A stretch of 64,000 nucleotides of DNA. Source: Pomacea canaliculata (Eukaryota; Mollusca; Gastropoda; Architaenioglossa; Ampullariidae). Below the pieces are notes generated by a model. The model saw only the letters and a list, made by a program, of their open reading frames with translations, was not told the origin of the DNA and did not search any database. Position 1 is the first letter of the stretch. Each line of letters begins with the position of its first letter. A program made the position numbers and the translations under genes. The stretch is from assembly GCF_003073045.1 (NCBI RefSeq), contig NC_037593.1, positions 17,598,725 to 17,662,724 on the forward strand, in the 5' to 3' direction. This document shows positions 1 to 64,000 of this stretch, in pieces.

Positions 1-1560
1 ATGATACGTGCGATGATAAACGACACTGACAAAGATCAAGTCCTGGAGTGTGTTTGTTTGTTTAGATGTGTTTTTCTTGTCGCTACTAAGCGTTTATCAT
101 TCTACTGCTCCATGCTGTCTGCTAATTAATGTCAGACCAAACCCTAATGAGTTCCGCGCAAGACGCACAAGTGAGGGGAGGGGACAACCCGCAGTTTGAC
201 ATTCACGTGCAGACAATACTCTTAACTTGTAGTCTGAACTGTAAATGTAAGCATTCAATGTCATGAAGGCAGGAATGAATGTGAGTGAATGCTAAACAAA
301 CATCTTTTATGTGTAGAGGAAGAGGTTCAATTACATCATATGTTAGAACACTGGTTGAAATATTGGCTACGTGTTTTAAGCTACTCAAAAAATCTTGTAT
401 ATATGTTATGTTTATGTGTATAAATGCTTTACGTATGTCAATATATATATGTGTGTGTGATGTAGATATCAATGCGTGCATGTATTTGCGGTGCACACGT
501 GGCAAGGAAAGAAAGATGAAACTCGAGCACTCGCCCAAGATAACCCGGACGTCCGACGAGACTGCACGTGTTGAGACAAGTCCTCGCCCCTCAGCTGTTC
601 ATCACATGTTTGTTTGTGTTCTGCCCGCCTATTCCGCACATCTTTCTTTCAACAAGATTTGTCGTTGTTGATGTTGTTTCTTGCTGTTATTTGCCTTCCT
701 GTTAAAATGTGCAGTCTTTAGAGGATACAGAAAATCTTGTTATTAAAAATCGTTGTGTTCCTCAGAGAGAAATGAACTGGAAAAGCAGAAAAAAATATCC
801 AGAAAGGAAAATAAAGTATATCGAACAATTGCCTGCAATAAATTATTTAGATTTTCTGGGGACGCAGAAAAGCAAAATAAATAAAAGAAATATGACAGAA
901 AGAAAAAAAGGAATGAAAGAAATACTGAACGAAAGAAAGAAGCAATAAAAGAATGAAGGAATAAAAAATAAATAGATGAATGAAACAATGAATTCAGATA
1001 TTAAAAACAGAAGAAGGAAAGAAAGAAATGTGTTTTAACTGACTTCAGAAGTTTCGGCCACTAAGTATTGGAAAGTAAGTTTCTAGTGCATGTGGACATT
1101 GCTAAACAGACACAGAGATGTGTGTAAAAAATATTTTTCATAAAGATGTTGTCCAGGAAATATTGTTAACCAGCCTAAAAAAGAAAGCCATGTTTCTTTT
1201 TCCTGTCTTTTAATTCGCACAGCAAATGTTTTCAGACTTTTTATGTGCACCAAGCGAGCAAAACATCTAAAACTGAAAGACAGAGAAAAAAAAACCCTGA
1301 CCTTTTGAGAGTGTGAAGAACTATCTTTTCTATTTTGTCAACTTTCCACTTACTACAGTAGGACCTCGCTGATCCTTCTTTTCTTCCGAACTATCGCTGC
1401 ATCCACTTTGCTCAGCCACAGAGAAAAACTCTGATGTCATCCAAGCTTTCTTACTGGCCTTGAAATGCATAGGTAGCGATTTTACACTTTTGAAACATCT
1501 GGTGGTGGGGAGGTTGTGTGCTGTTACTGAACTGTCTTTAATGGACCACGTGATAGCAAT

Positions 1561-1616
<56 letters not shown>

Positions 1617-1617
1617 G
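1561..1617. repeat. (TTG)19 microsatellite
   Basis: An uninterrupted run of about 19 TTG units. On the minus strand it reads as polyglutamine inside a roughly 100-codon open frame with no other protein-like features, so I treat it as a non-coding microsatellite. Confidence 0.95.
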
Positions 1618-2718
1618 CACCGGTATATACAGCACTAGTGTCGGGTGTGGAGCAGACGGTCAAGTGACATATTTGCTTGATAGCGCCATCTACAGGTAAA
1701 CCATTTTTGTTATGGCTCTATAACAAAGCTGTTCCCAGTCTGGCAATGTCAGATGCCACCCGGTTGGTTATCACTCAGAGTCAGAGCCCCGAAGGGAAGT
1801 GGTTCCACTCCTTTTTTCTTGTCCACATCAGTTTTGGTCTCAGAGCAGACTCCAACCCGCAGAGAGTCGCCTAATCCCAAGTGGATTGAATTAAGATAAG
1901 AAGTTGCCTCCGTTTTCTTGCGTACTTGGGTTTCCGGAACAAGTTTTCTGAAATAAAGCCCCAGAATATAGGCCTTCGAAAATTCTTCGAGGAGACTTAA
2001 AAAAAAAAATAAATAAATAAAAAAGGGCGGTCAAACCAGAGACAGTTTCTTCAGTTCTGGAGCAGTTATTATTAGTTTTAGGATAAGTGTTGGGAGTTAG
2101 AGGTAGGGTAAAGTTAGGGACAGGGGTAAGGATGAGGTTTAATATTGAGATTTAGTGCTGCCTTCCTGCTATTGTAGGGAGGCGTCATCAGTCTCGATGC
2201 TTCTCGATTGCTGTGGTGCTGGCGAGGATGGTTTGGTCAGTCTGGACTCAGCTCCACCAACCCTCGCTAGGGTGTTTAGTACTCCCCTAAACTGCTTTCA
2301 TCTGAGGAGTGCTTTAGCTGCCTGCTTAGTGTTTGCAGCTCAGCTAGGCTCAGGGAGGAGGACGCACCAGTCAGCAGCTTGCTAGAGGGTTGACTGTCGT
2401 CCTATTTCTTAACCCGAGAACCTCGTGAGTACACTTCAGAAGGAGGATAGGGGTGTTATTGACAGTTTCTTGTAAGACGGACAGACACGAAGATTCATGC
2501 AAGCCAGCACTCGAATGATGGAATTCCCATGATTGCCATGAGTCACACGTGGCTTTATCCGATCTGCGGGAGTAGTGATGTCAGAAGTCCATCAGAAGTC
2601 CATCATTCCCCACCGCGGTGTCCACAAGCGTTAATGTTCTGAGGATTAAAGAAAGTGAAGCAATGAAGCTCTAGAAAAACTTAGAAAAAAATTAGAAAAA
2701 CTTTTTAAGTTAAGAAAT

Positions 2719-2960
2719 TCACACACACACACACACTCACCCACACGCACGCCCACGCAAAACCCAGCCCCTCCTTTAGATATATATATCGCACACCTCT
2801 CTCACATGCATATGTCTCTCTCGCACGCATGCACGCAGACATACATCTTACTAGCACTCATTTCTTTCATTTTCTCTCTCCTCCCTCTCACACACACCTT
2901 CTCTTTCTCTCTCACACACTCATTTCTTTATCAGCATGCACACACACACACACCTCACAC
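2719..2960. repeat. CA/CT-rich simple sequence
   Basis: Interrupted runs of CA and CT dinucleotides with short interspersed unique sequence. A similar CT-then-CA tract lies at 3420-3464 and a CA run at 4753-4792. Confidence 0.85.
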
Positions 2961-5900
2961 ATGTTTCCCATAACTATCTCTCAGATGCACATTAAATGAT
3001 ATGTAATACTTACACTCGACAAGACCATGGACTCAGTACATGTTTACTCTATGTATACAATCCAGACCACGGCGACCGTTGGTGTGTACACAAGATCACG
3101 AGAAGGAAAGTTCACAATACATGTCATCCAGTAGTCAGTGGTTTGGTGGAACAACCTGGATAAACCTGATCGCATCAACTCCATTGCTCTTCATTGAGTG
3201 GAAACTCCGGTCTGGAAACAAACACAAACAGTTCATGAAATGCCTCCTTGAATGGGATAACATCAGTAAATGAATGGATCAGGACAAAGGGCTGAGACCT
3301 CCGCCTGATTTTATTTCTGCCTGGACTGTCTGTCGTCGGTTGGCTTTCCAATCCTTTTTTATTTCTTCTTTCTGGTGTCTAGAACAGAGCTGTTGTTGTC
3401 ATGAATGCACACACGTATTTTCTCTCTCTCTCTCTCTCCCTCCCTCCCTCACACACACACACTAACAACTCGCTTGGAATTTTATTTGATGAAAAAATTG
3501 TCCCGCCAAAGGGGAAAAATGTACAATCAACATGAAATCATTGATAATAAAAATTTAGACAGTCCAATGGATAATATAACAGAGTGACAGTATCACCTCA
3601 TGAAGTTCGAGCGCGTGAGAGTGCGAGAGAAGCTGAGTGAGTGTTCACGCAGGAGAGAAATGGGGAGAGAGAGAGAAAAAACAAACTAAACTGGAGAAGC
3701 GGGGGTAGGTGGGTGAGATGGAGGGGATTGGAGACAAAGAGTCGGACTAGCATTTTTTTTTTTTTTTTGTCACATCAGCTCTTCTTTTCACACGGCGGTC
3801 CCCGCACACCACTAACAATGATCGTCATTAAGACCATCCATAAATTTCTGTCCGTCAGTGAGCTCTAATCATCTCCAGATGTGCAGACGGGGAAACAACG
3901 GTGTCTTTAGGCATGCTGCGCCACAGTTGTTGTAATAGTACCATTTCACAACCCGCACTTATCTCGCCCATGCTGTTACGATCCCCTCCCTGCCTCCCTG
4001 CCAGCTCCATCTCTCCTGGGCCGCCTCGCATGACTGCGGCGTAGTGAGGCACGAGCGGCGGCGAGGTCTCCGCCCCGGTCTGTAAGTCATCCGAGGTTGT
4101 TTCCGAGACCCTCCCGCAGTTCGCGGTATGATAACCCCCATGCTCTGGCAACAAAGGGTTGATTCAACTTGCCGTCAACGATCAGCACGATCAGAAAAGA
4201 GCTGTTTATTTTTGACCAAGGTAAATGGTGAGATGTATTTTTGATACGGTATGAACTTCACTTCCACTCGAGGTGACGGAAGACAGGCTGCCATAGACGC
4301 ATGACAAAACTAGTCGCAGTCAATTTACTTCAAGATAACCTTTGATGGATAGAGCATACGACTAGTAACAAGTAACTGTTAACCAGATTTATTTTTTTTA
4401 AATCAGACTTTCTCTTTTTTTCTGTTATATACTCTGGAATTTTTTTCGGTATAGCGGCACCCCACATGCGAGGGAGTTATTTACAACCAACGACTTACCC
4501 TACCTCTACTCTTTCCCTTGTTCTTAACCTTTCACATCACTATTCTCGCCTCCACCTCCTCCCACTCACCAACCCCACCCCATTCAAAGTTTCTTCCTGT
4601 AGAATCTATCATGTCAGCGAGAGATTTGTTGATAGTAAGAGTCGTGTGGGTTGATACACTTGGTTCTGTTGTTCTGTTAATCAGCCACAGATTATTCTAA
4701 TGTGTTGTTACTGTCTTAGCCAAGCATGGTGGGCTTGCCAAAAGCAGTCGAACACACACACACACACACACATTCACACACACACCACTTGTTTTTGTGT
4801 CCAAACATGCGTTGTCACTGGTCCATAAAGAAAAACAGCGCTCTTGATCACTTGTCACTCTACCTTTCCTCCACCTCCACCTCCACCACCACCACACACC
4901 CTCCACACCGTGTCCCCCGAGAAAGTCGTTGACCACCTGTTCGTTACGTCACAGCAGCAGCTCATCATCATCTCCAGCGATCCTCGGATTTCATCCATGA
5001 CGTCACACCCCTACACAACCTGTTCCATTCACCTCCCCACACCATCACCACTCACACATATTGCTCGTCTTCTCACTTCCCTCTCGCCCCTTTCAGAGTC
5101 CCCCGCAAAACCCATAAACATTTTATACATAAGACCGCCAGTAAAGCCCTGCAAACACTCCAAAAGACAGCAGTCTTGGATGTCGCCCTCCTCATGATCA
5201 AAGCTCCCTCACCCCCACCCGTTGGTGGTTACATTCAAACGCCGACCACGACACCACCGTGAACAAAACAAGGAAAGTAAAAACAGGGGAGGGAGGCCTG
5301 GGGTTTACAATTCGGAAGGATATGCCCAATATTCCAGTGGCCATCTTTTGATCTTGTCGACGAGGATTCTATCAAGGCCGAATTATCACCCTTTCCTGTT
5401 TGTTTCCGCTGGGTGGCGCCTTTGAAGGTCGGAGGGCACTCTCCGCGTGGCACTCGAGGCTGTCGCACAGAAGGTCCGCAGATTATTTAATGTCGTCGGC
5501 CCCCGAGCAAAGGTTTACCGAGCTGCAGCAGATTCCAGCAACATGAAGTTGGAGGTCCTTTTCCAGGGACGACGACGACGACGACATTAAACTGTCTCCG
5601 ACACGCGGCACTTGGCTAGACCACATCTCAAGCATAGGAACCTTCATGGCTGGATAGACATCTACACACTCTCCCTCCCTTAAAGACAAACCCAAGGAAT
5701 AATAATAAAAATAAAAAAAATCAAGCTTTAAAATGCTAGACAGTTAATAGAACAGCTGTCAATACTTTGTTACAAAAATTGCGAGATGTATTTTTAATTG
5801 TTTTTAAAATAAAAATCACCTGGTTTGAATTTTTTTTTTAAGTGAAGACCAGCAATATCTAGTATATGCTAACGAAGCGTTTGTCTGATCCGACATTTGA

Positions 5901-8900
5901 GACATCACAACAAACGAGTGTTCACTGCTTGTACAAATCACAGGTGAGCATAGCTATGTTCAAAAGCGTGTGTCTCGGGATGAGGCTGCTCCGGATCTCG
6001 TACAGAGAACATAAAAGCGAAGACTTTGTACGGAGCACGGGCGGCACGCATGTTGCACACCAGCAACCCTTACAACATTCAAGCAACTTGCGAACTGGTA
6101 CGATGCTAGGACCCCCCTTCAGGGTACCTTGGAGGGAGGTCGAAGCCGAGTTGGACAGGAGGTAGACCCACTGTCAGCCGCTGTGTCTGTCCAGGTATTC
6201 TCTTCCCCACCTTGACGACTAATAGCTGAGGACCAGATGGTGCCAGTCAAGGGATGAATGATAAATCTTGTGAACAGAACATAATTTTTCACTCAGATTT
6301 GTGGTATCTAATATTTGGAAAACTAAATCTACCTTATCAAACAATAATTTTTCATTCATGTTTACTTCCCTTTTCTAAACTTCCAAATCAGATCAAGTAT
6401 TTGTACTGAAGCCTACAAAGATATCCATTTGTACATACGCAACAGCCAATCTGCCTTTTAAATACACATTTTGTTTTCAACAGAAATTTCCAGAAAACAA
6501 TTTCCGGCGAAAAAAGCAGTTTATTTGCTGTGTTTCAAAAGAGCCTTTGTGATGTACATTTAACTATACTTTAACAGTCTTAGTCCACTAAACAGGTTTC
6601 ACACACACACACCCTTATCTACAGACGACATCAGTGTACACACCACTAGCGATCACTCGCATGTTTACCGTCGGGAAGAGAATAACTGTCCTTTCGAGCT
6701 AGCTGACCAGCCAGAAAGACTCTTGTTTACTAACTGATCCACTGGTTCGGAACTTCCACCGCGGTCACGACCCGCTTCCTCAGCCTGCCAGGTACCCGGT
6801 ACCCTCTGTTGCTTTACTCGTTCTTTGACCGTGGCTGATGGTGATGGCTAACTAGCATACTTTTCTTGTTTTTCTCCCCTCGATCATCCTTAATTTAGAA
6901 CTACTTCGCCCAAAAATAAGGTGTCAAAAGTTTCACCAGGGCTGTGACTGTAATATTTCTCCAGGATTGTGGATGTGTCGAAATTTAGATAGAATTGTGG
7001 AAGCATGGAGATTTCTTGACAGAGTTGATACGGGTGTCGATGGATGGGAAATTCCAGCTTATTATGCAAAATTGATAGTGGGCGACGACGATGATAATGA
7101 TATTAAGCTGCTAATTCTAGACTAATACTAATTAAGACTGCGCTTATCTAGAAGTGCTGATGAACCTGTCCTGGCAACAACACCTACAGCATCTGTCTCT
7201 GGCGGCTTGAACATACCTCCTCACTTGCTTTTTTAACTTTCGTGTTCCCTCCCCTTCAGCACCTGTCTTTGGGACCTTAAATCCCCCTTTTATATCTTTT
7301 ATAATTCTAAAGTACTTTAATTTCAATGTTCATGTTCTCTCCTCTCCCACCTTATTTTGTTCCCCAGAGACATTGCGCCCACGAGGAAATGGCCGCGCAC
7401 AAAGCTTGACGAAAAGGGGTTTGAACCATATTGTCAACACAGTTATTGACTCTCCATCTTACCCTGGCGGCTACTTGACATATGACTGAGCCTTGACACC
7501 ACTCACTGTCGGCTTTTGGCCATTTCCCGATAACCCCACCAATACGCAGTACATTGTATCTCTATCCCCGGAGTCGCTCCCTCCCTCTCCCTCCCCACCT
7601 TCCCCTCGTCCCGTGTTCCCAACGGTTCGTGGGAATCTCCTCGCCGGATCTGGAAATACCCAGGTCGTGCCTTCCGTTTGGTAAAGAACATTGTATGGGT
7701 AGGCGTCCTGTCATGTCGCAAGGGCGGGTGGACAAGGGGTCGAGTCCGAAGTGTCTACACAGAGCTCTGGCCAGGCGCCACAGTAAGGGCGAGGGCAAAC
7801 TTCGAGATTCGAGAATCGTGGCGGGAAAAGTGCGACACTTGGGGAAAACCCTGTGTCCGTTACATCATTATTAAGCTGTCAATAAAAAAAGACGGAAGGG
7901 AAAAATAAAAGGCAGTTACTACTAACAGTGACTAAAAATAAAGTTCCGAGACTTTGAAATAAAATAATTTGTTGTGGATTCTTTCTTGATTTGTCACTTC
8001 TTCGAGGTTATATTTTGAAAATAATTTTTAAAAAGTTTCAAGCGAGAAAAGAAGACTGGTAAAGGTTTGAAATAGAGGTTGTTAGGAAAAAAAATTGTCT
8101 GACGATTGCTGTTTAAATCGTTAGTTTAAGAAAGCAACGATTATGCCAGCGTAACTCTCTTAATTGAGCAAGAGGGAGTGTCACCTCTGCTTGCTAGTAC
8201 TCTAATGTCGTCTGCTGGTGCAACGGTGATAAGAACCTTGGGTTTTGGTTTAATTTGTCTCCGACACACGAAATTTCTATGGATGTGCACTCGTTTATAG
8301 GGCTGCACTAGGTCGCTGTAGCCTCAAACTGCCGACCTTGGTTGAAAGCACCGACAACAAACCTCCATTACACCACGATGACAGCATCATATAGTGAGCA
8401 CTTCCACAGAGCCTGTTGTAAAAAAGCGCTCCAGGAAGAGAATAGTTGATTCTAAGTGGAGGACATAATTCAAAATTCACTCAAGGGCATCAACTTCATT
8501 CATGACCACTTTCAAAGTTTAAAACTCTGAAGTGCGGCACTTGTGGTTAACTAAAAAAATTTGCCCCAAAATGGGATGGTGCACTCATAATGTACATGTT
8601 TTCGTTAAGTTCTAGAACTTTTGTGCATTAGACGATCACAGGACATACACTTGTATGCTAAATTACACATAAATGTTTCTTCAGTTTCAAAGCATACACT
8701 CTGAGCCTGAAAACCTTGCTTAAAATATTAAAGAAATCTTCACGCGACACGTTCGCGCCTCAAAGTTGCTTCCTTTTGATACTGTCGCATGCTCTAGTTG
8801 AGTTCAGAAAATATATCATATATGAGGTTGTGTGCAGCTGGGGGAAGAATGTGCTAAAGACAAACTCTACACTGGAATTCGATGTTACTGACGGACTTCG

Positions 8901-9616
8901 CAGAGTGGAATGTTGAAGGTTTCTTTAATTGCTTGCTGCAGGACTTCAAAGTCACTTCTGCTGCAATCACACCGGATGTGCGCGCGTGCCTCCTTTCAGG
9001 GATGACAGGAGTGCTCGTGAGATTTCCAGCCATGAATGAGCCCTCCACATTAGTACTCATTCACTGAACGGAAGCACCAGTTGTCTGCGTGCCAGTAGCC
9101 TAGCTGCCTGTCGACGGCCAACCAGGACATCAAACGCAAACCAAAGAAAAAAACTATTTTCTAAATCATCGCCTGAGAGTTGGAGCCCAGCAAGTTAACA
9201 CCCAATGTTGTCGTTTGCTCCAGAGTTGCCCGCCACCACCAGCGATTCTGAATCAGATACTGCGCCCCTATGGTTGAAGGAAACAGGTGTAAAGCTGCAT
9301 CACAAGGAATTTTGCGATTCCACAAAGAACTTTTAGGTATTATGGTTTACATTGGGTAGCTATGCCAATATCAAGACTGTTGATGTTCCTGACCAAAACT
9401 GACATGTTTTGGGGAATATAAAACAGTGTTAATGATGAACAGAAGTATACAAAAGATCCCAGCCACCTATCCATTCCTTCAAGGAAAAAGAGGGAAGACC
9501 TTTCACTTAAACATGAATGTATATATTCATGTGAATCATTCACGATATTATAATGATGCTTACCAGATATGGCATAATCCAGGCTAAAATAATAAAAACA
9601 AAATTTTGTTTGGTTT

Positions 9617-9622
9617 TTATTG
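9617..9622 (-). terminator. Candidate poly(A) signal of the NSE2 gene
   Basis: AATAAA on the minus strand about 690 bases beyond the NSE2 stop codon, with no other gene between. It is the best candidate found for the 3' end, giving a 3' UTR of roughly 0.7 kb. AATAAA is common in AT-rich DNA, so the assignment is tentative. Confidence 0.4.
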
Positions 9623-10312
9623 TTTTATAACAAAATAAGGCTCCTATGTTTGACAAACATGCATGATATGCATCATACATAAAACAACAGCTTACAGTGT
9701 GTTTCATTTTTAATAGATGTTCTTTAACGCTCTAATGCAATATGCAGTCATTACATAAGAATATCAAAGTAATGAAAGCTAAGACCAACACACAATTTCT
9801 ATCACACACGCACTCCTCTCCCCACACCCACCCACCAAACTCCTGCATATGAACTCTCACAGCTCTCATCTTTCACAGTGAAGCTAACAACCAGGATGCG
9901 ACACATCTCTGATGGCCACTGTCAAGAGTCAAAAATACAGAATGTATTAGTACAAGTCAAATGTCTGCCCCTTGTCCCTTGAAATTTCAAGGACAAACCA
10001 AGAAAGATAACTTAGTATTATGCATCACTAACAAGTAGCACAATTAGGTCCCTTGACACAGACCACGTTACAGACTATTGCTGTTAGAGATGAGCAGCTT
10101 TAAATATACATAAAATTCACTAAAAGCAAAGTTTAATACTAATCTGAAGATTTATAAGCAGCATGCAAAAGACACTTTTTCTTCAACTATAAACAACAGA
10201 GAAAATTGTGTGTGTGCAAGCACGTACAGTGAGAGAATGACTGTGTGAATGCATGAGAGTGCAAATGTTTGAGACCACACATACATCTTCTAAGTCTGAC
10301 TTTCACACAACC

Positions 10313-12271
10313 TTATCGCTTAAGATTTTGGATGTGTCGACGCATCTCTCTGTTCTCCTCAAGGTCTGCTGAAGTAATAGCCTGAGAGTTACTGCAGCCA
10401 CTTACTGGGCACCTGCATGGGACATGTACACATTCTCTAAAACAGTAGCAATAATTAGTCAACAAGTCAGAATATCATTAAAGTTTGTGAAAGCACAAAA
10501 ATTCAAATAATCTTCATATCAGATATTTTCATTCTTACTGCAAAAATTTATTGCAAGAATTTTGGATTGCTCAGGAAAAATTTTTTCCCACTGTTTAAGG
10601 CTAGCCCAGGTCATTTGAAGTTTAACTCAAAATTGCTCAAAGAACCATGTGAACAATTTTAAATGCCTCTGAAGAATAAAGAATACTAAGACTCACCTGG
10701 CCTTTCTTCCTCGACGTTTAATATATTCCAGAATACCCACTTTGTCATAAGTGTGTTTGCATATTTTATTGCGCACAGGATCCACCATCTCTTGACCTGT
10801 GTATGGGCACTTTGTGTTCACCATTGCTTGTGTCATTTCTATGTCATCCTCTTGCATAGAAGCACTGGATCCTACTGCAGTGGGTACATTACCTAAAGAT
10901 TTATTTAAGAGATTAATGTGAGTAGAACAGAATGATCTTACAGAATGCAATTATTTTTATATTTTTTCCTCCAACTTGTAGTCATAAAGACAATCACATA
11001 CTAGATGGCAAAAGAAGGATGGGTATGGTTTTGTAAGAGATGAAATCTTAACTGCCAACATAATTCATGCAGGTATAAACTCTGAAAGGTCAGGGCCATC
11101 TTAAGTTGCACGAAAAGTGGCAAAAACTTCTGGAGGAAAATTGGGCATACATAATCAAAGGTTTAATAAAAAAATTAGAACTTTGACCTAGAATAAATTG
11201 GAATGAATTTTTTGTTTCTAATGTGATACATTTACCTGGGTTCTGGCTATCCAAAATCTTCTGTTCAAATTCTAGCACCTTCTCATGCTGACTAAGAACT
11301 CGGTCGTCATTTTTTTGACTGAGCTGCTCAAGTTTTTCATCCAACAAGGCCTCAAGATCTGATGCACCCCTTCCACCCTGTTAAACAATTCAGAAACAAA
11401 CCCGAGGCAATGAGGTGCTTTGTATCATTTCTCAACCTTTTCATTATTTAGGGAAAAAAGTCTTACTACATGTGTAGGTATTTGTGTCTGGTTACCTGGA
11501 TACTGTGCAAAATCTTTACCTCTTCCATAACCCTGGACACCGCTGTCATGAAGTTTTCCAAGTCTCTCTCCATCTTGACATAACTGAGCATGATCTCGCG
11601 GACTCTTTGTACCTGACTGTCTTCTGCTGCTTAGAAAAAAGTGTCACACATTATATACATGTTTAAAATATTCCGGGAATCTATTTCCATTATATGTCAT
11701 AGTTATTTCCCATTTGGATACGACGAGACGCTAGTACCCCTGCAAAGTGTTTTCTAAAACACATATAGAATGGGAAGACGCCCTAGTATCTGATCTGCAA
11801 TAGCTTGTCTCCCTTTGTTTAGATTTGACTGACAAAATTCCCTATTTAGAGTATGTCTAAAGGCTTTTAGTTTCTTCGAATACTAGATCTTACTCCCTTG
11901 CACTTCATGAATTTATCAACAGTTCCTTAAAATTATCCTTGACTGGTCTGACGATATTATCACCAACTCTTGCCATCTGACGTTCTCTAGGATGCGCTGA
12001 GAATGGATCGATTTTGTAGGGTCGTCTCTTTAGCATTCCACTTCGTTTGCGTCTTTTCACGGAGGCAGTCTGCTTCGGGTCTAATTATAGACATTATTAA
12101 ACATATCTCATATTTAATACATATTTACAAACCTTTTGAATAGTCTGCCATGTCAGTCGCAACTTCTAAAACATTCTCCATGCCTACACTAAAATACGAT
12201 TTTACTTGTCTCATGATGTTGAGCGATTGCTCAACACCTCTGAAGTTAGCTGGCACGCTGCTTGAAGCCAT
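10313..12271 (-). CDS. nsmce2: E3 SUMO-protein ligase NSE2 (MMS21), SMC5/6 complex subunit
   Basis: NSE2 is the SUMO ligase of the SMC5/6 complex, acting in DNA repair and chromosome maintenance in the nucleus. Minus-strand exons are 12271-12133, 11629-11496, 11377-11236, 10892-10697 and 10436-10313. All junctions are GT-AG and keep phase, giving 244 aa against about 247 in human. The N-terminal two thirds are helical and charged (residues 1-140), as expected for the region that binds SMC5. The SP-RING begins at CPYTGQEMVDPV (from C167), followed by ICKHTY with C183 and H185, then CRCPVSGC with C213 and C218. These four are the expected zinc ligands. The start ATG at 12271 opens MASSSVPANFRGVEQSL, like the vertebrate N terminus. 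The stop is at 10313-10315. The gene lies head-to-head with the kinase gene. Family assignment is firm; the first two splice joins rest on phase alone. Confidence 0.9.
11905..12080 (-). other. Possible alternative exon inside NSE2 intron 1
   Basis: An open segment of about 58 codons follows a good acceptor (AG at 12082-12081) and joins NSE2 exon 1 in the correct phase. It reads DPKQTASVKRRKRSGML, then KRRPYKIDPFSAHPRERQ, and ends at a stop at 11905-11907. The basic clusters KRRKR and KRR resemble nuclear localisation signals. It could be an alternative last exon giving a short NSE2 isoform without the SP-RING. Using the weak GTGATA donor inside it, it could instead be an in-frame cassette. 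I recognise no homologue and it may be chance. Confidence 0.35.
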
Positions 12272-13126
12272 TTATGTTTAAACAACACCTCTTATTTGCT
12301 ATGCCGTGTACGAATAAATTCTAGGAACACATTAAATCAACTACACTTGCAATCAACTCATCACTTGTAAATCGCGAAGTATATCCGCGCCGTTTTGTTT
12401 GCTTCTTGTCTTTTTTACTTCAAGGGGAGCTACTCTCAGGTCATGGAGGTCAGGGAGGAAACTTCCTGTTAGGAAATTGTCGACGAGACATTTACAGGAT
12501 GGTAGACCAACATATATTTTGTGTGTTATAGGAATCTAAGAGACTTTAAAATAATATTAAACCAAGCCAGAAAAGGTGATCTTTTTACTTCACTTTACTT
12601 TAAAAAAAAAAAAACAGTTTTCGACATATAATAACGATATCGTAATGGTGTTATTTTATAAACCTGTCAACTCTCAGAATTTACAAAATTCACTGAATAA
12701 GCATCTGTTTGGGGGTAGGGTATTTCAGTGCATCTACTAGTTTCTACTACTGATTTACCCTTTACGTCTATTAAATTACGTCTGTCTGTTGTATATTTAG
12801 TCACTCTATCATAGTCTATTAACATTAAAATTTACTTTCACTTTAAAACTAAATAATTTCAAGTGACAGTCAATTTATGTAAACAATTTGTTAATATTGT
12901 ATAGTTTAGACTTTTTTTGGCCATTATAGACAAGATTTTTGTGACACTGAAAAAATAAAAAAATTAAGAGAGAAGTGAAAGCTGTTTTGATTGATTATAA
13001 TTTTCTTAATCATATTAGCTTTAATCATATTGAAAAAAAAACAACTACAAATAATCCTAGCAGAAGAATTTTTGCCTATAGGCCTTCCACCTACTAGCAT
13101 TGCTTGCTCACTTACCTTGGCTAGCC
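12272..13126. promoter_or_regulatory. Intergenic region between divergent NSE2 and kinase genes
   Basis: This 855-base gap separates two start codons that point away from each other, so it should hold both promoters, perhaps as one bidirectional promoter. The part nearest NSE2 (about 12300-12480) is GC-richer and the middle is AT-rich. I see no TATA box at a convincing distance from either start. The regulatory role is inferred from gene layout. Confidence 0.5.
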
Positions 13127-16100
13127 ATGGCTGATGATTCTGATTTAGGCATTAGGAGACGGCAACAGTTTGGTAAGTTTGTAAGCATGAGCAAACACGT
13201 ATGTGTTTTACTCTTTAGACTGTCTCTTCTCCTCTCTGTCCTTTTTCAGTCACCCATACACGTGCATGCATGTGTGTACACACACCCACATATTGTATAT
13301 GAATACACATTAACAAAAAATAAACTTTTGAGTGAATGAACTAAAGTAAGCAAGCAAGAGTTGAATTGTTATCAGGGTTTAAAGCCTTTTGATTTGCAGT
13401 TCACATGCTGTATTTCATCATAAGCAACTTGTACTTTTTCAGAACTTGAAAATTCTTCAAAAGATGACAAGCTAAACCTTCTAATAAACATGGTGGTGTC
13501 TGGGAAAGGTAAAGATGGTCAACAAATATCAGTATCCCACATGTAAACACATTAACCATATCAGCGCGTATAAAAAGGACTTGTGTTACACCAGTTATAT
13601 GTGTCTTGTCTAGTTTTAGTCCTTCTTTATGCTCACTTGGCATTCCTTGTATAAGTACCCCATCCATAAGACAAAAGGATACAATTTGAGACCTAAGATG
13701 GATTTCATTGAAGTCACTTTAGCTAGCTGTACTTCAGTAAACATGTTTGCTGCACCTTGTGTTGCTGCCATTGCCATAATTTGGGGTTTACATGTTGAAG
13801 TGGTTAATGTTATCTTAGTTTTGCTGAATTGCTTGACAGTGCATAAAACTAGTATTGGCATGGTACTGAGAGAAGGAAATGCTGTAGAGCAGTTTAAAGT
13901 CAGACACAACTATAGCACTTTATAGTCTGATCTGATTGATATAGCTTTCTTCTTATCGGGGCAAATAAGGGCCTCTTCTTGTCAGCAGTGATTGTGAAAA
14001 GGAAGTAAGTGATAAGCACAGGGTTCCCAGGTCCTTGCAAGGTCCTTTTAAGTCCTTTTATATTGAATTTTTGCCAAAAGGCCTTTTAAGTCCTTTTATT
14101 TGCCATGCGGTCCTTTCAAATTCTCACACAGGTCCTTACATTTTCTCTGTGACCCTTTTAAGTCCTTTTATCGATAAAATATAACCACAAATTTTTTTCC
14201 GGAGTTGACTTTGGCGCAAAATACCGACGATTTTTCGCCGCATGTTTGGTCTACACATCTGTACAACACTAGTTGCCCTTCCGTATTCGCAAAAAACACT
14301 CTTTTTTCAAAAGGTCTTTAGAAACTTACTCTTTCTTGAACTTTGATCTTCTAGTACTACTGTGCATAGCTCTATTTCTCTCTCTCTTCCCGTTAGAGTG
14401 TGTGTGTGCGAGAGAGAGACACGTGAACTGACTTTTGTATTACACCAAAGAATGGCTTTCAGGTTTTGCAATTATTATTACTTAGATTTCTAGAAAACTT
14501 GGAACATTAACGGTGTATGTTATCAGCGTGCTAAGGACACTTTTTAAGTTATCTAATCTAAATATGGCAGACAGGCATCAAAATTAACTCTTTGATTATT
14601 TATTACTAGAAATACATGTATTTGAGAACATAGAGAAGACCACAGATTCATAAATAATACATCTTTCCGACCACACAAGAGAAAAACTTAAGCATTGATG
14701 ACTGTCACTTAGGTCCTTACGAATGCATGAAAGGTACTTTTAAGGTCCTTTTAAGGTCCTTTTTTGGCACCATCCCTGATCCCTGGGAACCCTGTAAGCA
14801 AAATATAACTTAATTAAAAATATGTTGTTTTTATTTTGTTTCTTTTTGTTTTTGTTTTTTTACAGTTCATATAGAAACAGACACAGATGATAAACTGAAA
14901 ATTGTATATGGAGATGAAAAGTAAGTTAGTTAGGCTTTGTGGATACTTTGTCTTTAGTAGAAAACAATTAGAGATTTGTTTTTAAAAGCCTTTAGCATGT
15001 AGCTGTATCTTTGGCTTGTGGAGTTTCATGCATGCTTTTATTTATTTCTGTGTTATTGCTGATGCGATCTATAATTTCCTTGTAGCATATGTTCATCTTA
15101 TTCACAAACCTGTTGGCAGGTGACCAGCTGAGATAATGAAGGTGGCCATTGTTATAGTTATGATTTTTATGTAGATAGTTAAACTTCGTATGTTGGTTGT
15201 AAGACTGCTTTTTTAAAATCTGTAATCCATTTATCAAATTTGACAGTGATTATTGAGCCTAAACAATAGGATATTATAGGATTTTAATAATTTTTCAGAT
15301 TATCTACGTGGAAATGACTTAAATTTTAATATTTAAGTATTGTGATTTCTCTCTTTGTCCACTCTGAAAAAATTCTCTCATAGATATATTTATAAATTAC
15401 TTTGTTTTGGGTAATCTTCCTTCTGAATGTCGCCATAATATAGCCTTAGTTGCTGGCAAGGGGTAAAACACAACCAATGAACCATCCTGCTGAATGATTT
15501 TGATCATCATGTCATTTTCAATGTGTAATAAAAGTGCCTTGTTAATATAAATGAGCTACATTTATACCAAAATAGATCATCATGGCCATTATGATTCTAA
15601 GATGATTCTGGTTTCTCAGATTCTCAGAGATGATTCTGGTTTATGAGAAATTGATAGAGCTAACATCACTGATCATAGACCACTTGTGAGACTACTTCCT
15701 GGCACCAACCTGGCTCATTGATAACTTTTTTTTCTATTCAAGAGTTCGCCACCTGGCACATGTGGATGTTTCCAGTGCTCACACCATTCAGAAGGGTAAA
15801 AACGAGGATGATATGAAAAAGCGTGTTGAGGTTTGTTTGGAGATGATTGAAGCCATCAAGGCAAAGCGAGCGCCAAGTGGTGTAGCTGTTGACTCTACAA
15901 AGGCAAGTTAACAGTTGGTTTTCACTTGGTGAACCTTTGGTTCTTTGAGACTTTTTATGCAATAAAAGATAAGAATGAAAGTTCATGTGCCACAGAAGCT
16001 CAGCAGTTACACCTATAAATGTTAAGTTTCTCATAATTTCTTCAGTGCTTTGTTTCCTTGGGCTCTATAGTCACTGACTTTCTATCTAAGCTATCTTCTG

Positions 16101-19100
16101 CAAAATGAAATCAGTTTTGGTTTAACAAGTTATCCTATATTTTGCTAAAGTGCTAAAGCTTTGGTTATATAGATGTTGGTCATGTACCTGAGACTAACAT
16201 CCCCAAAGTGACAGAAGCATTTTAAGTCTCACCAGCTTGATGAACTCAGTCATGGTTGGCTGTTGGGAGGTAAGGAAAGGAACTGAAGAGAAGCAACAGT
16301 TTTCTGGCATCAGCTTATTATTAACCACAATGTTACATAATTTTCCGTGTAATTATCAGGCTGTATTTGTGGATGACTATTGTTTTACTTACAGTCCACT
16401 GAGATTTGCTTTAAGGTCCAGGAATAAGGTGTTTATTTGGCTCTGTGCTTGTGAGACATACTTGTCCTTGAATTTTTTACCTTAGGTGTCTCTCAGTGCA
16501 CAAGGGGATTACAGAGAAGACATTGAGTTTAGGAACTTGCAGGAGGTCTTGGGAAGTGGCAGTCTTGCAGGAAAAGTCATGGTGGTTGAGGACATAAAAA
16601 CTGGCAGCGTCCATGCCATGAAGACAGTAAGTGAAAAACATGATTTTGGACAGGAAAGAATTCTTGTCTTGCAACATTGTAACTTAGTTATTTTTTCCTT
16701 GCTTTTTAGGTTTGTTTCAGATTTTGTGTAACGGATGATGAACCTGGTAGAAACAATTTTGCTGCAAATAATTTTGTTACTTTGAACATTTTTCTTTCTG
16801 CATCTTTTCTAGTGAGTTTTGGTTTCTTTCCATAGTTTTCAATGATAGCAATAACTGTGCCTTAGCTATGGTACCGACACTAAGAAAAGCTTTGTAATTC
16901 ATTTGTATATTCCAGGTGATGCTGTCAGAGTTTTGCACTAATGAAATTCGATGCTGGGTAGACCTTGATGGCTCAGACTCTTTTCCTAGTCTTTATCTTT
17001 TTAGACTGGATGGAAGGAAGGTTGTTTTCCACATGGAAAAATTAGAGAGCAGTATGTATATCTTTGAGATTTTGTTTTTGTTTTTCATTTTTATATGGAG
17101 CTGAAGATAGATTTACAGATGTGTACTTGTCATTGTTTTCCAGCACCCAGAATAGCTTTTCTTTGCTAGAGTGGCAATATTAATCCTCATATTTCAATAA
17201 TTTTTACACGAAATCTTTTGAAATTTTTTATTTTGCTAACCCAGTCAGTAAATGATGAAAGCGTTCTATTTTGTGATCCATAGAAATAACCTAGCAGCAC
17301 ACATTGCTGAATTTTCCCTGGCAGTAAATTAGTGCTTGTCACAGGTGTTGTAATGGATGACATAATCAAAGAAAACATATGGCGCCTGAAGGAGCAAAGG
17401 CCAGATCTTGTGCGACCATTTTCTCTTTTTGTCTTCCATGATTTGCTGAGCACGTTGAAGGAAATGCATGACAAAAACTGGACACACAATGACCTACACA
17501 GTGAGTAATTTCATTTATTGAATTGTATGCATTAAAGATTTTTACAAAAGAGTTGTTTCTTCAGTTTGTGTAATTTTAATTGCATTCACACAAATCCATC
17601 TTGACAGGTACAATATCTGCTAAAACAATAACTTAAAAATGCAAAACTATTTTCAGATAGATGTGTTTAATTCACTAAAAGATACTAATCCTTTAATCTG
17701 AATAAACACAAGTTAGTTCCCTGCGTTATAAACCGTTGAGCATGCCAGATAAATTTTGGAAGGAAGGCCTCATTTTCCAGTTCACAAAAATAGGCTGATT
17801 GAGCAACACATCATTAGCATTGCTTAAAAAAATTTTTATTGGCTGTAGCATGATGTTGAAAGTTAGAATTTATGTCAATGCATATGAAATCTTAAATGAA
17901 TTAAGAGTTGTCATATTTTTATGTGCTAATGAGAGCACTGAGTTTTGTTAATTTTCCAGCAGCTTAGAAGTTAATTCCATGTTTGACTTGGGTTAAACTG
18001 TCTAAAGTTAGCATTAATGAGCATCATATATAGATAAAGCTGGTCTGTACTCAAAGCAGGTGTAATAAAGCATGACTTAAGCTTGTCGACTATGAAACTA
18101 GTATCTTCAGACCACTGACTATTTTTATAAGTTGTACTCAGTTTTTTTTTAAAATGGGAAAGATAAGGTGATAAATTTATTCAAATATTACATATACAAA
18201 GAATGGAAGTTACCATGCTTATAGAAAATAACGAGATGCTGTATTTATGAAACTGAAAAGAAATCCCATTTAAATTTTGCAGGTGGAAATGTCATGCTGA
18301 CCAAGGACACAATGTCTGTTAAAGTTTTGGATTTTGGGATGGCAAAGCCACTACGTGGAGAATTGAATTTTAATAAACAGGGCTTAAAAAATGACATTCT
18401 AAGTGTCATTCGCCTTTTTTGTGCTTTGTACATAGGGGAGGACTTTTCAGACAACTTTCAACTTCAAAAAAGTATGAAATCTGGAAATGTTAGAGAGGTA
18501 AATATCAGTATTTCTTTAGTTTCTAATTTTTTCAGCCACTTACTTGATTTGCTAGACTAGACCCTCCTTGTACTATGCCTTCCAAATTTTACTGCTGTCT
18601 CAACTGATTTTGTGCTCTCCAACATTAAGACTATGGCTTCTGCCTTGATGGCTTTTGTGAAACCAGTATTTATTTTCCAGTGTGAAGCCTCGGGAGCTTT
18701 TCTTTCTTTACTTGTTTTTTTAGTTAAGTATTAATTTGTTTAGATCTATGATTTATATGGAAGTCCAGACTTTACAGGTTTCATGTAAAAGGTTGTCAAT
18801 ACTTCATAAAAAAAAAAGGTGTGCTATCACACTTGTTTGAATTGACTATCATATAATGCTTCCTAGACAATCGAGCAGGCGCAACAGCTGAGCAAAGAAG
18901 AGAGACGGGAACTGTTTGAGCTGGTGAAGTTGACTTATGACGTGGCATGCTATGAATCACAGGAAGGCTATGGAGACCCCACTTTTGTGATGGAAAAGAT
19001 TAAAGATAGCTGCAACCCAAGTAAATATTTGATATTTTTATTCTTGCTTTACTTTTGGCAAACCCATTTTTTTGAAGAGTTGATAATGGGCAAACCCATT

Positions 19101-20375
19101 CCACAAGGATCGTTTTTATTTCTTTTAGACTTAAGTATTCACACACAATGAAAGCTGATAGTAACATTTAATGGGATAAACTTTAAAAATAGGATAAAAG
19201 GTATGCTGTTAAAGGCAGCAATAGAATTTGCTTGTATTAAGATAACAATAAAGAGGATGCTATCAGCTCATGATAATCTTCACCTAGTCTGAAATATTTC
19301 AGTGCAGCAAAGATAGGAAACTAGATTACTTATAAGAGAACTATTTGGGGAATAAAGTTATTCTTATATGCGTAATCTAATAGTGAATTTGTTGTTTATG
19401 TGAAATATAGCTGAGTGACCAACCTTGTCTTTAAATATTCAAGTTGTATAATTTTACTTTTAAAAAAAATATTTTATGGTACACCTCCATTATATACACA
19501 AAATGAATTCGGAAATCTGCAATCACTTTTGAGCAGATTTTGCTTTATAGTCAGGTGAGGCAAAAGGATAATAGTTTGGCGTCTGAAAAGAATCGAGTCA
19601 TAATTCATCTTTTAATCAGCTCCCCTGGTTTTTCAGAAGACAAGAACAAAGTGATGAAGATGGCAGCAGCTGTTTTGTTTCCTGAAATCTGGGAGAATGA
19701 TGTCGTTCTGCATGTAGGTTTGAATTTTGGCTTGCATATATAGTCAACAATTATAACTAAGGTAAAAGGGGAAAAAAGGAAGAGCAAAGGTAGTCCCTTG
19801 ACCTTGTAATTGTGAGGGAGTGAGATTTTGGAGCACTCCTTTATTTTTGGTTTATCTTGTATGAGGTTGGTTTCTGTTTTTCTCTTTGACTGCCTCTTTC
19901 CCCAAACCTCTGGAGAGTCAGCCAGTTCACAGCAGGGTCAAAAGGGGCAAAAACGTAGGCTACATCAGTCACAATCACACAGGAATCCAACTGGCTAGTG
20001 TGCCTACCTTAGATGGGGTTAGAACAATGCTTTAACTGGTAGCTGTCCATTCCACCTGCTATGATTATGTTTGAACGACTGTAGGTTCCAAAGGCTTTTT
20101 TTGAAAAAAAATGACACTGAGGCTATGTCTAGCATCTAACTGAAGTCATGCTTTGAGAAAAGTAAGAGAAGACTCTGATGGTTGTGGTGTTTTTTCAACA
20201 GGCAAAACAAGGAGATGATGTGGCAGATGGGTTTTGTGATGTACCTGATGCTGGTATAGCAGCTGCAGTGGTGCCAATGGCCCAAGTTTTGCCGTGCATT
20301 CAGGACATAGATATTGAAGCAGTGGCAGACACATTGCCAGACGATATCCTGGATAAACTGACCCTGAGGCATTAA
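13127..20375 (+). CDS. Divergent protein kinase of unknown family
   Basis: Eleven exons join in phase to 459 aa: 13127-13172, 13443-13508, 14866-14920, 15743-15902, 16486-16626, 16916-17051, 17345-17500, 18283-18497, 18867-19020, 19637-19713 and 20202-20375. Residues 1-125 form a charged N-terminal region with no domain I recognise. The kinase fold follows: glycine loop GSGSLAGK (132-139), lysine in AMK (K155), catalytic loop HNDLHSGN (249-256) with D251 and N256, and DFG at 270-272. HND replaces the usual HRD, as in some atypical or lipid-type kinases. Only about 18 residues separate DFG from the helix-F aspartate in KNDILSVIRLF, and there is no APE motif, so the activation segment is very short. 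Catalytic residues are intact, so activity is plausible. The substrate is unknown. Intron 4 uses a GC donor. The C-terminal 60 residues are acidic. Confidence 0.85.
14013..14800. mobile_element. hAT-like non-autonomous DNA transposon
   Basis: The element spans 14019-14794 inside intron 2 of the kinase gene. Its ends are perfect 13-base inverted repeats, CAGGGTTCCCAGG at the left and its complement CCTGGGAACCCTG at the right. It is flanked by the direct repeat TAAGCA (14013-14018 and 14795-14800). CAGGG-type termini are typical of hAT elements, which usually make 8-bp duplications; only six bases match here. Both subterminal regions carry repeats of GGTCCTTTTAAG, an arrangement often seen where transposase binds. 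No transposase frame is present, so it would have needed one in trans. Confidence 0.75.
15436..15475 (+). repeat. SINE tail fragment in kinase intron 3
   Basis: It carries the motif TAGCCTTAGTTGCTGGC followed by a GGGTAAAACACA stretch. This is shared with the body of the SINE copies near 24973, 46641 and 53852. It lacks the tRNA-like head. Confidence 0.6.
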
Positions 20376-21962
20376 AATTTGCTGTTAGAATTTCTTCTGC
20401 TACTTTGCTTCAAAAATTCCTCTTTCTGCACCTAAATATTGCTTATGGAGCCATGCATCTTGTGCTAAAGACAATGTTTACAGCCTACAACGATGAAAAT
20501 ATAATTTATTAATGCTTTTTATGAATCTGATGTTTAAGGTCTCAAGGGTACACAACTTATATGACTGTTTGTAATGAATCAAGTCCCATTGAAATTCCTT
20601 TTTTAAGGCATATACCAAAGAAGAAAGTCATAATTGTGTACATAAATACAGAATGAGTAAGAGAATGTTGAAAAGTAAATGTATTCATGTTACAGTATAA
20701 AGAACCACACAGTAGAGGATATCTGTTTTTTATTCTCTTACTGAAAGCTGTATTGTTTTTTAAAAGTTTTGGTTCAGTTTTGCATTTTTTCTGTGTGTCT
20801 TCTGAATCAGATGATCTCCATTTAAAAAAAATTGTGTGACTTTTACAATTGCATTTAAATAATGAGATCAGAGTAATACTGTGGATGGGAAGGTCATGAC
20901 ATCATCCACAGTAAAGTTTTTATTGCTCAGTCTTTATCCTTCTTCTAGTGATGAGAGTATAATTTTTGTTGTTTATATGATATATTTTAATCTGGCCAGT
21001 GTACCTCTTATGAAACATTTTTGACAATGTCTAGACAATCAAAAATCATGTGCAATGAACTCTATGTGGTTCCTTTTTGGGGCTGGAATGTTGATTGATT
21101 TTTTGTCGATTTTAGAAAGGGACAGTTTAAATGTGTCATCATATTGTTTATATACAACAGAAAAAAATTTGAAATGTTATTTATTCTTCATGCACAACAG
21201 TTACTTCCTATACAGCCTTATTTATGAACCTGTGCTTCTGTTTTTTGGCATTTTTAGCCTGTTCTCTTAGCATGAGTTAGAGTAAAATAATAATGGCATA
21301 ATCTCTTATGCAGCATGCTGGCGACTGGCATGCAATTTTATTTTTAACCTGGCATTTCCATGACATAACTGGATTTGTGGGTACTATTTATTATTCTCCC
21401 CATATGTGCCTTGTCTATTTTTATCAGTGCCTAATAAGCAGTTGTCTTACAAAAGTCCACAACCATGCAGCATGAAACTTGGTGTGACAGCCTGTGGTTG
21501 TAAATTTTCTACCATCAGACTTGCATTTCTGCAGTCTTACAGATTATATCTTTTTTACAGTTTGCTTTGCAATAGTCATGTATTCAGTGTTTTTCTTCAA
21601 GAGAGAAGATAAAGATTTACCAAAGATCCAACAAACAGATAATGTCTAGTCACTTAAGAAGTGATGTTACTATAAATGATGATGTAGAAATCTTTGGGAA
21701 TTAGTCAATAATTTAAGATTTTAAGGGAAGTCTTTCATCAAAATGATGTTGACAAGTGCTTACAGTGATAATACCTGTCTATTTTAATTCCATAGATCTG
21801 AAACCCATGACAGGTTATATTTGAGGTTACCATGGCAGTCAGCGTGGGGTTTTTCCCCCTAACTTATAAGAAGTTGGAGAAATGCCTAGTCTTATGCTTT
21901 AAAAGTCATGGCTCATGTGGCTTGTATTGTATTCTTTTGTGTCATTTGTTTAATTTAATAAA
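20376..21962 (+). other. Likely 3' UTR of the kinase gene
   Basis: About 1.6 kb of AT-rich sequence without coding potential follows the kinase stop codon. It ends at AATAAA (21957-21962), followed by a GT-rich stretch. No other gene intervenes, so it is most simply the 3' UTR. Nearer signals could be used instead. Confidence 0.55.
21957..21962 (+). terminator. Candidate poly(A) signal of the kinase gene
   Basis: AATAAA in the sequence TTTAATTTAATAAAATG with downstream GT-rich bases. It is the most convincing polyadenylation signal after the kinase stop. Confidence 0.5.
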
Positions 21963-23530
21963 ATGTTAGATGTGATCGATTCTGGTCTAGCAATCTCCAT
22001 TTTGTCAGTTTATTACTGCTACATAAATCAAACACTAGTTTGTTATTTACTGGAAGACTAGCATTTTTTTTCTGAACAACGAGGGTCTTTTGTTGAGATC
22101 CGTGTCCTATGGCAACATCTAGCCAGCATTTAGCTTATTTTTTTTAGTGCCAACCGGAGAAGGGAGTCGAGCATATTTGCGTGGCTGAACTTGTAGAATT
22201 CTTAACTGTGAACACGGCCCTGTTTTAGAATGACCTGTACTGTTCCTTCGCCCTGTAGGGTATGACACTCTCTACCTTTATTCTATTCACACCTCGCCGG
22301 CAGACGTGTCATCACTGAAGTTTGAGTTAAGAGTTTGAAAAATAACGCAGACGCGCCTAAAGTTGTCATCAATAAGCGTTTGTACAAAAGGCTAAAGTAA
22401 TATAATTCAGCATTTTAGAAATAAAACAAAAACTGAAGAGAAACGTGAGAGGGAAAAAGCGATTTTCTGCAAGAGCAACGACTTAAATTTACTGTTTAAA
22501 CAGGGGACACGAAGACAAACGAACTTTTCTGACATCACTCTTCACTCCTGTAACACACACACCGTCCCTCCTACTCCGGAACACTGCACAGGGGCTGTTC
22601 TGACAGTTTAGTGCAACAGTTGAAGTCTTTAATGTGGTGTAATTGATAGGAAAGTGATTCCCCGTAGATGTGAGTTGGCACGCCCACTCAATTTGTCTTG
22701 TCGCTGTCCTGTATCTACTTAACAGCCACAGGCTCTATCAGTTACCGTCTGGTGGCGGGGTGGGGTGCGGAGACAAGGAAGAGGTGAGAAGAGCAGTTCG
22801 GAGGAAAGGCGTGGGGAAGTAGATTGTTAACCTCTAAACGGTAAATCCTTCCAACACCAAGAAGAGCCGCAGCAGACGAGATCGGAGTGGATTCGCGCTG
22901 TACCTTCCACCTCCCAACCGCCGAGGCGATCTCCGAGACCACCCGAAGCTGCTGCTACTCATGTGTGACGGATAGATTCCCAGACTTGTAGAACACGCTA
23001 CAGTTGAGTGCCGCACGCGTAGCAGCGTCCGTCCATCCATCCACACAGACAGACAACGCTCTTTCCACGCAGACGTCTCGATCAGATTATCTTCCCTTTG
23101 TCTGGCTAACTGCTGGCCAGGGTGAGGTGTCACGGGCAGCAGGTAATTGAGGGGGAGCGAGCGTGCGTTTGAATACTCTTCGAGTCCCCACCCCACTCCA
23201 GTACAATTTCCCATAAATCGTTTCGCTAACTGTGCCTCCCCGGCTCTGTAACATGGTTCCGTTGCTTAGCGCGGTGCGAGACTCGCGGTAATGGCCCGTG
23301 TCCAATTAAAGAGCGCGGTGTCTCGCGGGCTGGCCCATCTCCGCCTGCATTTGAGCAGACTTCTGAGAAAAAGGGAAGAATAAGTTGTTGAGGAAAAGGG
23401 AGGTGGGGAGATGGGTTTTGGTGAGAGGGGGAGAAAGGGAGTGCGGTTTGGGGTGGGGTGTGAACAAGATTTGTTTTGTGTCGCTTTCTTCTTTGTAATC
23501 CGTCCTGTCCATCCACGCACTTGAATTACT

Positions 23531-23703
23531 GGACTGCTGGCAGACGATTTCTTTTCCAGTTAACTACTAAAACGAGGCATGAGAGTACAAAGCTTCCGGT
23601 TTAATCACATTCATTGTTTAGGCTCGCCGAGACTGACAGCGGAGAACTTGGCAAGAGGCTAAGCGTTGGTCTTGGCAGACAGACAGCAGTCCACCTATAC
23701 ACG
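23531..23703 (+). repeat. Dispersed repeat, copy also near 50.4 kb
   Basis: About 170 bases closely match 50327-50556. Shared landmarks are GGACTGCTGGCAGA near the start, CAAAGCTTCCGGTTTA in the middle, GGCTCGCCGAGACT, and GACAGACAGCAGTCCACCTA at the end. The other copy is longer through an internal duplication. The repeat family is not recognised. Confidence 0.8.
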
Positions 23704-24817
23704 TCCGTGGTCCATCAGTGTGTGTCATGGCAGAAGCTCCAGTTGCAAGTCTGCCAGAGAAAGAGGTTATCAAGTCCTATACAGGCCACATTAGTATCCA
23801 TTACAGTACATATGGACTTTTTCATATTTTTTTTTCAGAATTTTCATATCTACGAGACAGATTTCTACGAACTCAACTCTAGCCTGGAAGTAGAAGCAAC
23901 GATGCCGATGATGCTGATGAATATTCCACGTTTTGTTAGTTCATGAAAGTCACTCATGTACATCCTACTTCACCAGTCCTTACGATTCCTCCTTCATGAT
24001 GTAATAAGCTTTTATGACTGGTAAATGTACTCAGTCCTCCATCCCATTTCCCAAACTTTTCTTTTTAATTTGAGGGCAGGAGCAGTCTCGGGAGTGAGTA
24101 CCTATTATCCAGCCATCAACCACACCAACCCTGCGGAAAGCGACACCTCGTGACTAGACACCATGGGATGTAATTTGTCAGCGCGTAACGAGTGTATTTC
24201 AATCCCGAGTGTGTTTTGAACCTGGCCCCTCGCTCTCGCCGCCTCTAGGATGAGCCGCAGTTCAAAAGGACCCCCGCCTGTGAAGGGAGAGGTGCTCCCA
24301 GATTTATGATGCTACCCCGGTGATAGCAAATCACTTCCGTCGGGGCACCGTGGCGGTGGCCTCGGTCAGACTGGAATTCCCAGAAGTGAATATCGCCGTG
24401 AACGTGTTCTGTGAGCAAGGTGGGTAAAGGTAAAGGTCGTCTCGTGACCTTTTTCAGGTCTTTAGGGAGCAAAGTGTCTTGCACTTTCTTCTTACTGCCC
24501 TTACACACCGACTGTTGTTCAAACCTAAGCTTAAAAAAAAACTGCTATTGAAATTTGCATCAGCTATCAAGTACAGCGGACACCACCTACTCCCCATACA
24601 AACAGCATAAAACGAGCGCGCACATAAACACGCCCGTCCAGTAGGGGAGAAAGGAAAGAGAAAACAAGACCAAAAAAAGGCAAGGGAGGGATTCTTTATC
24701 CGGAAAAAGATCGGAGAAAATAAATTGTAATTTAAAGTGTAGAGAAGGTATATATTTTGTTTTCATCAACACATATGTGTTTGTTCGCGAGGTGTGTGCT
24801 GGAGGGAGGGGGAGGTG

Positions 24818-25010
24818 GCGGTCCGGTGGCTAAACGGTTAGCCCCTGTCACCAATGCAGTGAGGGGTGGCTGTCCTGGGTTCAGCTCTCTTCTCGGGAAC
24901 GCTTTATTTTATTTTTATATTTATTTATTTTTTTTAATATTATTTTTTTTTCCTGCATGTGGATCCGTGATATAAGCCTTAGTTGCTGGCTCGGCGTAAA
25001 ACCTATTCTC
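24818..25010 (+). mobile_element. tRNA-derived SINE (copy A)
   Basis: The head resembles a tRNA, with a box A-like GTGGCTAAACGGTTAGC and a box B-like GGGTTCAGCTC about 45 bases further on. An AT-rich spacer follows, then the body motif TAGTTGCTGGCTCGGCGTAA. Related copies occur at 44703, 53852 and 62148 with the same CACCAATRCAGTGAGGG block between the boxes. Such SINEs are transcribed by RNA polymerase III and moved by LINE enzymes; here this is inferred from the boxes. Confidence 0.75.
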
Positions 25011-27297
25011 CCCACTCCTCGCGAGAGAGGACAGGTATTTAGAATTTCGTTTCCGCTGTCCTATGCCCTTAGAACCTTTGAACTCAAGCAGCATTCAGTC
25101 CAATCCCGCGGGTCTCACGTCACCTCACTGATCACAGAGTTCTTTCTCTTTTGTGATTCTCCACGCTGCCGACGAGGACAGTCGAGGACTGTGAGGATAC
25201 ATATGTAGGTGTCGCATGGAATGTGCATTGTAGCTTAAGTTCTCTCAGCAACAGCCACCCAGTCACACATAAGGAATCTCATTCGCCGACGAAATATAAC
25301 GAGAATCATCGTGTTCATTTTGTCGAAAGAGAAAGTGAAAGTACATTTGAAGATGAGGTGATTTAGAACATGCCGTGCTGAAAAGTGAAAGACACTGATG
25401 ACAAAAATAAACAAAAAAGTTCACATCACTAAATGATCAAGAGTTTTCTTCATTTTCATCACTTTTATTCGTACTTTGGAGTATTGATCAGAAAAAAATG
25501 CAGGTGACTGGAGAGAAGTACTAAGCGAAAATAAAAACAGGCAAAACAACGAATAAAACCAATGAAGTATGAAAACTGCGAGTGTGAAGCTTATTTACAA
25601 ACAGTAGGCTGTAGGTTCAAGCCAACACATGAGACACACGTGAATATTTCAGGCAAAATTGAACATTTTAAGTACATGTTTATACACAAGGGAAGATGTT
25701 AGTAGTTCCCCTTTCTCAATTAGCAGGATGAGACTACTACGGTGAGTACGTTCTGTAAAAGAATAAGCGATCTCAAGACATCTGAAAAAAAAAAGACTAC
25801 AGCTTTGAACATGCAAAATAAACATGAGTATTTCCAAGTTTACAACGCTTACAAAGCCCTGAGATTTATTTACTGGGAAGAAAAATATTCAAAGTGAATT
25901 TTGCAGTTAGAGACAATTTTTGTGGCCTGAATTTGCTAAATGCGCAATTGTGGTAAATATTTGTCCCATGGCAATACTTCAGTTTAGCTGAAAAGATATG
26001 TACATAGTAAAGGACTACACAAAAGACAATATTTTATTGTACATGCCACATAAACATTACCTCCGGACACTTGTTCCCTGGTTTTATCCGGACCTTTGTG
26101 TATTCAGTTTAAACAGTACAAGACATACACCAAGCTTTATTTAGAGTGAGTGATAAAACTGAGCGAATAACTGAAGTGTATATAAGTGTATCGCTCCAAA
26201 TACTTTTCATTGTGCATTTCAAACCCGTGAAAAGTCAAAGATGAAGAAAAGTTTTCATTTTTGTTGCGCTGCAGATGTGTGAATACAAATTCAGTAAATT
26301 GAAAAACAGCTAATTAATTATCTTTCCCAAAAGTGAGATGTTCATTTTCCAAATAAACAGGCCTGAGGAGGTCACTCGGGCTACCCGAAGTAGTCTGTGG
26401 CTACAGATACAGTAAGTGGTTCTAGTTAAGAAAATATATCTACATCACCACTTGGGTAACAAAGCACCAATCACTGCTACATGCAGTGAATAAAACAAAT
26501 TCAAATCGTCAGTTTAGTCTGGCTTGTAAACAGACCGGGACACAGACTGTGAGCGATTCAGTGAAGCGTAGCCAAGCGTTGCGAACGTCAACATCCGCAG
26601 ACAAACTACGTTCTGTGCACGTGGGGCTACCGTAGTGATGACCAAGGGGAAATAATTGAGAGACAGCAGTAACGTCCCTTCACACCAGAATCCCTGACGG
26701 GTGGGTTTTCTCCTTGATGGGTGGGTGGGAAACCCGAAGCATCTAACACTACCCACAACAAAAGCTGCTCTTGTAACACAGACTGGAGGTAGGGAGGGTG
26801 TGTGTGGGGGGGGAGGGGGAGGGAAGGGTAGGACGGGCACAAAGGGAGGTAAGCGTTCGTCGCGTTCCCGTCCCCTTCACCGCCCCCGCCACCCGATTAG
26901 CGTCCGTCTGATCAAAGAGAATGATGTGAAGATTTCAACTGGTCACTTCAGAAGGCAGGCCGCCCGTCTGTGGGACTTGAGGGTTGCTCGACCGTTCGGC
27001 CTGTCTGTTGAGTTTGCTGTTGACACGCGGGAACCTCTCACTCTGAAAGTCATAAACAAACAAGCGACCTGTCAATTCTTTGATTATTTGTCTCGTCTAG
27101 CAGAACAAAACAGGCCATAGCAGATTGTAATGAAAGTGCACGTGACTCTTCTTCGTCTCCTAATAAATCAAGTATAGAAACGAAGAGGTGGGAGAAAAGA
27201 GAGAGAGAAACAAAAACAAATTTTGGCACAACTACAGCCACAAATCATCATCATCATAACAGCAACATCAGCAGCATGTGTCCCTACCACATGACAG

Positions 27298-29450
27298 TCA
27301 CAAATTAGTCTTTAAGATGTCACTGACCTGTGAGTGCAGTGCACTGTGCACGGCCAAGGTGCGAGACTGACAGAAGCCTTTACCGCACACCAAACACTTA
27401 AACGGTTTCTCTTTAGAGTGGATGTACCTGGCGGAGGAAAACAAATTATTTTGAGACACCAAACAACTATAAGATCTCTGATTGCAAACCTGCAGAATGA
27501 GATATTAAATGACATTCAAGAAAATCTGTGGAATGTGCGAAACTTACTGAGAAATAACGGGACACCATGTTACAGGTAAATAAGGGATTTATTTGTTCTT
27601 GTTGCCAAGTTTCTGCCCTGAAAACTTCCTAACTTAGCTGATTGTCCACCTGCTTGTGTGTGTGTGGATACAACTTACTTATGGTCCCGCAGGTGGTCTT
27701 GCCGCCTGAAGGCCTTGCCGCACACGTCGCACGGGAAGGGGCGCTCGTCCGTGTGCGTGCGCTCGTGGATGAGGAGGTTGTAGGACTTGGTGAAGTGGCG
27801 CTGGCAGAAGCGGCACACGAACTCCTTTTTTGTTCTTTGTCTACAGAGAGAAATAAAAAGTGACCATATGGTAGGATGGGAGCAACTTACTATTATTTAA
27901 AGTTATTTCGAGATGTGCACCTCCTTCCATCTGTCACTCATTCACTCGCAGATGAAATTCCGTGTTACCTGGAGCCTGTGTGTTTTCTGGCTTTCTTGCT
28001 CGCCATCAAGACCGTGTCAGTCGAGGAGGCAGTCTTTGTGTTGGCTACAGGCTGTCCTCTGGAAAAAAAAGTTATTTACTATAGCGTGTTCAGTTAATTT
28101 CTGTTTGTTTCTTCTTTCTTTTTTAGATATTCGCTTCATATATATATGTCTAGGTCTTTTTCAGTTACCTTGTCTCACACAATGAACCAGACCTTGTGGA
28201 TTTTTACATCGCTCTCAATTCCTTGTGGGTTTAAAATTTTTAAAAAATATTAGCCTACATCACATTTAGACAATTTCTCTATAATAATTTCGTCTACCGA
28301 CTGTTCTATAAAAGTTTCATTTTGTCCCGTCGTTGTCTCTAAGGGCAGGCTGCTTGCTAACGAAAAACGAATTAGTTGAAAATTTTCTGGAAAACAAATA
28401 CCAAATAATAATTTTTAAAAATGCACAACAAGTCGATGACAGGTGTTACTCACCTGATATGACTGTGCGGGCTGGCCATGACAAACGTAATGACTTGTGC
28501 ATCACGTGACTGGGTGTCACCTGGTTCTTGGCCCTCTGTGGCAGACAGTGCCAGGTGAGCGAAGTCGAAACGAGGTTTTTGACCTTTGACATTCTGCTGG
28601 CTGCTCTCTATGAACAGATAATAGGGTGGAAGAAAAAAACAGAGATAAAAATTTGCGGATCGAGACTAGTCACGAAGTCAACTGTTTATTACGAAGCCAA
28701 GAAAATGTCGTGTGATAACTAAATGTTGCCGAGATTTACTTGCACTTTGACTCACTGCTAAAAGGTATTTCGAATTTTTTTAAAAAAAAAATTAAATAAA
28801 TAATAAAAGGGTATTCAGGGTTTTTTTAAAATAAAAATAATAAAAATTACAAACGAAACCTTGAGTACAATCGAATTTTTTAAAACACATTTTTAGGAGA
28901 GTTGTAGAGGCTCTAACGGTCAAACCTCTCAAAGAAATTCGAATATTTTTTAAATTTATTGACTAAAAAAATTAATTCGATCTGAGACAGTTTTTCTGAC
29001 AGACTTTTGTTTCTGGGAGGTCACTGCGTGCAAGGCGAATATTCCTTACCCTGCACACTGCATGCGACAGGACTCTCTTTGTGAACGACACCGACACCTC
29101 CTCCGAGGTGGTTGTTGACAACACCGACAACTCCACCTGATGACCCGTCGACGACGACGACGTTGACGGCAAGTACGGCCTCCAGGTCTGGTCGCTATGG
29201 CAACTAGCGCCCACCGGCGTCTCGTGGAACTTCCAGCAGCTGTGTGCCGGGGACAGGGTGGGGTAGTCTGGAGGCGGAGGGGCTGAAAGGAGGGGTAGGA
29301 AGACAGCACGAGGCGGGACAGGAGGTGGGGTCCGTGCCAGGGGTGCACGTGCATCGTCTGCCACGGACAGGAGCTGACAGGACAGGTGGCGGCCGGCCAC
29401 ACTGGCACCGGGTAGTGCGGATGGGGTACTGCAGTGATGACGTCAGCCAT
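27298..29450 (-). CDS. osr: Odd-skipped-related zinc-finger transcription factor
   Basis: This is a nuclear DNA-binding factor of the Osr/odd-skipped family, which patterns gut, kidney and limb or segment tissues in animals. Firm minus-strand exons are 28607-28454, 28058-27969, 27840-27679 and 27427-27298, all in phase. The first carries [16 protein letters not shown], matching the conserved Osr block RPRFDFANLA. Next come [35 protein letters not shown] and [15 protein letters not shown]: three C2H2 fingers, each C-x2-C-x12-H-x3-H, with the invariant Osr linkers. The N-terminal exon (29450 to about 29050, donor GTAAGG) is uncertain because all three frames are largely open. The frame from the ATG at 29450 contains [10 protein letters not shown], like Osr QTMHMNHW, but does not join the next exon in phase. 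The protein ends 11 residues after the third finger; a CAG/GTCAGT donor there could lead to more exons. Confidence 0.88.
29438..29445. promoter_or_regulatory. CRE palindrome at the OSR start
   Basis: TGACGTCA lies within a few bases of the candidate OSR initiation codon. It is a perfect CREB/ATF consensus site. As it overlaps likely coding sequence it may be coincidental. Confidence 0.3.
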
Positions 29451-32400
29451 TAGTGTCTAATCTGATAAATAAAAAGAAGAGAAAGGTTTTAACACCAAAT
29501 AAAGAATCAGAGTAGTCAATGCGTCAGAATCTTTTACTTTTAACCCTTTTATGGTCGTTTTTTGAGTGTAAGCCCATGTCACACAGTCCGACTGATGTCA
29601 GGGGGACTGTATTATGACAAGCTGACGCTGACTGACGCTAGGTGGCGTGCCAAGGGTTAGCTTCTACATCAGTTACAGCAGGTACACCATGAGCATCAGA
29701 GCAAAATAATCACATGAAGCCCTCTTCAGGGTCTGGCTAGAAACGCAAACCGTTTATTAACAGAGTGATGATGTTTATTTACCCTCACCCCACACCCCAA
29801 CACATTTATATATTCTAGTCAAGCGCACTAACAATGCGTTTAATCATTGTAATATTACGCTCTTGATAAAGGCCGATGACATAATAAAAATAGTATTTTA
29901 ATATTGTTATTGTTTTTAAACTAAACAACACACACAGGCACGAGAGCGGAGACTGGTTGTTCGCGAGGGCTCAAAATCAAATCATTCTACAATATTTCCA
30001 TAATTTATTTTATGCAAATGTGCGGCGCGAAATTAGGGGTTTTTTTTTTAAGCCGAAAAAAAGTCCGAATGGCTGTATACAGACGAGAAGGCAAGGTACA
30101 CACAGACGGACACACCTATCTCGCGTAAAGAGACAAACTTCATTCGACGAAGTTCGACAAAAATCAGACGACCACAAGTCGAGAAACGGCCATGTCTAGT
30201 GGCGACGACAGGTTTCTCATTCCTGCCACTCTTTCAATCCATCATCCATCACGTGGAAAATTCCCGTCCTTGGCTACCGCTCCTCATCTACCCCCCGCTC
30301 CCCCTTTCCTCACCCAACTCGCCCTCTGCCCGTGTTGTCAGGTGTGGACCGCCACAGACAACAGACAGTTTGGTCGTCTGCTCCAGACTTTTGTGGGTTT
30401 TCCACATCAACAGGAAGCAGACTGACACTTTAACCCAGTGTCCTACTTCGAATAGTCAACAAATGTTTTGATACTTAGCAGACGGATTTTCCAGTTCTTA
30501 CATTTTCCAAACACTCATAACTGTGACATACTCTAACTTTTTTTTTTTTTCTTCTCTCCCAGCTCCTAAATTTTACAAACATTAAATACTATGTTCCCTA
30601 ATTGTAAACCGAAGTTTAACATTTGAAATCGACAGGCTTAATAAAAAAAAAAAAACTTTTTCTCATGTTGATAAATTTTGCAAAACATTCGATACCGACT
30701 GATTAAAAAAAATTGGTGAAGTTTGCGCCTCTCTGATCCTGCTTATATACTAAATCATGGTGACTATGTGTGATGGAAGCTTTACTTTCGGGTCTCTGCA
30801 CAGAGCTAAAAGATTGTCAGACATTGAAAGAAAACATCGATCATCGCACAGGCTTGTCGTCGCGACGAAGTCTGGGATTCCGCCATCTTAAGTATCTTAC
30901 TGTTGTCATGGTTACGTGTTGAGGTCCCCGAGCGCGCCGTAAACAACTTCAAGATTGACTAATTGAGTGTTTGGACTGATCTGTAGACATGTAGTAGACA
31001 GGGGATTTTTATTTTTTAAGAGGCACTTTTTGTCTTGTCTTTTTTTAAAAAGTTTTTTTTTTTAAACATCATCACCTTCGTTTTTTAAGGCAGTAAACTC
31101 TATTCTTCATAAGCATATATTCTGTAATTAAGCTTACTTCATTTATGTACTCATTTATAAAGAGGAAAAAAAAAAAATGAACGAACAAAAAAAGAAAGAA
31201 GAAAAGCAAGAGAATCACTAGTTACTCAAGTCAAGAAGATAAAGGACGAAAAAGTCAGACTTACACCGACAGTCTTTCACAGGTTCAGCTTTGCAAAATT
31301 CATTTTTATCTTTCATGGTTGTTTCGCCAAACAGATTTAATATTTTATAGCTTTGTGTCAGTTTTGCAAAATAAATTATATGTTGATGTAACATAAATAA
31401 TAATAATCTTCTCAATAGGCAAATCGTAAAAACTACAAACACAAATTTTGCAGGGCTTGAAAGGATACTGTTGTCTATATTTATTTTAATATAATAAAAT
31501 TCTTGTATCGCGCACTTTTAAGTTTAACAATAACATTTAGTTAATTGTGTCGAAAAAAAAACTTTTTTATTTGCAGAAATGTGTTTTCATAGTTTTTGTT
31601 TGCAACTTCAGAATTACAATATTTTTTACCCACTTCAAATATCAGAAAGAAAAACAGAAAAAAGAAAACAAGAAAGAACTTTCACAAGTGTTTAAAGAGA
31701 GAGCATTGCTGAAGTCCACAAGATGAAAATATTTAAAGAAATATGAAAGCGGTCTTGCTAAAAGAGTTTCGCGCTGAATAAAGAAATGAATATACCAAAA
31801 ATAATTAAAAGAAAGAATTATGAAACATGATAAGATAAGTTTCGTATTAAATATCAAAATAAAAAATAGCGAAAATGGTGTAGTTTACTATATATAGAAC
31901 ATAAATAACGAAGTGCCACTTGGATTTTTGACACACACTCTTATTATTTTATGACAGATTTGCCCTTCCTTAAAATAAAAAAAAACCCACTAGATTTATT
32001 TTTAAATGTTCGTTAAAATGTGGTCTGTTTTCACATAATTCTGCACAAAGTACAATGCGATTTAAACCGAAGAAAGCTGGCCATTATCTTAGCACTGAGG
32101 AAATAGAAAAGATAAAAAAGAAAGTGTATTGTAAATATGCAGAAAGTTCTGAAAGGTGCATGATCGCTCTGTGATATGGAAATACTAAACCCACATGTCA
32201 CAATGTGTACAAACGATTTTATAAAAGTGGTTTAGCATCATGGTGGGGTGGCAACTGTCAGTTCTCAGAGAATTTAATCTGATGGAAAATAAACGAAGAA
32301 CTTGTACAACTTCCAGTCCGACAAATAAATGGTATATGACAAATTATTAAAGTTAATAGAAGTATTTCCTAATATTTTAAATTATTTTCTAAAATTCTGC

Positions 32401-35400
32401 AGTAGGTTTACATGTCCGCCATGCTGAATTCTCGAAGCCCTAAAATGATCAGACATGCTACAGATTAAATGCCAGAGTTGAGGATGTCACCCTACGATGA
32501 GCATAATACGCACTTACCCACCCGCATAATGTCACCTACCCCGACATTTCAGGTGGACTTGTCTTACCTTGAAAATGCCAATAAATATTTGAAGATATCT
32601 CTGGGCCCGTCACACACCTGAACAGGAGAGCTAACTACCCGCATGACGCTTGAAGGGTGGCCATACATCTAATGTTAAATATATGTACCCAGGCATTTGC
32701 CTGTGTGCCTCGCATCTCCACCTGTCAGCGATTAACACGACCGAGTGGGGTACCTGGCGGTTCCTGCGGGAGAAAGTCTGGGGTGGCTAGAGGGTATGGA
32801 GACTGCTTGACAGAAATGTCACAGGACCGACAAGGGTTGGGTGTGAGTGAACGGGAGAGAGAGAAGAGTGAAGGTATATTTTAGCTTATTGCGGGTGTGT
32901 TAATGAAGAGAGAGAGAGAGAGAAGAAAAAAAAAGGCACGAATGACCTTCTCACCCACACAATTCGAGATTCTTAAACCACTTATTCGAAAAGCACTCGA
33001 ATGCCCAGTTACTCAGGAGATAGAAACATTCCCCAGGGTGGAGCAGGGCTACCGTCCTCTGTACATCAGGACACGAGAGGTCCACATGAGTGACACCATC
33101 AGATCGCCAGAACAGGAGTTCGCAAACAGCCGAAATGTTGAGAGGTTAAGTGATATACACACTCTATAAAAATACGAATAATAAAATAGTGAAATCCTTT
33201 ATCTGTCTGTATTTGCATCGCTCGTGTATCATGAAAACAAACAAACACACCCGACTGAATGAAATTATCTGCAATTTGCAAAGCGACAGACCAGCAAACA
33301 GAGATTGCGGTTGATAAATCGTTTAGGTATTTCTGTCAGCATAATTTTAGTACCGTTGCTAGGTAAAAATCTCAAATATATTTTTCTATTAAAAAAATAA
33401 CTGCCTTCTAAGCGGGAAGCTGCCATATTCAGTTATTTCAAAATATTCCATTTAAAGAAATACGTTGATACGATATCTATATCTGCATTTAAATTTAAAT
33501 TCGTTAAAATTCTTTACTGGATTCACTCTAAACAAATACACATCGAGAATTAGCAAGTATTATCCTTCCTGCTTACTACAGGCATGTTTTCTAGGAGACT
33601 ATAAACACAAAATACCTGGAAAAAGTCAAACTGTAGAAATAACAAACCTCACGACAAAGCCTGTGACAAGCGGCGACAAACCATGAAACGACAAAACCAG
33701 ATTTCCTCCTACTCCACTTCCCACAAAAAAAAAATAATAATAGTAAAAAACAAACCAAAAAACCCTAACTAGCATCGAAAAGACAAACTGTCACAACAAC
33801 AAAATTACACAAGGATCAATGAACTGATGAAAGACTATCAGATTATTTTGTCAACCGTCATTTTTACTGACTATTTTATGTGTGATATCAGTTCATCAGA
33901 TATTAAAAAAAAACAAAAAAAACCGGGTAGATTCATTTGAAGTCCGTTTTTCTTATTGAAACTGTTATTGAATTCATTAATATTTTTTGGCCGCATTATT
34001 AAATCCACTTTTTTCTTTGCGCTTTTGTTTAATCTTTATTTATTTTAATAGACCAGATGGGTATAAGCACATCGTTGAAGAATAACAGTAAAATAAATCA
34101 TTATATTCAATACTTTCATTGTTGTTTTTGCGTGGTTATTAACATTTCAACAAGGAGTATATTTATTTTGTCCCCTACAGAAGGAAAACCTTAGTGAAGA
34201 ATTGAAAAAAGAACCAAACAATTGCATAAGATGTACCTGTGTATTTATCTTTTGCTGAAAGCTGGAGAATAGTCCTCAGCTGGTCGAAGAAATTAAGTCG
34301 CAGAAAATGTTTGGTCACTCCTCCGTCATCAGGGACAATGAATTCCAAACAACATCTCCTCTGTTAGAGTCACTCGAGAGTTAAATAGTTCAAACAAATG
34401 TCTTCTACTTGTTAGTGTCGACCTCGCAATACGACCCTGCCAGGTGTGCAACGAAAGTTGACGACACAGACTGTGCTACCTGTCCTTAGCCGTGCACAGT
34501 GGCAGCAGCAGCAGCAGCAGCAAACAAAGTAAACAGGTAACTTTTTCCTCCGACCTTGGTATCAAAGAGCTTCAGATGAAACCATCGCCAGGAAACAAAC
34601 GACGAGGTAAGCCGAGAGCGCCGCGACGTGTCCAGGTAGCCACCACGCGGAGGAGAAGAGCTTTGGGGGGGAGCCTCGGTCCAGACCCGCCGGAGCACTG
34701 GGAGTCCGCAGATAGCCGCAATCTTCTCTGATGACCACACGACCCCTGGACTTCTGGAACCCAGACAATAGCCGGCGGCTTCCTGATGGAGGGCGGGCAC
34801 AGGCCCCTCCCCTGCCGCGGCTCAGGTAACCAAAGACCTTGGAGGAGACCGCAGAGAGCTAGGTAGATGATGACTGGCATCCACAGTCATCCACCTCGGG
34901 TGTACTTCCGTACTTTTGAGTCACGGACATCGACAGGCTGACAACAACATCCAGAGCAACGGTTAACTTTCATTTGTCAGTAAATTTTTACAGATTTTAT
35001 GTGTTTTGAGGTTTACGGGGTGGGGTGAGCAAGTAATTTTAGTCACAAAGGAGGAACACTTGAAAGCTTACATGAACAATAACAATAAGAACAAAACAGT
35101 TAAACGATGTTCATTGTGATGTTTTTGAATAATGAAAGTGAGGTGATGTACCTGCAAGGTAGGACGCAGCGACGTACCTGAGTACACGGGTGTGAGAAAG
35201 TCACCTGCGGGTACTAAAGTCTGGCAAGACAGCTACCACTCTCCTGGAGCTACTTCACCAGAAGTCCTGCAGAGGAAAGGTGGCGCTTCTAACTGGCCAT
35301 CTCTACTCAGTGTCTGGCAGACGACACTAGTGAGAGATAGCTACACTTCTACCTTTTCCCCCCTAACCCTCCCTAACCCCCGAAACAGTCACTTCGTCCT

Positions 35401-36949
35401 CGACAAAGGTGGTTGCCTTGCCCATAGGAGGAGCCTAAGAAAAGAGAAAGGACCTCCGAGGTGGGATGGGTGGGCAGGGTTTGCCGAAAGAAGAGTGGTG
35501 AGGTTGGGACTGGGGATAGGGGGGTATAAGGAGGACTCGCTTGTTAACTTCAAACATATCTTTTTGTCCCCGATTAGTCAGGCCCGAAGCTATCCAATTT
35601 TTGCCGTGAAAAGCAGACGACACTCCTTCACCTTGCGAACGAACGGGGAGATGGAGTAGACGGCGGGGAGGTGGAGAGTAGATGAGTGGCAAGAACGATA
35701 ACAAGACCCATCCACCCCAGTCTACCTCCCCTGACGTCGACTCAAGGAACCGCTGGTGGTGGCGGAGGTGGAGGTGGTGGTGTGTGTATGTGGAGGGGAG
35801 GGAGAGGAGGAGTGCATGGTGAGGGGGAAATTAGCTGCTCCGTAATTTTCGGCGTCGGAGAGCGCGGGCACTATCAGTGGCGGCGGACCCTCCAGTTTTA
35901 TTTACGCTGCCGCCATGACACAGGGTCGCTTGAAACAATGGAGAGCACATTCCAGGGAGGTAACCGGAGCCGACCGCAGCTCGTCCCTGTAGGGGCTTAC
36001 AAGTGGTTGTTGTTGGAATTAGGGATTGTTTCAGACCTGCTAGCATGCACCGGCACTGGGAGGGGTGGCTGCACTGCGTCGGGAAATAAATGTCACCCTC
36101 GGGTAATTTTAAGCTCAGTCCAATGAATAAGACAAAAAAAAAAAAAATAGAGAAAGAAAAAAAAAGGAAAAGTCATTGAAATTTGAATATCTTTTTTTTT
36201 CTGTGTTTTGTCAACCCATTAATTGTTCAAAGTTAAAAAAACGACACCTTAGCAGTGAATAGAGTTTATATGGTAATCAAACGTTTAACATGTTAGTGTG
36301 GTTATGATGCTCCGACATTTCACAGGTAATAGAAATTAAAACAACAACAGTGAAAAATAATGATCTATTTTTCTCTCTCAGAAAACTAAAATAAAGGCTT
36401 AAATTAAACAAAGAAACAAAAATAATGTTTTGTACGTAGATAAATATCAAAATAAACTTGATGAGTGCTCCGTGGTGTCACAGGGTTCATTGAGAGTGAG
36501 GGTGTCGCGAAGGTGAGCATGGGAAGACTAAACAGTTTGGGGATATGTCTTGTAATCGTGAGACACCCCAAGCGCTTATTTGTTTTGTTCCACGATTCCT
36601 TTTTGTGTCTTTTATACTTGTCTTTTTTTTTAATTGCTTGACTGCATAGTTAGTACTCCTTCAGTCCTTCGTATTCTGCCCATGTCTCCTACTTGTCTTA
36701 AGCGCTGAGAGCATACTTCTCCATGAGCGTGATTATGCGTGGTATAAATTCACATTTTTTTTATTGTAACTTTGTGCCTGGATATTTACAGAATATGTGA
36801 GTGACAAGATATATGCACTTGTGAGTGGCTGGATATGTATGCGGCACTTTCACTTGACTGGATATAGGCGGAATATGTGGGTGACTGGGTGTACTGGATG
36901 CCAAACTTGATGCATGTCTCTTTGCACTAAAGTGACTAAACCGTTTTTG

Positions 36950-37045
36950 TTTTGTTTCGTTTGCTTCTTTGTTTGTTTTTGTTTTTTTTGTTTTGTTTTG
37001 TTTTGTTTTTTTTTGTTTTTTTGTTTTTTTTTGTCTTTGTTTTGA
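36950..37045. repeat. (GTTTT)-type T-rich simple repeat
   Basis: Irregular runs of GTTTT and longer T tracts, with no coding potential. Confidence 0.85.
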
Positions 37046-38123
37046 CGGATGAGTAAGTGAACGCTGGTTCCCGATTCAATGAAGAATTGATTCCAGGTAT
37101 GACTTCTTCACTCCACCCTTTCGTCCACAGAATATTTTTGACAATCAGAGCTCATTTAAAACAAATACAAGTCACTCTTGGACTGCTGATACGATTTCAA
37201 CATTCTTGGCGTTCTTCATGTTTCATCTCTCACTTTGGCAACAGTCCTCACCTCCCTGTACTCACCCAGCACCCGTCTTGCCACAAGAGGGCGATGTGGA
37301 CGTGCAGACCACAGCTCAAAGATCAGAGGTTGACGGTCCTTTGTCCTGCCAAGCCCACAGCAGTAGCACCGGAGAAGGGCGAGATAACTGCGAGCATACC
37401 ACCAGTTCCAGCGCCGACAGCTCCCGCACATTCCGCGCCTTGACCCCGGGTACCGAACCCCGATAGCTACCCTGCCGACGTCACAAACAAGACACCAGAG
37501 ACACACATTCCCAGCATCTCTGGCCGGACACAAGAGGCAGACGCCGGTTCTTAACACCAGGAGTTTTGTTTGTAAACAAACTAATATCTCTTCCCTCTCC
37601 CAACCTCCCATTCCTTTCCCCTCAAAAGGAAAAGTCATTAAAGTATGGTTGCCAGTATTCGAGGAAACTTGGTCTCAACACCTGCCTAGGAGATACATAT
37701 GATAAAATTGTATTTTTGTTGTCATATTGTTCATCGGTGTTTCCCCTATCCGTATTTTGATTACAAACAATTATCTCCCCATCTCCCCAAGAATGAAGAA
37801 TAACAAGCATACAAAAATGTTTCAGGACCAGTCAAGTACACTGACTGTTTATACCTTGGCTTTACGGAAGGTTTAATGGGCCGAAGGTCTGTGGGTGTCG
37901 GGAGACTGTGATGACAGCTCCAACTTGCCGCGCTCACTGTTCTGATGTGTTCACAGAAACATAGGAAGGGGGAGGGTGAGAACATGAAAACAAAGCAGAC
38001 ACCAGTACTCTGTGAACTGAGTAGCAAGCCGTCCTGGACAAGCATGAACCTGATGGTGAAAGTGGGTGACAGGTCTCACAACATCATGGTTTCATGAGTT
38101 TGTCGCAAATTTTCAAAAATTTT

Positions 38124-38208
38124 GTGGTGGTTAGTGGCACAGCGGTAAAAGTTCATGCCACCACAGCGAGAATCAAGCGTTGTGGGTTTGCATCTAGGCT
38201 CCGACAAA
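38124..38208 (+). repeat. tRNA-like SINE head or tRNA pseudogene
   Basis: A box A-like segment GTTAGTGGCACAGCGGTAA and a box B-like GGGTTTGCATC lie about 45 bases apart. An acceptor-stem pairing is not clear, so it is more likely a SINE head or tRNA relic than a working tRNA gene. Confidence 0.4.
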
Positions 38209-41200
38209 TCTCTTTTTTGGGCAGGACGCCTGCTTTCAGGACTGACTGTCGATGGTTTTCACCGGTTACTCCGGTTTTTATTCAACTCTGTGTATTTGTG
38301 TAGTGTAATGTGTGTTGTTTTCATGCTTGAAAAGAGAGTTGTATTCATAGAGTCGGTACATTGTCAGTGGAGAACAAAACTCAAAATAAAGCGGTCAGGT
38401 AGTGAACCTATTCACGTTCAGCAGTCGAGATAAAACAACAGTCTGTGTAGTACACCATCAAATCACAGACACGTTCAAAACTTACTTTTCCAAAGTTAAC
38501 TTTCAACACTGTAAACTCAACACCAAATGTTTATTTATTTTGTTGTTCGTTTTTACATAAATCACAACTTTTTCTTTTCCATTAAACATGAGGCAGACGC
38601 CGACCTGCTCATTGTGGACGGTGTCGTATCATGTTTACCTCACGACACGTCTTTTGCCTACTTCCCTTCTCTCTACACAGGCCCCTCTTTCTGAATAGAA
38701 AAAAAACAAACCCAGCGAACTACAGAAATGACCCTCCCACCCTTCCACCCCGGTTTGTTTGATGTTGTACTGTAGGTTTGGTCACGTGGTATGGCTGTGA
38801 ATAGCTAGGGGTACTACCGGTTTGATGGAGCACGATCTTCATGTCAGAAAAAGTCTTTATCCAACAGTTCAGTGAAGTACTTCACAGATGATCACCTGTA
38901 ATCCAAAGACTTGTTAATTCTACCTTGTATCATAAAAAGTTTCTCTATTGTAGGGTGGCTGAGAGTAATTTTTGTACTTTGCGATAGAATGTTACGGATT
39001 GCTCTGTCGTATTTAAGAAGTTAAATTATCTTCGATTAAATAAATTGTAAAAACAAGTACAGTTCGTACTTTGACAGACGGGCAGGTCGCACTTTACATT
39101 TACTGTACCCGACCCTCACGAACAGGACTGACTGTATCTCCTGATGACGCACCTGCCGTTAGAAGAACCTCTCGTTCAAAAAAGAATTAAAACTAAAACA
39201 TAATGAAGTGATTTTTTTTTTAGTTTAATCCATGTTCAAGTACAATAGCTAAAGAGTCTTGGAGTGACATCATTGCCAGGAATCCTCTGTGTCTCTTCAC
39301 AAGTCTCCTCACCTTGTTGAGGACATAGAGGAGAGATAGGATTAACCCCAAGTGTTGACAGGACAAGTTTACACATACATGATTCGATGATGTTTACATT
39401 CTATGATTCGGTCTGAGACAGGTTTGAGCAAGTCGTCTGAAAATATAGATTTAGGGTTAACTTCTGGGTATGGACAACAGGTAGACAAACACTTCATCAA
39501 GTGTATAAACACTGAACCTATCGAGAACGGATTAACATCTTGAGGAGGGTTGTTTTCCATGGAACTCTCAGACGATCAGCCTGCGTTGTCTTAGAACAAG
39601 CGATGGCATCAAAGGGTACCAGGACGAAGGGTAATCTAGTCGAGAAGCTCGATGATAGATAATAGATATGCTAATTAAAGACAACAATGGTGAAAGTGGC
39701 TTGTTCAATGGTCAGCAACATAAGCTATTCGCACCTCAGTGGTTTTGCTAATGTTATTACAATGATGATAAAATTTAGAGCAAAGAATTCCTGTTTGGGG
39801 TGTTTGTTTTCTTTTTATGTGATATGTCACTATATGTAATAAATGCTGTCTCTCACACACAAACACAAAGCAATGATAAAATACTTGCTGCTGAGAGGTG
39901 AGATACCCACATCAACATTGTGGCTTGACATTCATTGTTTGTGTTTTCATCTTTGAAATAGGATCTATGGACATTACAGCTTTCTTTTAACCCTTTAGAG
40001 CTCGTTCAGTTGCCAGACGCGTCACCGGAAGTGTCACTCCACACGCACGTCACGGCTGGCCTCCAGCAGCACCTCACGGCGCGCACGTCACAGCCATCAG
40101 AGCGCGGGTTGCGGAGGGCAGAGCGCACATCGTGCAGCGTACATCGGCCGCCTGGAGACTCTGGCGTCGTGTCCATGGGAAAGTCTTATCGACTGAGTAA
40201 AGTCGGACTTAATTTTATGTCAACAGCGGAATAGTCGCCTGGAACGACAGGTGAATGTTTAACCAATGATAAGCAGACAAGGGTAATGATGGAGTCGCAT
40301 GTAGAAGGCGGAGTCCACAACTCTCCGTTGTCATTACCTTCCCTGATAAATTAAGCCCCCGTTTCTGTAGAGCAGCTTCTGGGCGGACAGATGACATTTT
40401 CTAGTCATAGACCTGAACAGGCCTCGGTCCAGCACACTTTTACTACCCCAGAACAAGTTGTTCATTTTTTTGTTATAAAGTTAAAATATCTTTGAAAATA
40501 AAATTCTGTTCGATCTGAGCTATGGCAGGCTCCAGACCTTATAGCTGAACCGCAAATCCTGAAAACGAGTCAAACGTGCTTCTGCAACTGTTATAGTTTG
40601 CTGCAACGACCTAACCCTACGCAGGCCTACCCGTCCTCCCCACCAGACGTGTCTCCACCACCTTCCAGGCAAGGGAGATTCAGTGAGGAGGGGTGTCGTC
40701 GAAACCAATTGGAGGTGTTTACTTGACAACTGTCAGACTTGGTGGTAATGTTATGTTAAATAAAAAAAAAATTAATTTGTTTGGGAAGAAGGGGAGAGAC
40801 ACGTGTCCCGGTGACTCATGCGCTGACCTCCGGTGCCTGCCACAGCCGGTGACAGGTGGTGGTGGTGACAGAGGGAAAGGGGAGAAGAGCTTGAAGAAGA
40901 CAAGAAGGAAAAGAAGTGAGGGGAGAGAAAGGGTTGGTGGGTGATACAAAAGTAGCGGTCCCCATCTTGGTAGCCGCGAAGCTCGACTACCTGACTTTCG
41001 GACTGCGCTAGGAGTAGTTAAAATGATTCGCTGATTAACTGCTCTATTCATCTCTCCCAAACAGGTGTGGCATCTCGTTGGCTCTGCCCTCCAGGTGGTC
41101 TTGGGGAGGTACGATAGCCAAAAAAGGTACACCTGTCAGGTGTGGTGGGCAGCAGTCTTGTTGTGCAGACAGGTTAATGGAAATGACAAAGATAGTGGTT

Positions 41201-41289
41201 GATGCAGCAGCTATAGCGGTTGTGAAACTGTGTGATAGCTGCTGTGTCCAATACTTATTTGACTTTTCTGCTCTCTTTTGTTATTCAGA

Positions 41290-41370
41290 CTGGGTCAGAA
41301 TAAGGTCTTCTGGTTAGTGCGCTCCATTTCTGAGCTGGAGGTCTAAGGTTCGAAGCTCACCAGGGCTTAT
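41290..41370 (+). repeat. tRNA-like segment, probably SINE head
   Basis: Contains TGGTTAGTGCGC (box A-like), a possible anticodon stem CTCCA/TGGAG and GGTTCGAAGC (box B-like, a good match). The anticodon loop would be nine bases and no clean acceptor stem forms, so a functional tRNA is unlikely. Confidence 0.4.
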
Positions 41371-41724
41371 GACCTCAAGACTCTTTCCCTTACCTCCAAC
41401 ATTTTTCCCCCGTCGCCGCTTCTCATGCCACTGCCCACCTGCGGTGTCTGGTTTATCAGAAATAGAATGACCAATGAAACAGTATCCGTTTTACATCTGA
41501 AGGTGGTCTGACTCAGCCATAACATCAGGTTTACTACAAAATATAATCTGTACATGTACATAGTACTGATTCTGTGTACGACCTGTTCACTTTCGCTCAA
41601 ACAATCGTGGTTGATGGTCCTTGTCAGTCTATGTGCTCTCCCAAGCTACCGATATCGGTCAAGGGACGAATGACAGATGACTCCCCTAGAGAGTGAGACT
41701 AGTGCATTTTCCTTTTTATGACGA

Positions 41725-42392
41725 CAGTACAAGATACTATTTCGTCAGATCTGGGTGAATGCACTCGATCCTCCCTTTGTCGGGATACACGTAAGCAAAC
41801 ATCAACATCCAATTGTTGCTGATGGCGCTTGAGACTGAAACATATTTGAAAGTCTGCCAGTGGCCGACCCCGACCTGTAGTCGGTTTGACCTTTGTCGCA
41901 GACACGGAGATAACTGCGTACGAGGGGCATGGGAGGTAACCCGCCGTCCCTCATTGCGGTAAGAGGCTTTGTTTAATTAACGTCTTCAGGACCGGAACGA
42001 CGGCGACCTGAAGGTGTGATGGCGGCTTTGTCTGGCTACCTGTCAGGTATTGCAGGAATCCTCGGGTGGCTGAGGACAGGTGCAGACACTGAACTTTACC
42101 TCACCTGGTCTGTAACCTGGAATTTTCTCCTAGCAGAACATCTCTTTCCCGTTATTTCTGTGTAAATAGAACCATAGTCTTATATCTCCGTCACACATAC
42201 GCCCGTGATAATACTGTATAATTTTTTTATAAGCTATGTAGAACTCGGAAAGTTGCCACTGGGATTGCTTTACACATCTCTCTACACAGTGCATATGTCT
42301 TTATATGATGACTGGGTAACAGAGCAAGATATTATTTCGTCACATCTGTAAATTTCTCGGGATACACGCACGCAAACATCAACATCCACATG
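41725..42392. repeat. Pair of diverged direct repeats
   Basis: Segments at about 41725-41810 and 42315-42392 share AAGATACTATTTCGTCA-like sequence, then CGGGATACACG and GCAAACATCAACATCC. The spacing between blocks differs. This is a local duplication of roughly 80 bases, about 590 bases apart. Confidence 0.65.
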
Positions 42393-43620
42393 TTCGTTTT
42401 TCTGTCGACTGTCTACAAAACAACAACATAAATTAAGATTCAACACGTTCAAATGATGTGCTCCGATCTTTCCATTAATTTCGATATTTCAGATATTTAC
42501 AGCAATAATTCGTACATGACCACCTAAAGGGACAGAACTCTTCTAGGCAGGAGTTATGTGCCTTGTTGTTGCCCTCCACCATCTCCCCCAAACGTTTTGA
42601 CGGCGGATCCCTAAACAGCCGCACATACTAAGGGAGGCTACGCCATAAATGTTGGCCACTAGTAAATCAGCGGTTATCTCCCCTGAATAATATATTACAG
42701 CCACACACGTGAGGGCCAGTCTTTAAAAAAAATGTTTTCTCTCTGTATCCTCACCTTCACTTCCACACTTCCTCCCCTAAAAAAAACAAACAAACAAACA
42801 ATCAAAAAAATGAAAATTATTGCTATACGTTATTTGATGTTTTTTTCATCGAGATGACAAGAAGTAAAATTTGGATGTAAACATAGCTGCACCCACGTGC
42901 GATTCCATGTGCCATGAAACAGAATCCAAACAATAAAATCGCACAATATTTAAAAGGGAACTCCAGTCAGCCTTTTTAAAAATGGTTTATGCATTTATGT
43001 GGGTGGTGTAAGGGTGTGGGGATGCTGGCCCGTTAAAATTAAAGCTTGGGTCGGTTGTGAACGCTGATTGCAATTTTTTTTAAAATCACACAGAATAGTC
43101 AATAGTTCAAGTATGTACCGCTTGCAAGCCATCATGTGTTATGTGGAATTTGAAATAAGGATACATGTTTTTTATAATCGTTATTTCCAAGATCAGGTTA
43201 AAAAATAAAAACTCTTGGCTGCTTCAGTATGATTTGTAGACGGGATGGACAGAGTGCACTGAGTGGTGTTGCTTTGAAGTCATGGCCGACCCTGCCTCCT
43301 TGTCGCTGATGTCATTCAGCATTGCATCGTGTGTAGTATCTCCTGGCCACGATTTCAGACTGGTCGCTAGTGATGGTCTGAAATAGATACAACGCACAAA
43401 CATCTTACACTTTGTCTGGAATGACGAACGATGGCACACACACGCACACGATGTGAGATATCACGGAACAAGACGAGAAAATGGAAGAGAAAAGTAATTT
43501 GTTTTAGCGATAAGACTCAGACAGACGGACAAAAAGACAAACTGGCATAAAAAGAAAGTAGGGAAGGAAGAAGAAGAAAGCAAGAAGGTCGGGGAGGAGA
43601 AAGAGGTCCGGTGAGGTGCC

Positions 43621-44572
43621 TCAGCTACTGACGCTGCGCATGGAGTCATCAGGCAGCACCTCCCTCACGATGTTGACCAAGCTCTCTCCCGGGGAAGTCC
43701 TGAGCTGACGCACAACCATCTTCTTGAGTTCCGCGTCCAGGGTGATCACCACCTGGCGCACACAGAAAGACGAGCGAGTTAACCATGGAACTGGGTGGAG
43801 ATGGGTGGGTGGGAGGACGGGTATGGGTATGGGTATGGGATCAGGATCATATCAATCAAACCACAGGACGCTAAATTGTATTTTTACACACAGACACATT
43901 TGCAAGATGCTCAACCTGCATATTTGAATGCATGGACGAACATTAGAAGCGGAAGAAAATGAAAACCAGACATTACCTTTACCAATTTGCCATCGAAGGA
44001 TTTGATCTCAAAAGGCTTTTGTATCTGGAAGTTGATCTCCTTTGCTTTGATGGGTGTGCTGATGCGGATGGTCCAGTTATCTCCATCTCGCAAGATCTCC
44101 TCGAAGGTGCCCAGGTTGAGACTCAGCCTGCGCCTCAAGTGACTGACACCTGGCGGACGCCAATTAATTAACAGGAAGACAAAGTTGTGTGACAGGTGCA
44201 TGCAGCCTTTCAATACATGGTCATTTACAACGCTATTAAATTTTCGTGATAAAATAAACAAACAACACAACCACCGCTTGCAACCTCAGTGGTTGTAAGG
44301 TCCTGTCTACATCTTTCCACCTGACTATGTAATTTAAAAATGTTCATGATAACAAATTGATGTTGCAATGGAAAAAAAAAGATTGGTAGACGTGGCACTG
44401 TACCTAAATCTTGCAAAAACTCGTCGAAAAACTCCGACGACTGCAGCCTCCACATGCCCAGCACCGAGCCGTAGAACGCAGGCCGCTTGACGATTGCCTT
44501 CGATGACCCGGGCTGCTCTTCATTATCACTAGTCGATGAGTCCGATTCCGCGTCCTCTGAGCACGGAGACAG

Positions 44573-44609
<37 letters not shown>

Positions 44610-44617
44610 CCACCCAT
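43621..44617 (-). CDS. Fatty-acid-binding-protein-like (calycin) gene
   Basis: FABPs are small cytosolic beta-barrels that carry fatty acids and related lipids. Minus-strand exons are 44617-44404, 44149-43977 and 43752-43621, joined in phase to 172 aa. The family signature near the first helices is GMWRLQSSEFFDEFLQDLG, like the FABP GTWKLxxSExFDEYMKxLG. Exon 2 is 173 nt, the length and phase usual for FABP exon 2, and encodes the first beta strands. The last exon encodes VVITLDAELKKMVVRQL and ends DDSMRSVSS; at 44 codons it is shorter than the two usual last exons together (about 51). The N terminus is odd: MGG, twelve Asp, then an acidic Ser-rich stretch, about 50 residues not found in ordinary FABPs. 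The Asp run is a GAT microsatellite next to a SINE, so the true start may lie elsewhere, for example in an upstream exon. Confidence 0.78.
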
Positions 44618-44642
44618 CACCCATCACCCATCACCCATCACC

Positions 44643-44675
<33 letters not shown>

Positions 44676-44702
44676 TCACCCATCACCATCATCATCATCA
44701 TC
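44577..44702. repeat. (ATC)n and (CCATCAC)n microsatellites
   Basis: An (ATC)n run, tandem CCATCAC units, then another (ATC)n run. The first encodes the poly-Asp of the FABP-like gene on the minus strand. The array abuts SINE copy B. Confidence 0.95.
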
Positions 44703-44830
44703 TGGGCACAACGGTTATCGCCTGTCACCAATACAGTGAGGGTTGGCTGTTCCCCTCGGTTCACGACAATTATTAGTTGCTATTTCTACAACCTGTACCG
44801 ACTACGACTGACCTTTTGCTCCCAAAGCTA
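44703..44830 (+). mobile_element. tRNA-derived SINE (copy B, decayed)
   Basis: Shares AACGGTTATCGCCTGTCACC and the CAATACAGTGAGGGTTGGC block with the other copies. Box B is decayed (TCGGTTCACGA). The start of the head is lost in the microsatellite. Confidence 0.65.
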
Positions 44831-45801
44831 AGGGTTTCCTTAGTTTATCTTTCTGTTCTTCAACCATTTTCAGCCGGCCATTGTTAACGTCGGCCTGCTG
44901 AAAGTCCGCAGCAGCGTGGGGGTGTGTCCTCACACCTGTCACACCTGTCACACCTGGCGGCATGAACACAACCCTCATGCACGAAGTCCCTCGCCCAACA
45001 TCCACAGCTGGCCATCCACTGGACGCAGGAAGCTTGGCCGAGATTGTCCAGAAATAGCGGAAGACAATCTGTCTCTAGTTTTCAAAAACACGACCGACGG
45101 CTATATTCAAAAACAAGAGAATATAACAGATGAAAATACACACAGGCATGCACGCAAGCAAACACATAAACACACAAAACACACATATTAATATTTGGTT
45201 ACCTGAAGATTAAAGACTAGTATCTTCTGAATAAGGCGTGCGTACATATGTTTTACGATATTGTGTTACTTACACACCTACTAGTATAAACTAAAGTTCA
45301 CACACACAAACACATGTATGAATATACATATTTCTCATAAGCCCACTTGTGGTAGTTCAATCCTCGCACGTAACTTTTGCTTTCTTAGAGAAGGAAAGAG
45401 GAAGAAGATAAAGCAATGATATTTTTATTTATCACTTCTATGATCTGTGTCACTGTAGATAGGAGGATAAATAAGTAAACAACAATGTGTACACCCCGAT
45501 TCACGACTCTGTCGCTTGACTAACACGTGAGATGGAGATGAAAGCTGAACTCAGGGTGGAAGTGCAGGGCGACTGACGTACCTCAGGCACAAGAATGGAA
45601 CAGTGGCAGACATTGCTGTCCTCGCGGCGGCCAGGCTGGAGATGGAGACATTAGGATGTGGGACAGAGTTGGTGCGGACAGCGCCGCGTGTCTACAGGCG
45701 CGCAGTGGAGGCCAGCATTGTGACACAGGGACTCTCGGGCATGACTGGCACTGCCATCATTCCTGCGTCATGTGTGACATATTGAAGCTTTGAAAAAAAA
45801 C

Positions 45802-45847
45802 TGACGTCATGCAGACAAGTTTGACGTCATATCGATTTGTGACGTCG
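45802..45847. promoter_or_regulatory. Cluster of three CRE-type sites
   Basis: Two perfect TGACGTCA palindromes (45802-45809 and 45822-45829) and a near match TGACGTCG (45840-45847) lie 20 and 18 bases apart. TGACGTCA is the CREB/ATF consensus. The cluster is about 1.2 kb upstream of the FABP-like start, so it may be part of that gene's promoter. The site identity is read directly; the function is inferred. Confidence 0.5.
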
Positions 45848-46332
45848 CCTATCTCTCCCTCTCTCTCTTTCTCGTACGCACGCATGCACGCACTCTCTCA
45901 CACTCTCAGACACACATGCATGCACGCACACTCTCCCACATCTACACACTGACACACACACACATGCAGGCACTGAAAGGCAAGTACACGCTGCCTGTTG
46001 ACACTAACAGGTGTCGCTGTACACTATAAACCACGAAGCTTCCTGATGATTCTCCAGACATTGGTCATGTGACTGGCTGCTATAATCTGGAGGAAGTGTT
46101 GTGTGACATCACGGACTGCACTTGAGAGATTTTTCAGACGACAGTTACATCGTCAAAGCGGATATCTGCACTAAAGCTGCTGAACATCCACGGGAAGAGA
46201 GACTTAAAAACCGTCTGTCATCGATCCCAGCGAGGATCCGGTCTGACGGCTTAGAACATGTCTGCCAGGGTAAAGTTGTCAGAACGGACAGGAAATGGTA
46301 AGACGACAGATGAGCGATCGTCAAATATCAAG

Positions 46333-46486
46333 CGATCCTACACGCAGGATCCTCCCAGTCCCTTATCTTTCATGTGAACGATCCTACACTCAGTCCTACA
46401 GGATCCTCCCAGTCCCTTATCTTTCGTGTGAACGATCCTACACTCAGTCCTACAGGATCCTCACAGTCCCTTATCTTTCATCTGAA
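46333..46486. repeat. 54-bp tandem repeat, three units
   Basis: Units 46379-46432 and 46433-46486 are 54 bases each and nearly identical (CGATCCTACACTCAGTCCTA at the start, CAGTCCCTTATCTTTC later). A first unit, 46333-46378, lacks 8 bases. As 54 is a multiple of three, an 18-residue repeat stays open in one frame, but nothing suggests it is translated. Confidence 0.9.
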
Positions 46487-46640
46487 CGAAATGTATTCAC
46501 ACATTGTGTAATCATATTTTTGTGGGAGAGAATTCAGTCTGTTGCGATTTTCTCCAAATCTTTTCACTCTACAATGGCTTGGCCGAATGAATAAGAGTGT
46601 GTATGTGTGTTTGTGTTTGTGTGTGTGTGAGGGGGGAGGG

Positions 46641-46690
46641 ATTGTGTTTTACGCCGAGCCAGCAACTAAGGCTACATCACGCCCTGAACT
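46641..46690 (-). repeat. SINE tail fragment
   Basis: The reverse complement of the SINE body motif, reading TTTTACGCCGAGCCAGCAAC on the plus strand. Only the tail portion is present. Confidence 0.6.
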
Positions 46691-47855
46691 GTAACCATGC
46701 AAACTAAACCAGCTTAAACCCTATGATTTGGGGGGAATGTCACATACAAGGTTAATTCTCCGAATTCCTCCTTAGGTTAAACTAGCCTAGGTGTAAGTAT
46801 TTATATCTAGCATAACTAAATTGAGTTACTGCCTTTTATGTTTTGCATTTTTTTGCTTTTCCAAGAGATATAAGTTAAACGTTTCTGAGCGATTCAGCTC
46901 ATTTATGATAATTTCAGTTCTATCAATAGATCGTACGCCTCCCGCTCCATTTTATGATTGCATCGGCCTGTCATAAATCACTAGCAGCATGGCGAGTCTG
47001 GGCTGCACGAAGATGTCATGTTAACCTGTCTCCAACAGCAACATCCACTGCTAGTAATCTGATTACAACAAGCAACCGGAGGTCGTGGTTTCCTGTCTTT
47101 CAGTTTGACAGACAAAGTTCAGTGAAATGTTTAACGAGTCAGCGAACTGCGACCGCTAATGGTAAAATGATGAATAGTACTCAGCAATAGCAGTAGAAAC
47201 ATTTAAAAAAATTGCGTTTTTGTGAGATCCGAAAAGTCAGTTATCTCTGCTGAACTGCAGTCACGTGATGTAACACGTGACACGTTGGTGCAAATTAATG
47301 AACACATCGGTTTTGTTTGCGTATGTGCGGTAATCTGACCAAAGTCAATTGAGTTGTTGTTGTACTTTCGCGTTTTAACACAAGCTATTTTCGATTAAAT
47401 TTTTGTGGAAAAAATGTGTGTGCAGCTCTAACATTCCGTTTGTGTGGAAAATTCGCACACCACAAGGAAACATTGCTATTTCCCTGCGCCAAACACGAAC
47501 TACCTGCAGCTTTTGTTGGGGTTGGGGCGAGAGAGAGAAGAAAAAAGACGAGTCTTTATTTACGAGGGTGGTAGAAAAAGCAAAGCCTGTTTTTGGTTTT
47601 TTTTAACTTCTAGCCCTCGCCCTACACTGGGGACGAATAAAGCAAGTTACTAAACTGATGTAGGAGAATACAGGTATGGCACTAATAGTGTGCTTGTAAA
47701 AAATATGCTGAGACTGTGTACAAGTTACTACCGTCAATAATATCACCTAACAGTTCGTGGCTCAGTACTTCCATTATTGGTCGAGTGCCAACGTGGATGT
47801 TGGAAATGGGTGGCTAGATTCATTTTCTCTTTTGCGTAGTTAGTAAAATTGTCAG

Positions 47856-47911
47856 GTTGTTTGTTTGTTTGTTTGTTTGTTTGTTTGTTTGTTTGTTTGT
47901 TTGTTTGTTTG
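47856..47911. repeat. (GTTT)n microsatellite
   Basis: About 14 uninterrupted GTTT units. Confidence 0.95.
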
Positions 47912-48074
47912 AGTTGAATGCCATGTGATTTAGTTCAGCCCATGACTAAAGATTGTTTGTACTGTAGGACGTAGGTGCTCAGTTGTGTGTATATTGTGCT
48001 GTCGTTTACAAACATTTGACACAGGGGAGAGAAAAAAACCTCATTAATATAGATAGTGAGACATTTGGTTATTT

Positions 48075-48215
48075 ACAGCGACCCAAGGTCTATTTCGAGA
48101 AAGGAAACAAGGCACTGGATGCTCTCGGTTCTTAGTTTATGTAATTTTAGTTTTCTGACGAACAGATGATGATCCACAACGTCGAAAGCATTGACAATAT
48201 CTAGAAACAAACCAG
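48075..48215 (-). mobile_element. Non-LTR retrotransposon reverse transcriptase fragment
   Basis: The minus strand encodes FSGLFLDIVNAFDVVDHH followed by LFVRKLKLHKL and a stretch like the usual SWFxSYL segment. This matches the conserved FxDxxKAFDxVDH block of LINE reverse transcriptases. It is a short internal piece; flanking coding sequence is lost. Confidence 0.65.
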
Positions 48216-49498
48216 AAAATTGACTGTCGCTAGTGTCGCCATTGCTCTGTCATAGATGTGAACCCTGTGTACTCACACCCTATGTAAACCCACATCTTAC
48301 CTGATGGTCAGTGCCCACCCGTAAAGTATACATACTGTGATTGTCCTGCATCACCTTGGGACAGTCTTTCATAACTTGTTTGCGAACAGCAAGGAAAGTA
48401 CACAACGCGTGTTCTTAGGTTTTGAACATAACCTCCGTTGTTTCTTGAATAAGGAAGATATTGAAGTCTGAGCTGAAAATTCTGGAGACGAGAGATAGAA
48501 GTCGAGAGGAAAAGACTGGAGACGGGAGAAGGAAGTGATTAAATCGAAGTGAAGTTTCTTTGCAAAGATTTAAGAATACTCTACAGGGACTGATTCGACC
48601 AAAGACTTTTCCATGAGTGGCGAGGAAGAAGAGTTTTGTAAGTACACGTATTCAGGTTTACACACTCGTTCAGTGTCAGAAGCAATTGCAGATTTGTTGA
48701 GATCTTTTTGGATACTTGGCCCAAAACAGGTCAGGTTGTATTTTTTTTATAAATTTTATTAATTTGTCGTCCTGTCTGTGGGGAAGAAAGAGTCATAACT
48801 CTGACTCTGATAGTTTTTACAAAGTATGAAAGGCCATGAAAGTATTTGTAGCAAAATATGTTTATTAAATATGTTTATTATCTTGAAGGTTGTATTTTTA
48901 TTGTCCAAAGTATGTTTCAACACTCTTGATTCATGCTCAGTCTCTTCTGCATTAAAATCGCATACAGTTGTACCAGTACACAGCTCAGCATCTCAACGAC
49001 TAAAGACTAGACATGATATCGTTAATTAAAACAATTAATGTAGAAAATCATTACAGTGCTGATTTTAATGCCAAGTAAAATGTTTTCATCGCCACATACC
49101 GGACCAAGAGAAATGATGAAGATGCTCAGCTATTTATCGTTCTTACTTTCTTCACATTCTCTATACATACCTTGAGATGTGGTAACATGCCCATGGAAAA
49201 CTGCTCAATGATGATTAGATGTTTTCATAGGATGACGGATCGTATTTCTCCTCTCCTCCACGTGGACGCGTGACACTTGAAATGCGATGGCGCTGGACGC
49301 TTTCTATCGCTCAAAAATTGGTATATGAAGTGGAAAGCGTTTCTGTAATATTGCAGAAAGGACATTTTTCCCTAACATCCTTCGTCACTTTAAAAAAAAA
49401 AAAAAGTAAAAAAGAAAAAAGTAAAAAGCAGACGATCCTCCTCCACACTCAATGACTGCACCCTAGACAGTTGCCGAGCTCGTCTGATGGTAGAGAGG

Positions 49499-49550
49499 GT
49501 TACACCTGGTCACACCTGGTCACACCTGGCTACACCTGGTTACACCTGCT
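49499..49550. repeat. 11-bp tandem repeat
   Basis: Five diverged units of CACACCTGGTC or close variants, with a related short run (CACACCTGT) at 44938-44957. Confidence 0.75.
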
Positions 49551-49992
49551 AAATGTCCTTGTGACAGACGCTACCTTCCGCCCTGGTTGATGGCCACTCG
49601 TCTGTCTTCAATCTCTTAGCTTAGCAATCTTTTATTTCCTTCTCTCACTGTCTGTCATGTCCGTCCGTCTGTCCATCCGTCTGTCTCGGCGCTGAGGAAG
49701 TGGTAAATAGAAGAAGACTCGGGATAGACGTAATGGTCCAGTAGTTGACATGTCATTTCTACGAGAAAGCTTCTAATTACCTTGTGAATTGTTCACACTA
49801 CAGGCGTTCGATGTTATGATTTCTGGAATGAAAGCAGGTTGGTCGATTTCCTATTAAGACCAATCTCAGTTAACCTTTGTTTTGGTGGATTCTCTTTATA
49901 GAGAAGATTTACATTATATATATATCTACACATATATGTTTATATACATTTATATCCGTACATATCCTCTACTTTGAATATTTTCACTGCAG

Positions 49993-52322
49993 ACTCTACC
50001 TCTTCAACTCATATGATGTCTTCGACTCCAAGTCCAACAATCAATCATCCACCGAATCCACCGAATCCACCGAAACCACAGAAACCAGAGACTGGTAGGT
50101 GGTGTTGTTTGTAAGACTATCACTACGTATCATCAGCTGGCTGATGACCAAACGGCCTCCACGCAAGCCTGCCCGTCATACCATTTGGTGGATGCATTGT
50201 TGTATTTTTAAAGACATATATAATTGGTAATTTAGGAGAAAAATCGCATAATTGAGCTAGAATAATCATTTCTGAACACAATTATCTCCCTTTCACGTGA
50301 AAGTTTGACCACGAACTAATCTCCCTGGACTGCTGGCAGAGGATTTTTTTTCCAGTTAACTGCTAAAACGAGAGATTAGACGACATAGCTTCCAGTTTAT
50401 TCGCATTTCAGATTAATTACTAAAATGAGGCATCAGACTACAAAGCTTCCGGTTTATTCACATTCTTTGTTACGGCTCGCCGAGACTAACAGCGGAGAAC
50501 TTCGCAAGAGGCTAAGTGTTGGTCTTGGCAGACAGACAGCAGTCCACCTACACACATAGATGGTTTAACGGGAATTTCCTGTAATTTCCCATACTGCCCT
50601 TCCTTTTCCTTTTGGAAACATGGCGCAAGCTACACTACTCGCGAGGTCTGTGACATGATCTTCGGAGTTTCGGACGAAGAAATGGAGTTGGAGATGACGA
50701 TGACGAAGACGAAGAAGAATGTATTGACTTACAGAACAGCTTAGCTTTAGAGGAAGGTGACGACGAAGTAATTGACGAGACTCGATTAGACGACAATCAT
50801 ATGGTTAAAGCAGACGGAGCAGATGAAGATGAAGATGAAATGAACAGCCATCCTGTGCTTATTGCCAAGTTCAGAGAGTACAGCCTCGGGTGGTAGGTCA
50901 TGTTGTTTATAAGTCTCACAATAATGTGTACAGTGTGCGCGCTCTTCAGACAAACATAACATTTCATGTTTCTCTACTGAGGCTTCTAACCCTGTTTGTG
51001 TGTTTGTGTGTGTGTTTACAAACATTGTGACTGTTGTAGAGACCAGTAACCCAACACATAACAGCTCAGTGACGGTGGCAGTCCTCATCTGTCTAGCTGT
51101 TCTGTTTGTGGTTGTTGCGGTTGTTGCCGTGTTTTTCTGGAGAAGGAAACGACAAGCTGATGATGTCAGGTTAGTGTCCTTCTCTGCTCATCCATGTCGA
51201 TGGTTGGATGGATGTTTACACTTGTGTGTCTGTCCGAATGTGTGTTTGTAAGTTGTGTTTAAAACATAGTTAACAAAACAGTTACTAACAGGGAACAAAG
51301 CAAAGGAATATTTCAAGACAATTCTGTTGCTGGATAATTTTTTTTATAAATTTGTCGACGATGACGACGACAACGATGATGATATGATGATGATGATGTC
51401 TGCAGGAAAGAGCACAACCCCATCTGCCTCTCTGCTGCGACCAACTTACATCGTAGGCAGGACTCGTTCCATGTTTATGACAAACTGTCTTATGTAAGTT
51501 ATGATCAGTTTTGACAACTTGTTGCGTACAGTTAAGACCTGGTCATTTATTTATTGTCTCGTCGTCTTATTTCTTAACTCATTATCATTTTTATCCATTG
51601 TCTCTTTGTTAGTCATTCTTGAGTTCATGGTGCTGGTTCACACAAGTTTATAACTCGCGTTCCAGGACAATAAAAGAGCCAACATCAACAATGCTTCGAC
51701 TGCAGCAGACAACGACAACAACGATGACTACACCTACATCGATGACCCCACGATAAACAAGGACGTTGTCAGGCTGCACCACGACAGGCCGGTGACGACC
51801 GATGGTGAGCACGCACTCACTGACCCCTCTGTCAGCGGACTGGAACCTGACCTCTCCACCACCTACACACTCGCCCGACCCATAGACAACGACATTCCTG
51901 GCCCTCAGCCTCCCGACTATTTTAGTCTGGAGGAGAGGGAAAAGAAAGTTTGTGGTGAGCCAGCCCAGTACTTTACTCTGGAGGAGAAAGGTGAGAAGAA
52001 TTCAGCCGCGGACACCGACACCCAGCAGTACTTCATTCTGGAGAAAAGACAGGAAGGAGAGGGTGGAGAGTCCGTCTCCAAGCACATGTCCTCCAGGTCT
52101 GAAGTCGACTACTTTGTGCTGGAGAAGGACGATGGTCAAGAACTCGACTGCGCAGACGTGACGAGTAGTGATACATCACGTGATTCGTCGGAAGAAGCCG
52201 AGTATTGCCGACTGGATCCGAACAGCTGTCTGGAGTCTGACTACACTCCGCTGACTCGCCCTCCACAGCCTCCTGATGCCAGAGGCGACAACCCCTACTG
52301 CCTGGCCTCGCATCCCGAGTAA
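49993..52322 (+). CDS. Receptor-like membrane protein, array copy 1 (3' part)
   Basis: A type I single-pass protein of unknown family. Exons seen: 49993-50094 (phase 1-1, Ser/Thr then Pro-rich stalk), 51040-51169, 51406-51493 and 51666-52322. The 51040 exon has a possible glycosylation site HNSS, then a transmembrane helix VAVLICLAVLFVVVAVVAVF and a basic stop-transfer WRRKRQ. The last exon encodes an acidic tail with about ten tyrosines: YIDDP, YTLA, DYFSLEE, QYFTLEE, QYFILEK, DYFVLEK, then YCRL and YTPL nine residues apart, and PYCL. The YCRL-x9-YTPL pair fits the ITAM pattern. Such tails usually bind SH2 proteins once phosphorylated, so a signalling receptor is inferred. A second stalk exon, present in copy 2, is broken here. 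No signal-peptide exon was found upstream, so the 5' part is missing or diverged. Confidence 0.75.
50327..50556 (+). repeat. Dispersed repeat, copy of 23.5 kb repeat
   Basis: Matches 23531-23703 but contains an internal near-duplication of about 60 bases: a TAACTGCTAAAACGAGA segment and a TAATTACTAAAATGAGG segment, each followed by GCTTCC-GTTTATTC. It lies in an intron of receptor copy 1. Confidence 0.8.
50570..50860 (+). mobile_element. Possible transposase N-terminal fragment
   Basis: A segment with LHYSREVCDMIFGVSDEEME followed, after a frame change, by a long acidic stretch (DDDDEDEEECIDLQNSL). This looks like the acidic N terminus of piggyBac-type transposases but lacks any catalytic block. 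It replaces the 5' part of a stalk exon of receptor copy 1; the exon's 3' end survives at about 50863-50894. The assignment is weak. Confidence 0.3.
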
Positions 52323-52372
52323 CCACAATGTCAATGGAACGAATACTCTTTTTGAGATCAGTATCAGACAAC

Positions 52373-52378
52373 AATAAA
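52373..52378 (+). terminator. Candidate poly(A) signal of receptor copy 1
   Basis: AATAAA 51 bases after the copy 1 stop codon. Further AATAAA signals at about 53772-53786 are conserved in the equivalent place after copy 2. Confidence 0.5.
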
Positions 52379-53851
52379 CATTGATATGATCATTGGGTAT
52401 ATTGATGGTCAGCCTCACATTTCCTTCTCACTAGAAAACTTGACATTTAAGTTTGAAATTTTCCTACTGGAGCTACAAAGCAAAGTGGCTGAGGGGACAT
52501 CTCTCTCTCTCTCTCTCTCTCTTTCTTTTTTCTTCTCTCTCTCTCTGTATATATATCTCCGTTATTTTGTGACGTTGCTGTCCGTCGTTGGTCTGAGATT
52601 CTTGCTTGGATCCCTATCATCGTCCTCAATATTATTCCTTGCCTTCGGCTTTCCACTCTCCTATTACTTTATTCTCTAGTAACAATGTTTCCTTAACCTA
52701 AAGTCGCCGGTCGTGTGTTTTTACATGTGAAAACAGTGTGATGTTCTCTCTCTACAGGATGACAATGAACCAGCTTTCTCATCTACGGTCTCGACTCTTC
52801 TGGGTGTTTGTTAGTTTACTGTGACAGATAAAGTGATGGACTGTCCGATATAAAGTTACAGAGTCGTAAAACTTTTTGGATCGTGGAGACAATGATTCAG
52901 ATTTTTTTTTCTTGATAGAACGATGTACAGGATCTTAGTGTCTTAGTGCTGTCATGTGTTGCTCTCTGTGTGTTTATGTTTATGCACAAGTCTGTGCAGG
53001 AGAGAGGGATAAGATGTTTGTGTACAAAGCATACAGGTTCACAAGGTTGCCAGCTACATGTCATATATATATGTGTGTGTGTAACACAAAATGTTTTTAG
53101 ACATTAAATTACGGGGTTTTTTATTTCCCTTGTGTTCTTCTGTGATGCACCACTTTGTCTTATCTTGTAACTAGCATTTGTTTAGTAACTGAGACCACCC
53201 TTTATATCATCAGTAATGTTTGTCATTTGTCTCCGACTTCCCTGCTCCCTTATTCATCATTTTACGCCATGTCTCAAGCCTCATGATCAAACAACGACAA
53301 TAGTTGTATTCAGTGCTATGGTGTTAGAGACCTCACTTTTCTCGGGGCCAGCTTTTACTTGAGGGCGGTCCATCTCTCCTCCTCGCTGTCACACCCTCCC
53401 CAACTCTCTAAACAGTCAGGTACCCATTCCCACCACCTGGTCGAATGGCGAAAGTTTGCTGCCCTAATCGGGCATTGAACCAGCGCGCTATCAGTTGGAA
53501 CGCCAGCGCTCGGCTCTCTGCTTGTCACAGCAGCGGTGAGGAAGTAAAGAGACCTTGTGAGTAACAAGACACGAGGATGTTGACACCAGATCTTTTCTTG
53601 ATGCCTAGGATAATGCGAGAGATGGGTGGGTGAGGAAAGAGAGGAAAAGTGAGACGGATACGGTCGAATATTCTACGTCACAGAAAAGACGATTGTGTAT
53701 ATTTAACAAGCTACATTTTTTACTTTCTGAATTTTTTAAAGCGTATTTCATATCCCACAAGAGATGTCGAGAATAAATACTGAATAAAGTTTAGCACCAG
53801 AAGGGATTTTTCTGTTGTGTGTGTCTGAGTTAGAGTGTGTGGAGGGAAATT

Positions 53852-54032
53852 GGTGTTTCACGCCGAGCCAGCGACTACGACTACAGCATGTTCAGACTAC
53901 AGTGTGAAGACTGTAAACAGATGTCACATGCAGAGAAAGAACAGCATGCCTGAAAACAAGAGCTGAACCCAGGACAGTCAACCCTCACTGTATTGGTGAC
54001 AGGTGATAACCGTTGTACCACCAGACCGCCCG
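53852..54032 (-). mobile_element. tRNA-derived SINE (copy C)
   Basis: The most complete copy. Read on the minus strand: CTGGTGGTACAACGGTTATC (box A region), the CACCAATACAGTGAGGG block, GGGTTCAGCTC (box B), a body of about 80 bases, then the tail GTAGTCGCTGGCTCGGCGTG. It predates the segmental duplication because copy D lies at the same place after receptor copy 2. Confidence 0.75.
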
Positions 54033-54178
54033 GTTGGGAGAGAGAAAGAGTAACGAGTGCATTGTGGCGTGTCCGTCGCAGGTTCATATCTCACATCCAT
54101 CTCAGTTAATTTTCTCTGGATCTAGCACCTCTTGAAAGAACTTCACAGAGAGACCCTAAGCTGCTGACACAGTGTTTA

Positions 54179-54195
54179 CCACCACCACCACCACC

Positions 54196-54227
<32 letters not shown>

Positions 54228-54228
54228 C
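54179..54228. repeat. (CCA)n(CAA)n microsatellite
   Basis: About ten CCA units followed by CAA units. A shorter, more broken version lies at the equivalent place in the next duplicate (62447-62483). Confidence 0.9.
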
Positions 54229-54787
54229 ACAGCAATATGATTCCTAGAGCACTGGCTAGTGTAATAGTTTCACAGGGAGGTGAAGTGATGTTAGCATCTC
54301 GCACTTCTTCCACCTCCCAGCATTGAGACACACTTCTTTGAGGAACATCCGTCGGCGCATCCACACCCCACCCCAACTTTACCACGTGATCTCGTCGTGG
54401 CGGCCCCGTGAGGTCCAGTTTGCAGTAAAACACAGAAAGGTTTCGTTAAAACACTTCCCTGTTGGAGCTAAAATAGTTTTATGTTTCACTCTCTGTCCGC
54501 AATGTCGAGACACTGAGTCAAAAAGAGTAAAGAAGGATGTCAATGTGTTTTCTCACCTGACACAACCTTTCAGCTGACGTTAGAGAGCCGTTGAGACGCA
54601 CGTTGCCCAGTCATCTGCAGGAAGTAGTTCACTCCAGTGTGGCGCCATCTTGTGAGGACGTAGCTCCAGGAGTTTACTGACTACAGAGTCAGACGGTGTG
54701 TCAGGGAGTACGAGAGGCAACATTTTGTGAGTATTCATCTTTATACATGTCTGTCGTCTGTCAACATCACGGTAGTTGTTGGCTGTT

Positions 54788-54820
54788 TGAGTTTTACGCC
54801 GTGTCAGCAAGTAAGGTCAA
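54788..54820 (-). repeat. SINE tail fragment
   Basis: TTTTACGCCGTGTCAGCAAG on the plus strand is a variant of the SINE tail in reverse. It lies in the first intron of receptor copy 2 and is repeated before copy 3 (63067-63100). Confidence 0.5.
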
Positions 54821-54947
54821 TGGTTCATGGGTCACAACCTATGGTGCCAGTCTCTCCCATAATGGTGAGGTCAGAATGTCGTTACCGAGACCTAATGCTG
54901 ATGTATTTTATTTTCAGTGTTAACTCACTGTTGACGGTTGTTCCGAG

Positions 54948-56666
54948 ATGGACCTGACAGGGATCCTAACCCTCCTCCTCCAGCTTATCTCAGACTATGT
55001 TGTTTCAAATAAGAGTAAGTACACGGATGCTGTGGACAAGAACACATACTAGAGCTGATCACACACACGTCACCACATCTTCACTTGTACACCTTCCCCC
55101 TTCTATGTAGCAATACATTAATACATATATTACTGATTTTCTGCTTATCAAGACTGTCCCATGTCATATTTTTCTTAGTATGCTTTCTCTATCCTACTTT
55201 CTATATCGGAATCTCCTAAAACATGCAGAACACCACCCACCCACACACCAACAGTCATTCGTGTTACCACGTCAGGGTGCACACCTTCAAATAAAAACCT
55301 CACATAAAAAATAAATGTAGATATCTTCTATATACACTTCAGAATTCAACTTATACAGATGGAGAATTTTTAAAGTAAAAGATATTAAAATTTTTCGTCA
55401 ACAACAGTCATACATTTCTGGAAAATACTATTACGACCTTGTATTAAAGTGATTCTAAAGGCAAAATAAAACTGCTTAGAATCGCGTAAAGAGTAGGATA
55501 AATTTGAATTTCGTCTATTTATATGTGTGTTCATGTGGAAATCGTTGAAGGTTTTTAGTAGAATGTTGTGTTTAATAAGAACAATTACACGGGACAATTT
55601 TTTTGCTTCGACTCAATCTCGTTCTCCGTCACGTGACCCTATGACGTGTGGCTTCCATAGTGAGAACCATGCCTCGAGAACGTGCTGCACCCGATTGCCA
55701 CGAAAAGATGGGAAAAGATTCAAAATTTTCTTTTTATCAGTTTCCTCAAGACAAGGCGATACGAAACGAGTGGGTCATACCCATAGAAAGGCTCGATCCC
55801 AGTATGAAAAAGCTTTGGGAGCCCAAAGAGTGAGACGTATTATGCTCAAAGCCATCTTGATTGTAGATTAGTTTGGATATCACTAATCCGAAATCCAGCC
55901 GAAATAGTGCTAATAAGCCTCCATAGCCTTTGCTGACTGTGTACGGGACCTAGGGCTGTTTATTGATGCAGAGCTCTCCATGTGCAACCATGTTAGTTCT
56001 GTTGTGGCAAAGTCCTACTACTTTTTGAGGACTTTAGGTAGACTACGGCCCATGCTGACTCAAGCTGCTGCCAACTCACTTGCTGTGGCTACCATCACAT
56101 CACGATTGGACTATTGTAACAGTGCATTGTGGGGTATACCTGCTATTCAGCTGGATCAAATCCAAAGAGTTCAAAACACATCAACAGGATTGTCACGCGT
56201 GCAAAGTCGTCCACTGAGCACATCACCCCTATCCTACAGAGCCTTCACTGGCTCCCAGTGAACTAGCGCATTGATCACAAAGTAATTTCCATTGCTCAGT
56301 CCTGCATGTCTAAAACTGCTCCTGACTATTTGCAGGAGATAATTCCTCCTTATCAGCCGTCGCGTACCCTGCGCTCAGGCTCCCAGTCACGCTTCTGTCT
56401 CCCTGCAGTGGAAGACACCAACAAGAAGCGCACTGGAGCCAGGGCCTTCAAAAACGCGGCACCTAAGCTGTGGAATGCTCTGCCATCGTCACTCTCCACC
56501 ATCACCTCACCAACCACGTTTCGCAAAAAACTGAAAACCCATCTGTTTATTTAAGACAGACTTAAACAACCTAGCAACACTTCTGTCTTTACTTTTACTT
56601 TTCTGGTGTTTTATATATTTGTTCACTGTATCTTTTTCCTTTTTTTTTCTTATTTTTATTTTTTTG

Positions 56667-56697
<31 letters not shown>

Positions 56698-59600
56698 GCT
56701 GCGCAGTGATCATTCTTCTGAATGGATACCTGCGCATTTCAAATAGACATCATCATCATCATCATCATCATCTTCATCATCATCGTGCTCTGTAATTGTA
56801 ACTAAATATATTTTTGAAACGTTTGACCGTCGCCACAGCCTTATCACAAGCCTTGAGTATCCCTTTAATACACCGTGGTATTATTTACCCATCTTTATAT
56901 TTTCTAGAAGTATTTTACAATCTCGTACTGTCAAAACAGTAACTGCACAGTTACCACAGCTATTCGTGATGTGACATGTTTTAGATACCCGGGGCCAAAA
57001 TCTACATATCGGGGACAATAGAAAAGAACATGAGCTTCATCCTCTTTATAATTTATATAGAAAGGACATTTATTTGTGTTCTCTATCTTCTGTACAAGAC
57101 GAGTTTTGTGCGTGTTTATCTCACTCACTCCTAGACGGAAGAGTATTAAACATCCTTCATGTGAACGAAAGTGGCAACAGTGCGAGAAGGGGAAGTCCCC
57201 CTCTCCACACCCCACGCACCTCCAAAAGGAAATAAGTCTCTCCACCCCTCCCCAAGAAAGAAGACCCCACGAAGAACTGCGTAACAAGTAAAAAGGAAAA
57301 AAACATGCGACCACTTTTCCTCAGTTTGATGTTAGGAAACAAATTTTTCTTTGAATGCTTGTTGAAATACCTGTAAATATTTTGTATATCCTTGTTTTTA
57401 TTGTTTAATAAACAAATATGAAAAAAACATCTATGAAGACTTGCTGAAGAATCGCTTGCTACAGGACACGGTTCTCAGACATTTTTGTTAATCGGAGCCA
57501 GATTTTGATAGTTCTCATATAGCAGCTGACTATCAAAGGGGAATGTCCATGTTCCCCACATGTCATATCTAATGGTGTTAATCTAATCCCAGCTTCTGGC
57601 TGGAGTTAGTGTGACGGTAAGGAGGTGGAGGGGAGCGGGGTGGCGTAGCCAGCCCTGTGTGTTGTCCCGCTGCCTTGTAAAAATCCTGGGCCACGTGAAT
57701 TTTGGGCACCACTTGAGTTTTGGACCTCACGTGCGAGGCATGAAGTGCTCACCCAGTGTGGAGTGCGACAGAAGGAGTATATATATATAGACGGGGGTTG
57801 AAAGCCAAAGGGGGGGGGGGGGGTTGGATTAACACAGACAGTGTGTAAAAGTGAAGAGGCTGTTTGGAAGTTGCTAGCTGGAGCGAGGTGTGACACCACT
57901 ATTGTCTGTCGTGGACTACCGAGGGGAGGCTCTGCACGGCCTTCAAGAAACGAGGGGACCGGAAACGCTGCACAGTCTCCAAGAAGCTCTGCGATTGTCT
58001 GCGGAGAGAAGACTCTACTACAGTGAGCGGGGAGTGAGGCGCCGCGCTCGAGACGGCAAGTTTTGACAGCCGGAGTCGGCGCGACGACGACGACGACGAC
58101 GACGACACCAGCACGACGGGAGCAGCGCAACTAGAAGGAACTCCCCCATCATCCCAAACAGCCAGAAAGGTCGTCACAACGACTGGAGCGCCGGGAGGAA
58201 AGGCCTGTCTTCAGCAACTCTACTGCTGTGTGCGGGGAGCGATGAGGACGGAAACCGGCGTGAGAAAGTTCAGGAGAGACCTGAGTAGAGCAGAGCAGGT
58301 GCCAAGGACTGGGCACCATCGTTACCTACGTGGAGGGAACAGTAAAACTTTCCTACTCCTTAGAAGAACTATCAGGGTAAGAGCAAATGTTTGAACTGTT
58401 TAAGAAGACTGAGACACTTGGTGAAGCGAACTGATAGAGTGGGACATCAGTAGTCAGTAGCGGTGCTGTGCACCCTGAGTATTGTAGGTGCTAGCGTGAG
58501 TTGATGTGCAACCTTGGTCTTAGTATTGGATTATAAAAGTGCTCTACAAAACTTATCATTACGAATGCCTTGAAATTGACATGTTGTCATAGATACTGTG
58601 GATATAAGTTTGCAGTTGTGTAAACTGCTGAAGACCAGCCTGCGTGCGGTCTTAGTATCTGCGGTTAATAATATTTGGTGTATGCTGTTGTAACGCTGAT
58701 ATCGTTGTGGACGAGGGGAAGTGTATGGTTTAAACTGATTTATTTGGAAAGTTTCATGTATTGCTATTTATTTTAATAGTTTTTGTGTATAATGCCACAA
58801 AACCAGGTAAACATGATTGAACATGACATGACTGAACATCTGGCAGATAATACAATGTTTATGGACACATTTTAAAGGATTTATAAATAGATGTATGTAC
58901 AACTACACACATCCATTGTTTTATTGTAAGATTGTATTTCCTCTGATGACTCTGCCTCTCCAGAACCTATGACCACTTTGAGCACTTCAAGTTCAGGACC
59001 AGATTCAGATCCAGAGAGTTCAACCTCCACTGGTAAGTCATGATGTTTTTAAAGGATGCAACAGTCTGGTTGTAAATGTAGTCTACCCCATCTCTGCCAT
59101 ATCTGGATAATCAAAAGCGTATTAACGAACTGATACTTCAGCTAACCAGACGTGTGTGCACATGTACGTGTGTCTGTGTGTATTTATCCGTGTGGATCTG
59201 TGTGTCTGTGTTCGTGCCCGCGTGGTCATAATTATCTCAATTAGTGACTATACCAACAGCATGTAATGACCAGTTTCCTCCCAAAACCATCATATCTCCC
59301 CCCCAACCATATCAACAACCCTCGTGAGTAGACATCGAAAATTGAATCGATGGACGACCAGAAGAGAAATCGATGACATAAGCAGTTAGTGTCAGATATT
59401 TCCAACAGACCCACGTGTTGTTGACACGACTACCGCCACCATCTCAATAAACAGAAGTGGCTGCTTGACTATACTCATTCAGAGAACTGATCTCACGATT
59501 ATGATTTTGTCTATAATTAATTCTTCATCAACTTTGTCATTTATTGTTTTGTTTTGAAGTTCGCATTGAATGTATAATGTAACATTTAAATAAATTTGTA

Positions 59601-61761
59601 GGTGTTTGATGTTATGGCCTATTTCACTCACGACCTCCTGTTAGTGGATGCTCTTTATAGAGAAGCTTCAATGTATATACATGTCTGTACATGTCCTCTA
59701 CTTTGATTATTTCCACTGCAGACTGCTCTACCTCTTCAACTCCTACGGAAACTTCGACTACTTCAAGTCCAACACCAGATCCAACGATCAGAGCATTGAC
59801 TGGTAGGTCGTGTTGTTTATAAGTCACACAACACCGACATCAGTAACAGTTAGTAATTAGGATCGAGATTTGTGACTACACCAGTCCCACCAACAGTCCG
59901 TGGATATTTATTAACGGTAGACATGTAACCCCGGACTTAATACACTCGTTCCTGAGTCTCGTTGAAGAATTATTTCTCCCTTTAGATATTATTTCTACAA
60001 ATCCTTCTGTAACCACTTATTATAAGTCAAACAACAATTATGTAAATATGTCACAATGATGTGATCGTTAAAGAAGCCCACGAAGCTTTATAAAAAGTAA
60101 ATATATTTGTACTAATGCTTTTATTTATAAAATATTAAACTCTAGTAAAATGTGACAGGTAGCTCGTGTGGGTGGGTGTGTTCGAACCCACGCATGTCTT
60201 GTTATCTAGATTCGTAAGTCTACCTGTAGCATCCACAGTTTATCGACACTCACACACATATATATATACACACACTACTATAAATATGTGTTAGTCTGCA
60301 TTATTAATATAGTATTTCTCCCTTTCTCCCTTCAGACAGCACGACTACAGAAACAATTTGGACATCTTCCGATTCAACACCAAGTTCAGAGAGTTCAGCC
60401 TCGGGTGGTAGGTCATGTTGTTTATGTCTCACAATTATGTACAGTGTGTGCGCTCTTCAGACAAACATAACATTTCATGTTTCTCTACTGAGAATTCTCT
60501 TTATCAAATAGTAAACACTAGCATCATGTGACAGCGTGTCCGTGTGTTTGGGATCATGCATCTATAGGAGTGTCAGCGTGTGTCTTTGTGTGTATATGTG
60601 TGCGTGTGTGTGTGTTTACCAACATTGTGACTGTTGTAGTGACCAGTAGCCAGGCGAGTGCAGCAAATGAGAGCTCTGTGATGGTGCCAGTGCTCAGCTG
60701 TCTGGCTGTCGTGTTTGTGGTTGTTGTGGTTGTTGCCGTGTTTTTCTTGTGGAGAAGGAAACGACAAGCTGATGATGTCAGGTTGGTGTTCCTCCATGTC
60801 GATGGATAGATGGATATTTATAGGTGCGTTTCTATCCGGATGAGTGTTTGTAAGTTTGTTTTTAGTTTTAAGTTTAAAGTGATGATGATGATGGATGATG
60901 GATGTATGGTGGATGGATGATGGATGGATGATGATGGATGATGGATGACGATGACGATGACGATGATGTCTGCAGGAAAGAGAACAACCCCAGCTGCCTC
61001 TCTGTTGAGACCAACTTACATCACAAGCAGGACTCGTTCAACGTTTATGACAAACTTTGTCATGTAAGTTTTGGCCAAATTTGACAACTTTCTATCGTTG
61101 TTTATTTATTTATTGTCACGTCGTCTCATTTCTCTCATCATTATTATTTTCATCCATTGTCTTTTTGTTTTTTTATTAGGCAGGTCAAACACTTGAAATA
61201 TTATACACACACACTCAGCATGTCATTCTTGAGTTCACGGTGCGGGTTCACACAAGTTTATAATTCGCGTTCCAGGACAACAGGAGAACCAACATCAACA
61301 ATACTTCCACTACAGCAGCGAACTCACGTGACAACGACAACAACGATGACTACGCCTACATCGATGACCCCGCGATAAACAAGGGCGTTGTCAGGCTGCA
61401 CCACGACAGGCCGGTGACGACCGATGGTCAGCACGCACTCACTGACCCCTCTGTCAGCGGACTGGAACCTGACCTCTCCTCCACCTACACACTCGCCCGA
61501 CCCACAGACAACGACATTCCTGACCCTCAGCCTCCAGACTACTTCATTCTGGAGGAGAGGGACAAGAAAGAGTGTGCTGAGCCAACCCATTACTTTATTC
61601 TGGAGGAGAGGGGTGAGAAGAATTCAGCCGCAGACACAGACACCCAGCAGTACTTCATTCTGGAGGAGAAACCGGAAGGAGGGGTTGGAGAGTCCTCCAG
61701 GTCTGATGCTGACTACTTCGTACTCCCCTCCTTCGCTGTCATACCTTCCCCAACTCTCTAA
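54948..61761 (+). CDS. Receptor-like membrane protein, array copy 2
   Basis: Exons: 54948-55014 (start and signal peptide MDLTGILTLLLQLIS), then, after a 3.9-kb intron, stalk exons 58964-59032, 59722-59802 and 60336-60407, a transmembrane exon 60640-60781, 60976-61063, and the tail exon 61276-61761. All ectodomain exons are phase 1-1, so stalk units can be added or lost without changing frame. The stalk is Ser/Thr/Pro-rich (TPTETSTTSSPTPDPT) and likely O-glycosylated. The helix is VPVLSCLAVVFVVVVVVAVF followed by LWRRKRQ. The tail shares with copy 1 the YIDDP, YTLA, DYFILEE, HYFILEE, QYFILEE and DYFVL motifs, then ends abruptly in PSFAVIPSPTL, a sequence read from what is 3' flanking DNA in copy 1. 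The ITAM-like end is therefore lost. No globular domain exon was found in intron 1, so a stalk-only ectodomain is possible. Confidence 0.75.
55648..55833 (+). pseudogene. THAP-domain fragment of a transposase
   Basis: The frame contains MPRERAAPDCHEKMGK, then FSFYQFPQDKAIRNEWVIPI and ER. This follows the THAP pattern MPxxCAAxxC...F.FP.D...R..W...I.R, including the AVPTM-preceding core FP and W. The first Cys is Arg here, and the distal Cys/His pair is missing because a stop follows at LWEPKE. It lies inside the TTAA-flanked element, so it is most likely part of its decayed transposase and not a host gene. Confidence 0.55.
55935..56790 (+). mobile_element. LINE 3' end (L2/CR1-like), 5' truncated
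   Basis: Encodes the end of a reverse transcriptase: RDLGLFIDAELSMCNHV, TITSRLDYCNSALWGIP, then, after one frame change near 56230, the C-terminal block NAAPKLWNALPSSLSTI and FRKKLKTHLFI with a stop. These match the usual SRLDYCNSLL and NAAPxLWNxLP blocks of L2/CR1-type LINEs. A T-rich tail (56640-56697) and an (ATC)n tract (56748-56783) follow. It is nested inside the TTAA-flanked element. Confidence 0.8.
56870..57330 (-). mobile_element. LINE reverse-transcriptase C-terminal fragment
   Basis: The minus strand encodes NKCPFYINYKEDEAHVLFYC followed by PRYVDFGPGYL, the typical CPxCxxxxEDExHxLFxCPxY motif at the end of many non-LTR retrotransposon proteins. Its 3' flank (56870-56960) is repeated at 63905-64000, so this insertion predates the split of receptor copies 2 and 3. 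Confidence 0.65.
57600..58380 (+). promoter_or_regulatory. Promoter-like region and possible 5' exon in copy 2 intron 1
   Basis: A TATATATATAG run (57779-57790) and a G14 tract (57810-57823) are followed by GC-rich, purine-rich sequence with a GAC repeat (58084-58106). It ends in a strong donor, ATCAGG/GTAAGAG, near 58377. An open frame of about 45 codons from MRTETGVRKFRRDL reaches that donor. This could be an alternative first exon for copy 2, or the end of an unidentified inserted element. I recognise no protein similarity. Confidence 0.35.
60880..60967. repeat. (GAT)n/(GATG)n repeat beside splice acceptor
   Basis: A degenerate run of GATG and GACGAT units directly upstream of the 60976 exon. 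A shorter version lies at the same place in copy 1 (51357-51398). Confidence 0.85.
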
Positions 61762-62089
61762 ACAGTCAGGTACCCATTCCCACCACCTGGGTCGAATGGC
61801 GAAAGTTTGCTGCCCTAGTCGGGCATTGAACCAGCGCACTCTCAGTTAGGACGTCAGCACTCGGCTCTCTGCTTGTCACAGAAGCGGTGAGGAAGTAAAG
61901 ACGACATTGTGAGTAACAAGACACGAGGATGTTGACACCAGATCTTTTCCTGATGCCTGGGTAATGCGAGAGTGAGATGCGGTCGAATATTCTGTCACAG
62001 AAAAGACGATTGTGTATATTTAACAAGCTACATTTTTCACTTTGTGAATTTTTTTAAAGCGTATTTGATATCCCACAAAAGATGTCGAG

Positions 62090-62106
62090 AATAAACACTG
62101 AATAAA
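62090..62106 (+). terminator. Candidate poly(A) signals of receptor copy 2
   Basis: Two AATAAA hexamers about ten bases apart, roughly 330 bases after the copy 2 stop, conserved after copy 1 at about 53772-53786. Confidence 0.45.
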
Positions 62107-62147
62107 GTTTAGCACCAGAAAGGATTTTTCTGTTGTTTGTGTCAAAA

Positions 62148-62299
62148 CTGCAGCATGTTCAGACTACAGTGTGAACACTGTAAACAGATGTTACATGCAG
62201 ATAAAGAACAACATGCCCGAGACAAGAACTGAACCCAGGACAGTCAACCCTCACTGTATTGGTGACAGGCGATAACCGTTGCACCACCAGACCACCCGG
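62148..62299 (-). mobile_element. tRNA-derived SINE (copy D)
   Basis: The same insertion as copy C, carried along in the duplication. The tail motif is missing at its left end (the sequence jumps into CAGCATGTTCAGACTACAGT), while box B (AACTGAACCCAGG in reverse) and the box A side are kept. Confidence 0.75.
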
Positions 62300-63408
62300 A
62301 TGAGAGAGAGAAAGAGTAACGAGTATATTGTGGCGTGTCCGTCGTAGGTTCAAATCTCATATCCCTCTCAGTTAATTTTCTCTTGATCTAGCACCTCTTT
62401 AAAGAACTTCACAGAGAGACTCTAAGCTGCTGACACAGTGTTTAACACCACCACCACCACCACCACCACCAACACCAACAAGAAAAACAACACCACAGCA
62501 ATATGATTCCTAGAGCACTGGCTAGTGTAGTAGTTTCACAGAGAGGTGAAGTGATGTTAGCATCTCGCAATTCTTCCACCCAGCATTGAGACACACTTCT
62601 TTGAGGAACATCAGTCGGCGCATCCACACCCAACCACGTGATCTCGTCGTGGCGGCCTCGTGAGGTCCAGTTTGCAGTAACACAGAAAGGTTTTGTTAAT
62701 GCACTTCCCTGTCTGAGCTAAAATGGTTTTGTGTTTCACTCTGTGTCCGTAAAGTCGAGTCGCTGAGTAAAGGAGAGTAAAGAAAGAAGTCCGGGTTTTT
62801 TCACCAGACACAACCTTTCAGCTTCACGCTCCACTGACGTCTGAGAGCCGTTGAGACGCACGTTGTATCAAGAGACAAACAATGCCCAGTCACCTGCAGG
62901 AAGTAATTCACTCCAGTGTGGCGCCATCTTGTGAGGACGTAGCTCCATGAGTTTGCTGACTACAGAGTCAGACGGTGTGTCAGGGAGTACTAGAGGCACC
63001 ATTTAGTGAGTATTCATCTTTGTACATGTCTGTCGTCTGTCAACATCACGGTAGTTGTTGGTTGTTTGAGTTTTACACCGTGTCAGCAAGTAAGGTCATG
63101 TCAAGGCAAGGAGACAGTAAGACTACTGTAGGTGGTTAGAGTGATTGGCTGGGCTTGTACACAAACGTATACCTGAGATCACACACACACACATATATAT
63201 ATTGTTAGGATGTAAAAGCGAAATGGTGTTGTTAATTGTCAGCCATGGACTAGACCCAGGTGCTATGTCGTCGTCAATGGTTCATAGGTCATAACCTGTG
63301 GACGGTGCCAGTCTCTCCCATAATGGTGAGGTCAGAATGTCGTTACCGAGACCTAATGCAGATGTATTTTATTTTCAGTGTTAACTCGTTGTTGACGGTT
63401 GTTCCGAG

Positions 63409-63478
63409 ATGGACTTGACAGTGATCCACTATCTCATCCTCCTCCTGCTTAGCTCGATCTTTGTTGTTCCAGATAACA
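63409..63478 (+). CDS. Receptor-like membrane protein, array copy 3, signal-peptide exon
   Basis: The first coding exon of a third gene. The preceding acceptor is ATTTTATTTTCAG, and 30 bases of 5' UTR match copy 2 almost exactly. The exon encodes MDLTVIHYLILLLLSSIF, a clear signal-peptide hydrophobic core, then VVPDN, ending phase 1 at a GTAAGT donor. Copy 2 has MDLTGILTLLLQLIS in the same place. The signal core is stronger here. The rest of the gene lies beyond the window. Confidence 0.7.
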
Positions 63479-64000
63479 GTAAGTACACTGATGCTGTTGA
63501 CAAGAATACACATACTAGAGCTGACCACACACACGCCAACACATCTTCACTTGTACACCTTCCCCTCTTGGATATAACTATACGTTAATATATATATAAC
63601 TCACATATATTTTGATTTTCTGCTTATCAAGACTGTCCCATGTCATATTTTTCACTGTATGCTTTCTCTATCCCACTTTCTATATCGGAATCTCCCAAAT
63701 CATGCAGAACGACACACACACACCAACAGAGTTACCACATCAGGGTGCACCCCTTTAACTAAAAATCCCACATAAGAAATATATATATAGTTACGAATTC
63801 AACTTATACAGATGGAGTTAAAATCTAGAATTTTTTAAGTTAAAGATGTATAAATGTTTCGTCAACAAGTCATACATTTTTGGAAAGTATTATTACCAAC
63901 TTGTATTAATAATCCGTGGTATTATTTACACATCTTTATATTTTCTAGAAGTATTTTACAATCTCGTACTTTCAGTACAGTAACAGTTACCACAGCTATT
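63479..64000 (+). other. Start of copy 3 intron 1
   Basis: Matches copy 2 intron 1 (55015-55447 and 56866-56960) with small differences. It lacks the TTAA-flanked element and runs straight into the shared LINE remnant at 63905. Confidence 0.7.

Follow-up and report, generated by a model that had tools for sequence, protein, structure and literature searches.

What kind of protein is encoded by the tandemly repeated genes that lie towards the end of a 64,000-nucleotide stretch of the Pomacea canaliculata genome (hereafter the window), and do these genes belong to a described family? Titles and abstract openings in the literature yielded no description of such a six-gene family. The locus was analysed together with the chromosome adjoining it.

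A tandem family of six genes

A search of the whole genome with the tail sequence returned six places, all arranged head to tail on one chromosome, C4, within 45 kb. The 50 kb that follow the window contain the rest of copy 3 as well as copies 4, 5 and 6, while no further gene copies were found in the 30 kb examined past cluster coordinate 114 kb. A membrane plus juxtamembrane query derived from gene 3 gave eight matches inside the array and one outside at E 0.008, and missed gene 4. The original prediction of a tandem array of at least three receptor-like genes was thus confirmed and, as judged by sequence comparison, the six genes form a single tandem family that is limited to this array within the P. 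canaliculata genome. The proposed repeat unit of about 8.4 kb holds for the flanks, where matches are spaced 8263-8479 between copies except for one intron stretch at 7041, but not for the coding side, where copies 1 and 2 match at a spacing of 9511-9622.

Gene models and the Ser/Thr/Pro stalk

Splice modelling afforded open ATG-to-stop proteins with agreeing phases for five genes (2 to 6), with lengths of 295 to 548 residues. The six models contain 39 introns, all of the GT-AG type, which is partly by construction because the splice consensus guided the choice of exons. The encoded design comprises a signal peptide, Ser/Thr/Pro stalk exons of phase 1-1, one membrane helix followed by a basic stop, and a tyrosine-rich acidic tail. 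The signal peptide was recognised in genes 2 to 6; for gene 1, the upstream part of the window matched neither the signal peptide nor the 5' flank, and a dispersed repeat separates its stalk from its membrane exon. Within the window, the tail, the membrane exon and the signal-peptide exon each occur twice, accompanied by stalk exons of phase 1-1 (Table 1), so that the design proposed earlier can be seen there, although copy 1 has no recognisable signal peptide, and copy 3 contributes only its first exon; copy 2 is complete inside the window, with a truncated tail.

Table 1 Exons of genes 1 to 3 located in the window.
Feature	Position	Strand	Basis or remark
Gene 1 Ser/Thr/Pro stalk exon, phase 1-1	49993..50094	+	splice scan, model
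Gene 1 transmembrane exon, phase 1-2, end ..RRKRQADDV(R)	51040..51169	+	model
Gene 1 juxtamembrane exon, phase 2-0	51406..51493	+	model
Gene 1 tail exon, four YFxLE repeats and C-terminal ITAM-like pair, stop at 52322	51666..52322	+	model
Gene 2 signal-peptide exon, phase 1 donor	54948..55014	+	model
Gene 2 stalk exon 1, phase 1-1	58964..59032	+	splice scan, model
Gene 2 stalk exon 2, phase 1-1	59722..59802	+	splice scan, model
Gene 2 stalk exon 3, phase 1-1	60336..60407	+	splice scan, model
Gene 2 transmembrane exon	60640..60781	+	model
Gene 2 juxtamembrane exon	60976..61063	+	model
Gene 2 tail exon, truncated after fourth YFxL	61276..61761	+	model
Gene 3 signal-peptide exon	63409..63478	+	remainder of gene 3 outside the window, to cluster coordinate 73432

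The N-terminal parts of copies 1 to 4 consist of Ser, Thr and Pro to 50 to 62%. As a control for chance, exons of phase 1-1 whose Ser/Thr/Pro content is 50% or more were counted on the plus strand of the 55 kb cluster, on the other 59 kb of the plus strand and on the 114 kb of the minus strand. With a strict donor score, the cluster yielded eight distinct exons (seven of the 15 model stalk exons and one unused), and neither control yielded any. With the looser score used in modelling, 17 exons were recovered in the cluster (all 15 model stalk exons and two unused), compared with none in the other 59 kb and one on the minus strand, and this enrichment bears out the stalk units that had been predicted on phase 1-1 exons.

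A folded ligand-binding domain was not found by a Pfam scan of the three plus-strand frames, with stops as X, of 46000-51700, 55010-60800, 63470-74000 and 76500-97000 together with four models. These frames and models likewise gave no match to EMI or EGF repeats or to an Ig-like ectodomain. The scan of intron frames returned a THAP fragment, coiled-coil families and weak matches below the cut-offs, mostly to membrane segments. Coiled-coil families that passed the cut-offs, for example MCPsignal and DUF948, were rejected as composition matches.

The cytoplasmic tail

The acidic tail carries up to four YFxLE repeats and, near its end, a feature beyond the original prediction, an ITAM-like pair of the form [DE]xxYxxL-x8/9-YxxL in five of the six copies. 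The pair follows the pattern YxxL/I-x6-12-YxxL/I of ITAM-bearing receptors with a spacing of 8 or 9, at or just above the classical ITAM spacing of 6-8. Shuffling the five tails that bear it reproduced the pattern in 23, 6, 4, 10 and 0 of 2000 cases each; as the copies are homologous, the five matches are not five independent events. Copy 2 is the exception, in which a deletion of approximately 1.3 kb after the fourth YFxL removes the pair. In copy 6, the YFxLE repeats are lost in frame and the pair is kept in a short tail, and genes 5 and 6 have in common a TAG that lies 17 codons ahead of the next in-frame stop.

The initial impression that the design fits no named family is supported, with two tails giving no Pfam family (E up to 0.1), the gene 1 tail no PDB chain (E up to 10), and the tail being confined to the array genome-wide. 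The gene 1 tail, modelled by AlphaFold from a two-sequence alignment, reached a mean pLDDT of 32, which is uninformative yet in line with disorder. Candidate readers of the pair are encoded in the same genome, namely an SH2-SH2-phosphatase locus and, on C14, SH2 exons at 13378885 and 13382676 followed on the same strand by tyrosine-kinase exons at 13388309-13390234, which, by their position, may form one gene. The suggested role in immunity or self-recognition would be compatible with an ITAM-like tail.

A predicted cysteine-doublet coil in genes 3 to 6

A predicted cysteine-doublet heptad coil, likewise beyond the original prediction, precedes the membrane helix in genes 5 and 6; it has 25 and about seven heptads, respectively, and was expanded through 21/42-bp tandem repeats. 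The predicted segment of gene 5 displays the hydrophobic a/d heptads of extracellular coiled-coil proteins, with I/V at a and C at both d and e in all 25 matched heptads. In gene 6, several coil cysteines have been lost. The best PDB matches of the coil are coiled coils and designed helical proteins. In genes 3 and 4, which lack the repeat at that place, a related DCCx5C exon flanked by good splice sites provides a short candidate version of one to two turns, and gene 3 has its own candidate exon of phase 1-to-2.

Across all nine phase combinations, the sole exon common to genes 5 and 6 between signal peptide and heptads was one of 46 bases and phase 1-to-2, and it restores the frame. When the signal peptide is spliced to the heptads without it, 17 stops result; an equally good short exon arose in nine of 300 shuffles. 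Gene 5 also stays open if the short exon and the heptad exon are both skipped, and two of the three frames of the 21-bp repeat are free of stops, so that the coil could be optional or noncoding. A genome search with the heptad exon gave 15 matches, seven within the array and eight elsewhere (E 0.007 to 0.9). The best of those outside, on C4 near 6.95 Mb, resembles a simple repeat in the one frame read.

Divergence among the copies

Exon content and tail length of the models confirm that the copies vary in stalk exons and tail length, and to this extent the description of the family as fast-evolving holds. The Ka/Ks of the tails, however, lies below 1 in 14 of 15 pairs (0.44 for genes 4-5, Fisher p 2e-5), and the surplus of replacement changes that the stalks of copies 2 and 3 show falls short of significance (Fisher p 0.075, counts rounded down). 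For the membrane-juxtamembrane part, Ka/Ks exceeds 1 in six of 15 pairs. These substitution patterns indicate that purifying selection acts on the tails and not clearly on the stalk and membrane parts.

Comparison with known receptors

Draper, CED-1 and MEGF10 are single-pass engulfment receptors with ITAM-type tyrosine motifs in the tail, which are read by Src- and Syk/Shark-type kinases, and the ectodomain of Draper and MEGF10 consists of EMI and EGF repeats. The array resembles them in its single membrane passage and its ITAM-type tail motifs and differs in the ectodomain, as Pfam detected no EMI or EGF repeats in the plus-strand frames and models scanned. Leukocyte sialomucins, among them CD43 and PSGL-1, likewise combine a Ser/Thr/Pro-rich ectodomain and a single helix with a signalling tail; they are not known to have cysteine heptads or an ITAM-like tail pair, both of which the array adds, the heptads by prediction. 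Tetherin/BST2 possesses an extracellular cysteine-bearing coiled coil in a protein of other topology that is not known to have a tyrosine-rich tail, and matches of the predicted coil to its PDB entries 3mqb, 3nwh and 2xg7 (E-values 0.018 to 0.042) reflect composition, so that homology is not claimed. The lectin receptor Mincle is described as forming pre-formed dimers via an extracellular neck cysteine with ITAM-type signalling (PMC11632378). According to this account, Mincle uses one neck cysteine, a lectin domain and the separate adaptor FcR-gamma, whereas the array has a predicted cysteine pair in every heptad, the motif in its own tail and no lectin domain that we could find.

Alternative explanations

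We regard it as possible, if unlikely, that the products are surface mucin-like adhesion or scavenging proteins, whose stalk is the working part and whose YxxL motifs serve as internalisation sorting signals without any ITAM-type signalling. The Ser/Thr/Pro content of copies 1 to 4 and the Pfam scans, in which no folded binding domain appeared, fit this explanation, as does YFxL, which conforms to the sorting signal YxxPhi. However, five of six copies, including copy 6 after the loss of its YFxLE repeats, retain the spaced C-terminal pair together with the acidic residue at -3, and sorting does not necessitate such a pair. Rather unlikely is a mostly decaying array in which one or two genes still work, several others are pseudogenes, and differences in stalk and tail represent decay. 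The missing signal peptide and the dispersed repeat of copy 1, the lost tail end of copy 2, the TAG common to copies 5 and 6 and the short tail of copy 6 would be expected from decay, but five models are open over their full length with every splice site present, and the tail Ka/Ks values speak against it.

We doubt that the cysteine heptads of genes 5 and 6 represent an intronic minisatellite, with all copies consisting just of signal peptide, stalk, helix and tail; this alternative would concern a single part and be compatible with our preferred reading as receptors. While the repeat is open in two of three frames and the frame survives skipping of the short exon and heptads, the phases fit the cysteine frame via the 46-base exon present in both genes, genes 3 and 4 have the related DCCx5C exon although repeat-free there, and gene 3 offers its own 1-to-2 exon. 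We consider it very improbable that the array and the polymorphic single-pass genes in the Biomphalaria schistosome-resistance clusters GRC and PTC2 make up one family. As these TM1 clusters of Biomphalaria glabrata are described (PMC4361660, PMC7494358), both systems are snail gene clusters that encode single-pass surface proteins, several of them unassigned to any named family, and the lengths are alike (166 to 530 codons for PTC2, PMC7494358); the five complete models share the arrangement of clustered single-pass proteins in which the parts outside and inside the membrane each exceed 50 residues. GRC N-terminal parts, by contrast, are reported to make up over half of the protein and to be beta-strand-rich, mostly with fibronectin III domains (PMC4361660), whereas the array, compared by description, has short Ser/Thr/Pro stalks or a predicted helix: genes 2 to 4 have N-terminal parts under half and rich in Ser/Thr/Pro, strand content being judged from composition, and that of gene 5 is over half yet a predicted heptad coil. 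Gene content varies between haplotypes in GRC/PTC2 and between copies in the Pomacea array, and the passages on GRC/PTC2 mention no ITAM-like tail, in contrast to the array with its stalk or coil outside and long tyrosine-rich tail inside.

Proposed mechanism and implications

Taken together, we conclude with moderate confidence that the six tandem genes, unique to this array in the genome, encode type I single-pass receptors that signal in the manner of ITAM receptors. The stalk would be O-glycosylated, and the cysteine heptads would form a disulphide-locked coiled coil that determines the reach of the receptors and keeps them together as pre-formed oligomers. Upon ligand binding or cell contact, Src-type kinases would phosphorylate the tail, the ITAM-like pair would recruit a Syk-like double-SH2 kinase, and the YFxLE sites would bring in further SH2 proteins or lead to internalisation. 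Copies that have lost one tail module (the ITAM-like pair in copy 2, the YFxLE repeats in copy 6) would be modulators. Recognition on blood cells is the likeliest use, which is a guess.

A more specific proposal, which we consider speculative and on balance improbable, is a snail-specific ITAM-type family in which repeat expansion of the coil, which has one or two turns in some paralogues and 25 heptads in another, determines both ligand reach and oligomer state, the paired cysteines possibly act as a redox- or force-sensitive lock, and signalling is adjusted when a copy loses one module of the tail, either the ITAM-like pair or the YFxLE repeats. As a receptor stalk, the cysteine-doublet coil would be unusual, with a length changeable through slippage of the 21-base unit; if this proposal is true, repeat number could vary among individuals and give rise to a recognition polymorphism based on repeat length. 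If the proteins are made, they would be directly ITAM-bearing single-pass mollusc receptors without a recognisable EGF or Ig ectodomain, encoded in a changing tandem array. They would then provide snail immunologists with defined candidate signalling receptors, comparable to the Biomphalaria resistance clusters, in an invasive pest snail that transmits nematode parasites.

Extent of the array and gene models

Translated searches (tblastn) of 114 kb, comprising the window and the next 50 kb (numbered on as 64001-114000), with tail, membrane, juxtamembrane and signal-peptide pieces as queries revealed six tails, six membrane exons and, for the signal peptide, three exons of a single type; genes 5 and 6 have a signal peptide of a second type. 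The array of at least three tandem, uncharacterised receptor-like genes proposed in the original prediction is real and has six copies, of which three lie entirely beyond the window, and the proposed design of signal peptide, Ser/Thr/Pro stalk, single membrane helix and tyrosine-rich acidic tail is present and richer than described there. Searching the whole genome (440,159,624 bases on 24 contigs, with the window at C4:17598725-17662724) with the gene 1 tail gave seven scored candidates and six matches, all six inside the array. The same six copies came back when the genome was queried, at E up to 10, with the portion of the gene 3 tail that holds the repeats and the pair. No Pfam family was detected in either of the two tails scanned (E up to 0.1), and PDB sequences gave no match to the gene 1 tail (E up to 10).

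To build the models, exon positions were set from consensus splice scores and from comparison of the copies, and the exons were then joined. Phases are consistent throughout (signal peptide exit 1, stalk 1-1, membrane 1-2, juxtamembrane 2-0, tail 0), and all 39 introns of the models have GT...AG borders, although for exons selected by the splice scan this holds by construction. As a control for the stalks, distinct exon ends were counted for phase 1-1 exons in which Ser, Thr and Pro make up half or more of the residues. With a strict donor score, eight such exons were found on the + strand of 45-100 kb (7 of the 15 model exons and one unused), and none in 1-45 kb, in 100-114 kb or on the entire - strand. 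A looser score, the same as in the modelling scan for stalk exons, gave 17 (all 15 model exons and two unused) on the + strand of 45-100 kb, none in 1-45 kb or 100-114 kb, and one on the - strand.

Gene copies and further features of the region (window numbering continued to 114000, except for the last row; positions of genes are those of their tails)
Feature	Position	Strand	Remarks
Gene 1	51669	+	324 residues, without 5' end
Gene 2	61279	+	334 residues
Gene 3	72776	+	393 residues; 435 with two extra candidate exons
Gene 4	80831	+	421 residues
Gene 5	89374	+	548 residues
Gene 6	96309	+	295 residues
46-base exon, genes 5 and 6	84648-84693; 93944-93989	+	phase 1-to-2
Gene 3 candidate 1-to-2 exon	65882-65951	+	as good in 3/100 shuffles
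Gene 3 short candidate exon	66548-66603	+	IKDCCTSVDSCLQTCQSL; no repeat at that place
Gene 4 short candidate exon	77467-77523	+	NDCCPTRGDCCLQTCLSS; no repeat at that place
Gene 4 optional phase 1-1 exon	77140-77238	+	TCCVGTCNGCNNNCNSC...; frame stays open; cysteine-rich, low complexity
Stretch within gene 5 heptad array	85303-86969		1.67 kb; 80-base flanking duplication at 98.75%
THAP domain fragment	55684-55851	+	gene 2 first intron; E 5e-4, under family cut-off; probably transposon-derived
Open frames	55917-56554; 56931-57320	+; -	gene 2 first intron; presumably like ends of non-LTR reverse transcriptases; much of the second also in gene 3 first intron (~90%)
Stretch in gene 2 first intron	57404-58823		without counterpart in gene 3; good donor at 58376; possibly an insertion, or else the first exon of a different transcript
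Dispersed repeat (~250 bases)	50310-50565; 23513-23711		~40 further matches in the genome, most with 86 to 92% identity; in gene 1, one copy separates the stalk exon from what is left of the third stalk exon
Open frame with GGNVML..VKVLDFGMAK	18225-18560	+	presumably kinase-like; no Pfam match at E 0.01
Three clustered SH2 exons	C13:17767500-17777400		weak match to a reverse transcriptase close by; neither kinase nor phosphatase on the + strand (9.9 kb)

Tail motifs and selection

Alignment of five tails revealed invariant residues at YxYID, the YFxL repeats and the neighbouring DTDTQ. Near the C-terminus, genes 1, 3, 4, 5 and 6 carry an ITAM-like pair, [DE]xxYxxL-x8/9-YxxL, and shuffled tails of these genes, with spacings of 6 to 12 allowed between the pair halves, showed the pattern in 23, 6, 4, 10 and 0 of 2000 cases, respectively. 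A deletion of about 1.3 kb removed the pair from gene 2; gene 6 retained it but shows an in-frame loss of the YFxLE repeats. Genes 5 and 6 terminate at a TAG a few codons past the pair, the next in-frame stop lying 17 codons on.

Comparison of the 15 gene pairs (Nei-Gojobori) gave a tail Ka/Ks below 1 in 14, the exception being genes 2-6, calculated from 56 codons; for genes 4-5, Ka was 0.37 and Ks 0.84 (Fisher p 2e-5). Membrane and juxtamembrane parts exceeded 1 in 6 of 15 pairs. The stalks of genes 2 and 3 differ by 15.5 replacements in 155.7 sites and 1.5 silent changes in 57.3, a replacement excess that is not significant (Fisher p 0.075, counts rounded down). Thus, the tail is constrained coding sequence, the other parts are freer to change, and diversifying selection outside the tail is possible.

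A candidate cysteine-doublet coil

Genes 5 and 6 contain a 21/42-base tandem repeat; the frame with a phase 1 donor suited to the next stalk exon would translate as IQDCCQE VTECCQK. All 25 matched units of gene 5 carry cysteine at positions d and e and isoleucine or valine at a, and gene 6 has about seven heptad units, some of which have lost a cysteine; in the PDB, phmmer matched the segment to natural and designed proteins of coiled-coil or helical type. The heptad exon acceptor is in phase 2, whereas the signal peptide exits in phase 1. A search of all nine phase combinations between signal peptide and heptads left the 46-base exon as the sole candidate common to both genes, and its phases would repair this mismatch. 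An equally good candidate arose in 9 of 300 shuffles, and as genes 5 and 6 are about 91% alike across this stretch, introns included, finding the exon in both does not amount to separate confirmation. Two frames of the 21-base repeat are open and the gene 5 frame is kept when the 46-base and heptad exons are both skipped, which counts against the coil, so that the coil is a candidate segment of the gene 5 protein, predicted from sequence.

Possible signalling and immune role

Among 46 SH2 matches, one locus on contig C2 combines segments from two SH2 domains with a segment of a tyrosine phosphatase, an arrangement that we take to resemble SHP2/corkscrew. Contig C14 carries two SH2 exons with tyrosine-kinase exons downstream, less than 12 kb away and on the same strand; this is presumably how a Syk or Shark gene is ordered, and we infer that these exons form one gene.

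The array is not a categorically new system, and we lean towards the reading that its genes encode signalling receptors working like ITAM receptors. Stalk and coil would then face outside, and inside, Src-type phosphorylation of the tail would be followed by double-SH2 recruitment; that the proteins reach the surface, are glycosylated and phosphorylated and form disulphides is our inference, as are their ligand and cell type. Balancing selection has been described at many immune genes of Pomacea canaliculata (PMC11417965). According to two further reports (PMC4361660, PMC7494358), schistosome resistance in another snail is governed by clustered single-pass genes; the ectodomain design predicted here is unlike the one described there. 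Because such clustered genes control resistance there, an immune role of the present array is, by analogy, attractive.
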